DNA of 64,000 nucleotides from Actinomycetota bacterium (GTDB lineage Bacteria; Actinomycetota; Actinomycetes; Propionibacteriales; Propionibacteriaceae): assembly GCA_020161755.1 (NCBI GenBank), contig JAIUOS010000004.1, positions 1 through 64,000 on the forward strand. The letters are read 5' to 3'. Of the stretch, positions 1 through 64,000 are shown piece after piece (positions within the stretch are counted from its first letter, which is position 1; every line of letters begins with the position of its first letter). The notes below the pieces were generated by a model. The model made no database searches. It was not told where the DNA came from and worked only from the letters and a program-made list of their open reading frames with translations. The position numbers were made by a program, and so were the translations under genes.

Positions 1-191
1 GAACCGGCGCCGCTGGCGCACCCGCCACGAACTCCGGATCGCGATCGTCACCTGGACCGAACGCACCTACCACCGCCACCGACGGCAAGAACGCCTCGGC
101 CGATTGACCCCCATCGAGTTCGAGACCATCATGACCACACCGGCCACCCAGGCCGCCTAACCCAACCTGTCACCTGAAGGTGCAGCAGTCC
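1..191 (+). mobile_element. Right end of an IS3-family insertion sequence (cut by window edge)
   Basis: The first 160 bases encode the C-terminal end of an IS3-type transposase, and the following 30 bases resemble the terminal repeat of such elements, ending in a GTGCAGCAGTCCC block. A lower-GC open frame begins immediately after it, so the element most likely inserted into that gene. The exact last base is inferred; the left end lies outside the window. Confidence 0.65.
2..160 (+). pseudogene. IS3-family transposase OrfB, C-terminal fragment
   Basis: Frame 2 reads without a stop to TAA at 158-160 and gives 52 residues. They include TRHELRIAIVTWTERTYH and RLGRLTPIEFE, the typical end of the DDE integrase core (rve) of IS3-family OrfB proteins. 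The N-terminus lies outside the window, so it cannot be said whether the transposase is intact. It is marked as a fragment only because the window cuts it. Confidence 0.75.
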
Positions 192-477
192 CGGATACTA
201 CAACTGCACATGCAAAGGCTATAACGGCGTTTCCCTTAATTGGTATGGAAAGGTCATCTTGGCTTGCCACGGTTGGTACGATGCCTACATCTCGGGCAAG
301 CATGTCGCTCACTTCAATCCCGACCTGATCCCTAGGGGAGAACCCGTCTCGGTCGGATGTGCTTATGCAATAGGCGCGTCAGTGCTCTCTGCAGCAAGCA
401 TCGGGACCGTAGGCTGGGCAACCTACGGCATCGGCCTACTTGTCAACGCCGGCGGTGTCGTCATTAGTTGTCCATGA
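190..477 (+). CDS. 5'-truncated Cys-rich small protein, possibly bacteriocin-like
   Basis: An open frame runs from the IS junction to TGA at 475-477. It is Cys-rich at its start (YYNCTCKGYNG, LACHGWYDAY) and ends in a hydrophobic Gly/Ala/Ser-rich stretch of about 40 residues with a final ISCP. The frame is already coding-like directly after the IS end, so the original start and any signal peptide were probably removed by the insertion. A TTG at 259 with AAAGG upstream could still start a 72-residue product. Composition is clearly lower in GC than the rest of the window. No family is recognised. The hydrophobic tail and the two-TM gene 12 bases downstream resemble peptide/immunity pairs, but that is inference. 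Confidence 0.45.
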   Translation, partial: PGYYNCTCKGYNGVSLNWYGKVILACHGWYDAYISGKHVAHFNPDLIPRGEPVSVGCAYAIGASVLSAASIGTVGWATYGIGLLVNAGGVVISCP

Positions 478-489
478 GGGGATAGCGCG

Positions 490-699
490 ATGCTCAATGA
501 GCGGCAGAGTCAGTCATACGGTGGTCTTGTCTTTTTTCAAGTGGTGATCATAGTCATGGCCATCACGCCGTTGTTCTGGGGCGGCGCCGCATTCTGGCGA
601 TTGTTGTACTGGATGGGCGTAGCGTTGTTGGAGTTTCTTCTGGTGCGTGCGTTCTTGAAACGCCGGCACATGGACGCTCCGCGCAACAAGGCAGACTGA
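490..699 (+). CDS. Small two-TM membrane protein
   Basis: This 69-residue protein has two hydrophobic segments, about residues 12-32 and 36-54, and a basic C-terminal tail (LKRRHMDAPRNKAD), so it is predicted to sit in the cytoplasmic membrane with both ends inside. The ATG is preceded by GAGGGG. It lies 12 bases after the truncated Cys-rich gene, in the same orientation, so they probably formed one transcript. An immunity-type role is possible from size and position only. Confidence 0.5.
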   Translation: MLNERQSQSYGGLVFFQVVIIVMAITPLFWGGAAFWRLLYWMGVALLEFLLVRAFLKRRHMDAPRNKAD

Positions 700-1007
700 C
701 GATCAAACCTGAGTTGGGCCAATCCAGTCACCGTGAGGTCTGATTTGTGTCCTCAGAGGGCGGAGCCGGAGCCAGAAGCAACCGCATCTGGCCGCGGTGT
801 GCAGAGGGTAGCCTTCGGCTTCGGCCTCCCGAGCGCGACCGCCCTCAACCTGAGTTGGGCCAAACTAGTGCGCTCTCTTCTCGTGGAGCTTGGTGAGGAT
901 GTCGCGTCATCGCCGGCACGGTCGCAGCCGCCATCCGACCGCGAGGCCCCGGCGGACGGCTCGCGCTCCCCGAGTCCTGAACCGGCGCCGCAGGCGGCGT
1001 CCGCCGG
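700..1007. other. Gene-free 308-bp stretch with a 17-bp direct repeat
   Basis: No convincing gene is seen. Open frames here lack a start context and overlap the opposite-strand gene at 1008. The only structure noticed is the perfect repeat AACCTGAGTTGGGCCAA at 706-722 and 847-863. Confidence 0.5.
706..863. repeat. 17-bp direct repeat pair
   Basis: AACCTGAGTTGGGCCAA occurs at 706-722 and again at 847-863, both followed by AA(T/A)C-like sequence. The two copies enclose about 124 bp without a gene. This could be the footprint of a small element or a duplicated site; no protein in the window explains it. Confidence 0.6.
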
Positions 1008-2582
1008 TCAGCCCGGCAGGACCAGCGTGGCCACCACCGCGTTGTGGTCGGACGGGATGGTGCCGACGAAGTCGCCGTCGCGGTCGAGGGTGACGACGGT
1101 GCGGAATTGCGCGACCGTGATCCGTGGGTCGGTGAGGACGTAGTCGATGTAGGTGCCGAGGGCGAACGACGTCCGCCGGGCACTGGTCTCGTAGCCGTTG
1201 TAGCTGTTGTACTCCCCGTCGATCACGGCGCGCGCCGTGGCCTTGCGTCCGACCGTCCACGACGCCGCGGTGTTGTCCGTCGGGTCGACCAGGCCGGACC
1301 CGGTGAAGGCCAGGTAGGGCTCGTTCTGCGGGTCGGCGGTCCGGGCGGAGTTGAAGTCTCCCGCCAGCACGACGGGAAGCCCGCGGGAGTGGTCGGTGAC
1401 CAGCTGGAGGACCTCAGCGGCCTGCGTCACCCGGGCCTGGTTGTACTCGGCCACCGTGTCGGAGCCCGGCTCGAGGTGGGTGTTGAGGACGAAGAACTCG
1501 CGGCCGGTCCGCTTGTCGGAGAAGATCGCCCACACCGCGTACCGCATGGCCGTGCCGTAGGTGGTGAGTGCGGTCGCGTCGGCGTCCACCACCGACAGCC
1601 GGGACGTGTTGTACGCCAGCTTGGTGCCGCTGGACCCTTCGCGGGTGGCGAGCTTGTAGTTGTCGCCCAGCCGCTGGAGCAGGTCGTCGTACTGGGTCAT
1701 CACGACCCCGGACGCGCCGGTCACGCTGAGCGGGGAGGCCTCCTGGAGCCCGACGACGTCCGGGGCCTGGGCGAGGATGTTGGCGGCGACGGCGTCGCGC
1801 CGGTCCTCCCACGGATGGCTGGTGTTGCTCACCTTGTTCACGTTGTAGGTGAGCACGGTGAGCGCCGGCGTGGTGGTCGCGGTGGTCGCCTTCCAGGTCT
1901 TCGAATACGCGCTCAGCGGTTCGCCCGCGGCGTCCACCGCCCGCACCCGGAAGTAGTACTTCGTGGTGGCGCGGAGGCCGGTGAGCAGGCCACCGGCGGC
2001 GTCGAAAGTGGCCTTCGTCCAGCGCGACACCGAGGTCGAGGACGCGGTGGAGTAGCGCACCACGTACCGCACGCCGGGGCCGCGGCTGCGCCACGACAGG
2101 TACATGCCGGTGGTTGCCGGGGTGGCGGTGAGCGCGACCGGCGCCAGCTCCGGGGACGCCTTGGTCGACGTCCGCACCTTGAGCTTCGCGCTGTACGGGC
2201 TGAGGTTGTCGCGGGCGGACGGGCTCGCCTTCTTCTCGATGGCCTTCACCTGGAAGTAGTAGGTGCGGCCGGGCTTCAGCCGCGGCGAGGACTTGTCGGG
2301 GTTGGGGTCGAGGTTCGTCCACTCCAGGTAGTTGCCGAGCACGTCCCAGGCCTCGGCGTCGGACATGTCGGAGTGGGTGGACATCCGCACGCGGTAGGCG
2401 TCCTGCCCGCTCTTGTCCCAGGTGAGACCGACCGCCCGACCGGCGACCTCAGTAGTGCGCAGGTGGCGGGGCGCCGAGGCGGCCTGCGCGGTGCCGGTGC
2501 CGGCGACCGCGCCGCCGGCGACCAGACCCAGCCCGACGGTGAGCGCGAGGACGCGGTGCAGCGCGCGTGACATCGATCCCAT
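1008..2582 (-). CDS. Secreted FnIII-endonuclease/exonuclease/phosphatase protein
   Basis: The 524-residue product begins with a Sec signal peptide (MSRALHRVLALTVGLGLVAG, cleavage near AQAAS). Two fibronectin type III repeats follow (about 38-135 and 140-235), then an endonuclease/exonuclease/phosphatase domain from about 242 to the end. The catalytic signatures are LTYNVN, VVGLQEA, LAGDFNS, DYVLTDPR and PSDHNAVVA. It is expected to act outside the cell on a phosphodiester substrate, either nucleic acid or a lipid/sugar phosphate; the substrate cannot be told. ATG at 2582 was chosen because AGGAG stands 10 bases upstream; ATG at 2573 is an alternative. The longer open frame upstream lacks a signal peptide and is rejected. 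Confidence 0.85.
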   Translation of the reverse strand: MGSMSRALHRVLALTVGLGLVAGGAVAGTGTAQAASAPRHLRTTEVAGRAVGLTWDKSGQDAYRVRMSTHSDMSDAEAWDVLGNYLEWTNLDPNPDKSSPRLKPGRTYYFQVKAIEKKASPSARDNLSPYSAKLKVRTSTKASPELAPVALTATPATTGMYLSWRSRGPGVRYVVRYSTASSTSVSRWTKATFDAAGGLLTGLRATTKYYFRVRAVDAAGEPLSAYSKTWKATTATTTPALTVLTYNVNKVSNTSHPWEDRRDAVAANILAQAPDVVGLQEASPLSVTGASGVVMTQYDDLLQRLGDNYKLATREGSSGTKLAYNTSRLSVVDADATALTTYGTAMRYAVWAIFSDKRTGREFFVLNTHLEPGSDTVAEYNQARVTQAAEVLQLVTDHSRGLPVVLAGDFNSARTADPQNEPYLAFTGSGLVDPTDNTAASWTVGRKATARAVIDGEYNSYNGYETSARRTSFALGTYIDYVLTDPRITVAQFRTVVTLDRDGDFVGTIPSDHNAVVATLVLPG

Positions 2583-2677
2583 GGGCGTTCGGCTCCTGAC
2601 GTGGACGGCCTGCCGGGTCGGGGGGCGGCAGGCCTGACATCGATGGTGCCGGTGGTGACGCCGCCTGCACAGGAGTG

Positions 2678-2695
2678 GGCGCCCGATCGGGCGCC
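2678..2695 (-). terminator. Palindrome after the cassette A operon
   Basis: GGCGCCCGATCGGGCGCC is a perfect 18-bp palindrome about 38 bases after the GH31 stop codon. It has no T-run but would form a GC-rich hairpin separating this operon from the secreted phosphatase gene. Confidence 0.5.
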
Positions 2696-2732
2696 TACTC
2701 TGGACGACCGGTTGAGGCCGGCCCCGGCGCAC

Positions 2733-5014
2733 TCACCCGGCGGCGAGCTCCAGCCGCACCTCGCCCGGGCCGGACGCGGTCGCGGTACAACCGCCGCCGG
2801 CGTCCACCGACCAGGGGCCGGGTGCGTCGCCGGTGCTGACGGTGACCACGTCGCCGGCTCGGCGGACGCGGAAGGTCGCCGGGGCGCCGGTCCCGCCGGG
2901 CACGTGGACGCTCGCGTCGTGGCCGTCGGGCAGCTCGAACAGGCGGAGGGTGACGCCGTCGGCCCACGCGTATTCGGGGGTGTCTTCCACGGCGCCGACC
3001 GGCAGCACCGTCCCGGGCCGCACGAACAGGCCGAGCGAGTCGAACCCGTACGTCCGTGAGGTCCAGCCCGGGCCCTCGACAACCGTGCCGTCGAGCAGGT
3101 GCGTCCAGCGTCCGGCTGGCAGGTAGGTGTGCGCGACCCCGTCCTCGCTGAACACCGGCGAGACCAGCAGGGTGTCGCCCAGCAGGTACTGGCTGTCGAC
3201 GGCGTGGGTGCCGCGGTCCTCGGGGAACTCCAGCACCATCGGCCGCATCAACGGCAGGCCCTCACCGCTCGCCTCCCCCGCCAGCCGGCCCAGGTACGGC
3301 ATCAGCGAGAGCTTCAGCCGGGTGAAGCGGCGGGTTACCTCGACCGCCTCGTCGTCGTACGCCCACGGCACGCGGTAGGAGCCGGAGCCGTGCAACCGGG
3401 AGTGCGAGGAGAGCAGGCCGAACGCCAGCCAGCGCTTGAACACGGCCGCATCGGGCGTGCCCTCGAACCCGCCGATGTCGTGGCTCCAGTAGCCGAACCC
3501 GGACAGCGCCAGCGACAGCCCGCCGCGCAGCGACTCGGCCATCGAGGCGAACGTCGACTCGCAGTCGCCGCCCCAGTGGACGGGGAACTGCTGGCTGCCG
3601 GCGGTTGCCGACCGCGCGAACAGCACCGCTTCCCCCTCGCCGCGCTCGGCGACGAGGACCTCGTGGACGGCCTTGTTGTAGAGGTGCGTGTAGTAGTTGT
3701 GCATCCGCAGCGGGTCGGAGCCGTCGTGCCAGTCCACGCCCTCGGTGGGGATGCGCTCGCCGAAGTCGGTCTTGAACGCGTCCACGCCCTGGCGCAGCAG
3801 CTCACGCAGCTTGCCCTGGTACCAGGCGGTCGCGTCCGGGTTGGTGAAGTCGACCAGGCCCATCCCGGCCTGCCACAGGTCCCACTGCCAGACGTCGCCG
3901 TCGGTGGTGCGCAGCAGGTAGCCGCGCTCGGCACCCTCCGCGAACAGGTCGGAGCGCTGGGCGATGTAGGGGTTGATCCACACGCAGATCCGCAGGCCCC
4001 TGGCCTTCAGCCGGGCGAGCATGCCCTCGGGGTCGGGGAACACCCGGGGGTCCCAGGTGAAGTCGCACCACTGGTACTCGCGCATCCAGAAGCAGTCGAA
4101 GTGGAACACGCTGAGGGGCAGGCCGCGCTCGGCCATCCCGTCGACGAAGCTGGTCACGGTGGCCTCGTCGTAGTCGGTGGTGAACGAGGTGCTCAGCCAC
4201 AGCCCGTAGGTCCACGCGGGGACGGACGCGGGGCGTCGGGTGAGCGCGGTGTAGCGGCGCAGCACGTCCTTCGGGGTCGGCCCGGCGATCACCGCGTAGG
4301 CCAGCGAAGAGCCGGGGACGGAGAACTGGACGCGGGTGTTCACCTCCGAGCCGATCTCGTAGGACACCTTCTCCGGCTGCTCGGTGAACACGCCGTACCC
4401 GCGGGTGGTGAGGTAGAACGGCACGTTCTTGTACGCCAGCTCGCTGGCCGTGCCGCCGTCCTCGTTCCAGATGTCCACCACCTGGCCGACCTTGCCGAAG
4501 GCGCCGAACCGCTCACCGAGGCCGTACACCTGCTCGCCGGGTTCGAGGCTGAGCTGCTCGTGCACCCAGGCGCCGCCGTCGCGTCCGAGCATCGCGGCCA
4601 CCGACTTCGGCAGCGAGGAAGTCAGCACGCGGCCGTCGCTGACGAAGTCGGCGCGCCAGCGGCCGCGCCGCGGCACCCGCACCTCCAGCTCGCCGGCGCG
4701 CAGGACGCCGTACTCCTCGCCGAGCTCGACCTCGGGCCGGTAGCCGGGCTCGCCGTGCAGCGCGAAGGCCGGGGTGAGCGGACGCCGTCCGGCGTGGTGG
4801 GTGATCTTCACGCTGACCACGCCCGGCGCAGGAGCCGAGTAGGTGATGGTCAGCAGCGGACGGTTGAGCGTGTCGCCGCGTCCGGTGATCCGTCCGGTGG
4901 GGGCGAAGACCGTCATGGTGCCGGCCTCGGGGTCGATGCGGATGTCGTCGCCTCGACCGCGTACAGGGCGGTGTACTCCGGCTTGAGGGTCCAGTAGCCG
5001 TCGGTGAACTTCAT
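2733..5014 (-). CDS. yicI: GH31 alpha-xylosidase (YicI type), apparent N-terminal frameshift
   Basis: The protein is like E. coli YicI along its length. It has the nucleophile in FKTDFGERIP (about residue 416) and the acid/base Asp in HWGGDCES (about residue 482), plus WINPYIAQRSD and GYWSHDIGGFEG. It should remove alpha-linked xylose from isoprimeverose-type oligosaccharides in the cytoplasm. The expected YicI-like N-terminus MKFTDGYWTLKPEY starts at ATG 5014 in one frame, but the rest is in another frame. The switch falls near 4945-4960, where one base appears to be missing. The main frame has no good start before ATG 4916. Either the gene is damaged, or it is expressed from a shorter start, or the sequence has an error. 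It is the last gene of cassette A, 14 bases after the permease. Confidence 0.85.
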
Positions 5015-5028
5015 GCGGGGCGTGCTTT

Positions 5029-5940
5029 CTACTTGACCGCGCCGGCGGTGACGCCGCGGGTGAGGGTGCGCTGGAAGATGAGGAAGAAGACGAGTGCCGG
5101 GAGCAACGACACCAGTGCACCGGCGTTGATGGTCGGGGCGTCCATCAGCCGGTCGCCCTGGAGGGAGGCGAGCGCGATGGGCACGGTCTGGGTGGCGTTC
5201 GAGGTGAGCATCACCAGCGGGATGAAGAACTCGTTCCACGTCCAGATGAAGAAGAACACCATCAGCACGCCGAGGGTGGGCCGCAGGATCGGGTAGACCA
5301 CCGACCACAGGATCCGGAAGCGTCCGGCGCCGTCGAGGGCGGCAGCTTCGAGCAGTTCGACGGGGAAGGTGGTCAGCACCGAGGACAGCAGGTAGATGCC
5401 GAACGCCGACTGGATGACGGTGAAGATGATGATCACCGACCACTGCGAGTTCGACAGCCCGACCGCGTTGGCCATAGTGAACAGCGGGTAGATGATCGCC
5501 TCCTGCGGCAGCATGTTCGCCACCAGGAACACCGCGAGGATCCAGACCCGCCCTTTGATGCGGCCGATGCCGATGGCGTACGCGGTGACCAGCGACAGCA
5601 GGGTGCCGAGCAGGGCGACCGCGCCGGAGATCAGCACCGAGTTGAGCAGCTTCATGGGGAAGTCGGTGCGGTTCCAGAAGTTCACCAGGCCCTGGGTGTA
5701 GAACTCGGTCGGCAGGCTCAGCGGGCCGTTCTGGGAGTAGTCGGCGGCCGACTTGAACGCGTTGACGAGCATCAGCAGGAACGGCGACAGCATGGCCAGG
5801 CCGAACAGCCCGGCGAGGGCGAGCACGACCCAGCGGCCGGCGCCGCGGTGAAGGCGGGCGTCCACCCGATTGGGTGAGGACGCGGCGGGCCGGCGGACGG
5901 CGGTGGGCCCGGTGACGGTCGAATCGGTGGCGGTGGACAT
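5029..5940 (-). CDS. Carbohydrate ABC transporter permease, MalG type (cassette A)
   Basis: This 303-residue membrane protein has about six TM helices and the cytoplasmic EAA loop EAAALDGAGRF...YPILRP that contacts the ATPase. It is the second permease of the importer. Its ATG overlaps the stop codon of the upstream permease by one base (TGATG), with GGGAGG upstream, so the two are translationally coupled. A Ser/Pro/Arg-rich cytoplasmic N-terminus of about 40 residues precedes the first helix. With the alpha-xylosidase next door, the likely cargo is a xylose-capped oligosaccharide. Confidence 0.92.
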   Translation of the reverse strand: MSTATDSTVTGPTAVRRPAASSPNRVDARLHRGAGRWVVLALAGLFGLAMLSPFLLMLVNAFKSAADYSQNGPLSLPTEFYTQGLVNFWNRTDFPMKLLNSVLISGAVALLGTLLSLVTAYAIGIGRIKGRVWILAVFLVANMLPQEAIIYPLFTMANAVGLSNSQWSVIIIFTVIQSAFGIYLLSSVLTTFPVELLEAAALDGAGRFRILWSVVYPILRPTLGVLMVFFFIWTWNEFFIPLVMLTSNATQTVPIALASLQGDRLMDAPTINAGALVSLLPALVFFLIFQRTLTRGVTAGAVK

Positions 5941-6872
5941 CAGCGTCCCTCCCGTTCGCGCCGCTCGCTGCGCGCCTGGAGGCCCAGGATCACGCCGGCG
6001 ACGACGATGATCACGATGGTGAGGACGGTGGCGACGGCTGCGCCGTACCCCACCTTGGACTTGTCGAAGAAGTTGAGGAACGAGTAGTAGCTCGGCACCA
6101 GCGTGGTGCCCTCGGGGCCGCCGCGGGTGAGCACGTAGACCGGGGCGAACACCTTCAGCGCGGCGACCGTGCAGGTCAGCGCAACCACGAACGTCTCCGG
6201 ACGGATCTGCGGCAGGGTGATGGCCTTGAGCCGGTCCCACCAGCCGGCGCCGTCGAGCTCGGCGGCCTCGTACAGTTCGGGGTCGACCCGCTGGAGGGCG
6301 GCCATGAAGATCACCACCGGGTAGCCGACCTGCACCCAGATCAGCACCAGCATCACGCTCGGCATGGCCAGGTCGGGGTTGCCCAGCCAGTCCGGCGGGT
6401 CGGCCACGCCGAGCCCGGTCAGCAGGACGTTGATCGCGCCGTCCTGGGCGTTGAGGATCCAGTTCCACACCACGCCGGCGACGGCCACGGGGAGGATCTG
6501 CGGCAGGTAGTAGGTGGCGCGCAGCACCGAGGCGACCCGCGGGCCGAACCGGCGTCCGAGGTAGTCGAACAGGACCGCGGCCAGCACCAGCCCGATCAGC
6601 GTGGGGATGATCACCATCGCGATGATCATCGAGATCGAGTTGCGGAAGGACGTCCAGAACGCCTCGTCGGCGAGCAGGTCGGCGTAGTTGCCCAGCCCGT
6701 AGAAGCGCATCGGCGCGAGGCCGCCCTTCCAGCGGAACAGGCTGTAGTAGACGTTCATCGCCAGCGGGTAGCCGATGATCACGACGAACGCGATCACGCC
6801 GGGGATCAGGTACGGCAGGTACGGGACCCAGGTGGCCCGGCGGCGCCGGGTGGGCGCCTGCGTGGTGGTCAT
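5940..6872 (-). CDS. Carbohydrate ABC transporter permease, MalF type (cassette A)
   Basis: This is a 310-residue permease with six predicted TM helices and the EAA loop EAAELDGAGWW...LPQIRP. ATG 6872 was chosen because AGGAG lies 7 bases upstream; the open frame extends about 20 codons further but without a site. It forms the channel with the MalG-type partner and follows the binding-protein gene after an 89-base gap that holds a strong stem-loop. Confidence 0.92.
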   Translation of the reverse strand: MTTTQAPTRRRRATWVPYLPYLIPGVIAFVVIIGYPLAMNVYYSLFRWKGGLAPMRFYGLGNYADLLADEAFWTSFRNSISMIIAMVIIPTLIGLVLAAVLFDYLGRRFGPRVASVLRATYYLPQILPVAVAGVVWNWILNAQDGAINVLLTGLGVADPPDWLGNPDLAMPSVMLVLIWVQVGYPVVIFMAALQRVDPELYEAAELDGAGWWDRLKAITLPQIRPETFVVALTCTVAALKVFAPVYVLTRGGPEGTTLVPSYYSFLNFFDKSKVGYGAAVATVLTIVIIVVAGVILGLQARSERREREGR

Positions 6873-6902
6873 CGTGTCTCCTTCGCTGGGAATCCTCCGC
6901 AC

Positions 6903-6942
6903 GCTGTGAGTGGGGCGGCGAGTACGCGACCCCACTCACAGC
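6903..6942 (-). promoter_or_regulatory. Stem-loop between binding protein and permease genes (cassette A)
   Basis: GCTGTGAGTGGGG at 6903-6915 pairs perfectly with CCCCACTCACAGC at 6930-6942 (13 bp, 14-base loop). It starts 19 bases after the binding-protein stop. There is no T-run, so it is more likely a 3' RNA stabiliser or partial terminator that lets the binding protein be made in excess than a full stop. Confidence 0.75.
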
Positions 6943-6961
6943 TTGCGAGGGGTGAGGGGGC

Positions 6962-8287
6962 TCAGCCGTTGAGCAGGTCGTCCTTGCCTTCGGCGTAGGC
7001 CTTGCCCAGGCCGTCGAGGGTGGCGTTGACGTCCTTGTTGCCGTTGGCCAGGCCCTGGAGCTGGGCGACGATCACGTCGTAGTAGCCGGGCACCGGCCAG
7101 TCGGGGTAGAACGCCAGTCCGTCCTGGTCGAGGATCGACTGGAAGTTCGTGGTGAGGTCCTTCACCTTGGCGTCGGTGATCACCGAGGCGTCACCGGCGA
7201 CCGGCAGCCCGCCCTTCTCGGCGAGGACGTTCTGCACCTCGGGGCTCAGCGTGATGTCGATGAACTCCTTGGCCAGCGTCGGCGCCTTGGCCTTGGTCGG
7301 GATGACCCACAGGTTGCCCGACGACCCCGGGTGCAGCTTGTTGCCAGGGAAGGTGAACATGCCCCAGTCGGCCTTCATGTCGGTGGCGAGGCGGCCGAAC
7401 CACCAGGAGCCGGACACCATCATCGGGTACTTGCCCTTGATGAACGAGACCCCCATGTCCTCGGCCTTCAGCGCGGCCACGTTCTTGTCGATGTAGCCCT
7501 TCGAGATCCAGTCCTGCAGCGCGGTCGTGCCCGCGGTCAGCTGGGTGCCGTGGAAGTCGACGTCGCTCTTGAACAGCTGGTAGCCGTCGACGAAGGAGCG
7601 GTCGGCGTTGGCCAGCACCAGCTCGTACCAGAGCTGGCCGAGCGGGTACTCGGCGCCGGCTGTCGCCAGCGGAGTGACGCCCTTGGCCTTGAACGCGTCC
7701 ATCACGGCGGTGAACTCGGCCAGCGTGGTCGGCACCTGGAGGTTGTACTTCGCGAACAGGTCCTTGTTGTAGTAGACCCCGACGAACTCGCCGTAGTTGG
7801 GGACGCCGTACCACTCGCCCGAGCCCATCAGGCCCTTGTCGTCGTACTTCGCGGTGGTCGAGAGCGAGCCGGCGAGCTTGGTGTCCCACCCGTACTGCTT
7901 CGCCGCGTCGGTGAGCGGGGTGATCAGGCCCTGGGCGGCCAGCTGGCCGGCGGTGGCGTTGCCCTTGTTGTACTCCATCACGTCGGGTACGGAGTCGCCG
8001 GTGAGCACGATCTTGGCGTTCTTCTGGATCTGCTCGAAGGTCTGCGCCTCCTGCTTCACGGTGACGTCGGGATGCTTGGCCTTGAAGATCTCCACGGCCT
8101 TGGCCCAGGCCTGGCCCATGGCCGACTCGTCGCTCTCGTAGTCCCAGATCGTGAGGGTCTTGGGCTCGTCGGCGGCGCTGCCGCCGGAACCGGCGGTCGG
8201 GGCCGCCGCCCCGCCCGAGCAGGCGGTGAGGGCGAGTGCCAGGGACGCCGCTGCCGCGACGAGCCCCAGCCGTGAACTGCGCTTCAT
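6962..8287 (-). CDS. ABC sugar-binding lipoprotein (cassette A)
   Basis: This 441-residue extracellular solute-binding protein (family 1, MalE-like) has a lipoprotein signal: MKRSSRLGLVAAAASLALAL followed by a lipobox TAC whose Cys is the anchor. The mature part opens with TLTIWDYESDE and contains YNKDLFAKYN, the usual region after the first hinge. ATG 8287 follows AAAGGA. It captures the substrate for the two permeases downstream. It lies 58 bases after the LacI gene in the same operon. Confidence 0.92.
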   Translation of the reverse strand: MKRSSRLGLVAAAASLALALTACSGGAAAPTAGSGGSAADEPKTLTIWDYESDESAMGQAWAKAVEIFKAKHPDVTVKQEAQTFEQIQKNAKIVLTGDSVPDVMEYNKGNATAGQLAAQGLITPLTDAAKQYGWDTKLAGSLSTTAKYDDKGLMGSGEWYGVPNYGEFVGVYYNKDLFAKYNLQVPTTLAEFTAVMDAFKAKGVTPLATAGAEYPLGQLWYELVLANADRSFVDGYQLFKSDVDFHGTQLTAGTTALQDWISKGYIDKNVAALKAEDMGVSFIKGKYPMMVSGSWWFGRLATDMKADWGMFTFPGNKLHPGSSGNLWVIPTKAKAPTLAKEFIDITLSPEVQNVLAEKGGLPVAGDASVITDAKVKDLTTNFQSILDQDGLAFYPDWPVPGYYDVIVAQLQGLANGNKDVNATLDGLGKAYAEGKDDLLNG

Positions 8288-8345
8288 AGCTGGTCCTTTC
8301 CAGTGAAGGTGTGAGCCGGAGGTCCGGCGAGGTGCGGACGCCGGG

Positions 8346-9374
8346 TCAGGCGCCGCGTCTGGTCCGGGCTGGACCAAGGCTCATCCCTGGTTCCAGGACG
8401 CAGGGAATGAGTTGATTGGGGACGGCCGCACGGGCCGGGTCGAGCTGGCCGAGCAGGCAGTCGACGGCGAGGCGACCGAGTGCGGCGCCCGGGGAGTGCA
8501 TGGTGGTCAGCGGCGGGTAGCTCAGCGTGCCGACCCCCGGCGAGCTGACGATGCCGAGGACGGAGACGTCGCCGGGGATCGACAGCCCGCGGCTGTGGAG
8601 CTCGGCGTAGACGCCGAAGGTGGCGAGCTCGTTCATGGTGACGATCGCGGTGAGGTCGGGGTCGGCGTCCAGCAGGTCGGCGGTGACGGCCCGTCCGACG
8701 ACCGGGGAGTCCTCGCACGTCCGCGACACGGGCACCAGCCCGCGGTCGGTCATCGCCTTGTCGAACGCCGCCGCGGCCCGGACGGTCGGCCCGTAGCCGG
8801 CGTCCAGCATCGCCTGGGAGTGGTTGACGAAGCCGATGTGGCGGTGGCCCAGCCCGACGAGGTGTGCGACGGCCTGCTCGACGGTGGTGTCGAAGTCGAC
8901 GTCGACGCTGGGCCGGGTCCCGGCGTCCGTGGTGCGCCCGATCATGGCGTAGGGGACGCGCGCGGCCTCGAGCTTGGCGACGCGCTGGTCGTCGGTGACG
9001 ACCTCCATCACCAGCACGCCGTCGGCCATGCCCTGGCGGGCGAGGGTGAGCGCCTGGTCGGCCTCGTCGGAGCGGAACGGCCACAGCACGAGCTGGTAGC
9101 CCTGCTCGCGGCAGCGCTCGGCAGCGGCGCGGACGAACTCGCCACCGGTGCCGCCGAGGCCGCGCTCGACCTCGGGGTAGAGCAGCGCGATCACCTGGGT
9201 GCGACGGGCGGCGAGCGAGCGGGCCATCGCGTTGGGCTGGTAGCCGAGCTCCTTCATCGACGCCTCGACGCGGGTGCGGGTGCCGGCACTGATCGGACGG
9301 CTGCCCGACAGGGCGTACGACACGGTGGAGACCGACACCCCGGCGTGGCGGGCGACGTCAGCGATCGTCGACAT
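8346..9374 (-). CDS. LacI-family regulator of cassette A
   Basis: The 342-residue protein has an N-terminal LacI helix-turn-helix (IADVARHAGVSVSTVSYALS) with hinge helix, then a periplasmic-binding-protein-like sensor domain (ALLYPEVERG, GFVNHSQAML). It is the first gene of the cassette A operon, so it would repress itself and the importer together. Two TCGAAGCG-type operators lie 29-55 bases upstream of its start. Confidence 0.92.
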   Translation of the reverse strand: MSTIADVARHAGVSVSTVSYALSGSRPISAGTRTRVEASMKELGYQPNAMARSLAARRTQVIALLYPEVERGLGGTGGEFVRAAAERCREQGYQLVLWPFRSDEADQALTLARQGMADGVLVMEVVTDDQRVAKLEAARVPYAMIGRTTDAGTRPSVDVDFDTTVEQAVAHLVGLGHRHIGFVNHSQAMLDAGYGPTVRAAAAFDKAMTDRGLVPVSRTCEDSPVVGRAVTADLLDADPDLTAIVTMNELATFGVYAELHSRGLSIPGDVSVLGIVSSPGVGTLSYPPLTTMHSPGAALGRLAVDCLLGQLDPARAAVPNQLIPCVLEPGMSLGPARTRRGA

Positions 9375-9402
9375 GACCGTTCACCTCCTCGAGAACTCTG
9401 CG

Positions 9403-9429
9403 TCGAAGCGATTCGTCGAAGCGCTTCGA
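9403..9429 (-). promoter_or_regulatory. Tandem LacI operators of cassette A
   Basis: TCGAAGCGCTTCGA at 9416-9429 is a perfect 14-bp palindrome with the central CG typical of LacI operators. The adjoining TCGAAGCGATTCGT at 9403-9416 is a near copy. They share one base and lie just upstream of the LacI start. Confidence 0.75.
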
Positions 9430-9438
9430 TAGCTATAT

Positions 9439-9453
9439 GTTGGCTTCGCCAAC
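9439..9453. promoter_or_regulatory. Inverted repeat in the cassette A / NIPSNAP intergenic region
   Basis: GTTGGC-TTC-GCCAAC is a 6-bp inverted repeat just behind the LacI operators. It could be a second regulator site or part of the promoter; the sequence alone does not decide. Confidence 0.35.
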
Positions 9454-9522
9454 TAATCGGTGTCAAGAGGGGCGGCGAGAAATGTTGCCCGGCGGTGACA
9501 TTCCCGCCGCTCCCCCGCGCGG

Positions 9523-9528
9523 TTAGCC
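9523..9528 (+). promoter_or_regulatory. -10 element of a leaderless transcript
   Basis: TAGCCT fits the actinobacterial TAnnnT -10 pattern and ends 8 bases before GTG 9537. No ribosome binding site stands before that codon, so transcription probably begins at the start codon. Confidence 0.5.
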
Positions 9529-9536
9529 TGAGGCCC

Positions 9537-10142
9537 GTGATGATGCTGAACCGGTTCACCGTGAAGCCCCACCACCTCGACGAGTTCCTCGAGCTGTGGC
9601 CGCAGGAGGTCGCGCTACGCCGGCAGGCGGGCTTCGGGGTGCACCGCGCCTTCGTCGAGACCGACGCCGAGCCGAAGTTCACCTGGCTGTTCTCCCACCC
9701 CGACGGCCCCGTTGCCGACGAGCGGCTGCGCGCCGACCCCGCCGTCGTCGAGCTGCGCGCAGCCATGGCGCCGCACGTGTTCGGCAACGCGACGCTGCGC
9801 CCGGTGCAGGTCGAGACGATCGCCGAGGACGCCGACCCCGCGCAGCTGGCGATCATGCGCCGCTACTCGATCACCGGCTCGTGGACAGAGTTCCTCGACC
9901 TCTGGCGCCGGATCGTCCCCATCCGGGAGCGCCACGGGTTCCCGTGCCTGTTCGCGGTCACCGACGAGCCGCACGACATGTTCACCTGGGCGTTCGGGTT
10001 CGACGGCGAGTGGTCGGAGTTCGCACCCGCCCAGGAGGCGTACTACGCCGATCCGGAGCGCGTCGGGTTGCGCGGGGTCTTCGACTACATGGCCGACTAC
10101 GACATCCACCCGGCGCGACAGCTGGCGATCCCGGGCCCCTGA
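9537..10142 (+). CDS. NIPSNAP-like dimeric alpha/beta-barrel protein
   Basis: The roughly 200-residue product seems to contain two related ferredoxin-like halves: MLNRFTVKPHHLDEFLELWP and MRRYSITGSWTEFLDLWRR. The second half also carries FAVTDEPHDMFTWAFGFDG. This fits NIPSNAP-type proteins, whose biochemical role is generally unclear. Starts at GTG 9537 or ATG 9540/9543 are all possible; 9537 was taken because a -10 element ends 8 bases upstream. It stands alone between two regulator genes. Confidence 0.7.
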   Translation: MMMLNRFTVKPHHLDEFLELWPQEVALRRQAGFGVHRAFVETDAEPKFTWLFSHPDGPVADERLRADPAVVELRAAMAPHVFGNATLRPVQVETIAEDADPAQLAIMRRYSITGSWTEFLDLWRRIVPIRERHGFPCLFAVTDEPHDMFTWAFGFDGEWSEFAPAQEAYYADPERVGLRGVFDYMADYDIHPARQLAIPGP

Positions 10143-10181
10143 GGTCCCGCGTCTCGGTCGCCCGGCTCAAGGCTTCAGCCC

Positions 10182-11378
10182 TCAGGCAAGCGCGAGCGCC
10201 GGGTCGGCGAGCAGGTCCTCGAAGGCCAGCCCGGCGGCGCCGATCGCCAGCAGGTCGGTGCCGAGCGCGGCCGGGACGATCCGCACCGCTTCGCTGGACG
10301 GGGCCAGGACCGACCGGTTCACGGCGTCGGCGAGGGCGTCCGGGTCGTGGGCGAGCAGCGCGGCGAGGAACCCGCCCAGCGTCACCACGTCAGGGTTCAG
10401 CAGGTTGATCGCGGTCGCGAGCGCGGTGCCGAGGTGACCCACCTGTCGGGCGACGACCGCGCGGACCGCCGGCCCGTGGTCGGCCAGCAGCGCCGCGTGC
10501 AGCTCGTCGGGCGTGGCCCGGGCCAACCCCAGGACGCTGAGCAGTTCGGCGCGGGTGACCTCGGCCTCGAGGGTGCCCCGCAGCCCCGCGGAGTCGGTGG
10601 TGTCACCACCGGCCACCCGCACGTGGCCGAGCTCGCCGGCATAGCCCGCGGTGCCGGTCAGCAGGTGGCCCCCGGTGATGATGCCGCCGCCGATGCCGGA
10701 GGCTCCCCCGTTCAGGTAGATCAGGTGGTCGCAGCCGCGTCCCGACCCGAACCGGTGCTCGGCGAGGGCGCCCAGCGCCGCGTCGTTCGCCGCCCGGACC
10801 GGCAGACCGGTCGCCTCGGCCAGGGGTGCGGCGAACGGCTCGTCGTGCCAGTCGAGGTGGGGCGCGTTGCGCACCAGCCCGTCGGACGTGCGCACCTGGC
10901 CGGGCACCGCGACGCCCACGCCCACCACCCGCAGCCCAGCCAGCTCCCGCCGGCTCGCGGCGATCAGGCGGGCGGCGAGCTGCACCGCGTCCGCCGCCCC
11001 GGGGATGTCGTCGTACTCGGAGCGGACGGTGCGCCGCACGCGTCCGTCCAGCCCGACGACGGCGAGGGTGAGCGCGTCGATCTCGGGGTTCACGGCGAAC
11101 GCGACCACGTCCGGGTCGGGCTGCACGATCGGGCTGGGACGACCCACGCGGCCGTTCGGGTCGGCGGCGTGCTCCCCGACCAGCCCCAGGCCGGCCAGCG
11201 TGGTCACGAGGCTGCCGACCGTCGAGCGGTTCAGGCCGGTGTGGCGTCCGATGAGCGCCCGCGACATCGCGCCGCTGCTGTAGACCAGGCGCAGGACGGC
11301 GGCGAGGTTGGCCCGTCGCAGCTCCTCGGTCGTTCCGTTCGGCACAGCTGTCCCCGTTTCCTGGATTCCTGGTGGCAC
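10182..11378 (-). CDS. xylR: ROK-family xylose operon regulator (XylR-like)
   Basis: The 398-residue protein has an N-terminal winged HTH (MSRALIGRHTGLNRSTVGSL) and a ROK sugar-kinase-like domain (VVGVGVAVPGQV, NDAALGALAEH, NGGASGIGGGII, GYAGELGHV). The Cys residues of the usual ROK zinc motif after ELGH are absent (AGGDTTDSAGLRG), and the N-terminal kinase phosphate motif is degenerate, as expected for a repressor rather than a kinase. GTG 11378 was chosen with AGAGG upstream; GTG 11345 is an alternative. It is divergent from xylA and probably represses it when xylose is absent. Confidence 0.85.
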   Translation of the reverse strand: MPPGIQETGTAVPNGTTEELRRANLAAVLRLVYSSGAMSRALIGRHTGLNRSTVGSLVTTLAGLGLVGEHAADPNGRVGRPSPIVQPDPDVVAFAVNPEIDALTLAVVGLDGRVRRTVRSEYDDIPGAADAVQLAARLIAASRRELAGLRVVGVGVAVPGQVRTSDGLVRNAPHLDWHDEPFAAPLAEATGLPVRAANDAALGALAEHRFGSGRGCDHLIYLNGGASGIGGGIITGGHLLTGTAGYAGELGHVRVAGGDTTDSAGLRGTLEAEVTRAELLSVLGLARATPDELHAALLADHGPAVRAVVARQVGHLGTALATAINLLNPDVVTLGGFLAALLAHDPDALADAVNRSVLAPSSEAVRIVPAALGTDLLAIGAAGLAFEDLLADPALALA

Positions 11379-11393
11379 ACTAGCGAACCTCTG

Positions 11394-11420
11394 GTATATG
11401 TTGTGAATCACAACGAATAC
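11394..11420. promoter_or_regulatory. Operator between the ROK regulator and xylA
   Basis: A 27-base inverted repeat with core GTTGTGA-A-TCACAAC (11400-11414) and outer GTAT/ATAC arms is centred in the divergent promoter region. The arms match at 11 of 13 positions. It is the obvious binding site for the ROK repressor, controlling both directions. Confidence 0.75.
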
Positions 11421-11445
11421 TCGCTGTCGAGAGATTGGATGTCCC

Positions 11446-12636
11446 GTGACCCCCACGCCCACGCCTTCGGACCAGTTCACCTTCGGGTTGTGGACGGTCG
11501 GCTACAACGGCACCGACCCGTTCGGTGGCCCCACCCGCGCCCCCCTGGACGTCGCGCACGTGGTCGAGAAGCTCGCGTCCTACGGCGCGTACGGCCTGAC
11601 CCTGCACGACGACGACCTGTTCGCGTTCGGTTCGACGGACGCCGAGCGGCGCAGCCAGATCGACAAGCTGAAGGCCGCGTGCGCAGCGACCGGCCTGAAG
11701 GTGCCGATGATCACCACCAACCTGTTCAGCGCGCCGGTGTTCAAGGACGGTGGGTTCACCAGCAACGACCGGGCCGTCCGCCGGTTCGCGCTGCGCAAGG
11801 TGCTGCGCAACCTCGACCTGGCCGCCGAGCTGGGCGCGACCACGTTCGTGATGTGGGGCGGACGCGAGGGCGCCGAGTACGACGCGGCCAAGGACATCCG
11901 TTCGGCGCTGGAGCGGTACCGCGAGGCCGTGAACCTGCTCGCGTCCTATGTGATCGACTCCGGCTACGAGATCCGGTTCGCGATCGAGCCCAAGCCGAAC
12001 GAGCCCCGCGGCGACATCCTGCTGCCCACGCTCGGGCACGCGCTGGCGTTCATCGAGAGCCTCGACCACCCCGAGCTGGTCGGCCTCAACCCCGAGGTGG
12101 GCCACGAGCAGATGGCCGGGCTGAACTTCGCGGCCGGCATCGCGCAGGCGCTGTACGCGGGCAAGCTGTTCCACATCGACCTGAACGGCCAGCGCGGGAT
12201 CAAGTACGACCAGGACCTCGTGTTCGGCCACGGCGACCTGCACAACGCGTTCGCGCTGGTCGACCTGCTGGAGAACGGCGGCCCCGGCGGCGGCCCGGCC
12301 TACACCGGCATGCGGCACTTCGACTACAAGCCGTCCCGCACCGAGGACGAGACCGGCGTCTGGGACTCGGTGCAGGCCAACATGCGCACCTACCTGCTGC
12401 TGAAGGAGCGGGCCGCGGCGTTCCGGGCCGACCCCGAGGTGCAGGCCGCGCTGGCCGACGCCCGGGTTCCCGAGCTGGCCGTGCCGACGCTGGGCGAGGG
12501 CGAGGGCTACGCCGAGCTGCTCGCGGACGCGTCCGCGTACGAGGAGTTTGATTCCGGCGCCTACTTCAACGGTCGCGGCTTCGGCTTCGTCCGGCTCCAG
12601 CAACTGGCCACCGAGCACCTCCTCGGCGCGCGCTGA
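11446..12636 (+). CDS. xylA: Xylose isomerase
   Basis: The 396-residue protein converts D-xylose to D-xylulose in the cytoplasm. It shows the active-site His in [12 protein letters not shown], the [13 protein letters not shown] block, metal ligands in [10 protein letters not shown] and [11 protein letters not shown], and the C-terminal [13 protein letters not shown] and FGHGD regions. Length is normal for the short actinobacterial class. GTG 11446 is the in-frame start; the ATG at 11439 is out of frame. xylB follows after two bases. Confidence 0.96.
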
Positions 12637-12638
12637 CG

Positions 12639-14039
12639 ATGGCCAGGGTGATCGGCGTCGACTCCTCGACCCAGAGCTGCAAGGTGGTGGTGCGGGACGC
12701 CGCGACCGGCGCGCTGCTCGCGTCCGGGCGGGCGTCGCACCCGGCCGGGACGGAGGTCGACCCCGCGCACTGGTGGACGGCGTTGCAGGACGCGCTCGCG
12801 CAGGCCGGCGGCCTCGACGGGGTGGACGCAGTCAGCGTCGGGGGCCAGCAGCACGGGATGGTGGTGCTCGACGAGCAGGGGCGGGTGATCCGTCCGGCGC
12901 TGCTGTGGAACGACACCCGCTCGGCGCAGGCGGCGTCCGATCTTGTCGCCGAGGTCGGGGCGGCGGAGATCGTGGCCCGCACCGGGTCGCTGCCGGTGGC
13001 CTCGTTCACCGCGACCAAGCTGCGCTGGCTGCGCGACGCCGAGCCCGACAACGCGGCCCGGGTGGCCGCGGTGTGCCTGCCGCACGACTGGCTGACCTGG
13101 CGGTTGCGCGGGTACGGGCCGGCCGGGGAATCGGCGCTCGGGCCGGTGCTCGACGAGCTGGTCACCGACCGCTCGGACGCGTCCGGCACGAGCTACTTCT
13201 CGCCCGCGACCGGCACCTACGACCGCGACCTTCTCGTGCGGGCGCTCGGGAACGACGCGGTCCTGCCGCGGGTGCTCGGGCCGTCCGACAGCGTGCCCGG
13301 ACCGGGCTTCCTGGTCGGTCCCGGCGCCGGCGACAACGCCGCCGCCGCGCTCGGCCTGGACGCGCGTCCGGGCGACGTGGTGGTGTCGCTGGGCACCTCC
13401 GGGACGGTGTTCGCGGCCACCGGCGCGCCGACCGCCGACCCGAGCGGCATCGTGGCGGGGTTCGCGGACGCGACCGGCGGCTTCCTTCCGCTGGTGTGCA
13501 CGCTGAACGCCGCCCGGGTGCTGGACGCGGTCGCGGGCCTGCTCGGCGTCGACCACGACGAGCTCGGGCGGCTCGCGCTGTCGGCGGAGCCCGGCGCGGG
13601 CGGCGCGGTGCTGGTGCCCTACTTCGAGGGCGAGCGGACGCCGAACCTGCCGGACGCCACCGCCACGCTCAGCGGGCTCACCCTCGGCTCGACCACGCGG
13701 GCGAACCTCGCCCGGGCCGCGATCGAGGGCATGCTGTGCGGGCTCGCGGACGGCCTGTCCGCCGCGCAGGAGCTGGGTGTGGTGGCGCAACGGATCCTGC
13801 TGACCGGCGGGGCGGCCGCCAACCCGGCCGTCCAGGCGATCGCCGCCCAGGTGTTCGACGTGCCCGTCGAGGTGCCGAGCCCCGGCGAGTACGTGGCCGA
13901 CGGCGCCGCGCGGCAGGCCGCCTGGGTGTTGACCGGGCAGCGTCCGTCCTGGCCGGTCGACCTCGTCTCCTCGCCCGCGCCCGACCCGCGTCCGGAGATC
14001 CGGGAGCGCTACGCCGCGGCGGCGTCCGCCTACGCCTGA
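12639..14039 (+). CDS. xylB: Xylulokinase
   Basis: This 466-residue FGGY-family kinase phosphorylates D-xylulose for entry to the pentose phosphate pathway. Visible signatures are [13 protein letters not shown] (phosphate 1), [13 protein letters not shown] and WNDTRSAQ (substrate), [13 protein letters not shown] with the catalytic Asp, SLGTSGTVF, and [12 protein letters not shown] (adenosine). It is coupled to xylA by a two-base gap. A double hairpin terminator follows. Confidence 0.96.
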
Positions 14040-14041
14040 CC

Positions 14042-14072
14042 CCGCAGAAAGGGGACGGTCGCTTTCCTGCGG
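14042..14072 (+). terminator. Hairpin after xylB
   Basis: CCGCAGAAAG and CTTTCCTGCGG form a stem with a one-base bulge directly after the xylB stop codon. It precedes a much larger palindrome. Confidence 0.5.
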
Positions 14073-14081
14073 CCCCCGCCA

Positions 14082-14149
14082 CAGACGCCCCCGAAGTTGA
14101 CAAACGCCCCCGACATTTCGGGGGCGTTTGTGAGTTTCGGGGGCGTCTG
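14082..14149. terminator. Long bidirectional terminator palindrome
   Basis: The 68-base segment is a nested palindrome. Outer arms CAGACGCCCCCGAA and TTCGGGGGCGTCTG enclose inner arms ACAAACGCCCCCGA and TTCGGGGGCGTTTGT around a short loop. It sits between convergent xylB and the reductase gene and can act on both strands. Confidence 0.8.
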
Positions 14150-14161
14150 CGCGGTGAAGGG

Positions 14162-15364
14162 TCACAGATCGCCCAACGCGACCCCGGGATCGGCAAGCCG
14201 GACGGGGTCGATCCGCCGTCCGACCAGGGCGCGGAGGTCGTCGTTCACGTCCCAGATGTTGACGTTCATCGCGGCCGACACCACACCGTCCCGGAGCCAG
14301 AACACGAGGAACTCCCCGCCGTCCTGGTCGCCGCGCACCACCACCTCGTCGTCGGCGGAGCCCCGTCCGACGTACTCCATGCCGAGGTCGTACTGGTCGG
14401 TGAAGAAGTACGGCAGCCAGTCGTAATGCGCGTCCTCGCCGAGCAGGACGCGGCCCGCGAGCTGGCCCTGGCGGATCGCGTTGTCCCAGTGCTCCACGCG
14501 AAGGCGGACGCCGAGCGCCGCGTTCTCCGCGTTGGCCACGTCCCCGATCGCGTAGATGTGGTCGGACGCCCGCAGCTGGTCGTCCACGAGGACGCCGTTG
14601 TCCACCGCCAGCCCGGCAGCCGCCGCCAGCTCCACGTTCGGCACCGCACCCACACCCACCACGACCAGATCGGCCGGGAACACCTCGTCGCCGGCCCGGA
14701 CGCCGGTCACGTGCGTGTCTCCCTCGATCGCCGACACGCTGACCCCGGTCAACAGCCGGACGCCGTTCCGCTCGTGCAACGCCGCGAAGTGCCGGCCCAG
14801 CCGCTCCCCCAGCGTCGCCCGCAGCGGCACCGGCCCGTACTCGAGGACGGTCACCGACGCCCCCGCCTTGCGCGCGGCCGCGGCGACCTCGAGCCCGATC
14901 CATCCCGCCCCGATCACGACCACCTTCGTCTCGGCGGTGAACGCCGCCCGCAGCGCCTCGCTGTCCTCGATGCGCCGCAGCGTGAACACCCCGGGGAGGT
15001 CGATCCCGGGCAGGTCGACCATCCGCGGACGCGCCCCGGTCGCCAGTACCAGGTCGCCGTACTCCAGCAGGGTCCCGGACGCGAGCCGCACCGTCCGCGC
15101 GTCCGGGTCGACGGCCACCGCCGGGTCGTCGAGCCGCAGCTCGACGTGGTGCTCGTCGTACCAGCCGGGCTCGTGCACGAACAGCTCCTCGACCGGCTGC
15201 TCGCCCTGGAGCACCCCCTTCGACAGCCCCGGCCGCTCGTACGGCGGACGGTTCTCGTCCCCCACGATCACCACGGGACGGTCGTCGCCGGCTTCGCGCA
15301 GGGTCGTCGCCACGTGCGCGGCGGCAAGGCCTGCGCCCACGATCACCACGGCGTTCGAGGTCAT
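14162..15364 (-). CDS. NAD(P)/FAD-dependent ferredoxin/rubredoxin-type reductase
   Basis: The 400-residue flavoprotein has an N-terminal FAD Rossmann motif ([20 protein letters not shown]), a second NAD(P) Rossmann motif near residue 145 ([20 protein letters not shown]), the [14 protein letters not shown] motif, and a C-terminal reductase domain ([17 protein letters not shown]). It is expected to pass electrons from NAD(P)H to a ferredoxin or rubredoxin partner; none is encoded nearby. Its ATG overlaps the folE stop by four bases (ATGA) with GGAGGAGGG upstream, so both are one operon. Confidence 0.88.
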
Positions 15365-15996
15365 GCCGCCCTCCTCCGGTCGATGGCTGCCAGGAACTCG
15401 GCGCGGGTAGCCGGATCGTTGCGGACGGCACCGGTGAGCGCCACCGTCCGCGTCAACGCACCGGCCGCGCGGGCGCCGCGCAGGCTCATGCACGAGTGCT
15501 CGGCCTCGACGACCACTCCGACGCCGCGCGGTGCGAGCTCGCGGTCGAGCCAGTCCCCCACCTGCTTGGTGAGCCGCTCCTGCACCTGCGGACGCCGGGA
15601 GAACAGCTCGACGACGCGGGCGAACTTCGACAGGCCGAGGATGCGTTCGCCGGGCAGGTAACCGACGTGCGCGACACCGCTGAACGGCAGCAGGTGGTGC
15701 TCGCAGACCGAGTGGAACGCGATGTCGCACACCACCACCAGTTCGTCGTACCCCTCGTCGTTCGGGAACGTGGTCGGCTCGAACGCGCGCGCGGTGAGCA
15801 GCTCGGCGTAGGCGTGGGCCATCCGGCGGGGGCTGCGGACGGTGCCGAGTGTGTCGCAGGGGACGCCGAGGGCGCGCAGGAACGCGCGGGCGGCGTCCTC
15901 GGCGGCGTCCAGGTCGAGCAGTTCGGACGCAGGCGCGAGGACGAGGGCGAGTGGCGCGTCCAGGTCGTCCTGGAGGCTGTTCTCTAAAACAGACAT
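15361..15996 (-). CDS. folE: GTP cyclohydrolase I
   Basis: This 211-residue protein carries the zinc and catalytic ligands of type I GTP cyclohydrolase: Cys and His in [11 protein letters not shown] and the second Cys in [25 protein letters not shown] and [14 protein letters not shown] are the other conserved blocks. It converts GTP to dihydroneopterin triphosphate, the first step to folate or biopterin cofactors. No other folate gene is nearby. It is paired with a flavin reductase and faces a Cys-rich HTH regulator, which suggests redox-responsive use rather than routine folate supply. Confidence 0.93.
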
Positions 15997-16012
15997 GCTT
16001 GCACGTTAGAGA
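15981..16012. promoter_or_regulatory. Inverted repeat in the folE / HTH divergent promoter
   Basis: TCTCTAA at 15981-15987 and TTAGAGA at 16006-16012 are perfect 7-bp arms with an 18-base spacer. They span the folE start codon in a 61-base divergent region, a plausible site for the neighbouring regulator. Confidence 0.45.
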
Positions 16013-16057
16013 CTGGCGGGGGTACCTTCAAGGGAGAACACCTGCGTACGGGGCGAG

Positions 16058-16726
16058 ATGGACAGCACGCGCGACATCGAGGGCATCAGCGCCCTCGCCG
16101 ATCCGCTGCGCCGCGACGTGTACCAGTACGTGATCGGGCAGCGGACGCCGGTGAGCCGCGACCAAGCCGCCACCGCGCTGGGGGTGCCCAAGCACCAGGC
16201 GAGCTTCCACCTCGACCGGCTCGAGCAGGCCGGGCTGCTGGCGGCGGAGTACGTCCGACTGACCGGACGGACGGGGCCGGGCGCCGGGCGTCCGGCGAAG
16301 GTGTACCGCCGCTGCCCCGAAGAGGTCGCGGTCTCGCTGCCCGCCCGGCAGTACGAACTGGCCGGGGAGATCCTTGCCGGCGCGGTGGACGAGGCCATGG
16401 CCGCCAACGCTCCGGTCCGCGAGACGCTCGGGGCGGTCGCGACGAGACGCGGCGTCGAGCTGGCCGCGTCGACGCCACCGGGAGCGAGCCCGATCGAGAC
16501 CGCCACCTGCGCGGTGCGGACGCTGGGCTACGAACCGCGTCCGGTCGAGGATCGCGTGGTGATGGACAACTGCCCGTTCCACGCACTCACCAAGGACCAC
16601 GCCGCGCTCGTCTGCGGCCTGAACCACGCCCTGCTCGGCGGCCTGTGCGACTCCCTCGGCGGGCTCACCGCCGTCCTCGAGCCCGGGCCGGACCGCTGCT
16701 GTGTCGTGATCGAGCCTGCTGACTGA
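16058..16726 (+). CDS. ArsR/SufR-like HTH regulator with Cys-rich sensor
   Basis: The 222-residue protein has an N-terminal winged HTH (LADPLRRDVYQYV, RDQAATALGVPKHQASFHLD). The C-terminal half resembles predicted ArsR-family regulators (COG2345), with clustered Cys/His in DNCPFHALTKDHAALVCG, GGLCDSL and DRCCVV. Such residues bind a Fe-S cluster in SufR. Here they suggest a redox, iron or NO sensor. It is divergent from folE and the reductase and probably controls them. Confidence 0.75.
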   Translation: MDSTRDIEGISALADPLRRDVYQYVIGQRTPVSRDQAATALGVPKHQASFHLDRLEQAGLLAAEYVRLTGRTGPGAGRPAKVYRRCPEEVAVSLPARQYELAGEILAGAVDEAMAANAPVRETLGAVATRRGVELAASTPPGASPIETATCAVRTLGYEPRPVEDRVVMDNCPFHALTKDHAALVCGLNHALLGGLCDSLGGLTAVLEPGPDRCCVVIEPAD

Positions 16727-16747
16727 ATCCACAATCCCGGCGAGTCC

Positions 16748-16784
16748 ACGTCGTGATCCCTCATCCGCGATCGCTCCACGACGT
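16748..16784. terminator. Weak inverted repeat between convergent genes
   Basis: ACGTCGTG and CACGACGT form an 8-bp stem with a 21-base loop in the 187-base gap between the HTH gene and the glycosidase. It may terminate transcription; there is no T-run. Confidence 0.3.
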
Positions 16785-16913
16785 CCGATCCGGCCTTGCG
16801 CAGCCACCCAGCCGAGGAATCATGTCACGAAGCGAAACGAGCGTGCCACGGAGCGGGAGCAATGCCGGCGTGGGCGGAGTCACCGTCCACACCAAATGGA
16901 TCGGATGAACGCC

Positions 16914-18140
16914 TCAGTCTCTCGGCTGGGCTCCCGTGAGCTGCTGGAAGTGCCGGTAGGCCGCGTTGGGCACGCGCGCGAGCCGGTTGTCGGGCCCCCT
17001 CACCAGATCGACGAGACCGAACTGGATCCGAAACTCGTCCAGCGGCCGGGTGTCGAAGCGGTACTCCCACTCGAACATGTCGAACATGGGGAACCAGAAG
17101 GAAGCGGCGAGCGGCACTCCTTCGGCGCGGAGGGCCGCCGCCGCGGAGGCTACGTCGTCGAGCCAGGCGATCTTCTCCTGCGGATCGGGAGTCGGCCGTG
17201 ACGTCTCGGTGATGGCGAGCGGGAGCCCGTATCTCTCGTGGTAGTCGCGGACGTGCTGCACGAGTCCGTCGCGACCGGCCTCGACCGGACGTGTGCGACC
17301 GGTGGTGGGATCGAAGGTCTGCCGGGTGAAGCCCGGGTAGTAGTTGATCCCCATCACGTCGGGAACCACCGGATTGGCGGCGAACTCGTCCAGCTGGGCC
17401 TGGTTCGCCCCGTTCTTGACCAGGTAGCCGTGCAAGGGGTGGTCGGAGCCGACCCGGCCGAGGAGCAGGTCTGTCATGACGAAACGCCACTCGTCCAGGA
17501 ACACCTTGGACCGTGATCCGTGGTCGCCGACCCACTGGTAGCCGGCCTCGACGTGCACGATCGTCGCACCAGGGTCCGCCGCGACGATCGCCGCCTGCGT
17601 CCGCCTCATTCCGTCCACCAGGATCATCGCCAGGCGGACGAACCCACTGTCGCCGGTGAGGTAGGGCGGCCAGGATCCCCGGTACCCACACCATTCGGCG
17701 TTCACCATCGGCTCGTTGAGCGGGGTGTAGTCACTGAACACGCCGCGATAGCGCGTGGCGACGGCGGACGCGTAGCGCGCGACCAGGTCGGGGTAGCGCG
17801 GATCGAGGAAGGAGTTCTCCAACCACAGCGGAGTGCCGTAGTGCATCAGGTCGACGATGCACCTCAGACCCAGCCGGTCCAACTCGGCCGCGACGTCGTC
17901 GACCCAACCGAACTCGAAGCGGCCGTCCGCCGGCTCGGTGAGGTACCAGGGGATCCCCCACCGGATCAGCTCCGCTCCGGAGTCGGCGGCGAGGGCGAGG
18001 TCCGTCCGCCAATTCTCGTAGTGCTGGGTGAGTTCGTAGAGGTCGAGCTTGCGGTGTCCGGGTCGCTCGTGCGGGATGAAGGTGTCCTCGATCCCGACGC
18101 CGTAGCGGAACCGGCCGTCCCGGAACCAGGCTGTGTTCAC
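16914..18140 (-). CDS. Clan GH-A beta-glycosidase (GH1-like), cassette B
   Basis: The 408-residue enzyme has the TPLNEPMVN acid/base motif (Glu near residue 145) and a candidate nucleophile in LAITETSRPTPD near residue 300. WYLTEPADGRFEFGWVDDV and MGINYYPGFT are also GH1-like. It lacks a signal peptide, so it cleaves imported oligosaccharides. The nucleophile context differs from the classic TENG, so substrate is uncertain. GTG 18140 is preceded by GAGGA. It is the last gene of the importer operon, 14 bases after the permease. Confidence 0.78.
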   Translation of the reverse strand: MNTAWFRDGRFRYGVGIEDTFIPHERPGHRKLDLYELTQHYENWRTDLALAADSGAELIRWGIPWYLTEPADGRFEFGWVDDVAAELDRLGLRCIVDLMHYGTPLWLENSFLDPRYPDLVARYASAVATRYRGVFSDYTPLNEPMVNAEWCGYRGSWPPYLTGDSGFVRLAMILVDGMRRTQAAIVAADPGATIVHVEAGYQWVGDHGSRSKVFLDEWRFVMTDLLLGRVGSDHPLHGYLVKNGANQAQLDEFAANPVVPDVMGINYYPGFTRQTFDPTTGRTRPVEAGRDGLVQHVRDYHERYGLPLAITETSRPTPDPQEKIAWLDDVASAAAALRAEGVPLAASFWFPMFDMFEWEYRFDTRPLDEFRIQFGLVDLVRGPDNRLARVPNAAYRHFQQLTGAQPRD

Positions 18141-18154
18141 GCTCTCGTCCTCTC

Positions 18155-19003
18155 TCACTTCATTCCGGTGGTGGCGATCCCCGCCACGAACGACTTCTGG
18201 ATGACCAGGAAGAAGATCACGACCGGCATCAACGCAAGCACCGAGCCGGCCATCAGCAGTCCGTACTCCACGACGTGCTGGCCCACGAACATCGACAGCC
18301 CGGCCGGGAGCGTGGCGCCTTCGATGTCCTTCGACATGATCAGCGGCCACAGCAGGTCGTTCCAGTTGTACTGGAAGTGGAACAGGCCCAGCGTCAGCAA
18401 GGCCGGCCTGGCCAACGGAGTGATGATGCGGCTGAAGATCCGCCACTCCGAGGCCCCGTCCACCCGGGCCGCTTCCTCGAGGTCGCGCGGGAGCGACAGG
18501 TAGAACTGCCTCATGAAGAAGATCCCGAAGGCGTTGGTCATCCGCGGGACGATCATGCCGGGGAGGGTGCCCGCGAGACCGATGCTGCCCAACAGGTCGT
18601 AGAGCGGGATCAGCGTGACCTGGAAGGGCACCATCAGCAGGATCATGATGAGGACGAAGACCACGTTCTTGCCGCGGAACTCCAGTCGGGCGAGCGCGTA
18701 GCCGGTCATGGAGTCGAACAGCAGCGAGAAGATGGTGACGCCGCCGGCGAAGACGATGGTGTTGCCGTAGAGGCGTGCGAACGGGATGGCGTCCCAGATG
18801 TCCGCGAAGTGCTGGAGGGTGAGCGACCGCGGGAACAGTGCCGGCGGGTACTGCACGACGTCGGCTTCGGGCTTGAACGCCGTGAACACCATCCAGATGA
18901 TGGGAAGCAGGATGGCGAGGCCGAGGACGATTCCACCGACGCCGAGCAGGAGGCGGTGGACGAAGTCGGGCCGCGAACGGGTCGCCGTGATCGTGGAGGC
19001 CAT
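18155..19003 (-). CDS. Carbohydrate ABC transporter permease, MalG type (cassette B)
   Basis: This 282-residue protein has six predicted helices and the EAA loop EEAARVDGASEW...ITPLARP. Its ATG overlaps the stop of the partner permease by one base (TGATG). It is the membrane half facing the shared ATPase together with the gene at 19003. The C-terminus IQKSFVAGIATTGMK is the usual cytoplasmic tail of this family. Confidence 0.92.
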   Translation of the reverse strand: MASTITATRSRPDFVHRLLLGVGGIVLGLAILLPIIWMVFTAFKPEADVVQYPPALFPRSLTLQHFADIWDAIPFARLYGNTIVFAGGVTIFSLLFDSMTGYALARLEFRGKNVVFVLIMILLMVPFQVTLIPLYDLLGSIGLAGTLPGMIVPRMTNAFGIFFMRQFYLSLPRDLEEAARVDGASEWRIFSRIITPLARPALLTLGLFHFQYNWNDLLWPLIMSKDIEGATLPAGLSMFVGQHVVEYGLLMAGSVLALMPVVIFFLVIQKSFVAGIATTGMK

Positions 19004-19938
19004 CAGTAGGTCACCGCCCGCTTCCGGAAGTAGCCGAACTGAAGCATCGACAGGCCGAACACCAGGATCATCAGGACCCAGGAAACGGCCGACCCGTAGC
19101 CGAGCCGCAGGTCCTGGAAGCCGACACGATAGATGAGCATGACCAGGGTCTCGGTGGAGAAGAACGGTCCGCCGCGGGTCATCACATAGATCTGGTCGAA
19201 GACCTGGATGGTGGCGATGGCCGCCATGATCGAGACGAGCATCGTCTGGTTCGCCAGCAAGGGCCAGGTGATGTGCCGGAAACGGCTCCAGGCACTCGCG
19301 CCGTCGACGCGGGCGGCTTCGTACAGCTCGGTCGGAATGGACTGCAAGCCGGCGAGGTACATCACCATGTAGAACCCGACCGACTTCCACACCCCGACCA
19401 GCATCACCGCGGGCATTGCCAGCTGAGGATCGGTGAGCCAGCCCTGCTCCGTGACGAAGCCGACCTGGCCGAGCCAGTAGGTGACCAGGCCGATGTTCGC
19501 ATCGAGCAGGAAGGACCATGCGAAGGAGATGATCGCCATGGACACGATGAAGGGCATGAAGATCGCGGTCCGGACGAACTCGCGTCCCACCATCGGTCGG
19601 TTGAGGAAGATGGCGAAGGCGAGCGCGAGGAGCACGGTGATCGGGGTGACCACCACGGCGTACACGGCGGTGTTGCCCAGGGCGTTCCAGACCTGTTCGT
19701 CCTGGACGAGCTCGACGTAGTTGTGGACGCCGACCCAGCGCGCGGCCTGGATCCGGTTGTACTCGGTGAACGACAGGTAGGCCGACTGCACCAGCGGCCA
19801 GACCATGAACACTCCGATGATCAGCAGTGACGGCGCCATGAAGAGCCAGGCCGTGCGTTCCCGCCGGGCCCGACCGATTCCTGGGCGTGGCCGTGACCGA
19901 TGCGCTCGCGGTGGTGACGTGATGGTTGTCGGGGTCAT
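19003..19938 (-). CDS. Carbohydrate ABC transporter permease, MalF type (cassette B)
   Basis: This permease of about 311 residues opens with a basic cytoplasmic segment, then APSLLIIGVFMVWPLVQS as first helix, and carries the EAA loop YEAARVDGASAW...ITWPLL. ATG 19938 was preferred over GTG 19944 because GGAAGGA then stands six bases upstream. A stem-loop lies between it and the binding-protein gene. Confidence 0.92.
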   Translation of the reverse strand: MTPTTITSPPRAHRSRPRPGIGRARRERTAWLFMAPSLLIIGVFMVWPLVQSAYLSFTEYNRIQAARWVGVHNYVELVQDEQVWNALGNTAVYAVVVTPITVLLALAFAIFLNRPMVGREFVRTAIFMPFIVSMAIISFAWSFLLDANIGLVTYWLGQVGFVTEQGWLTDPQLAMPAVMLVGVWKSVGFYMVMYLAGLQSIPTELYEAARVDGASAWSRFRHITWPLLANQTMLVSIMAAIATIQVFDQIYVMTRGGPFFSTETLVMLIYRVGFQDLRLGYGSAVSWVLMILVFGLSMLQFGYFRKRAVTY

Positions 19939-19953
19939 GCTCACTCCTTCCGT

Positions 19954-19985
19954 GACGGAGGGCCGGCCGGGGCCGACCCTCCGTC
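19954..19985 (-). promoter_or_regulatory. Stem-loop between binding protein and permease genes (cassette B)
   Basis: GACGGAGGG (19954-19962) pairs with CCCTCCGTC (19977-19985). The loop itself is GGCC-rich and can extend the structure. It starts 13 bases after the binding-protein stop codon. Confidence 0.65.
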
Positions 19986-19998
19986 TCCGAGCCTGGCC

Positions 19999-21297
19999 TC
20001 AGCCCTTGTCGATCTGCGCCTGCACGTCCTTGGCGGCCTTGGTGAAGACCTCCTCGACGGTGCCCTTCCCGTTGAGGACCTTCTGCAGCGCCGGGTAGAA
20101 GATGTCGTCGGTGATGGTGCCCGCGTTCGGCACTCCGGCGAGGTAGACCTGCGAGTTGTCGAGCAGCTCCTTGTTCCCGAACTCGGCCGAGAACTTGTTC
20201 TTCAGCTTGTCCGCCGCGATGTCGGTGCGCGTCGGCGGGAACCCTGAGCCGTCCGCCCAGATGACCTGGCTCTCCGCGGAGTTCCAGTAGCTGAAGAAGG
20301 TGTAGGCCGCCTTCTTCTGGGCATCGGTGATCTTGGCGTTGAGGGTCAGGGACACCACGTTCATGAGCGTGTCCTGACCGGTCGGGCCGGCGAACGGCCG
20401 AGCCAGCCCGAAGTCGATGCCGGCCTCGGTGAACCCGTTGGTCATCCAGGGCCCGACGATCTCCATCGCCGCCTTCCTGGTCTGGAAGAGCTTGTCGGCG
20501 TCGGCACCGGCGAGGCCGATCGGCGAGACCTTGTTGTCGCGCACCTGCCTGGTCCAGAAATCGAGGGCCGCCAGGGAGGCGGGGTCGGCGAGGTTTGCGG
20601 TCTTGGCGTCCGCCGAGACCACGCCGCCGCCGTTGTTCCACAGGAACGGTTGGTACATCGGCACCGTCTCGTGGTCGGCGAGCGCGATCGCGTACTGCTC
20701 CGGCTTGCCGTCGCCGTTCTTGTCGACGGTGAGCTTGCCGGCCATCGCGGTGAACTCGTCCCACGTGGTCGGAGGCTTGTCGGGGTCCAGGCCGGCCGCC
20801 TTGAACATGTCCTTGTTGTAGTAGAGCATCATCGGCGCGAGGTTGAACGGCACGCCGTAGTTGGTGCCGCCCACCTTGCTGGCATCGACCGCTGCAGCGG
20901 GAAGCACCGAGGTGTCCATGAAGGTGGTGCCGGCGAAGAAGTCGTCAGTGGGGGCCAGCGCCCCCTTCGAGGCGTACTGCGGCACGCGCGACGCGTCCAT
21001 CGCGATGATCTGCGGCCCGTCGGCCGAGGTCACCGAGGTGAGCAGCTTCTGGTACAGCTGGTCCCACGGCATGATGTTGGGCTTGATCACGATGTCGGAC
21101 TGTGACTTGTTGAACTCGTCGATGACCTTCTGGACGGCCGGCCCGTCGGGGCCGGTCATGCCGTGCCAGAACTGAAGGGTGACCGGCCCGCCGGCGCTCG
21201 CAGCTGTCTGCTGCGGCGCGCCCTGGCCGGCGCAGGCCGACATGCCCAGGGCGAGTGCCCCGACCACGGCGATCCTGGCCCATCGGGAAACTCTCAC
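19999..21297 (-). CDS. ABC sugar-binding lipoprotein (cassette B)
   Basis: This 432-residue family 1 solute-binding protein has a lipoprotein signal (ALALGMSAC lipobox) and the mature start VTLQFWHGMTGPDGPAVQ, typical of UgpB/MalE-like proteins. MLYYNKDMFKAAGLDPDKPP is the conserved substrate-lobe segment. GTG 21297 has AAGGAGG six bases upstream. It heads the importer operon, facing the LacI gene. The cargo is presumably a beta-linked oligosaccharide, given the GH1-like and GH2 neighbours. Confidence 0.92.
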   Translation of the reverse strand: MRVSRWARIAVVGALALGMSACAGQGAPQQTAASAGGPVTLQFWHGMTGPDGPAVQKVIDEFNKSQSDIVIKPNIMPWDQLYQKLLTSVTSADGPQIIAMDASRVPQYASKGALAPTDDFFAGTTFMDTSVLPAAAVDASKVGGTNYGVPFNLAPMMLYYNKDMFKAAGLDPDKPPTTWDEFTAMAGKLTVDKNGDGKPEQYAIALADHETVPMYQPFLWNNGGGVVSADAKTANLADPASLAALDFWTRQVRDNKVSPIGLAGADADKLFQTRKAAMEIVGPWMTNGFTEAGIDFGLARPFAGPTGQDTLMNVVSLTLNAKITDAQKKAAYTFFSYWNSAESQVIWADGSGFPPTRTDIAADKLKNKFSAEFGNKELLDNSQVYLAGVPNAGTITDDIFYPALQKVLNGKGTVEEVFTKAAKDVQAQIDKG

Positions 21298-21382
21298 GAT
21301 TGCCTCCTTGCGGTGAGAAACCACGTCTCGGTTGGTAGAATCCGGCTGAATCTTGCAAAGTGAGCAACAGTGTGCACCGCGT

Positions 21383-21398
21383 CTTGCATCGATGCAAG
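21383..21398. promoter_or_regulatory. LacI operator of cassette B
   Basis: CTTGCATCGATGCAAG is a perfect 16-bp palindrome with central CG, between the binding-protein gene and the divergent LacI gene. A looser TTGC/GCAA pair occurs at about 21353-21367. Confidence 0.75.
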
Positions 21399-21428
21399 GT
21401 CTTGCCCCGACGACTTATGGAGGACCAG

Positions 21429-22436
21429 ATGGCTGCGAACTTGAAGCAGGTCGCCGAACTGTCGGGCGTGTCGGTGCGAACGGTGTCCAACGTCGTCAAC
21501 GGATTCCACTACGTGGCTCCCGAGACGCGCCAGCGCGTCCAGACCGCCATCGACGCCCTGGGCTACCGACCCAACGCCGCGGCCCGGTCCCTGCGCACCG
21601 GGCGCACCGGGCTGCTCGCCCTGGTGGTTCCCGCCCTGGACCAGCCCTATTTCGCCGAACTCGCCCGTGCCGTCGTGCGCCACGCCAACGCCGCCGGCTA
21701 CACGGTGGTCCTGGACCAGACCGACGCCGACCGCGAGCGGGAGCTCGACCTGCTCTCCGGGCAGCCCGGACGCACCATGTTCGACGGGCTGATCCTGAAC
21801 CCGCTGACGCTGACCTCCGCGGACATCCCCGCCAATCCGTCACGGCCGATCGTCCTCCTGGGCGAACGGGCGATCGCCACCTCCGCCGACCACGTGCACA
21901 TTGACAACGTGGCTGCGGCGAGGACGGCGACCGAGCACCTCATCGCCGGCGGACGGCGACGGGTCGCCGTCATCGGCACTCAGGACACGCCTTCGGGCCA
22001 GTCGGCCCGGCTGCGCCTCCAGGGCGCCATGATCGCCCTCGCCGAGGCAGGGCTGACCGCCCATCCGGACCTGCTCCGCCCGGCCGACTCGTACACCCGG
22101 ACGGCCGGGTACCGCGCCATGGAAGCCATCCTCGACGGTGGACGCGCTGTCGATGCGGTCTTCTGCTTCAACGACTCGATGGCGATCGGTGCCCTGCGCG
22201 CGCTGCGAGAGCACTCCGTGCGCGTTCCGGACGACGTCGCCGTGGTGGGTTTCGACGACATCGAGGAGGGCCAGTTCTCGGCGCCACCTCTCACCACCGT
22301 TCGCCCGGACAAGGACGCCATCGCACGAACGGCCGTCGAACGGCTCGTCGCCCGGATCGGCGGCGAGTCGGAGCCCGGCCAGGAGATCGAGGTGGGTTTC
22401 GATCTGGTGGTCCGGGAGTCCACCACCGGGCCTTGA
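21429..22436 (+). CDS. LacI-family regulator of cassette B
   Basis: The 335-residue protein has the LacI HTH and hinge (LKQVAELSGVSVRTVSNVVN, PNAAARSLRTGRTG) and a sugar-sensing domain (LALVVPALDQPYFAELARAV, AVVGFDDIEEGQFSAPPLTTV). ATG 21429 follows GGAGG. It is divergent from the importer and followed after 84 bases by a GH2 gene, whose promoter holds a related operator, so it likely controls both directions. Confidence 0.93.
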   Translation: MAANLKQVAELSGVSVRTVSNVVNGFHYVAPETRQRVQTAIDALGYRPNAAARSLRTGRTGLLALVVPALDQPYFAELARAVVRHANAAGYTVVLDQTDADRERELDLLSGQPGRTMFDGLILNPLTLTSADIPANPSRPIVLLGERAIATSADHVHIDNVAAARTATEHLIAGGRRRVAVIGTQDTPSGQSARLRLQGAMIALAEAGLTAHPDLLRPADSYTRTAGYRAMEAILDGGRAVDAVFCFNDSMAIGALRALREHSVRVPDDVAVVGFDDIEEGQFSAPPLTTVRPDKDAIARTAVERLVARIGGESEPGQEIEVGFDLVVRESTTGP

Positions 22437-22450
22437 CCGGCATTGCCAAC

Positions 22451-22469
22451 TTTGCGTCGTTGCAATACT
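22451..22469 (+). promoter_or_regulatory. Second cassette B operator and -10 before the GH2 gene
   Basis: TTTGCGTCGTTGCAAT (22451-22466) matches the CTTGCATCGATGCAAG operator at 12 of 16 positions. It overlaps an AATACT -10-like element at 22464-22469. Confidence 0.55.
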
Positions 22470-22520
22470 CTCGCCGACATGATGACGTGGACACCCTCCA
22501 CGAAGGAACGAGTGCCAACG

Positions 22521-24335
22521 ATGTATGAGTTCGTCGACCACGCCGAGCGTGCGATCGCCGCCGTCCGTGACGGCGCCTACCCGCGACCGCAGCTCGTCCG
22601 GCCATCCTGGGTGGATCTCGACGGCGAGTGGGCGTTCGCCCATGACGATGACGACCGGGGGCTCGCCGAACACTGGGAGCGGACGGGTGCCTTCGAACGG
22701 CGCATCCGGGTCCCCTACCCACCGGAGGCCCCCGCTTCGGGCATCGGCGACACCGCACCCCACCCCGTCTGCTGGTACGCGCGCGTCCTCACCGACGCGG
22801 ACCTGCGCGCTGCCGGCGCCGAGGGCAGGTACGTGCTGCACTTCGGCGCGGTCGACTACGAGGCCCGCGTGTGGGTGGACGGTGCATTCGTCGGTTCCCA
22901 TCGCGGCGGACAGACCCCGTTCTCGTTCGACATCACCGACAACCTCGACGATTCTGCGAGCGACCATCGGCTCGTGGTTCGCTGTTTCGACGATCCCGTG
23001 GACGCCGAAACCGCCCGCGGCAAGCAGGACTGGCGGCCTGAGCCGCACGCGGTCTGGTACGAGCGGACCAGCGGGATCTGGCAGTCCGTCTGGCTGGAGG
23101 CCGTGCCCGCGCTCCACATCGAGGCGCTCGACTGGGCCTGCGATCTCCTCCGTGCCACGGCGACCGCGAGCATCCGGCTCTCGCGGCGCCCCTCGTCGCC
23201 GGTCGAGCTTCGGGTATCTCTCGACCACGGCGGGCGGCAACTCGCGTCCGCTTCCGTGGCCGGCGACTCGGATCGGCTCGAGGTCACGCTCGCCATCGCG
23301 ACACAGCGGAACGGCCAGGAGTACGAGGACCTGCTGTGGTCTCCCGAGCACCCCGCCTTGATCGGCGCCTCCATCGTGCTCGAGGTCGACGGCCACGCCG
23401 TTGACGTGGTCACCTCCTACCTCGGACTCCGCTCGGTGGCGGCGGCCCATCGGCAGTTCCTGCTCAACGACCGTCCCTACCCGCTGCGCTCCGTCCTCTC
23501 CCAGGGGTACTGGCCCACGACCCAGCTGGCCGCCCCCTCGCCCGAGGCCCTGCGCGACGAGGCTCAGCTCATCAAGTCTCTAGGCTTCAACTCCGTCCGC
23601 GTCCACCAGAAAGCCGAGGATCCCCGCTTCCTCTTCTGGTGCGACTACCTCGGCCTCGCCGTCTGGTCCGAGAGCGGGGCTCCCTACGAGTACTCGACCC
23701 GGGCAGCCGCCCGATTGACCACCGAGTGGGCCGACATGATCGATCGTGACCGCTCCCACCCCTGCATCATCACCTGGGTCCCGCTGAACGAGTCCTGGGG
23801 CGTGCAGCACATCGCGCACGACCCAGCCCAGCAGGCTTTCGCGCGCTCGCTGGCCGACCTGACCCGCGCCCTCGACCCGACCCGGCCGGTGATCTCGAAC
23901 GACGGATGGGAGCACACGACCTCGGACCTGGTCACGATCCACGACTACACGGACTCCCCCGAACAGATCCGCGACCGCTACGGGGACGGCGAGGCGCTGC
24001 GCGACACCCTCGACGGATTCGGGCCGGCCGGACGGCGGATGCGGGCGTCCGAGCCGGGATGGCCGGCTGACGCCCCGATCATCCTGAGCGAGTTCGGCGG
24101 CATCGCGTTCGTCACCCGTGACGGCGAGGCCTGGGGCTACTCCAGCGCGGACGACGCGGCCGCGTACGAGGCCCAGCTCTGCGAATTGGTGGGAGCCGTG
24201 CGCGCGTGCGTTCCGCTGGCCGGGTTCTGCTACACCCAGCTGACCGACACCCGGCAGGAGGCGAACGGCCTGTGCGACGAGCACCGGCAGCCGAAACTGC
24301 CGGTGCAGACGATCCGTCGCATCATCTCGCAGTGA
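22521..24335 (+). CDS. GH2 beta-glycosidase (galactosidase/glucuronidase-like)
   Basis: The roughly 604-residue enzyme has the GH2 layout. The sugar-binding domain is first (WVDLDGEWAFAHDDDDRG, YVLHFGAVDYEARVWVDG), then an immunoglobulin-like domain, then the catalytic barrel from about residue 330. The acid/base Glu is in WVPLNESWG and the nucleophile Glu in ILSEFGGIAF. No signal peptide is present, so it acts in the cytoplasm on imported glycosides; the exact sugar cannot be told. ATG 22521 was used. GTG 22512 (AAGGA four bases before) and a leaderless ATG at 22479 are real alternatives. Confidence 0.85.
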   Translation: MYEFVDHAERAIAAVRDGAYPRPQLVRPSWVDLDGEWAFAHDDDDRGLAEHWERTGAFERRIRVPYPPEAPASGIGDTAPHPVCWYARVLTDADLRAAGAEGRYVLHFGAVDYEARVWVDGAFVGSHRGGQTPFSFDITDNLDDSASDHRLVVRCFDDPVDAETARGKQDWRPEPHAVWYERTSGIWQSVWLEAVPALHIEALDWACDLLRATATASIRLSRRPSSPVELRVSLDHGGRQLASASVAGDSDRLEVTLAIATQRNGQEYEDLLWSPEHPALIGASIVLEVDGHAVDVVTSYLGLRSVAAAHRQFLLNDRPYPLRSVLSQGYWPTTQLAAPSPEALRDEAQLIKSLGFNSVRVHQKAEDPRFLFWCDYLGLAVWSESGAPYEYSTRAAARLTTEWADMIDRDRSHPCIITWVPLNESWGVQHIAHDPAQQAFARSLADLTRALDPTRPVISNDGWEHTTSDLVTIHDYTDSPEQIRDRYGDGEALRDTLDGFGPAGRRMRASEPGWPADAPIILSEFGGIAFVTRDGEAWGYSSADDAAAYEAQLCELVGAVRACVPLAGFCYTQLTDTRQEANGLCDEHRQPKLPVQTIRRIISQ

Positions 24336-24374
24336 CGCCGCCGTGACCCGGGCCGACGCCCCGAGCGTGCTGCC

Positions 24375-24905
24375 TCAGTCGCGGATGTTGTTGGCGCGTC
24401 GCGCCTCGTACGAGTCGTACTTCGAGAGTGCGCACTCGTAGTGGTTCATGTCCTCGGAGGGGTTCGCCTCTTCGAAGATGACGATCCGGGTGTGCTCGGC
24501 GTTGGCCCACTTGTGGAACAACACCACATGAACCCCAGGGTCGACGAGGAAGTCGCCGGCAGCGAGGCTCGAGCGCAGGAGCGGGAAGGAGTAGGTTCGC
24601 GTGGCGAGTGCCGTCGTGTTGGGGCAGTTGAGGCCCGTAGGACCGAGCTTGAGAGCCATCGAGACAAAGCCGGAGCAGTCGCGGCGCCAGGAATAGGTAC
24701 CGTCCGGCCCCGTCGCAGTTCCGGTCTGGCTGTACTGAATGTTTCGGTTGTACCAGTTCCATGCCCGGTCAATGACGGCCGAACGATGAATCGGGTCATT
24801 GGGAGCGGCCACCGCCCGTGGAAGGGGACCCAACACCAGCCCCGCCGCCCCGAGCAGTCCGCCAGCGCCTGCCGAGGCCAGCAACTCGCGCCGATTGATT
24901 CCCAT
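24375..24905 (-). CDS. Tat-exported NlpC/P60-like (CHAP-type) hydrolase
   Basis: The 176-residue protein has a twin-arginine signal (MGINRRELLASAGAGGLLGA, cleavage near AVA-AP). A papain-like amidase domain follows, with the catalytic Cys in WRRDCSGFVSMAL and His in DPGVHVVLFHKW. It is expected to act on peptidoglycan peptides or a similar amide outside the cell. The Tat route implies folding before export. ATG 24905 follows GAAGGGAG. It is convergent with the GH2 gene (39-base gap). Confidence 0.75.
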   Translation of the reverse strand: MGINRRELLASAGAGGLLGAAGLVLGPLPRAVAAPNDPIHRSAVIDRAWNWYNRNIQYSQTGTATGPDGTYSWRRDCSGFVSMALKLGPTGLNCPNTTALATRTYSFPLLRSSLAAGDFLVDPGVHVVLFHKWANAEHTRIVIFEEANPSEDMNHYECALSKYDSYEARRANNIRD

Positions 24906-25057
24906 GTTGAAACTCCCTTCTGGTGTCCGTGCCGCCCGAATTTCCAGTCGGTTGTGCCGGTCGAAAATCGAACGGTCGTGGGCGATGATTGCCCTTATTG
25001 GAGACGCTATCGGGAGTTGTTGTCGGTGTTGGTGCGAATGCTCAACAAATAAATTAC

Positions 25058-25522
25058 CTATTCCTGGGTTCCCGGGTCCGGTAGCTGTTCTGAATCGACG
25101 TCTTCGACCCTCGACGCACGCAACACCTCCAGGTAGTGCGGGCTGTACATCAGTCCGAGGAGGTTGCCGAAGGGGTCGGCGACCACGGCTGTCACCCAGC
25201 CCTGATCGCCGCGCTCGGTGGCCGGTTCGAGCACGGTGGCACCCAGGGAGACCAGTCGTTCGACCGCTGCCGCCACGTCGTCCACGTGCCAGTACATGAC
25301 GGCGCCCGCGGGGCCCGCCCGATCGAGACCCTGGGGTCGGTAGGCGCTGCTGATCAGGCCGAGTTCGTGCTGGTAGTCGCCGATCCGGAACTCGACATAG
25401 GCCGGGTCTTCCAGGGATGGGTGGGCGAAGTACGGGTCGATCCCCAGGACCCGGCGGTACCAGTCGGTGGCGGACGGGACGTCGTCGACGAAGAAGTTGA
25501 TGGTCGTGAATCCGTATAACAC
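25058..25522 (-). CDS. VOC/glyoxalase-family protein
   Basis: This 154-residue single VOC unit has INFFVDDVPSATDWYRRVLG at the start, HELGLISSAYRP in the middle and VVADPFGNLLGLMYSPHY at the end, with two beta-alpha-beta modules. The family includes glyoxalases, dioxygenases and resistance proteins; the role here is unknown. GTG 25522 was chosen with AAGGAG seven bases upstream. Its promoter at 25573-25632 has the same architecture as those of the YciI-like, FAD-oxidase and DHFR-like genes. Confidence 0.8.
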   Translation of the reverse strand: MLYGFTTINFFVDDVPSATDWYRRVLGIDPYFAHPSLEDPAYVEFRIGDYQHELGLISSAYRPQGLDRAGPAGAVMYWHVDDVAAAVERLVSLGATVLEPATERGDQGWVTAVVADPFGNLLGLMYSPHYLEVLRASRVEDVDSEQLPDPGTQE

Positions 25523-25572
25523 GGCTGCTCCTTCCGGTAACGAGCGGAACGCCGAGGTCGGGCGTGACGTCC

Positions 25573-25632
25573 ACGCTAGGCGGAGAAGTCGCCGTGGGGC
25601 AGGGCCAAACCCGGCCGTCATCGTGGGGTCCA
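25573..25632 (-). promoter_or_regulatory. MocR-type promoter copy D, before the VOC gene
   Basis: On the minus strand: a TGGACC box (25632 inward), a TTGGCCCTGC box at 25608-25597, an 18-base gap, then -10 TAGCGT at 25578-25573. The same order and the same 18-base gap occur at 31448, 35019 and 36537. This copy is the most divergent. Confidence 0.6.
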
Positions 25633-25694
25633 AGTGACACACGAGTGGCCCGCGGTCGTTGGGTACTCGATGGGCGACGGCGCCTCGCGGCCAA

Positions 25695-26639
25695 TCAGCG
25701 CCCGCGGGCGAACACGTCACGCAGGAACCGGCTGGCCGCGTCGAGCGCCGCGTCCGCCTGGGGGGTGACCGCGGTCATCTGGACGAAGCCATGTGGCATC
25801 CCGAGGTAGCGCGCCGCGACCACCTCGACGCCGGCGTCCGCCGCCAGGGCTGCGTACCCCTCCCCCTCGTCCCTGAGCACGTCACACTCGCAGGACACCA
25901 GGAACATCGGCGGCATCGAAGCATCCGGCGTTGCCAGCACCCGGTCGAACCCCACCGCTCCCGCGCCGCCCAGAACCCCGTAGTGCCCGAGGAACCACTC
26001 CATCTCGTCGCGTTCCAGACCGAAGCCGGCGGCGAAGTGCCAGTAGGAGGCCGAATCCATCGACGCCGATACGACGGGGTAGAAGAGCACCTGGGCGACA
26101 AGACCGAGCTCGCGCGAGGCAGACGCGACGGCCGCTGCGGCGGCGAGGGTGGCCCCGGCCGAATCCCCGGCGACCGCGATCCGTCCGGCGTCGAGGCTGA
26201 GGTCGCCGGCATGGCGGACGAGCCAGTCGACGCTGTCGACGGCGTCCTGGTGGGCCGCGGGCCACGGGTGCTCCGGGGCCAGCCGGTAGCCGATCGACAC
26301 CACGAGGGCATCGGTGCGGACGGCCAGGTCGGAGCAGATCTGATCGGCCGAGTCCAAGTCGCAGAGCACGAAGCCGCCACCGTGGTACCAGACCAGGGCG
26401 GGCAGGACGCCGGCGGGCGCCGGCGGGCGGTACAGGCGTGCGGCGAGCGCGCGGCCCGGAAGATCGAGCGTCAGGTCCACCGTCTCGACGTTCCGGTCCA
26501 CCCGGCGTGTGCCGAGGTCCTGTCCCCGGGCGGACGCGGCTCGCGCCGCCTCCGGCTGGAGGGCAGCGAGCCCAAGGGCTCCAGCCTCAGCGCACGCCGC
26601 GAGGTGCCGAACGATCTCCGGCGTCAGTCGCGCCGTCAC
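25695..26639 (-). CDS. HSL-family alpha/beta hydrolase (acetyl-esterase-like)
   Basis: The 314-residue enzyme shows the hormone-sensitive-lipase family oxyanion motif WYHGGGFV, the nucleophile elbow GDSAGAT, the acid in SCECDVLRDEG and the His in GMPHGFVQM. It lacks a signal peptide and so acts in the cytoplasm, probably removing acyl groups from an imported compound. GTG 26639 overlaps the permease stop by four bases (GTGA), so it belongs to cassette C, hinting that the cargo is an acetylated or otherwise esterified sugar. Confidence 0.88.
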   Translation of the reverse strand: MTARLTPEIVRHLAACAEAGALGLAALQPEAARAASARGQDLGTRRVDRNVETVDLTLDLPGRALAARLYRPPAPAGVLPALVWYHGGGFVLCDLDSADQICSDLAVRTDALVVSIGYRLAPEHPWPAAHQDAVDSVDWLVRHAGDLSLDAGRIAVAGDSAGATLAAAAAVASASRELGLVAQVLFYPVVSASMDSASYWHFAAGFGLERDEMEWFLGHYGVLGGAGAVGFDRVLATPDASMPPMFLVSCECDVLRDEGEGYAALAADAGVEVVAARYLGMPHGFVQMTAVTPQADAALDAASRFLRDVFARGR

Positions 26640-27478
26640 GCCTTCACCGCCCCCTGGGTGAGGCCCGTGTTCCAGAAACGCTGGAGCAGCAGGAAGCCGG
26701 CGATGACTGGTACGACGGCGATCAGCGCGCCGACGAGAACGCTGGTCGCGAGCGTCGGGTCCTGGATGAACTGACCGCTCCAGTTGTAGAGCCCGAGCGT
26801 CACCGGGTAGAGGTCGGAGCTGTTGAGCATGATGAGCGGAAGCATGAAGTTGTTCCAGATCAACACGAACTGGAACAGGAAGATCGTGACCAGGCCGGGT
26901 CCCATCATCGGCAGGCCGATCAGGACGAACGTCCGGACGCCGCCCGCACCGTCCACGGAGGCGGCCTCGACGACCTCGTCCGGGACGGCTGCATCGATCG
27001 ACACCCTTGCCAGGTACACGGCCAGCGGGCTGACCACGCTGGGCAGCAGCACCGACCAGTAGGTGTTCGTCAGGCCGACCCGGCTGAACATCAGGAACAG
27101 CGGCAGGGCGAGGGCTGCCGGCGGAATCAGGACGCCGGCCAGGATCACGTTGAACAGTGCGTCGCGTCCGGGGAAGCGGTACTTGCTCAACGCGTACCCG
27201 ACAGCTGCGGCGAGGACGGTGCCGATGGCGGCCCCGATGCCGGCGTACAACATGCTGTTGACCAGCCACCGGCCGAACACTCCCGAGTCCCGGGCGAGGA
27301 GGTCCGCCACGTTGCTGAGGAAGTGATCGGAGATCGAGAACAGGCCGGAGTCCTGCACCAGCTCCCCCTGCGTCTTGGTCGCCGAGACCGCCAGCCACCA
27401 CAAGGGCAACACGAAGTAGGCGCACATCAGAACCAGAACGGTCGCGTTGGCCGGTTGGGCCCTGCGGAAGGTGGTCAT
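26636..27478 (-). CDS. Carbohydrate ABC transporter permease, MalG type (cassette C)
   Basis: This 280-residue permease has six helices and the EAA loop VEAASVDGAGGV...IGLPMM. It overlaps the upstream permease by four bases (ATGA) and the downstream esterase by four. FQFVLIWNNFMLPLIML is the conserved helix after the EAA loop. Confidence 0.92.
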   Translation of the reverse strand: MTTFRRAQPANATVLVLMCAYFVLPLWWLAVSATKTQGELVQDSGLFSISDHFLSNVADLLARDSGVFGRWLVNSMLYAGIGAAIGTVLAAAVGYALSKYRFPGRDALFNVILAGVLIPPAALALPLFLMFSRVGLTNTYWSVLLPSVVSPLAVYLARVSIDAAVPDEVVEAASVDGAGGVRTFVLIGLPMMGPGLVTIFLFQFVLIWNNFMLPLIMLNSSDLYPVTLGLYNWSGQFIQDPTLATSVLVGALIAVVPVIAGFLLLQRFWNTGLTQGAVKA

Positions 27479-28467
27479 GGCTTCGGGCTCCTTGTTGCCG
27501 CCCGCAGCAGCGCGAACGAGAAGACCGCGGTGACCACCGCGAGGAGCGTCGAGACCGCCGCAGAGTAGCTGTACCGGTTGGCCGCGGCTTCGCTGTAGGC
27601 GAGCATGTTCGGCGTCCAGACGCTCGAGATCTCGTTGGACAGGGTTCGCAGCGCCACGGGTTCGGTGAACAACTGCAGCGTCCCGATCAGGTTGAAGACC
27701 ACGCTCAGGACGATCGAGGGACGCAGCAGCGGCAACTTGATCGACCAGGCGATTCGGAGCGTGGTCGCCCCATCGATGCGCGCGCTCTCCAGCATTCCCG
27801 GGTCGATGGACGCCAGGCCGGAGGCGAAGATCAGGACGTTGAACCCGACGTAGGTCCACAGTGCGATGTTGCCCACCTGCCACACCACCGGCCAGGACAG
27901 TGGATCGACGTCCCAGCCGATCACCGCGGCGGCACCCACGAACGGGCTTGTCGTAGGCGCATACAGGAAGCCCCAGATCGTCGCGCCGATCACGGCGGGC
28001 ACCGCGTAGGGGGCAAAGACCGCCGCCCGGGCCAGCTTCGCGCCGATACGGTTCGGCCGGGCGTCGATGACCAGGGCGATCACGAGGCCGAGCAGCACGG
28101 TGAGGGTGGATGGCCCGATCGCGTACAGGCCGACGTTGATCAGGCTCTGCTGGAAGGCGGGGTCCGCCAGCACCTGCGCGTAGTTGCCGAGGCCGACGAA
28201 GACGTCCTCCGCAGGTCGATAGGCACCGCTCCGACGCAGGGCGAACAGACTCTGCCACAACGCATAGGCGATCGGCGCGACGTAGAACAGGGCGAACATG
28301 CCCAGAAAGGGCACGGTGAGCACGACGACCGTGCGCAGGTCGGCCCGTGTCCGGCGACTCCTTCGTGGCGCGCCGGGGGCATCGCCGCGAAGGCGGCGGG
28401 GGCCGGGATCACTGGCGGAGCCGACCGCGGTGGTCGGCTCCGCCAGGGATGAGGTGTGGTGTGGCAT
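27475..28467 (-). CDS. Carbohydrate ABC transporter permease, MalF type (cassette C)
   Basis: This 330-residue permease has the EAA loop LESARIDGATTL...KLPLLRP. The first 45 residues before TM1 are low-complexity (Ser, Pro, Arg), and their codons include both arms of a 15-bp perfect hairpin at 28412-28446. ATG 28467 lies four bases after the binding-protein stop. Confidence 0.92.
   Translation of the reverse strand: MPHHTSSLAEPTTAVGSASDPGPRRLRGDAPGAPRRSRRTRADLRTVVVLTVPFLGMFALFYVAPIAYALWQSLFALRRSGAYRPAEDVFVGLGNYAQVLADPAFQQSLINVGLYAIGPSTLTVLLGLVIALVIDARPNRIGAKLARAAVFAPYAVPAVIGATIWGFLYAPTTSPFVGAAAVIGWDVDPLSWPVVWQVGNIALWTYVGFNVLIFASGLASIDPGMLESARIDGATTLRIAWSIKLPLLRPSIVLSVVFNLIGTLQLFTEPVALRTLSNEISSVWTPNMLAYSEAAANRYSYSAAVSTLLAVVTAVFSFALLRAATRSPKP
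28412..28446 (-). promoter_or_regulatory. Stem-loop inside the permease 5' end (cassette C)
   Basis: CTGGCGGAGCCGACC (28412-28426) pairs perfectly with GGTCGGCTCCGCCAG (28432-28446), loop GCGGT. It begins 25 bases after the binding-protein stop and lies within codons 8-19 of the permease. Confidence 0.8.
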
Positions 28468-28471
28468 CAGG

Positions 28472-29842
28472 TCACTGGCTTACCGTGAAGCCGTCCTTCT
28501 GCATGGATGACACCACGGTCGTCTGCGCCTCGTCCAGGGCCGCCGACAACGAAGACTTCGCCGTCTTGGCGTTGGTGAACGCGTCCGTGACCGCCTTGTA
28601 GGTGTCGGTCATGGACGGACCCCACGTGAAGTCGGGCGTCACTTCGGACGCCGACCGGAAGACGTCGAAGATCAACTGGCCGCCGAAGAACGGATCCGGC
28701 TGGGTGAACAGCGGGTCGGCCAGGAGGGTGTTGGTGGTCGGGTAGATGCCGATCGCCTTGTTGAGGATCTTCAACGCGTCGGGGCTGGTCGCCATCCACA
28801 AGGCGAACTGTGCAGCTTCGCAGGGGTGCTTGGAGGTCTTGAACACCGAGAGCCCGCCACCGCCCCACGTGGCAGACACCTGCTCACCCTCCGCCCAGGT
28901 GGGCAGCGGAGCGACGGCCCACTTGCCCGAGGTGTCGGCGGCGGAGCCCTTGATCACACCGGCGCCCCAGACCGCTGTGGGCCAGGCCCAGATCTTGCCC
29001 TTGGCCAGCGCCGAGCTCCACGCCGGGGAGAAGGTCGCCAGGTCGGAGGCCGTCCCGGCGTCCAACATGCGCTGCCACAGGTCCGCCGTGGCCTTGCTGG
29101 CACTGTCGTTGACGCTGACCTTCCAGCCGTCGCCCTGCGTGGCGAACCACTGCGCCTTGTTCTGCGAGGCGAGCCCGGCGAACCAGTTGGCGTTGCCGTA
29201 ACCGTCGAAGTTCGCCAGTACCGCCGACGGGTCGGCCTGGTGGACCTTGGCAGCGGCCGCCTCGAACTCCGTCCAGGTGGTCGGCACGTCAATGCCGTGC
29301 TTGGTGAACAGGTCCTTGCGGTAGATCAGTGCCATCGGCCCGCCGCCGATGGGCACGGAGAACATGGCGCCGTCCGTCCCAAGTGAGACCGCCTTCTTCA
29401 CCGGCGCCACGAAGTCGGACTTCTGTGCGTCCGTGAAGGAACCCGACACGTCGGCGAGGTAGTCCTGGCTGCCGAACGCGGCGATGTTGTCGAACTCGAG
29501 GAAGCCGATGTCGGGTGCGGTGCCCGCCTTCACGGCGTTGAACATCTTCTGGTACCCCCCGGCGTTGCCGACCGGGATGTCGCTGTAGGTGACCTGGATG
29601 TCGGGATGACTGCTGTTCCACAGCTTCGCTGCGTCGGCGTAGCCGGCTCCCCACGACCAGTAGCTCAACTCCACCGGGGTGGACGAGGGCGAGCAGCCGC
29701 CCGCCGTCGCCGACTCCGACGCCAGCGACGTGGCGGACGGGGCCTGGGCCGAAGAACAACTGGCCAGCATCGCTGCCAGCCCCACAGCTACGAACGATGC
29801 CGCAACGCGCCGCGTGCCTCGACGGTGTGACCTCACTGTCAT
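28472..29842 (-). CDS. ABC sugar-binding lipoprotein (cassette C)
   Basis: This 456-residue family 1 solute-binding protein has a lipoprotein signal (GLAAMLASCSS). The mature protein contains VELSYWSWGAGYADAAKLWN and ALIYRKDLFTKHGIDVPTTW. It is the first gene of the cassette C importer operon, divergent from LacI with a perfect operator between them. Two extra Cys residues (TAGGCSPSS and SKHPCEAAQ) could form a disulfide in the exported protein. Confidence 0.92.
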   Translation of the reverse strand: MTVRSHRRGTRRVAASFVAVGLAAMLASCSSAQAPSATSLASESATAGGCSPSSTPVELSYWSWGAGYADAAKLWNSSHPDIQVTYSDIPVGNAGGYQKMFNAVKAGTAPDIGFLEFDNIAAFGSQDYLADVSGSFTDAQKSDFVAPVKKAVSLGTDGAMFSVPIGGGPMALIYRKDLFTKHGIDVPTTWTEFEAAAAKVHQADPSAVLANFDGYGNANWFAGLASQNKAQWFATQGDGWKVSVNDSASKATADLWQRMLDAGTASDLATFSPAWSSALAKGKIWAWPTAVWGAGVIKGSAADTSGKWAVAPLPTWAEGEQVSATWGGGGLSVFKTSKHPCEAAQFALWMATSPDALKILNKAIGIYPTTNTLLADPLFTQPDPFFGGQLIFDVFRSASEVTPDFTWGPSMTDTYKAVTDAFTNAKTAKSSLSAALDEAQTTVVSSMQKDGFTVSQ

Positions 29843-29860
29843 CCGAACACCTTCCCTCGG

Positions 29861-29876
29861 GTGGATACGTATCCAC
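29861..29876. promoter_or_regulatory. LacI operator of cassette C
   Basis: GTGGATACGTATCCAC is a perfect 16-bp palindrome with central CG, 19 bases upstream of the binding-protein start and about 90 bases before the LacI gene. Confidence 0.8.
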
Positions 29877-29952
29877 TTGTTGGGAGCAATCTACGACCGT
29901 TCCACGCCTCGATCAAGCGAATTCATGCTGCAATCGCTTCCAATCGCTCTGC

Positions 29953-29958
29953 TAGTCT
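29953..29958 (+). promoter_or_regulatory. -10 element of the cassette C LacI gene
   Basis: TAGTCT fits TAnnnT and ends six bases before ATG 29965. No ribosome binding site is visible, so the transcript is probably leaderless. Confidence 0.45.
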
Positions 29959-29964
29959 GTGGCC

Positions 29965-30987
29965 ATGGCGAGGACGGAGCGGGAGGGCACGAGCCGCGGA
30001 TTCGTCAGCCTCGCCGACGTCGCCCGGTTGGCAGGGGCCTCCCACTCCGCGGCGTCCAGGGCCGTCAACGGCCGCGTCGGCGTCCGGCCCGACGTCCGCG
30101 AGGCGGTGCTCGCTGCCGCCAAGGAGCTGGGTTACACCCCGAATCACAACGCACGCAACCTCGTGATGAAGCGGACCGGCCTGGTGGCCCTGGTGTTCTA
30201 CGACCCTGACCTCGTGGTGGGGACGACGCTGTTCTCCGATCTCGTGGCCAACGTGGTGGCCCGCCTCGACGACGCCGACTACCGGCCGGCCTTGATCCTT
30301 CCCGGCGAGCGCCGACTGGAACAGCTCGCCGCGACGATCGGCCCCGAGACCTACGACGGCGCATTGCTGATCGGCGGCCGCTCAGGCGATCCGTTGCTCA
30401 AGAGCCTCGTCCGCAGGAAACTCCCGACCGTGGTACTCGGCCGCCCCCTCGACGGGACAGAGGTGTCGTACGTCGACCTGGAGAACGTCTCGGCGTCACG
30501 GATGGCCACCAAGCACCTGCTCGATCGGGGCCGACGCCGGCTCATTCACATCGCGGGCCCCCACCAGGCCGCCTGGGGCGGCGACCGTGCGGCCGGCTTC
30601 GCCGCGGAGATCGCCGAGCACCCCGGTGCGACCGGACACGTCCGGGAATGCGTCTTCTCCGCCGCTGGTGGCTACGAGGGGGCGAGGGACGCCCTCGAAC
30701 AGTGGCCGGAATCCGACGGCCTGATCGTGGCCTCGGAGGCCCTGCTGTCGGGCGTCCTGCGCGCAGTCGCCGAATCCGGCCGATCCATCCCCGCCGACCT
30801 CGCGCTGGTCTCGTTCGACGACGGACCCCGGCTGGCCTTCGCGAACCCCCCGATCACGTCAGTGCGCCAGCCACTCGCGGAGATGGGCCAGGCCATGGCA
30901 CGCGTCCTGCTCGACACGATCGACAACCGCAGCGCCCGGCACACCCTGCACTACCCCGGCGAACTCGTCATCAGAGCCAGCAGCTGA
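29965..30987 (+). CDS. LacI-family regulator of cassette C
   Basis: The 340-residue protein has the HTH FVSLADVARLAGASHSAASR with an unusual Ala/Ser-His recognition helix, hinge HNARNLVMKRTG, and a sensor domain (LALVSFDDGPRLAFANPPIT). The recognition-helix difference from the other four LacI proteins fits its different operator (GTGGATACGTATCCAC). GTG 29959 is a possible earlier start; ATG 29965 fits a leaderless transcript. A long terminator palindrome follows. Confidence 0.92.
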   Translation: MARTEREGTSRGFVSLADVARLAGASHSAASRAVNGRVGVRPDVREAVLAAAKELGYTPNHNARNLVMKRTGLVALVFYDPDLVVGTTLFSDLVANVVARLDDADYRPALILPGERRLEQLAATIGPETYDGALLIGGRSGDPLLKSLVRRKLPTVVLGRPLDGTEVSYVDLENVSASRMATKHLLDRGRRRLIHIAGPHQAAWGGDRAAGFAAEIAEHPGATGHVRECVFSAAGGYEGARDALEQWPESDGLIVASEALLSGVLRAVAESGRSIPADLALVSFDDGPRLAFANPPITSVRQPLAEMGQAMARVLLDTIDNRSARHTLHYPGELVIRASS

Positions 30988-31021
30988 TGGGTGACCGCGG
31001 GTACCACCAGCGGTTCTGCGT

Positions 31022-31081
31022 CCCCCGACTTGTCAGAATCTGGGGACGCTCTAGCGTCCCCAGATTCTGACAAGTCGGGGG
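31022..31081. terminator. 60-bp near-perfect palindrome (bidirectional terminator)
   Basis: Arms of 29 bp, starting CCCCCGACTTGTCAGAATCT and ending in the exact complement, are separated by only two bases (CT). It lies between the convergent LacI and YciI-like genes. Such a symmetric element can terminate both transcripts and would extrude as a cruciform. Confidence 0.85.
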
Positions 31082-31089
31082 TCTCCGCG

Positions 31090-31416
31090 TCAGTCACCCA
31101 GCGGCCAGACCTCGATCACGCCATGGGCGACAGCGCAGGGGCTGGGGCTCACCATCGCGACCGCGTCCTCCAGGCTGTCCGCCTCGATCACCGCGAAGCC
31201 TGCGAGCGGCAGGTCTGAGGACAGGTAAGGCCCGCTCGTGACCCGGACGCCGGCGGCTTCTGGGTTACGCACCTGGACGGGCTCCCCGGCGACGCCGATC
31301 ACGGCGCCGGCGCGCAGTAGGTCCTTGTCGTGGGCGTGTGCGGCGTTCCGCACGGGTTCCGGGGTGCGGTCGTGGCCGGCCCGGTCGCCGTAGCCGATCG
31401 TCACAAAGGTGGCCAT
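31090..31416 (-). CDS. YciI-like (YCII domain) protein
   Basis: The 108-residue protein starts ATFVTIGYGDRAGHDRTPE and contains LLRAGAVIGVAGEPVQVR and SDLPLAGFAVIEADSLEDAV, the pattern of YCII/DGPF-type dimeric alpha/beta proteins. These are often encoded beside sigma factors or oxidoreductases; their function is poorly known. ATG 31416 follows GGAG. The gene is driven from the MocR-type promoter at 31448-31506. Confidence 0.8.
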   Translation of the reverse strand: MATFVTIGYGDRAGHDRTPEPVRNAAHAHDKDLLRAGAVIGVAGEPVQVRNPEAAGVRVTSGPYLSSDLPLAGFAVIEADSLEDAVAMVSPSPCAVAHGVIEVWPLGD

Positions 31417-31447
31417 GGTGTCTCCAATCTCGTTCGGGAAAGAACCC

Positions 31448-31506
31448 ACGCTAGGTCGCCCACCGCTTCATCGACAGGTCCATGCAAGACCCCTCCCAGC
31501 AGTCCA
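31448..31506 (-). promoter_or_regulatory. MocR-type promoter copy A, before the YciI-like gene
   Basis: On the minus strand: box TGGACTGCTGGGA (31506-31494), box ATGGACCTGTCGA (31483-31471) whose TGG starts 24 bases later, then 18 bases and -10 TAGCGT (31453-31448). The start codon is about 30 bases beyond. Confidence 0.75.
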
Positions 31507-31527
31507 TCGGTGCCAAGATCACCGACA

Positions 31528-32211
31528 TCATCCGCGCGGGGCAAGGAGTGAGCGAGCATCGATGCGGGCCAGCTTGTTGAGCTGGAACGTGGTCGGCGTG
31601 CCGCCGATCTCAACCCGGACGACGAGAGGCAGGGCCTCGGCGAAGGTGTCGAGGGCCGGTATCCAGCGACGCCCAGGGCTGACCAGGATGAGCAGGCCGT
31701 CGTGGTTGCCCATGGGCGCGAACTCGGGACCTGCGGACCCGAGTGGCCCAATGGCGAGTTGTTCGCTGACGACGCGGGTCGCTTCGGGCACGTCGACGGC
31801 GATGCCCACCTCGCTGATCGACAGCAGCGCAGGTACCGAGGATCGCGCGCGAGGGCGTTCCCGGCGGGCGATCAGCTCGAGCACCATCCGGTCTGGCCCA
31901 GTGAAATAGACAGAGCGCGAGTTCCAGCCCGGCGGGCCTTCGAACTCGGTCCGGCCGTCCGCATCCGAAAGCAACGGCATCCTGCCCACCAGCCAGTCGC
32001 GATGTTCGTCGAACTGGTCGGGTGGGATGTCGAACGCAAGGTGGTGCACGCCTTCGGAGGGCTGGCCGGGCAGGAGCACCAGCCGGCTCGCGCCGATGGC
32101 TACCTCGACCCGGTCCCCTTCCCAGTTCGTTGGTCGTTCCAACGCCTCGGCGAAGAAGCCGGCGGCAGCCCGTTGATCGGCGACAGTCAACTCGACCTCG
32201 GTGATGAACAC
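31528..32211 (-). CDS. VOC-family protein (two-domain)
   Basis: The 227-residue protein has a VOC module at each end: VFITEVELTVADQRAAAGFF with GVHHLAFDIPP and SVYFTGPDRMVLELIARR, then a weaker second half (LLSISEVGIAVDVPEATRVV). It resembles glyoxalase/dioxygenase-like proteins; no enzyme activity can be assigned. GTG 32211 was taken because the VOC fold begins there; TTG 32223 or ATG 32268 are possible. It is probably the third gene of the FAD-oxidase/methyltransferase operon. Confidence 0.75.
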   Translation of the reverse strand: MFITEVELTVADQRAAAGFFAEALERPTNWEGDRVEVAIGASRLVLLPGQPSEGVHHLAFDIPPDQFDEHRDWLVGRMPLLSDADGRTEFEGPPGWNSRSVYFTGPDRMVLELIARRERPRARSSVPALLSISEVGIAVDVPEATRVVSEQLAIGPLGSAGPEFAPMGNHDGLLILVSPGRRWIPALDTFAEALPLVVRVEIGGTPTTFQLNKLARIDARSLLAPRG

Positions 32212-32308
32212 CTGTGAAGTCAAGCTCCCGTGGTCGACGGGAACAAGGAGCCCACGCACATGTGCCACTCCGCGGGCGAGGCGACTGCGCGACCGTGATT
32301 GCAGCTGC

Positions 32309-33391
32309 TCAAGCCACCGCGCGTTTCGTGGCGATCACCACTCCGTTCGCCCCCGGCGCTTCGAACCAGACGGTCCGGATGTCGCTGAAGCCGATGTCGT
32401 GCAACCACCTTGTGTACTCGGCCGGCGTGTAGTTGCGGCCTTCGGTCTCGATGAGCATGTTGAGGCTCATCAACGCTGCGGGCGCGGGCCCGGTTCGCTC
32501 GTCGTTGACGAGCAGTTCGGCGATGATCACCCGCCCGCCGTCCGGGAGCGCGTCCCAGCACTTCGCGAGGATCTCTCGGCCGCGCTCCTCGGCCCAGTCG
32601 TGCAGGATCATGGACAGCAGAATGGTGTCGTGGCCCCCGGGCAGCCGTTCGTCGAGGAAGAAGTCCCCCGGCACCGCCACGATGCGCTCCGACAGGCCCG
32701 CCTGCGCGACCTTGCCCGTCGCGATCGGGGTGATCGCCGGTAGGTCGAAGACGGTGGCGGTCATCCTCGGATGGAGCCGACACAACTCAGTATCGAACGC
32801 GCCCGATCCTCCGCCCGCGTCGAGCAGCCTGTCAGTGTCGCCGAGGTCGACGGCGTCAGCCAGGGAACGAGCCGTCAGCGTCGAGATCGAGTGCATCGCC
32901 TCCCAGAACACCGAGAGCAACTCGGGGTCTTCGCCGGCGAAGAGCGACTCCTGCCGGTCCGGGTCCCAGGTGGTGGGGCGGTTCGTGCGGATCGCCTCGG
33001 TCAGCTTGTCCCATCCCGGATACAGGCGCTGGTCGAGCATCTGCACCCACCCCCCGAAGTAGGTGTCCTTGCCGCGGACCAGGAACGCCTCCGCGACGGG
33101 GCTGTTGACATAGTGGCCGTCGCGCTTGGAGAGCAGGCCCAGCGCTGCCGCGCCGGTCAGCAGCATCTCCGCCGGCCGTGTGGCGATGTGGAGGTGTTCG
33201 GCAAGCTCCTCGCTCGTTGTGCCCGGGCTTCCGGACAGCCAGGAGAACAGGTCGAGCTCGTGGGCTGCGGCGAGCGTCTTGAACGCCCAGAAGCCGGTTG
33301 ACAACTGCATCAGCGGCAAAGGCGACAGGGCCTGCGCCGTGTCGTTCGGGACGGTCGTCCCGGCCTGGTTCTGCAGTACTTTCGCGGTCAT
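32309..33391 (-). CDS. SAM-dependent O-methyltransferase (Methyltransf_2 type)
   Basis: The 360-residue protein has an N-terminal helical dimerisation domain (about 25-110) and a Rossmann methyltransferase domain. The SAM motif is LLDAGGGSGAF near residue 185, followed by ATVFDLPAI and the catalytic-type ILLSMILHDWAEERG. This class methylates hydroxyl groups of aromatic or polyketide small molecules. ATG 33391 follows GAAGG. It lies 68 bases after the FAD oxidase and likely shares its promoter. Confidence 0.88.
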   Translation of the reverse strand: MTAKVLQNQAGTTVPNDTAQALSPLPLMQLSTGFWAFKTLAAAHELDLFSWLSGSPGTTSEELAEHLHIATRPAEMLLTGAAALGLLSKRDGHYVNSPVAEAFLVRGKDTYFGGWVQMLDQRLYPGWDKLTEAIRTNRPTTWDPDRQESLFAGEDPELLSVFWEAMHSISTLTARSLADAVDLGDTDRLLDAGGGSGAFDTELCRLHPRMTATVFDLPAITPIATGKVAQAGLSERIVAVPGDFFLDERLPGGHDTILLSMILHDWAEERGREILAKCWDALPDGGRVIIAELLVNDERTGPAPAALMSLNMLIETEGRNYTPAEYTRWLHDIGFSDIRTVWFEAPGANGVVIATKRAVA

Positions 33392-33459
33392 GGTGTGCCT
33401 TCTGTGTGAGTCCTGGTGGGGCGTCGCCGGCCCGCTCGGGCCGCCGAGGATTGCTGTCG

Positions 33460-34827
33460 TCAGAGGGGCGGTACGGGGTGGTTGCTCCGGATCAGGTCGT
33501 GTGGGTCGTAAGCGGCCTTGACCTCGCGCAGCCGCGCCCACGTCGCCGCATCGAAGAAGGAGCTGACGTCGCTCGGCTGCTCGGCGAAGTTGAGGTACAT
33601 GCCCTCTGGACGCCATGGCGACACCGCTTCGAGGAGGGCAGACACCGCCGCGCGAACCGGCGGGACGGCCGGCGGCACGGGCGTCACCCCGATGGCGAAG
33701 CCCAGGAACGCTCCGGGCAGGCCGTCGATCGCGCCGTCACCCCCACCCGGGGTGAGGGCACCGCCCAGGTGGCGCAGGTCCACGGTGAGGAGCGGCGAGT
33801 CCACCCCCGGCCCGGCCACGGAGAGGACCGCCTCGATGGCCCCGGCGTCCAGCTCGGCCTGGAGCCAACCGTCCGCATGGATCGGTACCGGAGCCGGCGG
33901 GTCCATGTTGAGTTGGTCGAGCTGTTCCACCGGGATCATCGCCATCGTGTCATCGGCGGGTCCGAGAGCCCGCAGCGGGGCCAGCAGGTCGTCGGCGGCG
34001 ATCGGGTCGAGCGTGGTGGCTACCTCGACCACGGAGAAGGCCTTGCCAGACAGCTCGGGTGGCAGTTCCGGGATCTCGGGGAAGCGGATGAGCCGGCCGA
34101 GCGACGTCACCTCGTCGGGCACCGTGCCCGTCCAGCGCGCCCACGCATTCATGACCTCGCGGGCACGTTCGAGCGGGAAGAACAGCGCACCCGCGTACAC
34201 CTCTCTGATCGGGAACAGGGCGAACTCGATCGCGGTGACCACGGCGAAGCTGCCGCCACCGCCGCGTAGTGCCCAGAAGAGATCGGGATGATGCTCGGCT
34301 TCCACCCCGCGCACCTCGGCGTCGGCCGTGACGACCTCGAACGCGCGGACGTGGTTGAGCGCCAGCCCGTGGGAGCGGGCCAGCCAGCTCACCCCGCCGC
34401 CGAGGGTGTAGCCCGCGACGCCGACATCCCCGGACGAACCGGCCAGGGCGGCCAGCCCGTGTTCGGCCGCCGCCGACGTGACGTCGGCCCACTGGGCCCC
34501 GCCCTCTACCAGCGCGACCCGTCTGGACGGATCGATCCTGACCCCTCGTAGTTCCGACAGCCGCAGCAGGATGGTGCCGGTGAGGTCGCCCATCGGCGAG
34601 GCGTTGTGGCCGGTCGACTGCGCGGCAACCCGGAGCCCGGCTGCTCCGCCCACGCGTAGGACCGTCTGGACGTCGCGGACAGACGCGGCGGTGACGACCG
34701 CTACCGGTTGCTGGTCGACAGCGAGGTTCCAGGCCTGTCGGGCCTCGTCCCACCCCGGATCTCCGGGACCGGTCAGGTTCCCTTCGAGATCTCTGGCGAG
34801 AACCTGGATGGCGTCGTGGATCGACAT
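33460..34827 (-). CDS. FAD-linked oxidase (berberine-bridge-enzyme-like)
   Basis: The 455-residue protein has the PCMH-type FAD domain (VAVVTAASVRDVQTVLR, RVAAQSTGHNASPMGDL, GSSGDVGVAGYTLGGGVSWL) and the C-terminal BBE segment (YLNFAEQPSDVSSFF, LREVKAAYDPHDLIRSNHPV). The His in STGHN is the usual covalent FAD attachment residue; no Cys for a second bond is seen in that region. Such enzymes oxidise alcohols, sugars or natural-product intermediates. It has no signal peptide. ATG 34827 follows AAGGAG. Confidence 0.88.
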   Translation of the reverse strand: MSIHDAIQVLARDLEGNLTGPGDPGWDEARQAWNLAVDQQPVAVVTAASVRDVQTVLRVGGAAGLRVAAQSTGHNASPMGDLTGTILLRLSELRGVRIDPSRRVALVEGGAQWADVTSAAAEHGLAALAGSSGDVGVAGYTLGGGVSWLARSHGLALNHVRAFEVVTADAEVRGVEAEHHPDLFWALRGGGGSFAVVTAIEFALFPIREVYAGALFFPLERAREVMNAWARWTGTVPDEVTSLGRLIRFPEIPELPPELSGKAFSVVEVATTLDPIAADDLLAPLRALGPADDTMAMIPVEQLDQLNMDPPAPVPIHADGWLQAELDAGAIEAVLSVAGPGVDSPLLTVDLRHLGGALTPGGGDGAIDGLPGAFLGFAIGVTPVPPAVPPVRAAVSALLEAVSPWRPEGMYLNFAEQPSDVSSFFDAATWARLREVKAAYDPHDLIRSNHPVPPL

Positions 34828-34841
34828 CGGTTGTGCTCCTT

Positions 34842-34883
34842 CTGTGTCGGGACTGTCGCGTCCTGTGTCGGGGCTGTCGCGTC
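34842..34883. repeat. Tandem 21-base duplication in the FAD-oxidase leader
   Basis: Two adjacent 21-base units (34842-34862 and 34863-34883), both starting CTGTGTCGGG, differ at one base. They lie between the promoter at 35019 and the ribosome binding site, so they would be in the 5' untranslated RNA. Confidence 0.7.
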
Positions 34884-35018
34884 GCCCGGGAGCGCCGCGA
34901 GGCAACGGAACAAGACCTCGCAAGAGACGTCCGGAGCCCCGAATTCCTTGGCCCTCCGGCTGAAAACCCGGTCATCGATGCCGGCTTGTGAGGGCCCGTC
35001 CCAGGTCGGGAACGGCCC

Positions 35019-35077
35019 ACGCTAGGCCGACGATGGCCTGCCCGACAGGTCCATTTCGCACCTTTCCCACCACTCCA
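35019..35077 (-). promoter_or_regulatory. MocR-type promoter copy B, between FAD oxidase and MocR genes
   Basis: Boxes TGGAGTGGTGGGA (35077-35065) and ATGGACCTGTCG (35054-35043) are 24 bases apart start to start, then 18 bases to -10 TAGCGT (35024-35019), pointing toward the FAD oxidase. The divergent MocR gene starts at 35106, so the same boxes may also autoregulate it. Confidence 0.75.
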
Positions 35078-35105
35078 ATCGCCGCCGATCGGGTAGGACT
35101 GTTCC

Positions 35106-36527
35106 ATGGAACTGTTCATCGATCCGGCCGACGAGCGAGGGCTCACCGTGCAGCTGTACGACCAGGTGCGCGAGGCGATCCTGGCCGGCCGGATCGGTCC
35201 GGGTGACCGGCTGGACTCCACCAGGCGAGTCGCTGCCGGCCTGCGGATCGCGCGCTCGACCGTGGCCGAGGCGTACTACCGGCTCGGTGCGGAGGGCTAC
35301 ATCGTCGGACGGGCCGGTGGCGGCAGTGTGGTCGGCCCGGTACCGGCCGTCGCTCCGGACGGGCCCCGGCGCACCAGCGCTCGCCTGCCACCGGTACCGG
35401 CGGTGGGCGCGATCCGTCCCTACGGGCAGCAGCAGGGGCAGACGGCCCGGTACGACTTCCGGCCCGGCTCCCTGGACCCGGCGCTGTTCCCCACTGCCGA
35501 CTGGCGGCGTTGCATGCTGCCCGCGCTCGATCACCCGGCCGGCTCCTACGGCGATCCGGCGGGCAGCCCGGCCCTGCGGGAAGAGCTCGCCCACTGGGTG
35601 GCGCGATCCCGCGGCGTCCTGGCGACCGCCGAAGAGGTGTTCGTCACCGCCGGGGCCGGCCACGCCGTCGATCTGATCGCGCGGGCGCTTGTCCCGCCCG
35701 GGTCGGTAGTGGCTGTGGAGGAACCCGGCTACCCGCCGGTGGTCGAGTTGCTCCACAGCCACGGGTTCACCGTCATCGGAGTGCCGGTGGACGCCGAAGG
35801 GATCGTCGTGGACGCGATCCCCTCGCAGGCCCGGCTGGTCTATGTCACGCCGTCACACCAGTACCCGCTCGGTATGCCGATGTCGCGACGCCGTCGCCTG
35901 GAACTGCTCGCCTGGGCCAACCGCGCCGCCTGCCCGATCGTCGAGGACGACTACGACAGCGAGTTCCGCCACACCGCACGTCCGCTGGAGCCACTCCAGC
36001 GTCTCGACGCCGAGGGCTGGGTGCTCTACGTCGGCACCTTCAGCAAGTCCTTGTCGCCGGCCCTCCGGTTGGGCTTCCTCGTGGCCCCACTCACCGTCAT
36101 CCCCGCGCTGCGTGCGTTGCGGCAGGTGATCGACTGGAACCCGCCGCAGGCGACCCAGTCGGCGCTGGCCGCGATGATCCGCGACGGCCACCTCGACCGG
36201 CACCTGCGCCGCTGCCGAGGCGTGTACGCCCGACGACGCCGACTCCTCTGGGACGGGCTGGGAGCCACGCTGCCGGCTGGCTACACCAGACTTCCCGCTG
36301 TCGCCGGCCTGCACATCGCCGTCGTCGCGCCCGGGTTGGGTGGCGAACCTCTCGCCCACACGGACGTCCGCTACAGCGAACTGGGCCGCTGCTACGCGGC
36401 CGAGCCGGTCCGGGACGGGTTCCTGCTCGGCTTTGCCGGCATTCCAACGGCCCTGCTGCCGGAGGCGATCAAGGCCTTCAGTGGCCTCCTCCGGCACTCC
36501 GCCCCGGAGTTACGCGGACAACGATGA
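35106..36527 (+). CDS. MocR/PdxR-type PLP-dependent GntR regulator
   Basis: The 473-residue protein fuses a GntR winged HTH (VQLYDQVREAILAGRIGPGD, STRRVAAGLRIARSTVAEAY; residues 10-80) to a fold-type I aminotransferase-like domain from about 115. That domain carries AGAGHAVDLIARAL, VEEPGYPP, IVEDDYDSEFR and the PLP lysine in GTFSKSLSPALRLGF. Such proteins sense amines or PLP-linked ligands and bind direct repeats. Boxes of that kind occur at four nearby promoters, so it is their likely regulator. ATG 35106 has no clear ribosome binding site. Confidence 0.9.
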   Translation: MELFIDPADERGLTVQLYDQVREAILAGRIGPGDRLDSTRRVAAGLRIARSTVAEAYYRLGAEGYIVGRAGGGSVVGPVPAVAPDGPRRTSARLPPVPAVGAIRPYGQQQGQTARYDFRPGSLDPALFPTADWRRCMLPALDHPAGSYGDPAGSPALREELAHWVARSRGVLATAEEVFVTAGAGHAVDLIARALVPPGSVVAVEEPGYPPVVELLHSHGFTVIGVPVDAEGIVVDAIPSQARLVYVTPSHQYPLGMPMSRRRRLELLAWANRAACPIVEDDYDSEFRHTARPLEPLQRLDAEGWVLYVGTFSKSLSPALRLGFLVAPLTVIPALRALRQVIDWNPPQATQSALAAMIRDGHLDRHLRRCRGVYARRRRLLWDGLGATLPAGYTRLPAVAGLHIAVVAPGLGGEPLAHTDVRYSELGRCYAAEPVRDGFLLGFAGIPTALLPEAIKAFSGLLRHSAPELRGQR

Positions 36528-36536
36528 CTCCGAGTT

Positions 36537-36595
36537 TGGACTGGTGAAAACCCGCCTTCTTGGCCCTGTCGAGCAGGACAATCGCCACCTAGCGT
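36537..36595 (+). promoter_or_regulatory. MocR-type promoter copy C, before the DHFR-like gene
   Basis: Boxes TGGACTGGTGAAA (36537-36549) and TTGGCCCTGTCGA (36560-36572), 24 bases apart by their TGG, then 18 bases to -10 TAGCGT (36590-36595). The ATG at 36602 is six bases later, so the message is probably leaderless. Confidence 0.75.
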
Positions 36596-36601
36596 CGGGG
36601 C

Positions 36602-37174
36602 ATGGGAATCGTGATCTTCGACATCAGCACCTCTCTGGACGGCTACATCACCGCCGCCCACCAGACCGCGGAGGTCCCGATGGGGCCAGGCGGCGACGCC
36701 GTCCACGACTGGGCGTTCGGCAGCGACGAGGCCAACGCCACCTACCTGCAAACGGCCGGGGCGAGCACCGGAGCGGTGATCTGCGGACGCACCACGTACG
36801 ACACCTCGCTGCCCTGGTGGGAGGCGAACGGGCCCACCGGAGAGCAACGCAAACCCGTGATCGTCCTCACCCACCGCGCGCCGGCAGATGCACCGTCCGG
36901 CGGCGTCTACACCTTCGTCACCGGCGGTCTCCAGGCAGCCCTCGATGCCGCGCGCGAGGCCGCCGGCGACGCTGACGTCACGATCATGGGCGGCGCCGAC
37001 ATCGGCCGCCAGTTCCTCACCGCCGGGGTGGTCGACGAACTCTCGCTCCACGTCGCTCCGCTGCTCTTCGGCGGCGGCACGCGCCTCTTCGGCGACCTGA
37101 CCGACCATGTGAAGCTCACGCTCGTCGACTGCCTTCCGACCCCCACCGCCATCCATCTGCGCTACCGAACGTGA
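36602..37174 (+). CDS. Dihydrofolate-reductase-like (RibD C-terminal domain) protein
   Basis: The 190-residue protein has the RibD_C/DHFR fold (IVIFDISTSLDGYITAA, GAVICGRTTYDT, KPVIVLTHRAP, VTIMGGADIGRQFL, LHVAPLLFGGGTRLF). It is likely an NADPH-dependent reductase, but its substrate is unknown; members are common beside actinobacterial MocR and YciI-like genes. Its start lies six bases after a -10 element. Confidence 0.85.
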   Translation: MGIVIFDISTSLDGYITAAHQTAEVPMGPGGDAVHDWAFGSDEANATYLQTAGASTGAVICGRTTYDTSLPWWEANGPTGEQRKPVIVLTHRAPADAPSGGVYTFVTGGLQAALDAAREAAGDADVTIMGGADIGRQFLTAGVVDELSLHVAPLLFGGGTRLFGDLTDHVKLTLVDCLPTPTAIHLRYRT

Positions 37175-37203
37175 AGCCGGAGCCCGCACGGGCCAGCCTC
37201 TGC

Positions 37204-37228
37204 TAGCCTCCCAGAAAAGGTTCTCTGA
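37204..37228 (+). promoter_or_regulatory. Promoter and operator 1 of cassette D
   Basis: -10 TAGCCT (37204-37209) is followed one base later by CCAGAAAAGGTTCTCTGA (37211-37228), a degenerate copy of the operators at 39042 and 40259. Confidence 0.6.
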
Positions 37229-37254
37229 CGTCGAGGCCGAGAGGAAGTGCTGGA

Positions 37255-38352
37255 GTGCCTCCACCCAACGGCGCAGCGGGTCCGCACGGTTCGACGGCGC
37301 AGGAAGGACCGGGCGGACGCACGCTCGACCGGTTCGGCATCAGGAAGCTCCACGACTCGGTGGGCAAGGAGTGGTTCAGCGCCTGGGACGCCGGGCGCGC
37401 CCGCACCTACATCGACGCCGGCGACCAGTCCGTCGATCCCGAACTCGCCCTCGCGAACGGTGACCACACCGTGCGGATCTTCGGCGCCGACGGCCCTCGC
37501 GCCGGCCAACTCATGATGTTCGGCGCCTTCCCCCGCATCTACGTGCGCAAGAACGAGTCGTTCGCCATCCCGCCGGAGATCGCCCCGAACGATCGGTGGA
37601 ACAACGTGGAGGTCACGTTCTACGCCTACAGCACCGGGGACTCCGGCGTCCCGTGGGCCGGCCTCGAGGCGGTCGTGAAGACGAACCACTGGCCTGACAG
37701 CTGGCAGTGCACGACCGCGGGCTACGGGGCGCGGATGCTGTTCGACGGACGCATCGACTTCGAGAAGGAGCTGTACCACTCCCCCAATACCAACTTCCAG
37801 GCCGGCGCCATCTCCCGTCACTGGACGGCGGCCGACGCCAGCTTGGCCGGCGAGTTGCCGCTGAACCGCTGGATCGGGTTCAAGTTCGTCGCCCGCAACA
37901 TCGACGCGGGCAACGACGGAGACTGGCGAAGCGACACGAGAGTGCGGCTGGAGTTGTACAAGGACATGTCGATCGGGGACGTTGTCAGCCCGGCACCGCC
38001 GGCGAACGGCGGCAACTGGGAGCTGGTCACGGCGTACACCGACGACGGCGACCTCAGCGCTGGCGTCCCGTGCGCCCACACCTGTTCCCCCGACGACGAC
38101 CCCTACGGCCCCGCCGGCAGAGCGCTGACCTGGCCCAATTACTCGATCTACCTGCGCACCGACGGGCTCACGCCAGACATCCCGCAGTACTACACCTGGT
38201 TCAGCGTCCGCGAAGTGGCGCCCGTTCGGGATGGGGCGGACGCCGCCGCCGCGGAATCCAGGACGGCCGTCAGGCGCGCGAGCGCGACCGGTAGCGGCGG
38301 AATCGACGGGTACCACGCCCGCTCCCACTCCAACGACAGCCACCCGTCGTAG
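37255..38352 (+). CDS. Unrecognised protein, possible beta-jelly-roll, cassette D
   Basis: The 365-residue product has many aromatic beta-strand-like segments (RWNNVEVTFYAYS, NRWIGFKFVARN, YYTWFSVREVA) that suggest a jelly-roll like those of polysaccharide lyases or carbohydrate-binding modules. No family is recognised with confidence and no signal peptide is seen. GTG 37255 has AGGAAG eight bases upstream. The operator just upstream ties it to the cassette D LacI. Its last 163 bases overlap the 3' end of the convergent isomerase gene, so about 54 C-terminal residues (Ala/Arg/Ser-rich) are encoded opposite that gene. Confidence 0.65.
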   Translation: MPPPNGAAGPHGSTAQEGPGGRTLDRFGIRKLHDSVGKEWFSAWDAGRARTYIDAGDQSVDPELALANGDHTVRIFGADGPRAGQLMMFGAFPRIYVRKNESFAIPPEIAPNDRWNNVEVTFYAYSTGDSGVPWAGLEAVVKTNHWPDSWQCTTAGYGARMLFDGRIDFEKELYHSPNTNFQAGAISRHWTAADASLAGELPLNRWIGFKFVARNIDAGNDGDWRSDTRVRLELYKDMSIGDVVSPAPPANGGNWELVTAYTDDGDLSAGVPCAHTCSPDDDPYGPAGRALTWPNYSIYLRTDGLTPDIPQYYTWFSVREVAPVRDGADAAAAESRTAVRRASATGSGGIDGYHARSHSNDSHPS

Positions 38353-39026
38353 CCAACGTCGTCGAGCAGGCCGAGAACCCGCCGGATCGGGATCGCTCCG
38401 GCGCCGGGTAGGACGGGCGTCAGGTCCGACGGCGAGGAGACATCCTTCAGCTGGACATGGCGCAGCCACGGCCCGAGCGCCGTAAGCGTCTCCTGCGGCT
38501 CCTCACCATTCCGCCACGGGTTCACCACGTCCCAGATCGCACCCACCTGCGCGGAGCCGACCTCTCCCAGGATGTCGGCGACCGCGGCGCCGGTGGGGAA
38601 GGCGTCGTGGGTCTCGAGCAGGATCGTCACATCGGTGCCGTCGATCGCCGCCGCGGCCGTCCTGAGCCGGGCGATCGCGAGGTCACGCGCGTCGGGCCCT
38701 CCGTCCGCTGAGCCGAACACCCGCACGTACGGTGCGCCGAGCTCGCGCGCGGCAACCACCTGCCACCGGAGAGCCGGGAGTGGATCGACGCGCCCGCCGA
38801 CCTCGGCGTAGCCGGCCAGGCAAGCCACCGCGAGCCCGGCCGATGCCAGCCGCGACCGCACCCCGTGCAAGGTCGCGCGGTCGCAGTCAGGGAAGACCGG
38901 CTCTCCCGCGCAGCAGCGCAATTCGACCGCCCCGGCCGAGGCGTCCCGGGCGATGTCGATGATCCGCTCGACCGGATCTCCCGGGCAGCCAAGGGTGCTG
39001 AAGGCGAGTCGTCGCCCTTCGTCCAC
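38190..39026 (-). CDS. TIM-barrel sugar phosphate isomerase/epimerase
   Basis: This 278-residue AP-endonuclease-2-like TIM barrel (LAFSTLGCPGDPVERIIDI, VRVFGSADGGP, ILLETHDAFPTG, GAIWDVVNPWRNGEEP, RHVQLKDVS, SLEWERAWYP) carries the metal-binding Glu/Asp/His residues of the family. It would interconvert or hydrolyse a sugar derivative. GTG 39026 is the start. A -10 (TACCGT) and operator 2 lie directly upstream. It converges on and overlaps the gene at 37255. Confidence 0.82.
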   Translation of the reverse strand: MDEGRRLAFSTLGCPGDPVERIIDIARDASAGAVELRCCAGEPVFPDCDRATLHGVRSRLASAGLAVACLAGYAEVGGRVDPLPALRWQVVAARELGAPYVRVFGSADGGPDARDLAIARLRTAAAAIDGTDVTILLETHDAFPTGAAVADILGEVGSAQVGAIWDVVNPWRNGEEPQETLTALGPWLRHVQLKDVSSPSDLTPVLPGAGAIPIRRVLGLLDDVGYDGWLSLEWERAWYPSIPPLPVALARLTAVLDSAAAASAPSRTGATSRTLNQV

Positions 39027-39041
39027 GATGAGGCCCCACTC

Positions 39042-39065
39042 TCAGAAAAGCTTTGCTGAACGGTA
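39042..39065 (-). promoter_or_regulatory. Promoter and operator 2 of cassette D
   Basis: On the minus strand -10 TACCGT (39065-39060) abuts TCAGCAAAGCTTTTCTGA (39059-39042), a near-perfect palindrome. Transcription would start inside the operator toward the isomerase gene. Confidence 0.7.
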
Positions 39066-39176
39066 GCACCTCGACTTCTACGGCGGAAGTGCCCACCCGT
39101 GGTCCGCCATCGCTAGGATCCGACGCACACAGAAACGCAATTCTGAGGGGAGGGCGGACGTCGTGGTCCACGCCTC

Positions 39177-40193
39177 ATGGTCGTGAATCTGAAGGAAGTG
39201 GCCCGCCACGCACAGGTGTCGGTTGCGACCGCCTCGCGCGTGCTCTCGGGAAGCGATTACCCGGTCAACGACGACATGCGCCGCCGCGTCGAAGCCTCCG
39301 CGAACGAGCTCGGGTACGTCCCCAACGCCCAGGCGCAGGGCCTCCTGTGGGGCAACCCGCGGGCGGTCGGCCTGGTTGTGGGGGACGTCGGAGACCCGTA
39401 CTTCTCCGGGATGGTCGAGGGGCTCCAGGCACTCGCGACCGAACTCCAGTACCTGGTCACCGTCGTCAACACCCGCCGCTCGCTGCGGCACGAACTGGAC
39501 GCGTTCCGCACCCTCCGCGCCCACCGGGTCGGGATCGCCATCCTTGCCGGATCGGGGCTCGTGCGGCCCGAGTATCCAGAGGCCATGACGGTCGCGCTCC
39601 AGGCCGCGAAGGACGCCGGTGAGGCCGTGGTCACCGTGGGGCGGCACACCCTCGGTGTCGAGGTGTCGACGGTCGAGGTCGACAACGTCGAGGCCGGACG
39701 CCTCCTCGGCCGGCACCTGCGCGACCTCGGGCACGCCGATGTCGGGGTGCTCGCCGGGTCGATGGACCTCACCTCCACCGTCGACCGGGTGAAGGGCCTG
39801 CGCGAGGTGCTCGGCGAAGGTCTGGTCGTCCGCGAGATCGAAGCGACGCGCGACGGCGGGTGGAACGCAGCCGGCCCCCTGCTCGTGGAACACCCGGGCC
39901 TGACCGCTCTCGTCGGCACTGCCGACCAGATGGCCATCGGGGCCTCGGCCTGGTTGCGGGCCGACGGCAGGCGGGTCCCCGACGAGATCTCGGTGGCCGG
40001 CTGCAACGACATCTGGGTGTCACGAGACCTGGTCCCGTCACTCACCACCGTCCACCTCCCGTTGCAGGAGATGGGGGCCGCCGCCCTGCGTCTCGGCATC
40101 GCCGCAAGGGACGGCCAGATCGGCCACGAACACCTCCAGGTCGAGCTGGTGGTCCGTGAATCCACCGGGCCGGCGGCCCCGTCCCGGCAGTAG
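39177..40193 (+). CDS. LacI-family regulator of cassette D
   Basis: The 338-residue protein has the HTH LKEVARHAQVSVATASRVLS, hinge NAQAQGLLWGNPRAVG and a sensor domain (LVVGDVGDPYFSGMVEGLQA, VAGCNDIWVSRDLVPSLTTV). It lies between two of its three likely operators. No good ribosome binding site precedes ATG 39177. Confidence 0.92.
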   Translation: MVVNLKEVARHAQVSVATASRVLSGSDYPVNDDMRRRVEASANELGYVPNAQAQGLLWGNPRAVGLVVGDVGDPYFSGMVEGLQALATELQYLVTVVNTRRSLRHELDAFRTLRAHRVGIAILAGSGLVRPEYPEAMTVALQAAKDAGEAVVTVGRHTLGVEVSTVEVDNVEAGRLLGRHLRDLGHADVGVLAGSMDLTSTVDRVKGLREVLGEGLVVREIEATRDGGWNAAGPLLVEHPGLTALVGTADQMAIGASAWLRADGRRVPDEISVAGCNDIWVSRDLVPSLTTVHLPLQEMGAAALRLGIAARDGQIGHEHLQVELVVRESTGPAAPSRQ

Positions 40194-40228
40194 CCGAGAA
40201 CCTCCGGAACCTCGTCAAGACCAAGTGC

Positions 40229-40276
40229 TTGACACCTCGGCAGGTCGGTGCGTACCTTTCAGAAAAGCATTACTGA
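40229..40276 (+). promoter_or_regulatory. Sigma-70-type promoter and operator 3 of cassette D
   Basis: -35 TTGACA (40229-40234), 18-base spacer, -10 TACCTT (40253-40258), then TCAGAAAAGCATTACTGA (40259-40276) directly adjoining. This drives the importer and catabolic operon from 40340. Confidence 0.75.
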
Positions 40277-40339
40277 GCGGTGCGGCGATGGTGCCGGACC
40301 GCCGGAACAACACCCACAGACCCTCTGGAAGGCGAGGAC

Positions 40340-41827
40340 GTGAGAGCGAAAACAAGGATGCTGACGGCGCTGATTGCGGGTGCCGTGACGGCCAGTCTGG
40401 TCGGGTGTGGTTCGCCCAGTACCGGCAATGACGGCGGCGCGGTCACCCTGCGGTGGGCGACCTACAGCCAGGAGCGGCTCGACTTCTTCAAGGAGGCCGC
40501 GGCGGAGTTCCACAAGGAGTACCCCTCGATCACGGTGGTCCCCGAGACCATGGCCGAGGACGACTACAAGCAGTCGCTCCCCCTGAGCTTCCGGTCCAAG
40601 AACTCGCCGGACATCTTCGTGTACACCTTCCCGACCGCCGGCGACTACTTCGAACTCAGCGACGTGCTGGGCAACTCGTGGGCGCAGCCCCTCGACGACA
40701 GCGTGCTGCCGAAGGACTTCCGCTCGAGGTTCCCCGGAACCTCAGACCTGGCCGAACCCACCTACAGCCGTGAGGGCAAGATCTACACCGTCCCCCGGCC
40801 GCCCTCCACCGGCGCTGCCGGCTACGGCTACATGTACTACAACCGCGACGTGGTGAAGGCAGCCGGCCTGACCGAATCCATCCCGCAAAGCTGGGACGAG
40901 TTCACCGCGGCGTGCAAGTCGATCGAAGAAGCCGGCGCCAAGTGCCTCGCCGTGCCCACGCAGGGCCCCGAGGAGATCGACCGGCTGCTGACGACCTTCG
41001 TGTCGGTGAACATGTTGGGCTACCGCCCCGGCGGACCGTCGATGAAGACCGGCGACTTCACCCAGATCACCGACCCCGAGTTCGTCGAGGCGCTGCAGTA
41101 CCTGCGCTCGCTCTACGAGAGCAAGTACGTCGTCCCCGGGAGCTACGACAAGGTCGCGGCCCGGCAGGCCGTCGCCAACGGCGACGCGGCGTTCTACTTC
41201 GACGGCGGCTGGATGTCCACGGTCTTCCCCGAGTCCTTCCAGTTCACCAACTTCGGCGTCGCCCTGCCCCCGGGCAAGAACAGCGCAGCGCCGGGCGGCT
41301 ACACCGGGCGCATCGGCCAGGGCCCGCCCCTGCCCGAGACCTTCATCAGCTCGCAGAGCAAGCACCCCAAGGAAGCCACGCAGTTCCTGGAGTGGATCAC
41401 CCGACCCGACGGCTGGTACACCCAGCACTTCACCGAGAAGGGCTTCGACGTCCTGCCCTGGGCCCCGGCAGACAAGGTGACCGAATGGGTGCCACAGACC
41501 AGTCCCATCCGCGACCTGTTCGTGCTCAGCCCGGACGTCCATGTCGTCGCCCCGCAGCCGGCTCTGAAGTGCCCTGACCTGGCGAAGTCAAAGGCCCTGA
41601 CCAACGTGGACAACATCCGCCCCAACTGGGTCTACGGCGCGGTCGACGAGTACCTGCTCAACGGCGGCGACTGGTCGGCGATCGCTGCTCCGATCGTGGA
41701 GCAGCAGAACAAGATGCTGAAGGACACGCTCAAGACCGAGTCCGACGCGGGCCTGCAGGTCTCCACTGACTGCTTCGCCGAGCCCGACTGGGACGGTGTC
41801 ACGGCGTTCGACAACGGAGCACGGTGA
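40340..41827 (+). CDS. ABC sugar-binding lipoprotein (cassette D)
   Basis: This 495-residue family 1 solute-binding protein, longer than its four counterparts, has signal MLTALIAGAVTASLVGCGS with the lipobox Cys. VTLRWATYSQERLDFF opens the mature domain and YGYMYYNRDVVKAAGLTES is the conserved lobe segment. GTG 40340 lies after GGCGAGGA. It heads an operon running through 47661. The C-terminal third is long and contains an extra Cys pair (ALKCPDL, TDCFAEP). Confidence 0.9.
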   Translation: MRAKTRMLTALIAGAVTASLVGCGSPSTGNDGGAVTLRWATYSQERLDFFKEAAAEFHKEYPSITVVPETMAEDDYKQSLPLSFRSKNSPDIFVYTFPTAGDYFELSDVLGNSWAQPLDDSVLPKDFRSRFPGTSDLAEPTYSREGKIYTVPRPPSTGAAGYGYMYYNRDVVKAAGLTESIPQSWDEFTAACKSIEEAGAKCLAVPTQGPEEIDRLLTTFVSVNMLGYRPGGPSMKTGDFTQITDPEFVEALQYLRSLYESKYVVPGSYDKVAARQAVANGDAAFYFDGGWMSTVFPESFQFTNFGVALPPGKNSAAPGGYTGRIGQGPPLPETFISSQSKHPKEATQFLEWITRPDGWYTQHFTEKGFDVLPWAPADKVTEWVPQTSPIRDLFVLSPDVHVVAPQPALKCPDLAKSKALTNVDNIRPNWVYGAVDEYLLNGGDWSAIAAPIVEQQNKMLKDTLKTESDAGLQVSTDCFAEPDWDGVTAFDNGAR

Positions 41828-42846
41828 ACTCATCCCCCCTGCGCGACGTGGCTCCCCCGAACGGGGGGGCCACGTCGCGGCCCGGACGGCGCCGGCCACT
41901 CCCCCGCCTGCGCGCCACCACCCTCGCCGGCGTGCCGATGCGCCGGCGGGACCTCGGCTGGGTCTACCTGGCCCTGGTTCCCTTCCTGATCCTGTTTCTG
42001 GCGTTCACCGTCTGGCCGCTGGTGCGGACGGTGCAGTTCAGCTTCTACGACTACGACGGCATCGGTGACCTCGCGGACGCGTCGCTGGTCGGTCTCGGCA
42101 ACTTCGACTTCGTCACCAAGGACGCGGTCTTCCAGCTGTCGTATGCGAACACGTGGCTGTTCACCATCGGCCAGACGCTGATCAAGCTGCCCTTGTCGTT
42201 CCTGATCGCGGTCCTGCTCCTCCAGCCGTGGCTGCGGATGCGCGGCTTCTTCCGCATGGTGTTCTTCCTGCCCTGGCTGATGCCGCCGGCGATCGTCGCC
42301 ATGGTGTTCTACTACCTGCTCAACCCGAACAACGGCGCCATCAACGAGGCGCTGACCGGCCTCCACATCACCTCCGAGCCGATCGACTTCCTCGCGTCCG
42401 CACCGATCGCGTTCTCGACCATCGCGCTCATCTCGACCTGGCAGATCATGGGGCAGTACGTCATCTTCTGGATGGCCGCGCTCCAACTGGTCCCACAGAG
42501 CCTGTACGAGGCCGCCGAGGTCGACGGCGCGAACGGGTGGCGACGCACCTGGTACATCACGCTGCCGCTGATCCGCCCGATGGCGGTGATCATCGCCTCC
42601 CTGGGGCTGATCTGGTCCTTCAACATCTTCGACTGGGTGCAGATCCTGACCTCCGGCGGGCCCGGCACCTCGACCTTCGTCGTCAACTACTACGTCTACG
42701 ACAAGGCCTTCGCCCACGCTCGGGCACAGTTCGGCACCGCAAGCGCCGCCGCCACCCTGTTCGGGCTCACCGTCCTCGTCATCTACACGGTCGTCGGACG
42801 CGTCGTGTCCCGAGCCCAGGCCAAACGCCGCGAGTACGGAGTGTGA
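41824..42846 (+). CDS. Carbohydrate ABC transporter permease, MalF type (cassette D)
   Basis: This 340-residue permease has the EAA loop YEAAEVDGANGW...ITLPLIRP. GTG 41824 overlaps the binding-protein stop by four bases (GTGA). The first 40 residues are a Pro/Arg-rich cytoplasmic tail; codons 7-19 of it encode a 17-bp stem-loop. The membrane part starts at about DLGWVYLALVPFLILF. Confidence 0.92.
   Translation: MNSSPLRDVAPPNGGATSRPGRRRPLPRLRATTLAGVPMRRRDLGWVYLALVPFLILFLAFTVWPLVRTVQFSFYDYDGIGDLADASLVGLGNFDFVTKDAVFQLSYANTWLFTIGQTLIKLPLSFLIAVLLLQPWLRMRGFFRMVFFLPWLMPPAIVAMVFYYLLNPNNGAINEALTGLHITSEPIDFLASAPIAFSTIALISTWQIMGQYVIFWMAALQLVPQSLYEAAEVDGANGWRRTWYITLPLIRPMAVIIASLGLIWSFNIFDWVQILTSGGPGTSTFVVNYYVYDKAFAHARAQFGTASAAATLFGLTVLVIYTVVGRVVSRAQAKRREYGV
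41842..41879 (+). promoter_or_regulatory. Stem-loop inside the permease 5' end (cassette D)
   Basis: CGCGACGTGGCTCCCCC (41842-41858) pairs with GGGGGGGCCACGTCGCG (41863-41879), one T-G pair, tetraloop GAAC. It starts 14 bases after the binding-protein stop codon. Confidence 0.82.
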
Positions 42847-42848
42847 CC

Positions 42849-43682
42849 ATGAAAGCCATCCGACGCCTGCGGCTCCGCGAGGTCATCGTGATCATCGCGA
42901 TGCTCGCCCTGTCCCTGTTCTGGCTGTACCCGTTCCTCTGGCCGGTGTTCTCGGCCTTCAAGAGCTCACAGGAGATGTACGCCGCCGGCTACCAGTTGTG
43001 GCCGAAGGAGTGGATCTTCGACAACTTCGTCCGTGCCTGGGACAGCGCCAACTTCAGCCGCTACCTCCTGAACTCCGTCGTCTACAGCGTGGTGTCGACC
43101 GCGCTGTCGGTCGGGGTGTCGGCGTTCGCCGGTTACAGCCTGGCCCGCTACCGGTTCCCCGGCCACCGATTCATCGAGCTGCTGATCCTGGCGTTCCTGT
43201 TCATTCCGACGGCGACGAGCATCCTGCCGATCTTCGACCTGATCGACCAGCTCGGGCTGCTCAACACCATGCCGGGAATCATCCTCGCGCTCACCGGCGG
43301 TGTCGGCTTCAGCACGCTGCTGTTCCGCGGCTTCTACTCCGCGCTGCCCCAGGAGCTCTTCGACGCCGCAGCGCTGGACGGGGCCGGTTTCGTGTGGCAG
43401 TTCCGGTTGTCGTTCCCGCTCGTGAAGCCCGTCATCGCTACCACGGCGATCCTCGGGTTCACCTCCAGCTGGCAGGAGTACTTCATCCCGCTCGTGTTCA
43501 CCCTGGGCAATCCGGACCTACGCACGGTCTCGGTCGGGCTGCGTGCCTTCACCCAACAGTTCTCGGTCGACCTCTCCGGATTCGCGGCCGGCGTCACCTT
43601 GTCGATGCTGCCGATCATCGCCGTGTTCGCCTTCTTCCAGCGATACTTCATCGACGGTCTCGCCGGAGCCATCAAGGACTGA
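42849..43682 (+). CDS. Carbohydrate ABC transporter permease, MalG type (cassette D)
   Basis: This 277-residue permease has the EAA loop FDAAALDGAGFV...SFPLVKP and six helices. It begins two bases after the partner's stop codon. The short N-terminus (MKAIRRLRLREVIV) leads straight into TM1, unlike the tailed partner. Confidence 0.92.
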   Translation: MKAIRRLRLREVIVIIAMLALSLFWLYPFLWPVFSAFKSSQEMYAAGYQLWPKEWIFDNFVRAWDSANFSRYLLNSVVYSVVSTALSVGVSAFAGYSLARYRFPGHRFIELLILAFLFIPTATSILPIFDLIDQLGLLNTMPGIILALTGGVGFSTLLFRGFYSALPQELFDAAALDGAGFVWQFRLSFPLVKPVIATTAILGFTSSWQEYFIPLVFTLGNPDLRTVSVGLRAFTQQFSVDLSGFAAGVTLSMLPIIAVFAFFQRYFIDGLAGAIKD

Positions 43683-43689
43683 GCACGCC

Positions 43690-44703
43690 ATGACCGAACT
43701 CACCATCCTGTTCACCACCGAACAGTCGCCGCTGCGGGAGGTGTACTTCCCGCCGTCGATCCGCACCCAGCTGGAAGAACTCGGCGAGGTGCGCTACCAC
43801 GACGGCCCGGACCCACTAACCGCCGACGCGCTCGCCGACCTGTTGCCTGGTGTCGACGTGTGCGTGACCCACTGGACGTGCCCGCAGTTCACCGCGGACG
43901 TCCTGGACAGGGCCGACCGACTGCGGCTCATCGCGCACGCCGCGGGAAGTGTCGCCGACCTGGTCACGTCGTCGGTGTACGAGCAGGGCATCACGGTGAC
44001 CAGCGCGAACACGGCCATGGCGAGCCACGTCGCCGAAGGCGTGCTGAGCTATCTGCTCGCTGATCTCCACCGCATCCCCGAACGGTCGCAGCTGATGCGT
44101 GAGGGAGGCTGGCTTTCGCCGGCCGATCGCCCGACGGCTTCGCTGTCGCAGCTCACTGTCGGGCTGGTCGGCCTGGGGACGGTCGGACGCCGGCTCGTCG
44201 AACTGCTGCGCCCCTTCGGTGTCCGCGTGCTCGCCCACGACCCGTTCGTCCCCGCCGCCCACATCAGGGCCCTCGGCGCCCACCCGGCCAGCCTCGACGA
44301 CCTGCTGCGGGACGCGGATGTGGTTTCGCTGCACGCATCGCTGACGCCCCAGACCTTGGGACTGCTCGACGCGTCCCGGCTCGACCTGATCCGGGACGGC
44401 TGCCTGCTGATCAACACTGCCCGTGCCGCGCTGGTCGATGAGGACGCGCTGGAGCGCACGCTCGCGTCCGGACGGATCCGGGCAGTGCTCGACGTGTTCG
44501 AGACCGAGCCGCTGCCTCCTGACAGCCCGTTGCGCACGCTGCCGAACGTCACTCTGCAACCGCACACCGCCGGATCGTCCAGCGGGCCGGACCTGGCGGC
44601 GCTCGCCGTCCGCGAGGTCGCTCGACTGGGTAACGGCGAGCCCCCGCTGCACCCGGTGTCGTTCGAGAACTACCGGCTCATGACTCGGGACGCCCTCCCG
44701 TGA
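43690..44703 (+). CDS. D-isomer-specific 2-hydroxyacid dehydrogenase
   Basis: The 337-residue NAD-dependent enzyme has the Rossmann motif TVGLVGLGTVGRRLVELLRP (near residue 157), the catalytic Arg region INTARAALVDEDALE, the Glu in VLDVFETEPLPPDSPL and the His in LQPHTAGSSSG. It likely interconverts a 2-keto and a 2-hydroxy acid. It follows the permease by seven bases and is the first catabolic gene of the operon. Confidence 0.88.
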   Translation: MTELTILFTTEQSPLREVYFPPSIRTQLEELGEVRYHDGPDPLTADALADLLPGVDVCVTHWTCPQFTADVLDRADRLRLIAHAAGSVADLVTSSVYEQGITVTSANTAMASHVAEGVLSYLLADLHRIPERSQLMREGGWLSPADRPTASLSQLTVGLVGLGTVGRRLVELLRPFGVRVLAHDPFVPAAHIRALGAHPASLDDLLRDADVVSLHASLTPQTLGLLDASRLDLIRDGCLLINTARAALVDEDALERTLASGRIRAVLDVFETEPLPPDSPLRTLPNVTLQPHTAGSSSGPDLAALAVREVARLGNGEPPLHPVSFENYRLMTRDALP

Positions 44704-44756
44704 CGACGCGATCGCCATCGACCACCCGCCCAGCACACGTTCCCGAGGAGATTCCC

Positions 44757-45794
44757 ATGACACCCCCGCCGCCGGACACGGTGCCGACCGATGAGGTCGG
44801 CCTCGAGGAGTTGCTCTCCCGCCCCGACGACGGGGTCCGCGAGACACTGACGCGGATCGACGGCGACATCGTGGTACTCGGCGCCGGCGGCAAGGTCGGC
44901 CCGACCCTCTCGATGATGGCTGCCCGCGCCCGTCACGGCTCGGACGGCCGGGTCATCGCCGTGTCCCGGTGGAGCGATCCCGCCGTACGTGCGCGGCTCG
45001 AAGACGCCGGAGTGACCACGCTCTCGGCCGACCTGGCCGACCCGGACGCCTACGCCGGCTTGCCCGAGGCTGCCGCCGTCGCCTACCTCGTGGGCCACAA
45101 GTTCGGCAGCGCGGTCGACACGTCGCTGACCTGGTGGATGAACGCGGCCGTCCCGGCCCTGGCGGCCAGCCGCTACCGGGGCGTCCCCACACTGGTGTAC
45201 TCCACGGGCAACGTCTATCCGTTGCGCCGGACCTCGACCGGCGGGTCGTCGGAGCGGGACGAGACCGGGCCGGTGGGCGTCTACGCGCAGTCCTGCCTCG
45301 CCCGCGAGGAGTTCTACCGCCACGCCGCGGCCGCCTGGGGTACCCCGGTCACCATCTTCCGGCTGAACTACGCCGCCGAACTGCGCTACGGGGTGATCTG
45401 CGACATCGCCGGCCGCATCCTCGCCGGCGAGCCGGTCGACGTCACGATGCCCGCGTTCAACGTCGTCTGGCAGGGGGACGCCAACCGCTGGGCGCTGCGC
45501 GCGCTGGCACTGGCAACCCCCGAGGTCGCGATCCTCAACGCGACCGGTCCGGAAACGCTCGCGACCCGCACCGTGGCCGCAGAGATCGCCCGTCTGGCCG
45601 ACCGCGCACTGCAACTCTCCGGCACGGAGGCCGACGACGCGCTTCTCAGCGACGCCCGTCGGTGCCACCACCTGTTCGGCTACCCGACGATCAGTGCACA
45701 GCAGCTCATCGAGTGGACCATCGGCTGGCAGCAGAGCGGTGGCCGGCTGCTCGGCAAGGCGACCAAGTTCGAGCAGCGGACGGGGAAGTTCTGA
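44757..45794 (+). CDS. NAD-dependent epimerase/dehydratase (SDR)
   Basis: The 345-residue extended SDR has the nucleotide motif IVVLGAGGKVGPTLS near residue 40 and LVYSTGNVYPL. The usual YxxxK pattern is replaced: after VGVYAQS the Tyr aligns but Cys-Leu-Ala-Arg stands where Lys is expected (YAQSCLAREEFY). So either a different residue serves, or the active site is altered. ATG 44757 has GAGGAG seven bases upstream; GTG 44700 is an earlier alternative. The stop overlaps the next ATG by one base. Confidence 0.8.
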   Translation: MTPPPPDTVPTDEVGLEELLSRPDDGVRETLTRIDGDIVVLGAGGKVGPTLSMMAARARHGSDGRVIAVSRWSDPAVRARLEDAGVTTLSADLADPDAYAGLPEAAAVAYLVGHKFGSAVDTSLTWWMNAAVPALAASRYRGVPTLVYSTGNVYPLRRTSTGGSSERDETGPVGVYAQSCLAREEFYRHAAAAWGTPVTIFRLNYAAELRYGVICDIAGRILAGEPVDVTMPAFNVVWQGDANRWALRALALATPEVAILNATGPETLATRTVAAEIARLADRALQLSGTEADDALLSDARRCHHLFGYPTISAQQLIEWTIGWQQSGGRLLGKATKFEQRTGKF

Positions 45795-46837
45795 TGGTCG
45801 CCGAAGCAGGGGTGGGCGTGTCCACCTGGCTCGCCCCGGGCGCGGTGGTCCCGGCGCATCCGCTCGCCCTCGGCCACGACGGCAAGGTCGACTGGGTGTC
45901 GCAGCGCGCTTTGACCCGCTACTACCTCCAGGCCGGCGCGCACGGGCTGGCCGTCGGAGTGCACACCACCCAGTTCGCCCTGCACGACACACCCGCGCTG
46001 CTCGCCGAGGTGTGGCTGCAGGCGGCGGAGACGGTCGCGTCCACCGACCAGCCCGTGCCGCTGATCGCCGGCGTCCGGGGCGGACCGGAGCAGGTGCGCC
46101 GGGAGGCGGAGGTCGCCTCGGCGCTCGGCTACACCGCGGCGCTCCTCTCGCCGCGTCCCGGCGCCAGCGACACCGAGATCCTGGGCATGGCCGAGTTGGT
46201 CGGGGAGGTCCTGCCGACGATCGGCTTCTACATGCAGGACGACGTCGGCGGTCGCTACCTCGGGATGGACTTCTGGCGGGCGCTGTTCGACCAGCCCACC
46301 GTGATCGGGGTCAAGGTCGCCGCATTCGACCGATACCGCACCGGAGATGTGGTGCGTGCCCTGCTGGAGTCCGGACGCGACGACATCGCCCTACTGACCG
46401 GCAACGACGACAGCATCGTCGGCGACCTGATCACCACCTATCGCGCGGACGTCGACGGCGAGGAGCGGACGGTGGCGTTCACCGGCGGGCTCCTCGGACA
46501 GTGGGCGGTGGGCACCCACGCAGCCGTCCGTATCTCGGCTGACGTGGCGCGGATGCGCGACTCCGGCACGGTCGATGCCGGGATCCTGACCACCGGCACC
46601 TGGATCACCGAGATCAACGGCGCACTGTTCGACGTCAAGCACGCCTTCGCCGGCTGCGTCGCGGGGGTCAACGAACTGCTCCGCCAGCAGGGCCTGCTGT
46701 GCAGCAACGCCTGCCTCGACCCGCTCGACCGACTGTCCCCGGGCCAGGAGGAGGCGATCACCGAGGTGCGCCGGCGCTACCCGGACCTGCTCGACGAGGA
46801 CTTCATCGCCGAACACCTCGACCGCTGGAGGTCCTGA
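45794..46837 (+). CDS. DHDPS/N-acetylneuraminate-lyase-family protein
   Basis: This 347-residue class I aldolase-type TIM barrel is longer than the usual 290-310. The Schiff-base Lys is probably in VIGVKVAAFDRYRT (about residue 175) and the Tyr in TIGFYMQDDVGG. The first barrel strand region is divergent (LAPGAVVPAHPLAL). Family members cleave or form 2-keto acids, which fits the dehydrogenase and epimerase upstream. Confidence 0.85.
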   Translation: MVAEAGVGVSTWLAPGAVVPAHPLALGHDGKVDWVSQRALTRYYLQAGAHGLAVGVHTTQFALHDTPALLAEVWLQAAETVASTDQPVPLIAGVRGGPEQVRREAEVASALGYTAALLSPRPGASDTEILGMAELVGEVLPTIGFYMQDDVGGRYLGMDFWRALFDQPTVIGVKVAAFDRYRTGDVVRALLESGRDDIALLTGNDDSIVGDLITTYRADVDGEERTVAFTGGLLGQWAVGTHAAVRISADVARMRDSGTVDAGILTTGTWITEINGALFDVKHAFAGCVAGVNELLRQQGLLCSNACLDPLDRLSPGQEEAITEVRRRYPDLLDEDFIAEHLDRWRS

Positions 46838-46839
46838 GG

Positions 46840-47661
46840 GTGCGCCGCGACGCCCTGGCGTCCGCGGTCGGGGCGATGGACGCCGACCCCGTCGACCACC
46901 GGTGGGTCGAGCGGCTGGTGGGCCGGACGCCGTCGGCCGAACTGCGCACCGCCTGCGCCACCCTGCGCGCCGACACCGAGCCCGAGTCGGCGGTGCGGAT
47001 CCCGGCACGCGTGGGCACCGCCGCGGTCCTGCGGCTCGCACCGCTCGTGCAGGAACGGCTTCGTCGCCGGGAGGTGAGCCCGGCGACCGTCGCGCGCACC
47101 ATGACGGACTTCGGCCGCAAGCTCCGCCGGCATCGCCGCGTCACCGGACGGCCGGGGCTGCTGAACTGGCGGTGGTTCCGTGTGCACCTGAGCGGCGCGA
47201 TGATCGAGGTCGGCCGGCTTCAGTTCGAAGTGATCCGGTGCGACGACGAGTTGAGCCGCACCACAGGCGAGTGGGCAGCGCGGCTCCATATCCCGGCCGA
47301 CAGCGGGCCGCTCGCTCCGGAGGCTGTCGATGAGAGCCTCGCCAACGGCGCGCGCGAACTGCGGCGGGCCTGGCCCGAAATCACCCTGACCCACGCAGTC
47401 TGCGACTCCTGGCTACTCGATCCCTTCCTGTCCGCACACCTCCCCGGCTCCAACATCGCCGCGTTCGCCGGGCGGTTCACCCCCTATGCACTGCCGACCG
47501 ACGGCCCGACCGATCCGCCCTACTTCCTCTGGGGCCGCCGTCGTATGACACTGCCGACGCACGACGGCCTGACCAGGTTGGAGCAGGTGGTCACCGAACG
47601 GATCCACGACGGTGGCGTCTGGCAGACCGGACGCGGCACGCTGCGTCTCCCGGCCGGCTGA
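46840..47661 (+). CDS. Acyltransferase-like protein (GNAT-related, DUF5596-like)
   Basis: The 273-residue protein resembles actinobacterial acyltransferase-domain proteins with an N-terminal helical region (about 1-90) and a GNAT-like C-terminal part (MIEVGRLQFEVIRCDDELS, LHIPADSGPLAPEAVDESL, THAVCDSWLLDPFLSAHLPG). The substrate is unknown. GTG 46840 follows GGAGG, three bases after the lyase stop. As last gene of the cassette D operon it may modify an intermediate of that pathway. Confidence 0.68.
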   Translation: MRRDALASAVGAMDADPVDHRWVERLVGRTPSAELRTACATLRADTEPESAVRIPARVGTAAVLRLAPLVQERLRRREVSPATVARTMTDFGRKLRRHRRVTGRPGLLNWRWFRVHLSGAMIEVGRLQFEVIRCDDELSRTTGEWAARLHIPADSGPLAPEAVDESLANGARELRRAWPEITLTHAVCDSWLLDPFLSAHLPGSNIAAFAGRFTPYALPTDGPTDPPYFLWGRRRMTLPTHDGLTRLEQVVTERIHDGGVWQTGRGTLRLPAG

Positions 47662-47693
47662 CTCTCGGCGCCCGGTGCGTCCGTCGGCGTGGC

Positions 47694-48113
47694 CTACGGG
47701 TAGTTCAACCGCAACCTCTGGACCCGCTTCTCATACACACCTAGCACGAATGGCGGCGGCGTCCGCCCCGCCCAGCGCATGATCGCGGCCTGGTTGGTGA
47801 TCAGCCAACCAAGGACCGTGGCGGCGGACACACGCTGGTTGGTCACGGTAATCACCCGCGCCGTGCACATGTGCACGACGCGGGCCTCGACCGGATTACG
47901 AGCGATTGCCGTGTCCTTGGTGATGATGCACTCGCCCCTCTGGCTGGACTCCCGGATCCAGTCGACATCCGCGACCGCCTGGCTGCGCTCGAAGCCATAG
48001 CGCTCGTCCATCGTCGTCACCAGCCAGCCTGCCTCGCGGAGGCCGTGGGGGATGATTCGTGAGCCGAGGTTGCGGTCGAGGAAGGACTGCGGCTCGAGTC
48101 CTGCCCTCGGCAT
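47694..48113 (-). CDS. PIN-like domain toxin (VapC-related)
   Basis: The 139-residue protein has a PIN-like core: FLDRNLGSRIIPHGLREAG at the start, VADVDWIRESSQRGECIITKD with acidic metal ligands in the middle, and VHMCTARVI. It would be a metal-dependent RNase. It lies nine bases after the DUF433 antitoxin gene in the same direction, the normal order for this pair. Confidence 0.75.
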   Translation of the reverse strand: MPRAGLEPQSFLDRNLGSRIIPHGLREAGWLVTTMDERYGFERSQAVADVDWIRESSQRGECIITKDTAIARNPVEARVVHMCTARVITVTNQRVSAATVLGWLITNQAAIMRWAGRTPPPFVLGVYEKRVQRLRLNYP

Positions 48114-48122
48114 GGGGATGCC

Positions 48123-48800
48123 TCACGCAGCCAGGGCGACAACCTCGCCCACGTCCAGTCGGTAGTCCTCGGCGACAAGTTCTGGAGGCTCTCCGGATTC
48201 CAGGCGGGACGTGACCGCGTCCACCCGGATGCCGCGACTTGCCAGCGTCGGGACGCCGAAGTTCCGTAGCGGATCGACGAAGACCTCAGGCTTGTACTGC
48301 GGCAGGCGGATCAGCGAGACCTGCCCGTCCCGATATGTAATCGTCTGCAGGTAGTTCTCGATCACGTCCCGGAATACGAACTGGCTACTCCGGAGCACGA
48401 CGAGGCTGTCCCGCAACTCCGGATCGTCCTCACCGTACTGCCAGAGCACCTCGGCGCCATCCGTCTTCAACTGCTCACTTGCCAGCGCCGCCCGAACGCC
48501 GAACTCTCGCTCAAGCCGCCCGAGGGCTGGTCGGATCCGCTGCATCGGGACACCCGCCTGGCGGAACGCCGCAAGCACATAGGCCTCGCTCAATCCCACA
48601 AACGGCACCACAGGGCCGCGCCCCACCCCAGTAGTGGTGATCAGGGCATCCACCTGGTGCTGCGCGCCGTCCACGCCCTTGAACACATAGCCACGAGCCC
48701 AGTTGCGAAGTGTCGCGGGCGGCACGTTCACAACACCCGCAGCGGCACTCAGTGTGTACAGCGGCTCGGTGAACACGAGATCAACCGTGTGCCCGGCCAT
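48123..48800 (-). CDS. DUF433-domain antitoxin with N-terminal HTH
   Basis: The 225-residue protein has an N-terminal MerR-like HTH (TLSAAAGVVNVPPATLRNWA) and a C-terminal DUF433 domain (PTLASRGIRVDAVTSRLESG, PELVAEDYRLDVGEVVALAA). DUF433 proteins pair with PIN-like toxins, and the HTH suggests self-repression. ATG 48800 is chosen. The pair sits between cassettes D and E. Confidence 0.78.
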   Translation of the reverse strand: MAGHTVDLVFTEPLYTLSAAAGVVNVPPATLRNWARGYVFKGVDGAQHQVDALITTTGVGRGPVVPFVGLSEAYVLAAFRQAGVPMQRIRPALGRLEREFGVRAALASEQLKTDGAEVLWQYGEDDPELRDSLVVLRSSQFVFRDVIENYLQTITYRDGQVSLIRLPQYKPEVFVDPLRNFGVPTLASRGIRVDAVTSRLESGEPPELVAEDYRLDVGEVVALAA

Positions 48801-48868
48801 GAGGCAAGCGTAGCGGCGGCCACCCTCAGAGCCCGGAGACGCCGCCGTCCGCTGCTCCACCTGGCCCG

Positions 48869-48886
48869 TGTGGTATCGTTTCCACA
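48869..48886 (+). promoter_or_regulatory. LacI operator E1
   Basis: TGTGGTATCGTTTCCACA has TGTGG/CCACA arms around a central CG. TATCGT inside it (48874-48879) fits a -10, 27 bases before the kinase start. Related sites are at 58041 and 58174. Confidence 0.75.
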
Positions 48887-48906
48887 TCAGGGTGGAAGGG
48901 ACGTGG

Positions 48907-50373
48907 GTGGGCTCGAGAGCGCGGCGACCGGCACCGGTGGTAGCCCTCGGAATCGACATCGGCACCACCAACACCAAGGCGGTTCTGGTCCGGACCGATC
49001 CGATGCTCCGAGTCCTCGCGCAAGCTTCTGCGCCGACGCCCAGCCCTGGGGAACTCCCCCGAGTGCTCGCGGACCTCATCGGCTCGGTGACCAGCGGCAA
49101 TCCACCGCCGGCCGCGTTGGGGATCGCCTCCATGGCCGAAACCGGCGTACCCCTCGACTCCTCCGACCAGCCGCTCGGCGGCTGGATCGGTTGGGACGGG
49201 GCGCACGCCCGTGCACAGGCCGCCTCGCTCGACGCCGAACTCTCCGGCGACATGGTCTTCGCGCTCACCGGCACGCGCTTGTCACCGAAGGCCCCGCTGG
49301 CCGTCTGGCGCTGGCTCGCCGCCACCGATCCCGAGCGGTGGCAGCGGCTGCTGCGATGGGCCGGAGTCGCCGACCTGGCTGGCCTTGCCCTGACGGGGAC
49401 GCTCGTGACCGATCACTCCCTTGCAGGACGGACCGCCGCCTACCGGCTGGACGGGGCGTCGACCGGAGCCACCAACTTCGACCAAGACCTGCTCAGCGCG
49501 GTCGGCCTGCGACCGGACCAGTTGCCGACGGTGAGCACGCCGGCCGAGCGCCTCACGCCGGGGAGCCGGCCTGAGTGGTCGGATCGCGGCCTCCCCGCCG
49601 GCACGCCGGTCGTGGTCGCCGGACACGACCACGCCGTCGGCGCCTGGGCGGCCGGGGTGCGTAACGGCGGCCAGGTCGCCGACTCCCTCGGTACGGCCGA
49701 GGCTGTGTACACCGTGCTGCCCAGCGCCTCGACCCTCGTCCCGGAACAGGTCCGAGAGCAGGGGATGAGCGTGGTGACCACGCTCGAGGGGGCTACCGCC
49801 CTGCTCGCCGGCCATCCCTCCGCCGGAGCGATGGTGCGGTGGTGGTTGCAGAACCGGACGCCCTTCTGGACCGCCGAGGAGCTGGCCGCGGCGGCCAGCG
49901 AGGCGAAACCCTCACCCGGCGCGTTCATCACCCCCTATCCCCACGGTCGCCAGTCCCCCAGCCCTGACCCGGCGGCCCGGGTCACGATCCACGGCCTGGA
50001 TCCCACCGACGGCGACCCGGAGCGGGCTCGGGCGTTGTTCGAGGGCCTGGCCCTCCAGGCGGCCTGGATGGTCCGCGTCCAGGGCGAACTCGCCGGGCAG
50101 CCGGCTCGTTCGGTCGTCGCGCTGGGCGGGCCGGCAGCGTCCAACCAGGTGTGGATGCACGCCAAGGCCCGCCAGCTCCCGAGCCTTCGCCACGCCGTGT
50201 CCGTCCGCGAGCCGGTGGCCGCCGGGGCCGCCCTCTTCGCCCTGCACACGATCGGCGCCGCCAGTGGCGCGCTGCCGATGCGTGACCTGCCACCGGCCGA
50301 GCCCACCGATCCAGGATCGCTGCCCCGCTTCATCGCAGCCGCCACGAAGACGACCGAGAAGGAGTCCGCATGA
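48907..50373 (+). CDS. FGGY-family carbohydrate kinase
   Basis: The 488-residue kinase has phosphate motif ALGIDIGTTNTKAVLV, substrate motifs ASMAETGVPLD and GWIGWDGAHA, the catalytic-Asp region VVAGHDHAVGAWAAG, DSLGTAEAVY, and ALGGPAASNQVW for adenosine. It is more divergent than the xylB product; WNDTR is replaced by GWDGAHA, so it is unlikely to be a second xylulokinase. Its partner aldolase suggests a ketose or ketose-like substrate. GTG 48907 follows GGAAGGG. Confidence 0.85.
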   Translation: MGSRARRPAPVVALGIDIGTTNTKAVLVRTDPMLRVLAQASAPTPSPGELPRVLADLIGSVTSGNPPPAALGIASMAETGVPLDSSDQPLGGWIGWDGAHARAQAASLDAELSGDMVFALTGTRLSPKAPLAVWRWLAATDPERWQRLLRWAGVADLAGLALTGTLVTDHSLAGRTAAYRLDGASTGATNFDQDLLSAVGLRPDQLPTVSTPAERLTPGSRPEWSDRGLPAGTPVVVAGHDHAVGAWAAGVRNGGQVADSLGTAEAVYTVLPSASTLVPEQVREQGMSVVTTLEGATALLAGHPSAGAMVRWWLQNRTPFWTAEELAAAASEAKPSPGAFITPYPHGRQSPSPDPAARVTIHGLDPTDGDPERARALFEGLALQAAWMVRVQGELAGQPARSVVALGGPAASNQVWMHAKARQLPSLRHAVSVREPVAAGAALFALHTIGAASGALPMRDLPPAEPTDPGSLPRFIAAATKTTEKESA

Positions 50374-51251
50374 CAACCCCAACCCTCGACCCCATCGCCC
50401 GCCCGGGCGGCGGCCTTGCCATGGTCGCGATGGACCAGCGCGAATCGCTGGCCACCATGATGCAGGAGGTCACCGGGGAGCGCCCCGGTCACGCGGAACT
50501 GGTGGCGTTCAAGCGGGCGGTGGCGGACGTGCTCGCGCCGGCGGCGTCCGGCTTTCTGATCGATGCCTACCACGAACCGGGCGCGGTGGCCGACCGGCTG
50601 CCGCGCTCCTGCGGCCTGATCCTCGCTGTCGACGCCCTCGAACAGGAGACTGGCGGCCCGGTGACCGACACGTCCCTGGACGAAGCCGTGATCGGCACCG
50701 ACGAGCTCTACGGGGCCGTGGCGCTGAAGCTGCTCGTCATCTGGCGGCGGGACGAGCGACGTGACGCCCGTGTTTCGATGACTGCCGCCTTCATCAACGC
50801 CTGCGCCCGGCTCGGGGTGCTCAGCGTCATCGAGCCGGTCGTGAAGCCGACCGGGGGCGAACTCTCCACGGGCCGGTGGGATCCCGAGGCAGCGATCCGG
50901 GAGGCGGCCGCCGAGTTGTCCGCCCTGGGTCCGTCACTGACGAAGGTGCAGGTGCCGCTCGCGGGAGCGGGGTCGCCGACGGAACAGCTGGCGGCCTCGC
51001 AGGCATTGGACGCCGTGCTCCGCACGCCGTGGGTGGTGCTCTCCCAAGGAGTCGAACGCGAGCGGTACGCGGCCGCCGTCGAAGCCGCCTGCCGGGCGGG
51101 CGCGAGCGGCTTCCTCGCGGGCAGGGCGCTCTGGTCCGACGTCGTCGGCCTGCCGGAAACCGAACGGGTGCTGAGGGAGCGCGCCCTGCCACGTCTGGAG
51201 CGGCTCGTCGACATCGTCGATGCCCACGCCCGCCCGTGGGACCAGCGATGA
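50370..51251 (+). CDS. YihT-like class I aldolase
   Basis: The 293-residue TIM barrel matches E. coli YihT (6-deoxy-6-sulfofructose-1-phosphate aldolase) and tagatose-bisphosphate aldolases in order: GGLAMVAMDQRESL, SCGLILAVDALEQE, KLLVIWRRDE, VIEPVVKPT, LTKVQVPL with the Schiff-base Lys, and AGASGFLAGRALWSDVVGLP. It should cleave a 1-phosphorylated ketose to DHAP and an aldehyde. The true sugar is not known. It overlaps the kinase by four bases (ATGA). Confidence 0.85.
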   Translation: MTTPTLDPIARPGGGLAMVAMDQRESLATMMQEVTGERPGHAELVAFKRAVADVLAPAASGFLIDAYHEPGAVADRLPRSCGLILAVDALEQETGGPVTDTSLDEAVIGTDELYGAVALKLLVIWRRDERRDARVSMTAAFINACARLGVLSVIEPVVKPTGGELSTGRWDPEAAIREAAAELSALGPSLTKVQVPLAGAGSPTEQLAASQALDAVLRTPWVVLSQGVERERYAAAVEAACRAGASGFLAGRALWSDVVGLPETERVLRERALPRLERLVDIVDAHARPWDQR

Positions 51252-51922
51252 CGACCGTCGGCCTGATCCACACGGTCCCGCAGCTCGCCGGGCCTGTCGA
51301 GGAGCGGCTTCGTACCGGCCTCGATGGATCACACCGGATCCATCTGGCCGACCCGACCCTGCTCGAGCAGGCCCTGCGCGACGGGGTCACGCCGGCGGTG
51401 CAGCATGCGGCCACCGCCCACGCACGCTACCTGGCCAGCGCCGGCGCGCGGGCGATCCTCATCACGTGCTCTTCGATCGGGGCCCTGGCCGACCCGATCG
51501 GCACCGAACTCGGCATCCCGGTCCAACGGATCGACGCCGCCATGGCCCGCGAGGCCGTCCGGCTCGCCGAACACGGCCGGCTGGGTCGTATCGGAGTGCT
51601 CGCCGCGCTGGACTCGACGCTGGAACCCACCACCGCTCTCCTACGCGAGTCGAGGTCGTCGGAGCGGCTGGAGATCCACGCCGGCGTTGTCTCCGACGCC
51701 GCACGACTCCGGGCAGCAGGCGAGGAGGCCCGGGCCGATCAGGTGATCGCCGCCGCAATCCGGGACCTCGCGCCGGCGGTTGACGTCGTCGTTCTCGCCC
51801 AGGCGTCGATGGCGGGTGCCGCCCGCCTGGCTGAGGGGCCCGTCCCCGTCCTGACCTCGCTGGACAGCGGCGTGGCCGACTTCGTGGCGACCGTCGCAGC
51901 CCTCGGGCCAGCCGCGGAATGA
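51248..51922 (+). CDS. Asp/Glu/hydantoin racemase-superfamily protein
   Basis: The 224-residue protein has the two-domain racemase layout with one Cys in ILITCSSIGALADPI. The second catalytic Cys expected in the other half is replaced by Ala-Ser (VVLAQASMAGAARL). One missing Cys implies it is not a standard two-base racemase; related single-Cys members act as decarboxylases or isomerases. It overlaps both neighbours by four bases. Confidence 0.78.
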   Translation: MTTVGLIHTVPQLAGPVEERLRTGLDGSHRIHLADPTLLEQALRDGVTPAVQHAATAHARYLASAGARAILITCSSIGALADPIGTELGIPVQRIDAAMAREAVRLAEHGRLGRIGVLAALDSTLEPTTALLRESRSSERLEIHAGVVSDAARLRAAGEEARADQVIAAAIRDLAPAVDVVVLAQASMAGAARLAEGPVPVLTSLDSGVADFVATVAALGPAAE

Positions 51923-53505
51923 CCCCCGCGGGGCCCGACCTGTCCGCCGACGTGGTGGTCTACGCGGCCACTTCTGCCGGTGTTTGCGCTGCGGTCGCCG
52001 CCGCCAGGCTGGGGGCGTCCGTGGTGCTGCTGGAACCCGGCCGGCATGTCGGGGGGATGACATCAGGCGGGCTCGGCTACACCGATGTCGGCGACCCGCG
52101 GGCCCTCGCCGGACCGGCGGTCCGCTTCCGCTCCGCCGTGGCCGCCTACTACGGCGTCCGGGTGGGGCGCTACGCCGGCCCGGAGCCGCACGTGGCGGAG
52201 GAGATCCTCACGCAGTGGCTGGTCGAGGCGGATGTCCCACTCGAGTTCGACGCCGCCGTGGCCCGCTGCACTCTCTCCGGCAACCGGATCCGCTCGCTCC
52301 ACCTCACCGATGGACGGGCGGTCACCGCCCGGGTCTTCATCGACGCCTCGTACGAAGGTGACCTGCTGGCCGCCGCCGGCGTCCCCTACGCCGTCGGTCG
52401 CGACGGCGTGAATGCCTATGGCGAGCGCCTGGCAGGGCGGCAGGAGCCGGTGCCCGGAAAGCACAACTTCCCCGGCTGGGTCTCGCCCTTCGCCGACGAC
52501 GCCGAAGGTGTCGACGAGGGCGTGCTCCTGCCCGGGGTGAAGCCCCCGCCGATGGCGCCGGTGGGCGACGGCGACGGCGGGGTGATGGCCTACCAGTACC
52601 GGGTCTGCCTCACCACCGCCGCCGACCGGATCCCGCTCCGCGAGCTGCCGGACCCCGACCCCGGGTCCTGGGAGCTGGGCCGCCGGCTGTTCCACCACTG
52701 GCGCCGCGCCGGTTACGAGCCGCACGCCGGCGACCTGCTCGGGCTGGAGCCCAATCTGCCCGGCGACAAGTGCGATGCCAACTCCCTCGGGCCCTTCTCC
52801 CTCAATGTCCTGGACGGCTCGGCGTGGGCGTACCCCGAGGCCGATCGCGAGACCAGGAGCCTGATCGTCAGACACCATCGGCGGCACACGCAGGGCTTCC
52901 TGCGCTTCCTCGTCGAGGACCCCGCCGTCCCCGCGCGAGTGCGGGCGGAACTGTCGCGCTGGGGCCTGCCGATCGACGAGTTCGCCGACACCGGCCACGT
53001 GCCGCACCAGCTGTACGTGCGGGAGGCGCGCCGGATGCTCGGGGCCCACGTCCTGACCGCCCACGACCTGCTCCGCGCCCGGCGGTTCCCCGACGCCGTC
53101 GCGCTGGGGTCGTACCACCTGGACGTCCGCGAGGTACAGCGCTCCTGGCGCTGGTCGTACGAGCATCCGCGACCGCGCGCCATGGTGGTCACCGAGGGCT
53201 ACCTGTCGGTACCGGTGCCGGTCTACCAGATCCCCTACCGCGCGCTGGTGCCTCGCGTCGAAGAGTGCGACAACCTGCTCGTGCCGGTCTGCGTCTCCGC
53301 CTCGCACCTGGCCTTCTCGTCCCTGCGGATGGAGGTGCAGTACCAGATGCTCGGCGAGGTCGCCGGCACCGCGGCAGCGCTGGCAGCCGGCGCCGATCGA
53401 GCGGTCCAGGAGGTGCCGGCGGCCCTCACACGCGTGCTTCCCGGGGACCGTTCAGCCTCCCCGCGTACGCGACCGGGGTGGCCTAGAGTGAGCGGGACCG
53501 ATTGA
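51919..53505 (+). CDS. FAD-dependent oxidoreductase (FAD_oxidored family)
   Basis: The 528-residue flavoprotein has an N-terminal FAD Rossmann segment (DVVVYAATSAGVCAAVAAAR, LEPGRHVGGMTSGGLGYTDV) and the FIDASYEGDLLAAAGVPYAVGR block of PF12831-type proteins. DPGSWELGRRLFHHWRR and QIPYRALVPRVEECDNLLVP are also typical. It has no signal peptide. Members are often found in sugar loci; reaction unknown. It is the fourth gene of the kinase operon. Confidence 0.85.
   Translation: MTPAGPDLSADVVVYAATSAGVCAAVAAARLGASVVLLEPGRHVGGMTSGGLGYTDVGDPRALAGPAVRFRSAVAAYYGVRVGRYAGPEPHVAEEILTQWLVEADVPLEFDAAVARCTLSGNRIRSLHLTDGRAVTARVFIDASYEGDLLAAAGVPYAVGRDGVNAYGERLAGRQEPVPGKHNFPGWVSPFADDAEGVDEGVLLPGVKPPPMAPVGDGDGGVMAYQYRVCLTTAADRIPLRELPDPDPGSWELGRRLFHHWRRAGYEPHAGDLLGLEPNLPGDKCDANSLGPFSLNVLDGSAWAYPEADRETRSLIVRHHRRHTQGFLRFLVEDPAVPARVRAELSRWGLPIDEFADTGHVPHQLYVREARRMLGAHVLTAHDLLRARRFPDAVALGSYHLDVREVQRSWRWSYEHPRPRAMVVTEGYLSVPVPVYQIPYRALVPRVEECDNLLVPVCVSASHLAFSSLRMEVQYQMLGEVAGTAAALAAGADRAVQEVPAALTRVLPGDRSASPRTRPGWPRVSGTD
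53484..53489 (+). promoter_or_regulatory. -10 element before the cassette E LacI gene
   Basis: TAGAGT fits TAnnnT and lies within the last codons of the FAD oxidoreductase gene, 37 bases before ATG 53526. The regulator can thus be transcribed on its own. Confidence 0.4.
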
Positions 53506-53525
53506 TGGCAAGGAGCGCAGCCCCC

Positions 53526-54575
53526 ATGGCCGACCCAGCAGGCCCCGAGCCGATTCCGGCACCCGGGAAGCCGCGCGCGACCATCAAGGAAGTGGCGGCC
53601 CGGGCCGGGGTGTCCCTGTCCACGGCCTCGCGCGCGCTCACCGGCCGCGGGTATGTCTCGGCAGCGGTGCGTGAGCGGGTCAAGAAGGCCGCCACCAGCC
53701 TCGCGTACGTGCCGGACGACACCGCGCGGAACTTGCGCCAGCGGGTCAGCAGGGTCTTCGGTGTCGCCGTCTCGGACTTGCGCGATCCGTTCTACGTCGA
53801 CCTTGCCGCAGGGATCTCACAGCAGTGTCGCCGGAACAATTACGCGATGATGCTCGCCGACGGCGGCGGACTGGAACAGCGGGAACTCGAGGCGGCGGAG
53901 ACCTTCGTCTCGCTACGCGTCGCCGGCGTGATCCTCACCCCGATGTCGAAGAACGCCAGCGAGTTCATCGTCAACCACGGTGTCCCGGTGGTGGAGGTCG
54001 ACCGACAGTTCGCCAGCGGGAGCTGCGACGGGGTCGTGGTGGACAACCGCCGCGCCGCCTACGACGTGACCCATGCCCTGACCGAACTGGGGCACCGCCG
54101 GATCGGTCTGGTCATCGACGAGTTCACCTGGACAACCGGGCGGGACCGCTTGTACGGCTTCCGGCAGGCGATCGCCGAGGCGGGGCTCCCCGAGAACGCC
54201 GGTGTGGTGATCACGAGTCGACTTGACGTGCCATCGGCGCAGCACACGATCGTCAAGCTGCTGTCCCGGCGCGACCGCCCCACCGCCATCTTCGCCGCGA
54301 ACAACCTCCTCGCCGAAGCTGTCTGGCGTGCCGCGGAGACGATGAAGCTGCAGATTCCGGATGAACTCTCACTGGTCTGCTTCGATGACGTCCGCTGGAT
54401 GACCATGGTGCGGCCGGCGATCACCACGGTGGCCCAGGACGCGGTCGCCATGGGCGAGACCGCCGTCGACACCCTGCTGCAACGCATCCGCCGTCCGGCC
54501 CGCCCCGCGTACACGGTGGTGCTCAACGCCACCGTCGTCGAGCGGGGCTCGTCCGCCCCGCCGCCGGCCCGCTGA
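53526..54575 (+). CDS. LacI-family regulator of cassette E
   Basis: The 349-residue protein has the HTH IKEVAARAGVSLSTASRALT, hinge DDTARNLRQRVSRVFG and a sensor domain (VAVSDLRDPFYVDLAAGISQ, SLVCFDDVRWMTMVRPAITT). ATG 53526 follows AAGGAG by about 10 bases; ATG 53505 is possible. It lies between the kinase operon and the convergent importer operon. Operators of one type are found before both and before the glycosidases. Confidence 0.92.
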   Translation: MADPAGPEPIPAPGKPRATIKEVAARAGVSLSTASRALTGRGYVSAAVRERVKKAATSLAYVPDDTARNLRQRVSRVFGVAVSDLRDPFYVDLAAGISQQCRRNNYAMMLADGGGLEQRELEAAETFVSLRVAGVILTPMSKNASEFIVNHGVPVVEVDRQFASGSCDGVVVDNRRAAYDVTHALTELGHRRIGLVIDEFTWTTGRDRLYGFRQAIAEAGLPENAGVVITSRLDVPSAQHTIVKLLSRRDRPTAIFAANNLLAEAVWRAAETMKLQIPDELSLVCFDDVRWMTMVRPAITTVAQDAVAMGETAVDTLLQRIRRPARPAYTVVLNATVVERGSSAPPPAR

Positions 54576-54614
54576 AGATCGGGCGCGAGCTGGAACCGGG
54601 CGCGTGCGTGTCGC

Positions 54615-55523
54615 TCAGCCCTTGCGACCGGTCGTGGCCACCCCTTCTATGAAGAACCGCTGGCCGAACGAGAACAGCAACAGCATCGGCAAGGTCACGA
54701 TGAGGGCAGCGACCATCACGTACTGGTAGTCGGCCTGGCCGCCGGCGGTCGGCGAGTACTTCGTCATCGCGTAGGCGATACCCAGGGGAGCGGTGAACTG
54801 TTGGGCCGAGCCGGCGTTGAGGTAGATCAGGGCGGCCTGGAGGTTGTTCCAGCTCGCCTGGAACTCGAAGAGAAGGACGATGATGAAGCTCGGCATCGAC
54901 AGCGGCATCACCATGCGCCAGAAGATCGTCCAGTGGTTCGCGCCGTCGATCCGGGCGGCTTCGAACAGGTCCCGCGGAAGGCCCAGGTAGAACTGGCGCT
55001 GCAGGAAGATGTAGAACGCGGAGCCGAAGAGGTTGCCGGCGAACAGCGGCAACCAGGTGCCCAGTGCGCCGAGGTACTTCCAGATCAGGAAGGTCGGCAC
55101 CATCGTGACCGCGGCCGGCAGCATCATCGTCGCCAGCACGAGTCCGAAGAGCTGGTTACGGAAGGGGAACTCGAAGTGGGCGAAACCCCAGGCCACGAGA
55201 GAACTGGAAACGGCAACCAGGACCGCCGCGAGCACTGCTATCGAGATCGAGTTGAACATCCAGTGGCCCAGCGGCAGCTCGTTCCAGATCTCCACGTAGT
55301 TCGACCACATGACCGGATCGGGGATGAGGGAGTTGTCGAAGACCTGGCCGCGGCTCTTCAGCGATGCCGCCAGGAGCCACGCGAACGGGTAAAGGAAGAC
55401 CAGCGAGAAGGCGATCAGCACCGCGACGACGATCGCTCTCTTGACGCGCTTCTTCATGGGCGCGCGGGCAGCGCTGAGACCGGCTCGCGGCGGCTGTTCG
55501 ACACTGGGTGCGACGGTGGCCAT
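54615..55523 (-). CDS. Carbohydrate ABC transporter permease, MalG type (cassette E)
   Basis: This permease of about 302 residues has the EAA loop FEAARIDGANHW...VMPLSMP. ATG 55523 has GGGGAG six bases upstream and begins two bases after the partner's stop; GTG 55529 is an alternative. The C-terminal FFIEGVATTGRKG tail matches that of the cassette B permease. Confidence 0.92.
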   Translation of the reverse strand: MATVAPSVEQPPRAGLSAARAPMKKRVKRAIVVAVLIAFSLVFLYPFAWLLAASLKSRGQVFDNSLIPDPVMWSNYVEIWNELPLGHWMFNSISIAVLAAVLVAVSSSLVAWGFAHFEFPFRNQLFGLVLATMMLPAAVTMVPTFLIWKYLGALGTWLPLFAGNLFGSAFYIFLQRQFYLGLPRDLFEAARIDGANHWTIFWRMVMPLSMPSFIIVLLFEFQASWNNLQAALIYLNAGSAQQFTAPLGIAYAMTKYSPTAGGQADYQYVMVAALIVTLPMLLLFSFGQRFFIEGVATTGRKG

Positions 55524-55525
55524 GC

Positions 55526-56470
55526 TCACTCCCCTTCATAGTAGACGAGGCGTTTGGACACCGCTCGCTGGATGGCCGTCACCGCCATGATGATGCAGAA
55601 CAGCAGCCAGGCCATGGCGGCGGCGTAGCCGAACTTGAACTGCCGGAAGGCCTGCTGGAACAGGTACACCGCATAGAACAGGGACGAGTCGGACGCACCC
55701 GCCGCTCCCCCGGACTGATCACGCCAGAAGAGCAGGTAGGCCTGGTCGAAGACCTGGAACCCCGCGATCGACAGGATCACGGTGTTGAAGAACAGGACCG
55801 GCGAGATCATCGGCAGGGTGACGTTCCAGAACTGCCGGATCGGCCCCGCCCCGTCCAGCGAGGCGACCTCGTAGAGTTCGCGCGGGACGTTCTTGAGCGC
55901 GGCGAGGAAGATCACCATCGTGCCGGAGACCCCCCACAGCGTCATCAGCACGATCGACGGCTTGATCCAGGCCGGGTCGACGAGCCATTGCGGACCCTGG
56001 ATGCCGAACCAGCCGAGGAACTGGTTGATCGCCCCGGTGTTGCCGTTCAGCAGCAGCAGGAACATCGACGCGGTCGCGACCGACGGGGTCATCTTGGGCA
56101 GGTAGAAGGTGGTGCGGAAGAAGCCTGCACCGCGTCCTGCCGCTGCCAGCAACAAGGCCAGCCCGAGGGCCACCACGATCTCGGCAGGGACGGCCAGGAT
56201 CACATAGACGAGGGTGTTGGAGAGTGCCGCCGCCAGTTTGGGATCGGTGAACAGCCGCTCGTAATTGGCCCACCCGGCGTACGCCATGGTGTTCCGGGCC
56301 AGGTTGTAGTTCGAGAAGGACAGGACCAGCGAGTAGATCATCGCGCCCGCGGTGAACACCAGGAAGCCGACGATCCAGGGAGAGATGAACGCGAGGCCGA
56401 CCAAGGCCTCTCTCCGGTTGTACCGGACGCGCTGGCGGGGCAGCTTCGGACTCCGCGCAACCTTGGCCAT
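55526..56470 (-). CDS. Carbohydrate ABC transporter permease, MalF type (cassette E)
   Basis: This permease of about 314 residues has the EAA loop YEVASLDGAGPI...VTLPMISP. ATG 56470 is preferred because AGGAG stands five bases upstream; ATG 56485 and 56497 are in frame. Two stem-loops lie between it and the binding-protein gene. Confidence 0.92.
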   Translation of the reverse strand: MAKVARSPKLPRQRVRYNRREALVGLAFISPWIVGFLVFTAGAMIYSLVLSFSNYNLARNTMAYAGWANYERLFTDPKLAAALSNTLVYVILAVPAEIVVALGLALLLAAAGRGAGFFRTTFYLPKMTPSVATASMFLLLLNGNTGAINQFLGWFGIQGPQWLVDPAWIKPSIVLMTLWGVSGTMVIFLAALKNVPRELYEVASLDGAGPIRQFWNVTLPMISPVLFFNTVILSIAGFQVFDQAYLLFWRDQSGGAAGASDSSLFYAVYLFQQAFRQFKFGYAAAMAWLLFCIIMAVTAIQRAVSKRLVYYEGE

Positions 56471-56506
56471 GCCTTCTCCTGCCATCGACGGGGACACCTC
56501 TGTGCG

Positions 56507-56524
56507 GGTCGGCGCCTGCCGACC
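56507..56524 (-). promoter_or_regulatory. Second hairpin between binding protein and permease genes (cassette E)
   Basis: GGTCGGC and GCCGACC form a 7-bp stem around GCCT, shortly before the permease start. It stands behind the larger hairpin at 56533-56572. Confidence 0.5.
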
Positions 56525-56532
56525 GTCCGGCC

Positions 56533-56572
56533 CCTGGGGTCGGTGCGGACGCGACGCCGCGCCGACCCCAGG
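56533..56572 (-). promoter_or_regulatory. Stem-loop after the binding protein gene (cassette E)
   Basis: CCTGGGGTCGG (56533-56543) pairs perfectly with CCGACCCCAGG (56562-56572), 18-base loop. It begins 11 bases after the binding-protein stop. Confidence 0.75.
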
Positions 56573-56583
56573 CGCTTCAACAG

Positions 56584-57963
56584 TTACCCGACGACCGACT
56601 GGTACGCCGACTCCGCAGCGGTCTGGGCATCCGCCAGCGCCGTGTTCGCGTCCTTGTCGCCGCTCAGGAAGGAGATCAGGGCGTTCGACAGTTCGGCCTT
56701 GATGGACTCACCGGCCGGTGAGGCGCCGAACGACGCACCGGAGGGGAGGACATCGTAGAAGGCCGAGACGGTCTGGTCGAAGCCCTCGTTGCCGACGGAC
56801 TTCACATACTCGGTCTTGATCTTCTGGTCCATGTCGGGGCGACCGGTCATCAGGCCGGTGTTGGGCGCGCCGTCCTTGGCCCGGGTCGCTGCGCGCGCCT
56901 CCGCTGCCGCCATCCAGGACTCCGAAGATGTCAGTCCGACCGCCCAGGCGCACGCCGCAGCCTTGTTCTTGGCGCCGGCCGGGATCACGAACGCGGAACC
57001 GCTGGCGGCGGCGAAGGTGTTCCCGCTGGCGTCCTTGATCGGCACCGTCCAGATGTCGATCTTCTTCATGGTGGAGGCCAGGACGTTCGGGTACCACTGG
57101 AAGTTCATCTGGGCCCCGACCTGGTCGGCGACGTACTGGTTCTTGTCGCCGAAGAAGTCGAACGTGTCGGAGAAGCTCTTCACCTTGGCGAAACCGCCCT
57201 GCGCGTCGTAGACCTTCTTCAGCCACTCGAACGCCGCGGCGTTGGCCGGGTCGGTGAGCGTCGGAGCGCCCTGGTCGTCAGTCAGCTTGCCGCCGAGGGC
57301 CAGCATCCACAACTGGGTGTTGGAGTGTGCCTGCGGGTCGAAGCCCAGCGTCGTCGGCTTGCCGTTCTTCTCCTTGTACATCTTGGAGATGGCGGCCAGC
57401 AGCGTGTCGAGGTTGGACGTGTCAATGTCCTCCGGAGCGACACCGGCAGCCTTGGCGACCCGGTTGTTGACGATGATCGCCGGCGGCTGGAAGAACTGCG
57501 GGACGGCGTAGATGTCGCCCTTGTAGGTCACATCGGCGACCACGTTCTTGTAGTAGGTGGCTGCCGGATCGACGTTCTGGGCTGCGAAGCACTCACCGAG
57601 CGGCGTGATCAGGCCCTGCGCCGCGTAGGTCGCGACCAGCGCGCGATCCATCTGGACGACGTCGGGCATGTCGCCGCTGGCCTGCCGGGTGATGAACTTC
57701 TGCGAATCGAAGGCCGTGGCGTCGAGGCTGACCGTAACGCCGGACAGCTGCTTGGCCACGTAGTCGAGGCGCGACTGGCCGACGTCGTCGGCATTCTCGA
57801 AACCCCAGGCCTTCAGGGTGCCGGACGGGGTGCCGGCGAACTCGCCTGCACCGGCCTGCGTGGCACCCCCGCTGGTCGTGGCCCCGGGCGTTGCTGCGCA
57901 GGCCGTGAACAAGAGGGCGCCCGCAGCAACAGCGGCAAGAAGCGCTCTGCGCTTGGGTTCCAT
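56584..57963 (-). CDS. ABC sugar-binding lipoprotein (cassette E)
   Basis: This 459-residue family 1 solute-binding protein has lipobox FTACAA after a short signal, then GTLKAWGFENADDVGQSRLD. The lobe-2 entry segment is NNRVAKAAGVAPEDIDTSN rather than the usual YNKDLF, marking it as a distinct subtype. ATG 57963 follows GGAAGGA. It leads the importer operon. Operator E2 lies about 80 bases upstream. Confidence 0.9.
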   Translation of the reverse strand: MEPKRRALLAAVAAGALLFTACAATPGATTSGGATQAGAGEFAGTPSGTLKAWGFENADDVGQSRLDYVAKQLSGVTVSLDATAFDSQKFITRQASGDMPDVVQMDRALVATYAAQGLITPLGECFAAQNVDPAATYYKNVVADVTYKGDIYAVPQFFQPPAIIVNNRVAKAAGVAPEDIDTSNLDTLLAAISKMYKEKNGKPTTLGFDPQAHSNTQLWMLALGGKLTDDQGAPTLTDPANAAAFEWLKKVYDAQGGFAKVKSFSDTFDFFGDKNQYVADQVGAQMNFQWYPNVLASTMKKIDIWTVPIKDASGNTFAAASGSAFVIPAGAKNKAAACAWAVGLTSSESWMAAAEARAATRAKDGAPNTGLMTGRPDMDQKIKTEYVKSVGNEGFDQTVSAFYDVLPSGASFGASPAGESIKAELSNALISFLSGDKDANTALADAQTAAESAYQSVVG

Positions 57964-58040
57964 GTGTCTTCCTTCCATTGGCACTGGGACCCGCTCGGCC
58001 CCAGCTGACGCTTGGTTACTCAACAACGATGGGGCGCAGT

Positions 58041-58058
58041 TGTGAAACCCTTTCCACA
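58041..58058 (-). promoter_or_regulatory. LacI operator E2
   Basis: TGTGAAACCCTTTCCACA keeps the arms of the site at 48869 with a CC centre. It lies in the 339-base divergent gap 57964-58302 upstream of the binding-protein gene. Apart from this site, operator E3 and the -10 at 58164, nothing else was seen in the gap. Confidence 0.6.
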
Positions 58059-58163
58059 TCGCCACCCCACTCCATCTGCCGTGCCAACCGCCGCATCAAC
58101 GCGGCCGGACGGCATCGTCATCGCCTCAAGTCCACACTGGTTGCCCGAAGCGGGCAGGCCTTC

Positions 58164-58191
58164 TACACTGAGGTGTGACAACGATACCACA
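58164..58191 (+). promoter_or_regulatory. Promoter and LacI operator E3 before the glycosidase operon
   Basis: -10 TACACT (58164-58169) is followed by TGTGACAACGATACCACA (58174-58191), which shares ACGATACCACA with the reverse complement of operator E1. Confidence 0.7.
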
Positions 58192-58302
58192 TCAGTTTCC
58201 AGCTGCACAGGGGGTTCGAATGGGAGCCATTGCCCATTCCCCGAGAAGGCGCCACCGGTTCCTGCTCCGGCCGGGAACGCCGCTCAACGAGGACCGAGTC
58301 GA

Positions 58303-60891
58303 ATGACCCGGGCCGCCATCGACCTGGGCGGTGCCTGGTGGCTGCGCGAGTCGCTCGGGGACACCTGGCAGTGGCACCTGGCCTCACCGCTCCCCGACGA
58401 TGTCGCCACGGCGCTGCCCGCCGTCGATCGTTCCGGGTGGCTCAGAGCCCTGGTTCCGGGATCGGTGATCACCGACCTCGAACGCGCCGGCGAGATCAGC
58501 GACCCTCGATTCGAGCGGAACTCGCGCCACGCCGAATGGACCGCCGCCCGACACTGGGTCTACCGCCGACGCGTCCATCTCGGCCGAGCCGAAGTGGATG
58601 CCCTCTCGGCGGGCGCCCTCGCGCAGTTGGTGTTCGATGGCGTGGACCCCGCAGCCAGGGTCTTCGTCGACGGTGACGAGGTCGCACGGGCGACTGGGCC
58701 GTACCGCCAGCACTGGATCGACGTCACTCTCGCCATCGCCGGCCGGACCACCTTCGACCTGGCCGTGGTCGTGGAGCCCGTACCGCCGGGCGAACCGCAG
58801 GTCGGCCGCACCGACAGGGTGCGCCGGCACGCCCCGCGCCTGAACGAGGGCTGGGACTTCTGCCCGCGCTTCCCCCACCAGGGCATCTGGCGGCCCGTCC
58901 GCCTGGAGATCGGAGCCACCCTCCTCCAGGCGCCACGACTGTCCGCAGCCGGCGCCGGACCCTCCGGGCAGCTCCGCTTTTCCACCGCGTTCACCGGCCC
59001 CACCCCACGGTGGCAGCTCACAGCACGGCTCCCCGACGGCCGAAGCTACTCGGCGCCGGTCCGGCCCGCCGAGCAGCAGGTGTCCGCGACGATCGAGATT
59101 CCGCACCCGCCGCTGTGGCAGCCGTGGGGCTTCGGTCAACAGCATCTTGTCGACGTCGAGTTGGTGGACGAGTTCGGCAACGGCTTGTGGAACGCACGCA
59201 CCGGCTTCCGGGAGATCCGGTGGACACGGAATTCGGGCTCTGACGCTGCCACGTTGCCCTACTCACTCGAGGTGAACGGACACCGGGTTCCCGGGGTGGG
59301 CTTCAACTGGACACCGGTCGATGCCCAGTTCGGCGCGACCGCGGCGGCCCGCGTCGAGCACCTCCTCCACCTCGCCCGGCAGGCCGGTGGCCGCGTTCTC
59401 CGGGTCTGGGGCGGCGGGCTGCTCGAGACCCCCGACTTCTACGCGCTCTGCGACGAACTCGGCCTCCTCGTCTGGCAGGAGTTCTCCCAATCGTCCTCCG
59501 GCATGCAATCAGCCCCCTGCGACGCGCCGGACTTCCTCTCCGAGTTGACCGCCGCGGCCGCGGAGGCCGTCCGCCGGCGCCACCACCACCCCAGCCTCGT
59601 GCTGTGGGACGGCGGCAACGAACTCCAGGGCGACCGTGGCCCGTTGGGCACAGACGACTCGGCCGCGCTGCGCACCCTCGCCGCCGTCATCGGGAGGGAC
59701 GACCCCGATCGCGGCTGGCTGCCGACGTCCCCGAGCGGCCCCACGTTCGCCTACAGCCTCGACTCCCAACGAGCCGACCCCACCGGACTCCACGATGTCC
59801 ACGGGCCCTGGGAGCACCAGGGGCTCGGAGCCCACGCAGAGCTGTACAACCAGGTGGCGGCGCAGGCCCACACCGAGTTCGGGGTCGAAGGCATGGCCGG
59901 CGCGCGCCAATTGGCCGCGCTGATCGCCGAGCCCCACAGGTGGCCCCCGACGCGCGACAACCCCGTCTACCGGCACCTGGGCGAGTGGTGGGTCAACACG
60001 GCGCTGGTCGACCAGGCGTTCGGCGGTGCGCTGTTGACGCCCGAGCCGGCCAACAGCCTCGCTCTGGCACACGTTCGCCGAACGTCCCAGCTGCTCCAGA
60101 GCACCGGCCTGAGCTACGCCGTGGAAGCGGATCGACGGCGCTGGCCCGGCTGTTCGTTGGTGCTGCCCTGGCAGTTGAACGAGTCCTTCCCCAATACGTT
60201 CTGCACTGCACGGGTGGACTTCAACGGAGACGCCAAGCCGGCGCTGTGGTCGGCCGGCCGTGGGTTCGCTCCCCAGCGAGCGACCATCGCTGTGCCCGCC
60301 GACATCCTGCCCGATGGCGGTACCGCGACTGCCTGGGTGTGGGACGAGGACCGCGTTGCCTGCAATGCACCCTCACGCCTGGAGATGAGCCTGCGTGACC
60401 TCGACGGCACCGTCCGGGCTCGCACCGTAGCCGACGTCGCAGCCTGGGACGGCGAGCCGGTGGCGGTGGCGCACCTGATGATGCCGCCGCAACGAACGCT
60501 CGGGCCCATTCTGTTCTGGGAGGCGCGCTGGTTCGATGTCCGCGGCACTGTGGTGGACACCTCCCGGCGGCTGACGTCGACCGTGCCTGACTGGGGTCCA
60601 CTGCTCACCGATCCGGCCCTCCAGGTTTCGGCTGAGGGGATCAGGCACTCGTGGCCGAGGCCGGGCCTCTTGCGGGTCGAGAACCGGGATCGCGTCGCTG
60701 TGGTGCAGCCACACCTGTGGCCGGGCACGACCGAACTCGTCCGCGCTCCGATCGCCGTCGACCTGCTGGCCCCGGGCGAGTCGTTCGACGTCCCCTGCGA
60801 CTGGCCGGCGACGCGGACCGACCTCCGGTTCGACTGGGTCAACAACCCTGGCCTCCCCATCACCATCGCTCCCCCAGGAGGAGATTCATGA
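58303..60891 (+). CDS. GH2 beta-mannosidase-like glycosidase
   Basis: The 862-residue enzyme has the beta-mannosidase type GH2 layout: sugar-binding domain (LVPGSVITDLERAG, WVYRRRVHL), N-terminal barrel approach VRRHAPRLNEGWDFCPRFPH, VLRVWGGGLLETPDFYALCD, the acid/base Glu in WDGGNELQGD and the nucleophile Glu in AHTEFGVEGM. No signal peptide is seen. It likely removes beta-mannosyl or related residues from imported glycans. ATG 58303 follows GAGGA by about 10 bases. Confidence 0.86.
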   Translation: MTRAAIDLGGAWWLRESLGDTWQWHLASPLPDDVATALPAVDRSGWLRALVPGSVITDLERAGEISDPRFERNSRHAEWTAARHWVYRRRVHLGRAEVDALSAGALAQLVFDGVDPAARVFVDGDEVARATGPYRQHWIDVTLAIAGRTTFDLAVVVEPVPPGEPQVGRTDRVRRHAPRLNEGWDFCPRFPHQGIWRPVRLEIGATLLQAPRLSAAGAGPSGQLRFSTAFTGPTPRWQLTARLPDGRSYSAPVRPAEQQVSATIEIPHPPLWQPWGFGQQHLVDVELVDEFGNGLWNARTGFREIRWTRNSGSDAATLPYSLEVNGHRVPGVGFNWTPVDAQFGATAAARVEHLLHLARQAGGRVLRVWGGGLLETPDFYALCDELGLLVWQEFSQSSSGMQSAPCDAPDFLSELTAAAAEAVRRRHHHPSLVLWDGGNELQGDRGPLGTDDSAALRTLAAVIGRDDPDRGWLPTSPSGPTFAYSLDSQRADPTGLHDVHGPWEHQGLGAHAELYNQVAAQAHTEFGVEGMAGARQLAALIAEPHRWPPTRDNPVYRHLGEWWVNTALVDQAFGGALLTPEPANSLALAHVRRTSQLLQSTGLSYAVEADRRRWPGCSLVLPWQLNESFPNTFCTARVDFNGDAKPALWSAGRGFAPQRATIAVPADILPDGGTATAWVWDEDRVACNAPSRLEMSLRDLDGTVRARTVADVAAWDGEPVAVAHLMMPPQRTLGPILFWEARWFDVRGTVVDTSRRLTSTVPDWGPLLTDPALQVSAEGIRHSWPRPGLLRVENRDRVAVVQPHLWPGTTELVRAPIAVDLLAPGESFDVPCDWPATRTDLRFDWVNNPGLPITIAPPGGDS

Positions 60892-62294
60892 CCATCCCGT
60901 TCCCTGCTGACTTCCTCTGGGGCGCGGCAACGTCCGCGTACCAGATCGAGGGCTCGCGTACGGCGGATCACACCGGGCTGTCCGTGTGGGACACCTTCAC
61001 CCGGCGTCCCGGCGTGATCGAGGGCGGCGGCGACGGGTCGATCGCCTGCGACTCCTACCAGCGGTGGCGCGAGGACGTGTCCCTGCTGACGACCATGGGC
61101 CTCAACGCCTACCGCTTCTCCACCGGCTGGTCCCGCGTCATGCCCGACGGAACCGGCGGTGCCAATCCCCTGGCGCTCGACCATTACGACCGGCAGGTGG
61201 ACGCGTTGTTGGAGGCCGGCATCACCCCGTTCGTCACGTTGAACCACTGGGACATGCCACAAGCCCTGATGACCGGCGAGGACGACGGCGGCTGGCTCGC
61301 GCGCAGCACGGCGGAGGCATTCGCCGAGTACGCCGATGCGGTGACCGCGCGCCTGGGCGACCGCGTGAGCCGCTGGATCACCCAGTGCGAGCCGTGGATC
61401 GTCCAGCTGCTGGGCTACCAGCTCGGCCTGCACGCCCCCGGCATCGCCGACGTGGCTCGCTCTGTGATCGCCGGGCACCACGTCCTGCTGGGACACGGGC
61501 TCGCGGCAGAGGTGATCGCCGCCAACGTCCCCGACCCGCAGGTGGGCGTGGCGTCCTCCCTCTTCCCGTGCGTGCCGGCGACGGACACCGAGCCGGACCG
61601 CGCGGCCGCACACGCCTCCGACGGCTATGTGAACCGCTGGTACCTCGACCCGCTGGCCGGGAAGGGCTACCCCACCGACACGCGGGAGTTGTGGGAAGGC
61701 GTCCTGGCACGCCGGGGTGCCGGCTTCACCCTCGACGACGTCATCCTCGACGGCGACGAGGGGATCATCGGTCGGCGCCTCGACTTCATCGGCGTCAACT
61801 ACTACACCCGCCGGGTCTGCGCAGCCGCGTCCGGCGGCGACTTCCCCTGGAAGGTGGTGGGCCCGACCGGCGATGTCGCGCGGAGTGACGAGGGCTGGGA
61901 GATCGCGCCCCGCGCGTTCACCGACCTGCTGCTGCGGCTCGACCGCGACTACGACCACCGTCCGCTGGTCGTCACCGAGAACGGGGCGGTGTTCGGTGAC
62001 GGGCCCACGCACGACGGCAAGGTGCACGACAATCGCCGGATCGCCTTCCTCCGCGACCACCTCGAGGCGCTCGCCGAAGCGATGTCCCAGGGCGTCACGG
62101 TGTTGGGCTACCTGCACTGGTCGCTCCTGGACAACTTCGAGTGGGCGCTCGGCTACCGTCCCCGGTTCGGCCTGACCTATGTCGATTACCGCACCGGCGA
62201 ACGAATTCCCAAGGATTCGGCCCGCTACTACGGCCAGGTCGCCCGCACCGGCCGGATCCCGGCCGCCGACCCCGCGATCCCGGCGTTCGGGTAG
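60888..62294 (+). CDS. GH1 beta-glycosidase with altered acid/base motif
   Basis: This 468-residue GH1 enzyme has FLWGAATSAYQIEGS, YRFSTGWSRVMPDG, the nucleophile Glu in LVVTENGAVF and LLDNFEWALGYRPRFGL. The acid/base motif is TQCEPW instead of T-x-N-E-P, so the Asn that normally touches the sugar 2-hydroxyl is Cys. A changed glycone preference is likely. ATG 60888 overlaps the GH2 stop by four bases, with AGGAGGAG upstream. Confidence 0.9.
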   Translation: MTIPFPADFLWGAATSAYQIEGSRTADHTGLSVWDTFTRRPGVIEGGGDGSIACDSYQRWREDVSLLTTMGLNAYRFSTGWSRVMPDGTGGANPLALDHYDRQVDALLEAGITPFVTLNHWDMPQALMTGEDDGGWLARSTAEAFAEYADAVTARLGDRVSRWITQCEPWIVQLLGYQLGLHAPGIADVARSVIAGHHVLLGHGLAAEVIAANVPDPQVGVASSLFPCVPATDTEPDRAAAHASDGYVNRWYLDPLAGKGYPTDTRELWEGVLARRGAGFTLDDVILDGDEGIIGRRLDFIGVNYYTRRVCAAASGGDFPWKVVGPTGDVARSDEGWEIAPRAFTDLLLRLDRDYDHRPLVVTENGAVFGDGPTHDGKVHDNRRIAFLRDHLEALAEAMSQGVTVLGYLHWSLLDNFEWALGYRPRFGLTYVDYRTGERIPKDSARYYGQVARTGRIPAADPAIPAFG

Positions 62295-62300
62295 GCCGGC

Positions 62301-64000
62301 ATGGATATCCGCACAACCGAAGACGGCTGGCTGGTGGCCGGTGATGGCTACCAGGTAGTCGTGAGCCGCGACGAGCCTCGTGTCGACATCCGCGACGCCC
62401 AGGGATCGTCCTGGACCGAACTCAGCCTGGTGTCGAGCGTCGACACCTCGGACGGCGTGGACGAGACCATGCCCAGCACCGACCGCACCACGGTGAGGAC
62501 CGCGCCGGACGAGGTCGTCTTCACCCGGCGGCGCGCCTCGACGGTGTGGTCCACGGCCGAGGTGCGTCTCCGGTGCACGGACTCCGGGATCGACCTCCAG
62601 GTCGTGGTCGACGCCGAGCGCCCGCTCCCGCTCGCCGACGTCACGCTCGCCGGGGGCCGGATGGTCCGGGCGAACGGAGCGGCCGGAGACTTCCGTTCCC
62701 GGATCGGGTTCGCGAGCGTCTTCGTTCCGGCGCCCACAGAACCGGTTCAGGTGCTGCGTCCGGCAGCGACGCCTGCCCGACTGGGGGTGGTGGGCGACGC
62801 CGACGCCGGGCGGCTGCACGGCATCTTCTCGCCGCCGCCCCTGGTCCTCGGCTTCGGCCGGGCCCTGGCGGGCACGGGCGCCGACCTGCCCCAGGGCGGC
62901 GACTGGCTCGCGGTCGGAGTGGTGGACGCGGTCGATCGACTGGGCTTCACCACCATGACCTACGAACCGCTCGATGGCGGCTGGCACCTCCGGCTCGCCT
63001 ACGAAGGGCACACCCTGGCCGGCCGGTGGGAGAGCCCCCGGCTGGTGTTCACCCCGGCCACAAGCCCGATGGAGGTGCTGGCGAGCTACCGGGAACTCTG
63101 TGGGCCGCCCACCACCCCGGGCGAGATCGCCACCTGGTGGCTGGAGCCGATCTTCTGTGGCTGGGGCGCGCAATGCGCACTCAGCGTCCGCGCCGCCGTG
63201 GCGCCGTCCGGAGCCAGCGCCGGGCTGGTCGGCGGCGAGCAGGCGGTACGGGCGCCGGCCTTGTCCCGCCAGAACCTTTACGACCGGTGGCTGGCCCACC
63301 TCGCCGACAACGCGATCGTGCCCGGCACCGTCGTGATCGACGACAAGTGGCAGGCGTCCTACGCCACGCTGGCACCCGACGTCCAGAAGTGGCCCGACCT
63401 GAAGGGCTGGATCGCCCAGCGACATTCCGCCGGGCAACGAGTCCTGCTGTGGTTCAAGGCGTGGGATCCTGAGGGACTGCCCCCGGAGGAGTGCATCACC
63501 GACCCCACCGGGCGGTCGATCGCGGCCGATCCCACCCATCCGGGCTACCGGGAGCGGCTGGCTGCGGCGGTCGCGAGCGCCCTGGGTCCGGACGGCCTGG
63601 ACGCCGACGGCTTCAAGGTCGACTTCACCCAGCGCACACCCTCGGGCTGGGCCCTGCGAGCGGCGGGCCCGGGCTGGGGTGTGGCCGCACTCCACCAGCT
63701 TCTGAGCGTCCTGCACCGGGCGGCGAAGCAGGCCAAGCCCGACGCCCTGGTGGTCACCCATACCGTCAACCCGCTGTTCGCCGACGTGACCGACATGGTC
63801 CGGCTCAACGACGTCCTCAGCCGCGACTCCTTCGGCCGCCCGGCCCCGGTCGTGGGGCAGTTGGCGTTTCGCGCGTCCGTGGCGTCCGCCACCCTGCCCG
63901 GTACGCCGATCGACACCGACCAGTGGCCGATGCCCGACAAGGCCGAGTGGCTGCGCTATTCCCACGCCCAGGTGGATCTGGGCGTGCCGGCTCTGTACTA
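62301..64000 (+). CDS. Clan GH-D (GH36/GH31-like) glycosidase, 3' end outside window
   Basis: The frame is open from ATG 62301 to the window edge (566 codons). A beta-rich N-terminal half is followed by a barrel with VIDDKWQASYATLAP, RVLLWFKAWDPEG and DADGFKVDFTQRTPSG, in which the Asp of KVDF is the expected nucleophile of alpha-galactosidase/alpha-xylosidase-type enzymes. FCGWGAQC is also family-like. The acid/base residue may be the Asp in TPIDTDQWP. It is the third glycosidase gene of the operon, six bases after the GH1 stop. Confidence 0.75.
   Translation, partial: MDIRTTEDGWLVAGDGYQVVVSRDEPRVDIRDAQGSSWTELSLVSSVDTSDGVDETMPSTDRTTVRTAPDEVVFTRRRASTVWSTAEVRLRCTDSGIDLQVVVDAERPLPLADVTLAGGRMVRANGAAGDFRSRIGFASVFVPAPTEPVQVLRPAATPARLGVVGDADAGRLHGIFSPPPLVLGFGRALAGTGADLPQGGDWLAVGVVDAVDRLGFTTMTYEPLDGGWHLRLAYEGHTLAGRWESPRLVFTPATSPMEVLASYRELCGPPTTPGEIATWWLEPIFCGWGAQCALSVRAAVAPSGASAGLVGGEQAVRAPALSRQNLYDRWLAHLADNAIVPGTVVIDDKWQASYATLAPDVQKWPDLKGWIAQRHSAGQRVLLWFKAWDPEGLPPEECITDPTGRSIAADPTHPGYRERLAAAVASALGPDGLDADGFKVDFTQRTPSGWALRAAGPGWGVAALHQLLSVLHRAAKQAKPDALVVTHTVNPLFADVTDMVRLNDVLSRDSFGRPAPVVGQLAFRASVASATLPGTPIDTDQWPMPDKAEWLRYSHAQVDLGVPALY

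Follow-up and report, generated by a model that had tools for sequence, protein, structure and literature searches.

Four promoter sites of one layout around a mocR gene: a probable local MocR regulon of redox and tailoring genes

Are the four similar promoters found around a single mocR gene operators of the protein that this gene encodes? The window, i.e. the whole stretch of 64,000 nucleotides that was analysed, contains four intergenic sites sharing the layout TGGAS-N19/20-TGGMCCTG-N21-TAGCGT (Table 1). Their order, coordinates and strands, given in a first-pass annotation of this DNA, are all confirmed. Box 1 is TGGAC at sites 1, 2 and 4 and TGGAG at site 3. Box 2, TGG(A/C)CCTG, begins 24 bases on from box 1, in agreement with the distance previously noted, and 25 bases on at site 1, where the gap between the boxes is 20 instead of 19. 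In all four cases, 21 bases separate box 2 from the -10 element TAGCGT. The annotation had given this gap as "exactly 18 bases", a pattern without any match across the genome because the actual gap is 21. The end of box 2 coincides with the place where a sigma-70-type promoter would have its -35. The -35 itself is poor: among these four sites and four others from a genome of the same genus, G725, the hexamer located 16-19 bases from the -10 shows at most 3/6 matches in seven cases and 4/6 in the eighth.

Each site lies in a gap between genes and is aimed into a gene, with starts picked by eye. As annotated before, the genes reached are a VOC gene, a YciI-like gene, a FAD oxidase operon and a dihydrofolate-reductase-like gene. 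One site had been described as adjoining the MocR gene; site 3 is divergent from mocR, which starts 29 bases further on. Site 3 carries a third, inverted box, GGCCA. A box of this type is perhaps present at both sites 3 and 4; none was seen by eye at site 1. At site 4, the arrangement TAGCGT-N6-ATG suggests a leaderless transcript of the RibD_C reductase gene, and the same six-base distance is found in G725. No known RNA element matched region 24000-38500 at the gathering threshold.

Table 1. Coordinates of mocR, of the four sites and of their presumed targets in the window, and of the corresponding sites on contig C174 of G725
Feature	Position	Strand	Details
mocR	35106..36527	+	GntR-type winged helix + class I aminotransferase-like domain
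Site 1, operator/promoter	25573..25632	-	box 1 25632-25628, box 2 25607-25600, -10 TAGCGT 25578-25573
Site 2, operator/promoter	31448..31506	-	box 1 31506-31502, box 2 31482-31475, -10 31453-31448
Site 3, operator/promoter	35019..35077	-	box 1 TGGAG 35077-35073, box 2 35053-35046, -10 35024-35019
Site 4, operator/promoter	36537..36595	+	box 1 36537-36541, box 2 36561-36568, -10 36590-36595
VOC (glyoxalase/bleomycin-resistance fold) protein, target of site 1	25058..25522	-	Pfam Glyoxalase 8.9e-14
YciI-like protein, target of site 2	31090..31416	-	Pfam YCII 1.6e-4, 22.5 bits, below cut-off 24
FAD-dependent oxidase, presumed site 3 operon gene 1	33460..34827	-	Pfam FAD_binding_4 4.4e-22
COMT-type SAM methyltransferase, presumed site 3 operon gene 2	32309..33391	-	Methyltransf_2 6.2e-42
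VOC-like protein, presumed site 3 operon gene 3	31528..32268	-	ORF of 246 aa; named by eye; no Pfam or NCBIfam match
RibD_C-type (dihydrofolate-reductase-like) reductase, target of site 4	36602..37174	+	RibD_C 2e-20
G725 site, YciI (80%) downstream	C174 27995-28053		1 mismatch
G725 site, RibD_C (85%) downstream	C174 29507-29565		0 mismatches
G725 site, DUF4440/SnoaL-like gene + second RibD_C (36%) downstream	C174 31862-31920		1 mismatch
G725 weak site, BBE-type FAD oxidase (35% over part) downstream	C174 33309-33367		3 mismatches

The mocR product has the domain make-up of the MocR subfamily, an N-terminal GntR winged helix (Pfam GntR 4.8e-11, residues 14-76) fused to a fold-type I aminotransferase-like domain (Aminotran_1_2 2.1e-24, residues 143-394), and direct and/or inverted TGG/TGT boxes, as expected for this subfamily, are found near the gene. 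The alignment with 7pq9 (1.3e-54) covers residues 13-456 of 473, that with GabR 4n0b (2.7e-45) residues 14-405. In both alignments, the lysine of the TFSKSL motif superposes on the FSKSL lysine; we take it to be the PLP Schiff-base lysine. The nearest solved protein, 7pq9, is presumably a PdxR; its record is named PLP-dependent aminotransferase family protein only, and a literature search for PdxR with MocR and cryo-EM found nothing. The PdxR model NCBIfam NF052282 gives our protein 389.5 bits for a cut-off of 320. PdxR has the same domain make-up but controls pdxST. We rejected a PdxR identity despite the score because pdxS (PF01680) was not found in the 95.94% complete assembly, by a search that was positive in 10 of 14 control genomes. 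Nor do the profile hits of the target genes include any vitamin B6 family.

The sites are rare. Within the window, box 2 followed by 21 bases and TAGCGT occurs four times, always at sites 1-4, and the full pattern was absent from 300 windows simulated with an order-3 Markov model. In the 4.08 Mb assembly, the full pattern with up to three mismatches is found at 11 places, namely sites 1-4 and seven others that all have three mismatches. Sites 2, 3 and 4 match perfectly; site 1 is counted at three mismatches because its inter-box gap is one base longer. As a control, the pattern read backwards gives 29 places. Similarly, the two boxes alone, with at most one mismatch, are found at nine places (sites 2, 3 and 4 with none, six others with one) versus 23 for the control. 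The first-pass annotation had proposed such a scan, considering that the motif would be a sigma-factor signature if it occurred at many unrelated promoters. This was looked for genome-wide and not found: outside the mocR neighbourhood, matches are fewer than in the control.

G725 encodes a MocR 80% identical (78% by tblastn). In this fragmented assembly (400 contigs, contamination 9), four sites, one of them weak, are found, all beside mocR; the rest of the genome gives six matches with at most three mismatches versus 29 for the backwards control. Site 3 and the G725 site in the same place are identical at 48 of 60 positions and the boxes are kept. The counterpart of the YciI-like protein stands behind the mocR-divergent site in G725. 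Orthologous targets in the two genomes are YciI and RibD_C only; the FAD oxidases are distant, and no methyltransferase homologue was found in the mocR stretch of G725.

The layout was also searched for beside more distant mocR genes, using the best 80 of at least 587 relatives; many are from Pseudomonas and these loci are not independent. Gene calls in the fetched loci are our own. In the two-box score, any of A, C or T may stand at the fourth position and either C or T close to the end of box 2, a rule that was widened after the first loci had been seen. For these reasons, nominal P values for the counts below call for caution. Two boxes (score 11) with a -10, divergent upstream of mocR, are present in 23/80 loci versus 13/10,546 control windows, leaving 57 loci without a site at this stricter threshold. 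At score 10 with a -10, the counts are 33/80 versus 83/10,546, and for the boxes alone at score 11 they are 41/80 versus 428/10,546. When sites are picked without regard to the -10, this element is found at +29 from the start of box 2 in 20 of 41 sites versus 1 of 226 controls, and at +28 to +30 in 23 of 41 versus 7 of 226. An inverted CCA is seen at +15 to +17 in 18 of the 41 sites, a number that has no control count. Altogether, the sites are confined to the mocR neighbourhood and conserved with mocR in a second species, and their layout recurs beside distant relatives.

We propose that the product of mocR and the four sites constitute a local regulon of one MocR-type factor with redox and tailoring targets, and give this reading, deduced from sequence comparisons, a probability of about 0.87. 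The MocR regulon suggested in the first-pass annotation is supported by the motif travelling with mocR in G725 and by its enrichment beside distant mocR genes. MocR would bind the two head-to-tail TGGAC-type boxes and perhaps also the third, inverted box at sites 3 and 4. From box 2, adjoining the -35, it would most likely recruit RNA polymerase to the TAGCGT promoter. Four units would thereby be switched on: the VOC gene, the YciI-like gene, the FAD oxidase-methyltransferase-VOC-like operon and the RibD_C reductase gene. If MocR binds there, it is likely an activator of its targets because box 2 abuts the -35 position and the -35 is poor. It probably represses its own gene, since 29 bases separate site 3 from the mocR start. 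As to the effector, we would guess at PLP or at some amine or aldehyde that comes into contact with the PLP lysine.

The VOC gene, at 25522, has a GTG start with GGAAGGAG just before. The best solved relatives of the FAD oxidase are the mitomycin radical oxidase 9r43 (7.2e-76) and EncM (2.1e-56), with GH in the same place, and that of the methyltransferase is RedM 8tji (2.5e-60). The RibD_C reductase has a 60% identical homologue in the MocR locus of another genome, G041. A RedM-like methyltransferase, not named before, belongs to the same presumed operon as the annotated oxidase, and the gene labelled "DHFR-like" encodes a RibD_C-type reductase. Our guess for the purpose is that the enzymes convert, or render harmless, a redox-active aromatic or natural product. 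To our knowledge, the YciI, RibD_C, VOC, McrA/EncM-like oxidase and RedM-like methyltransferase families seldom have a known inducer. The locus offers them a testable regulator, operator and promoter, and the MocR effector, once identified, would point to the substrate of the targets. Since the -10 tends to follow the start of box 2 by 29 bases, MocR targets in other bacteria may also be recognisable from sequence.

The same binding could also lead to repression of the targets, relieved by an inducer, as for EnuR, a MocR/GabR-type protein that acts as a repressor and has predicted operators overlapping the core of the promoter (PMC8739950). In our sites, box 2 and the putative third box do fall at the -35 position and immediately after it. 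We nevertheless regard repression as unlikely: the promoters have no good -35, the spacing from box to -10 is mostly 29, as expected of an activator touching the polymerase, and PdxR, GabR and TauR activate their targets (PMC5320631). Much less probable is a recent origin of all four promoters by copying of one sequence, which would imply no shared regulator. Sites 2, 3 and 4 are partly alike in their spacers (8-10/18 between the boxes, 11-13/21 from box 2 to the -10), and 41 of 59 core bases are identical in sites 2 and 3. Site 2 is probably a copy of site 3, because it is 41/60 identical both to site 3 and to the yciI site of G725. However, identity in the flanks of the four sites is about that of chance (10-24/60 upstream, 14-30/74 downstream), and site 1 resembles the others in the boxes and -10 only (5/18 between the boxes, 5-9/21 after box 2). 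The retention of the boxes in the orthologous G725 sites and the same layout in distant MocR loci also led us to reject functionless copies.

Nor do we give much credit, a few chances in a hundred at most, to the idea that the repeated element is the promoter of an alternative, ECF-type sigma factor. ECF41 and ECF42 promoters combine a TGTC-type -35 and a CGTC-type -10 at fixed spacing, and VOC and RibD_C genes also accompany these factors. A TGTC is indeed present 23 bases before the -10 in four of the eight sites (sites 2, 3 and 4 and the G725 yciI site), but it is absent from site 1 and two G725 sites and displaced in one, and the -10 reads CGTG in six of the eight and CGTC in two. The YciI-like target could recall the conserved YCII-domain neighbour of ECF42 genes (PMC8999054); no ECF sigma gene was seen among the ten window proteins scanned with Pfam. 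Moreover, box 1 lies ca 65 bases before the expected start, beyond the reach of a sigma factor, the layout follows MocR across phyla, and matches elsewhere in the genome do not exceed the control. A sigma-factor signature was therefore rejected.

The kind of motif is not new. MocR operators generally have a pair of direct boxes, to which an inverted one may be added, and a TGT or TGG core (Suvorova and Rodionov 2016, PMC5320631), and sites 1-4 share this layout, in which a third inverted box is frequent (PMC5320631). MocR factors are often divergent from the genes that they activate and often auto-repressing (PMC5320631). In Rhodobacter capsulatus, the activator TauR recognises direct repeats CTGGACYTAA (PMC5320631), close to the box of sites 1-4; TGGACY is partly common, but the TAA tail is absent from our sites. 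TauR targets are taurine utilisation genes (PMC5320631), whereas no taurine family appears among the profile hits of our target genes, the VOC-like gene being without any hit. Local MocR regulons are also known. In Pseudomonas aeruginosa, the MocR-type protein MpaR controls neighbouring promoters, as here, and three neighbouring operons have one motif in common 61-62 bp upstream of their start sites (PMC10790758). MpaR differs in its putative binding site, the short palindrome ATCTGAT, in its targets (ccoN4, PA14_10540-mpaR and nirA) and in its signal, cyanide (PMC10790758). Redox genes are common among MocR targets, and a glyoxalase-type target is not new either, because PdxQ regulons include a GloA-family lyase (PMC5320631). 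The main text of that study, supplementary tables aside, contains no glyoxalase, no dihydrofolate and no word starting with methyltransferase. Neither this gene set under a MocR nor a MocR with an O-methyltransferase or methyltransferase was found in the literature searched, key supplements aside. Hence, the regulon, annotated as undescribed, appears so for its gene set as far as this literature reaches, and not for the kind of motif or for redox and GloA-family targets (PMC5320631).

The association of MocR with the methyltransferase was followed in ten methyltransferase loci. All three with a MocR hit carry sites; none of the seven without one does. Methyltransferase homologues 67-73% identical are found in the MocR loci of G041, G107 and Bradyrhizobium jicamae. 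In G041, where MocR is 59% identical, the gene behind the site is AAA-ATPase-like rather than that of the methyltransferase or RibD_C reductase. Beside a more distant methyltransferase (36%), the locus L086 has the boxes and no site with a -10. A single origin of the pairing is not supported: four paired MocRs need three changes on the MocR tree, for a mean of 3.9 in shuffles, 28/500 of which are as low as three; the fifth pair, L086, was too short and left out.

A tentative and rather doubtful extension, for which we would give about one chance in four, is that MocR is the hub of a growing modular small-molecule regulon. The FAD-methyltransferase-VOC operon would have inserted between yciI and a divergent promoter that mocR and yciI shared ancestrally, a copy of the operator (site 2) staying with yciI. 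Enzyme operons would be captured by landing behind the operator or by copying it, and RedM-like methyltransferases would have come under MocR control more than once. The PLP pocket would sense an amine or aldehyde substrate that the RedM-like and McrA-like enzymes transform.

A second MocR, 39% identical, is encoded in the same genome (G000:C6 138474), where it adjoins TIM-barrel-like and MFS-like genes, as judged by eye.

Reading and measuring each of the four stretches bore out the box order proposed in the first-pass annotation. In the sense of the downstream gene, sites 1-4 follow TGGAS-N19-TGGMCCTG-N21-TAGCGT, with a gap between box 1 and box 2 of 20 bases at site 1 and 19 at sites 2-4. 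The 18 bases originally counted between box 2 and TAGCGT are in fact 21. All four sites are intergenic, with gene starts picked by eye. Box 2-N21-TAGCGT occurs four times in the window, at sites 1-4, and the full pattern is absent from 300 simulated windows of order-3 composition. Across the genome (61 contigs, 4.08 Mb, 95.94% complete), the pattern was found at 11 places with up to 3 mismatches, namely sites 1-4 and seven others, all at 3 mismatches, compared with 29 places for the pattern read backwards. With the two boxes alone and at most 1 mismatch, sites 2, 3 and 4 are exact and six other places carry a mismatch, the control giving 23. Because genome matches beyond the sites fall below the control, the element is confined to the neighborhood of mocR and is not a genome-wide sigma-factor signature, the alternative raised with the original proposal.

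Sites, regulator gene and neighboring features in the window, in G725 (a genome of the same genus) and in G675 (another genome compared)
Feature	Genome	Position	Strand	Downstream or adjoining genes	Remarks
Site 1	window	25573-25632	-	VOC	
Site 2	window	31448-31506	-	YciI-like	
Site 3	window	35019-35077	-	presumed FAD oxidase-methyltransferase-VOC-like operon	divergent from mocR
Site 4	window	36537-36595	+	RibD_C reductase	
mocR	window	35106-36527	+		
Predicted leader of site 3 transcript	window	34828-35018			
LacI-type regulator and ABC sugar-transport operon	window	26636-30987			by eye; between sites 1 and 2
LacI-type genes	window	21360 and 39177		other putative sugar genes	by eye
Site	G725			before yciI	divergent from mocR; YciI 80% identical to the window's
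Site	G725			between mocR and RibD_C gene	RibD_C 85% identical
Site	G725			before DUF4440/SnoaL-like gene and second RibD_C gene	second RibD_C 36% identical
Site, weaker	G725			before BBE-type FAD oxidase	3 mismatches; part of the oxidase 35% identical
RibD_C gene	G675 (locus L142)	8546-9124		methyltransferase	

Among 30 genomes of the genus, source genome counted, G725 is the sole other one with a MocR match at E 1e-80 or better. Its MocR is 80% identical to that of the window (78% by tblastn) and the gene is surrounded by four sites, with six further matches at up to 3 mismatches in the genome, compared with 29 in the backwards control. Columns conserved in at least seven of the eight sites comprise TGGA of box 1 and, three bases on, a G, TGG and CCTG flanking one free base in box 2, CC ahead of the -10, TAGCGT (once TACCGT) and a G two bases past it. 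In both species, TAGCGT of the RibD_C site lies six bases 5' of the ATG, a spacing as in a putative leaderless transcript. Site 3 shares 48 of 60 bases with the G725 site at the same place; site 2 has 41 of 60 in common with site 3 and likewise with the G725 yciI site. In the simplest history, yciI would originally have stood directly behind the mocR-divergent site, as in G725, and the FAD-methyltransferase-VOC operon would have been inserted later, yciI retaining a copied operator. MocR matches with E no higher than 1e-60 were found in 16 of the 117 genomes of the family sample, source genome counted, the nearest to the window gene being that of genome G041 (60%).

Distant loci were fetched through the MocR protein alone (the best 80 of at least 587 relatives). 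Boxes and -10 (score at least 11/12) lie divergently upstream of mocR at 23 of these best 80 loci, compared with 13 of 10,546 same-size control windows; the counts are 33 of 80 and 83 windows at score 10, and, at score 11 without a -10, 41 of 80 and 428 windows, a contrast that is nonetheless large, although the loci are not independent (many are from Pseudomonas) and the score was relaxed after first looks at the data, so that P values are not to be taken at face value. At 20 of 41 sites picked by the boxes alone, TA...T follows the start of box 2 by exactly 29 bases, compared with 1 of 226 controls; for 28-30 bases, the counts are 23 and 7. An inverted CCA is present at +15 to +17 in 18 of these 41, a count without control; direct-direct-inverted is the commonest MocR operator layout, with 32% of regulons according to Suvorova and Rodionov (PMC5320631). 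The genes behind the boxes vary in distant relatives (amino acid permease, carboxymuconolactone decarboxylase family, PLP decarboxylase, MFS, cupin), and no -10 lies at the fixed spacing in loci L034 (PLP decarboxylase), L043 (cupin) and L112 (permease). Two MocR genes (L112 and L113), 43-44% identical to the window's, are present in genome G107. One adjoins the amino acid permease, with two boxes and no -10 at the fixed spacing; the other adjoins a methyltransferase, with boxes and -10 present.

Box 2 spans -29 to -22 relative to the -10 and thus reaches up to the beginning of a poor -35, with at most 3/6 matches in seven of the eight sites of window and G725 and 4/6 in one. These two features are consistent with MocR as a probable activator bound just upstream of the polymerase and in contact with it. 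Among characterized MocR proteins, PdxR, GabR and TauR act as activators according to PMC5320631, which also describes MocR genes as often divergent and auto-repressing; 29 bases separate the end of site 3 from the mocR start. Repression of the targets is a less probable alternative, as EnuR has been described as a repressor with predicted operators overlapping the promoter core (PMC8739950). A close parallel to the proposed regulon is that of MpaR, also of MocR type, for which three neighboring operons share one motif located 61-62 bp upstream of their start sites (PMC10790758).

The mocR product combines a winged helix of GntR type with an aminotransferase-like domain. It aligns over residues 13-456 with 7pq9 and over residues 14-405 with GabR, the lysine motif being conserved. 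It passes the NCBIfam PdxR model (389.5 bits, cut-off 320). However, no pdxS was found in the 4.08 Mb assembly (95.94% complete) and the domain matches of the targets include no family linked to vitamin B6, so we did not file it as PdxR.

The nearest solved proteins to the FAD oxidase are mitomycin radical oxidase (7.2e-76) and EncM; McrA is described as reoxidizing mitomycin from its hydroquinone to its quinone form (PMC9570651). For the methyltransferase, the nearest is RedM (2.5e-60), which makes the dimethylpyrrolinium of reductasporine and belongs to a family whose characterized members are given as mostly O-methyltransferases (78%), with some N-methyltransferases (9%) (PMC10784701). From these protein families, our guess is that the FAD oxidase and methyltransferase, with VOC, YciI and RibD_C, may form a kit for altering a redox-active aromatic or natural product. 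In the predicted leader of the site 3 transcript (about 190 bases), a GACTGTCGCGTC-type unit is imperfectly repeated, and Rfam gave no match at the gathering threshold. The LacI/ABC sugar operon carries no operator of this kind.

The putative regulon had been put forward as apparently undescribed. Its target set was indeed not found in the literature searched, and no word starting with methyltransferase, glyoxalase or dihydrofolate occurs in the main text of PMC5320631. Among MocR proteins, however, there are precedents for local regulons, for direct repeats of TGGAC (CTGGACYTAA in TauR; PMC5320631), for redox targets and for a GloA-family lyase target (among PdxQ regulon members; PMC5320631).

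Methyltransferase homologues with 67-73% identity are present in MocR loci of G041, G107 and Bradyrhizobium jicamae. In the latter two, a site lies directly 5' of the methyltransferase, whereas in G041 it precedes an AAA-ATPase-like gene. At L086, a fifth MocR-methyltransferase pair, the methyltransferase is just 36% identical and there is no site with a -10. Seven further methyltransferase loci have neither a MocR match nor such a site within the fetched stretch. The four MocRs on the tree that are paired with the methyltransferase do not form one clade (3 changes). At three of the seven loci without MocR, the methyltransferase homologue adjoins a regulator of the MerR (L143), LysR (L144) or TetR (L123) family, as if this enzyme were often inducible but its regulator exchanged from locus to locus; L145 resembles L144 by eye. 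The methyltransferase is rare, in 4 of 396 genomes of the phylum sample at E 1e-95 or better and 6 of 293 of the order sample at 1e-90, source genome counted in both. In G675, the RibD_C gene adjoins the methyltransferase even with no MocR match in the 19.9 kb fetched, which suggests that the two enzymes act together.
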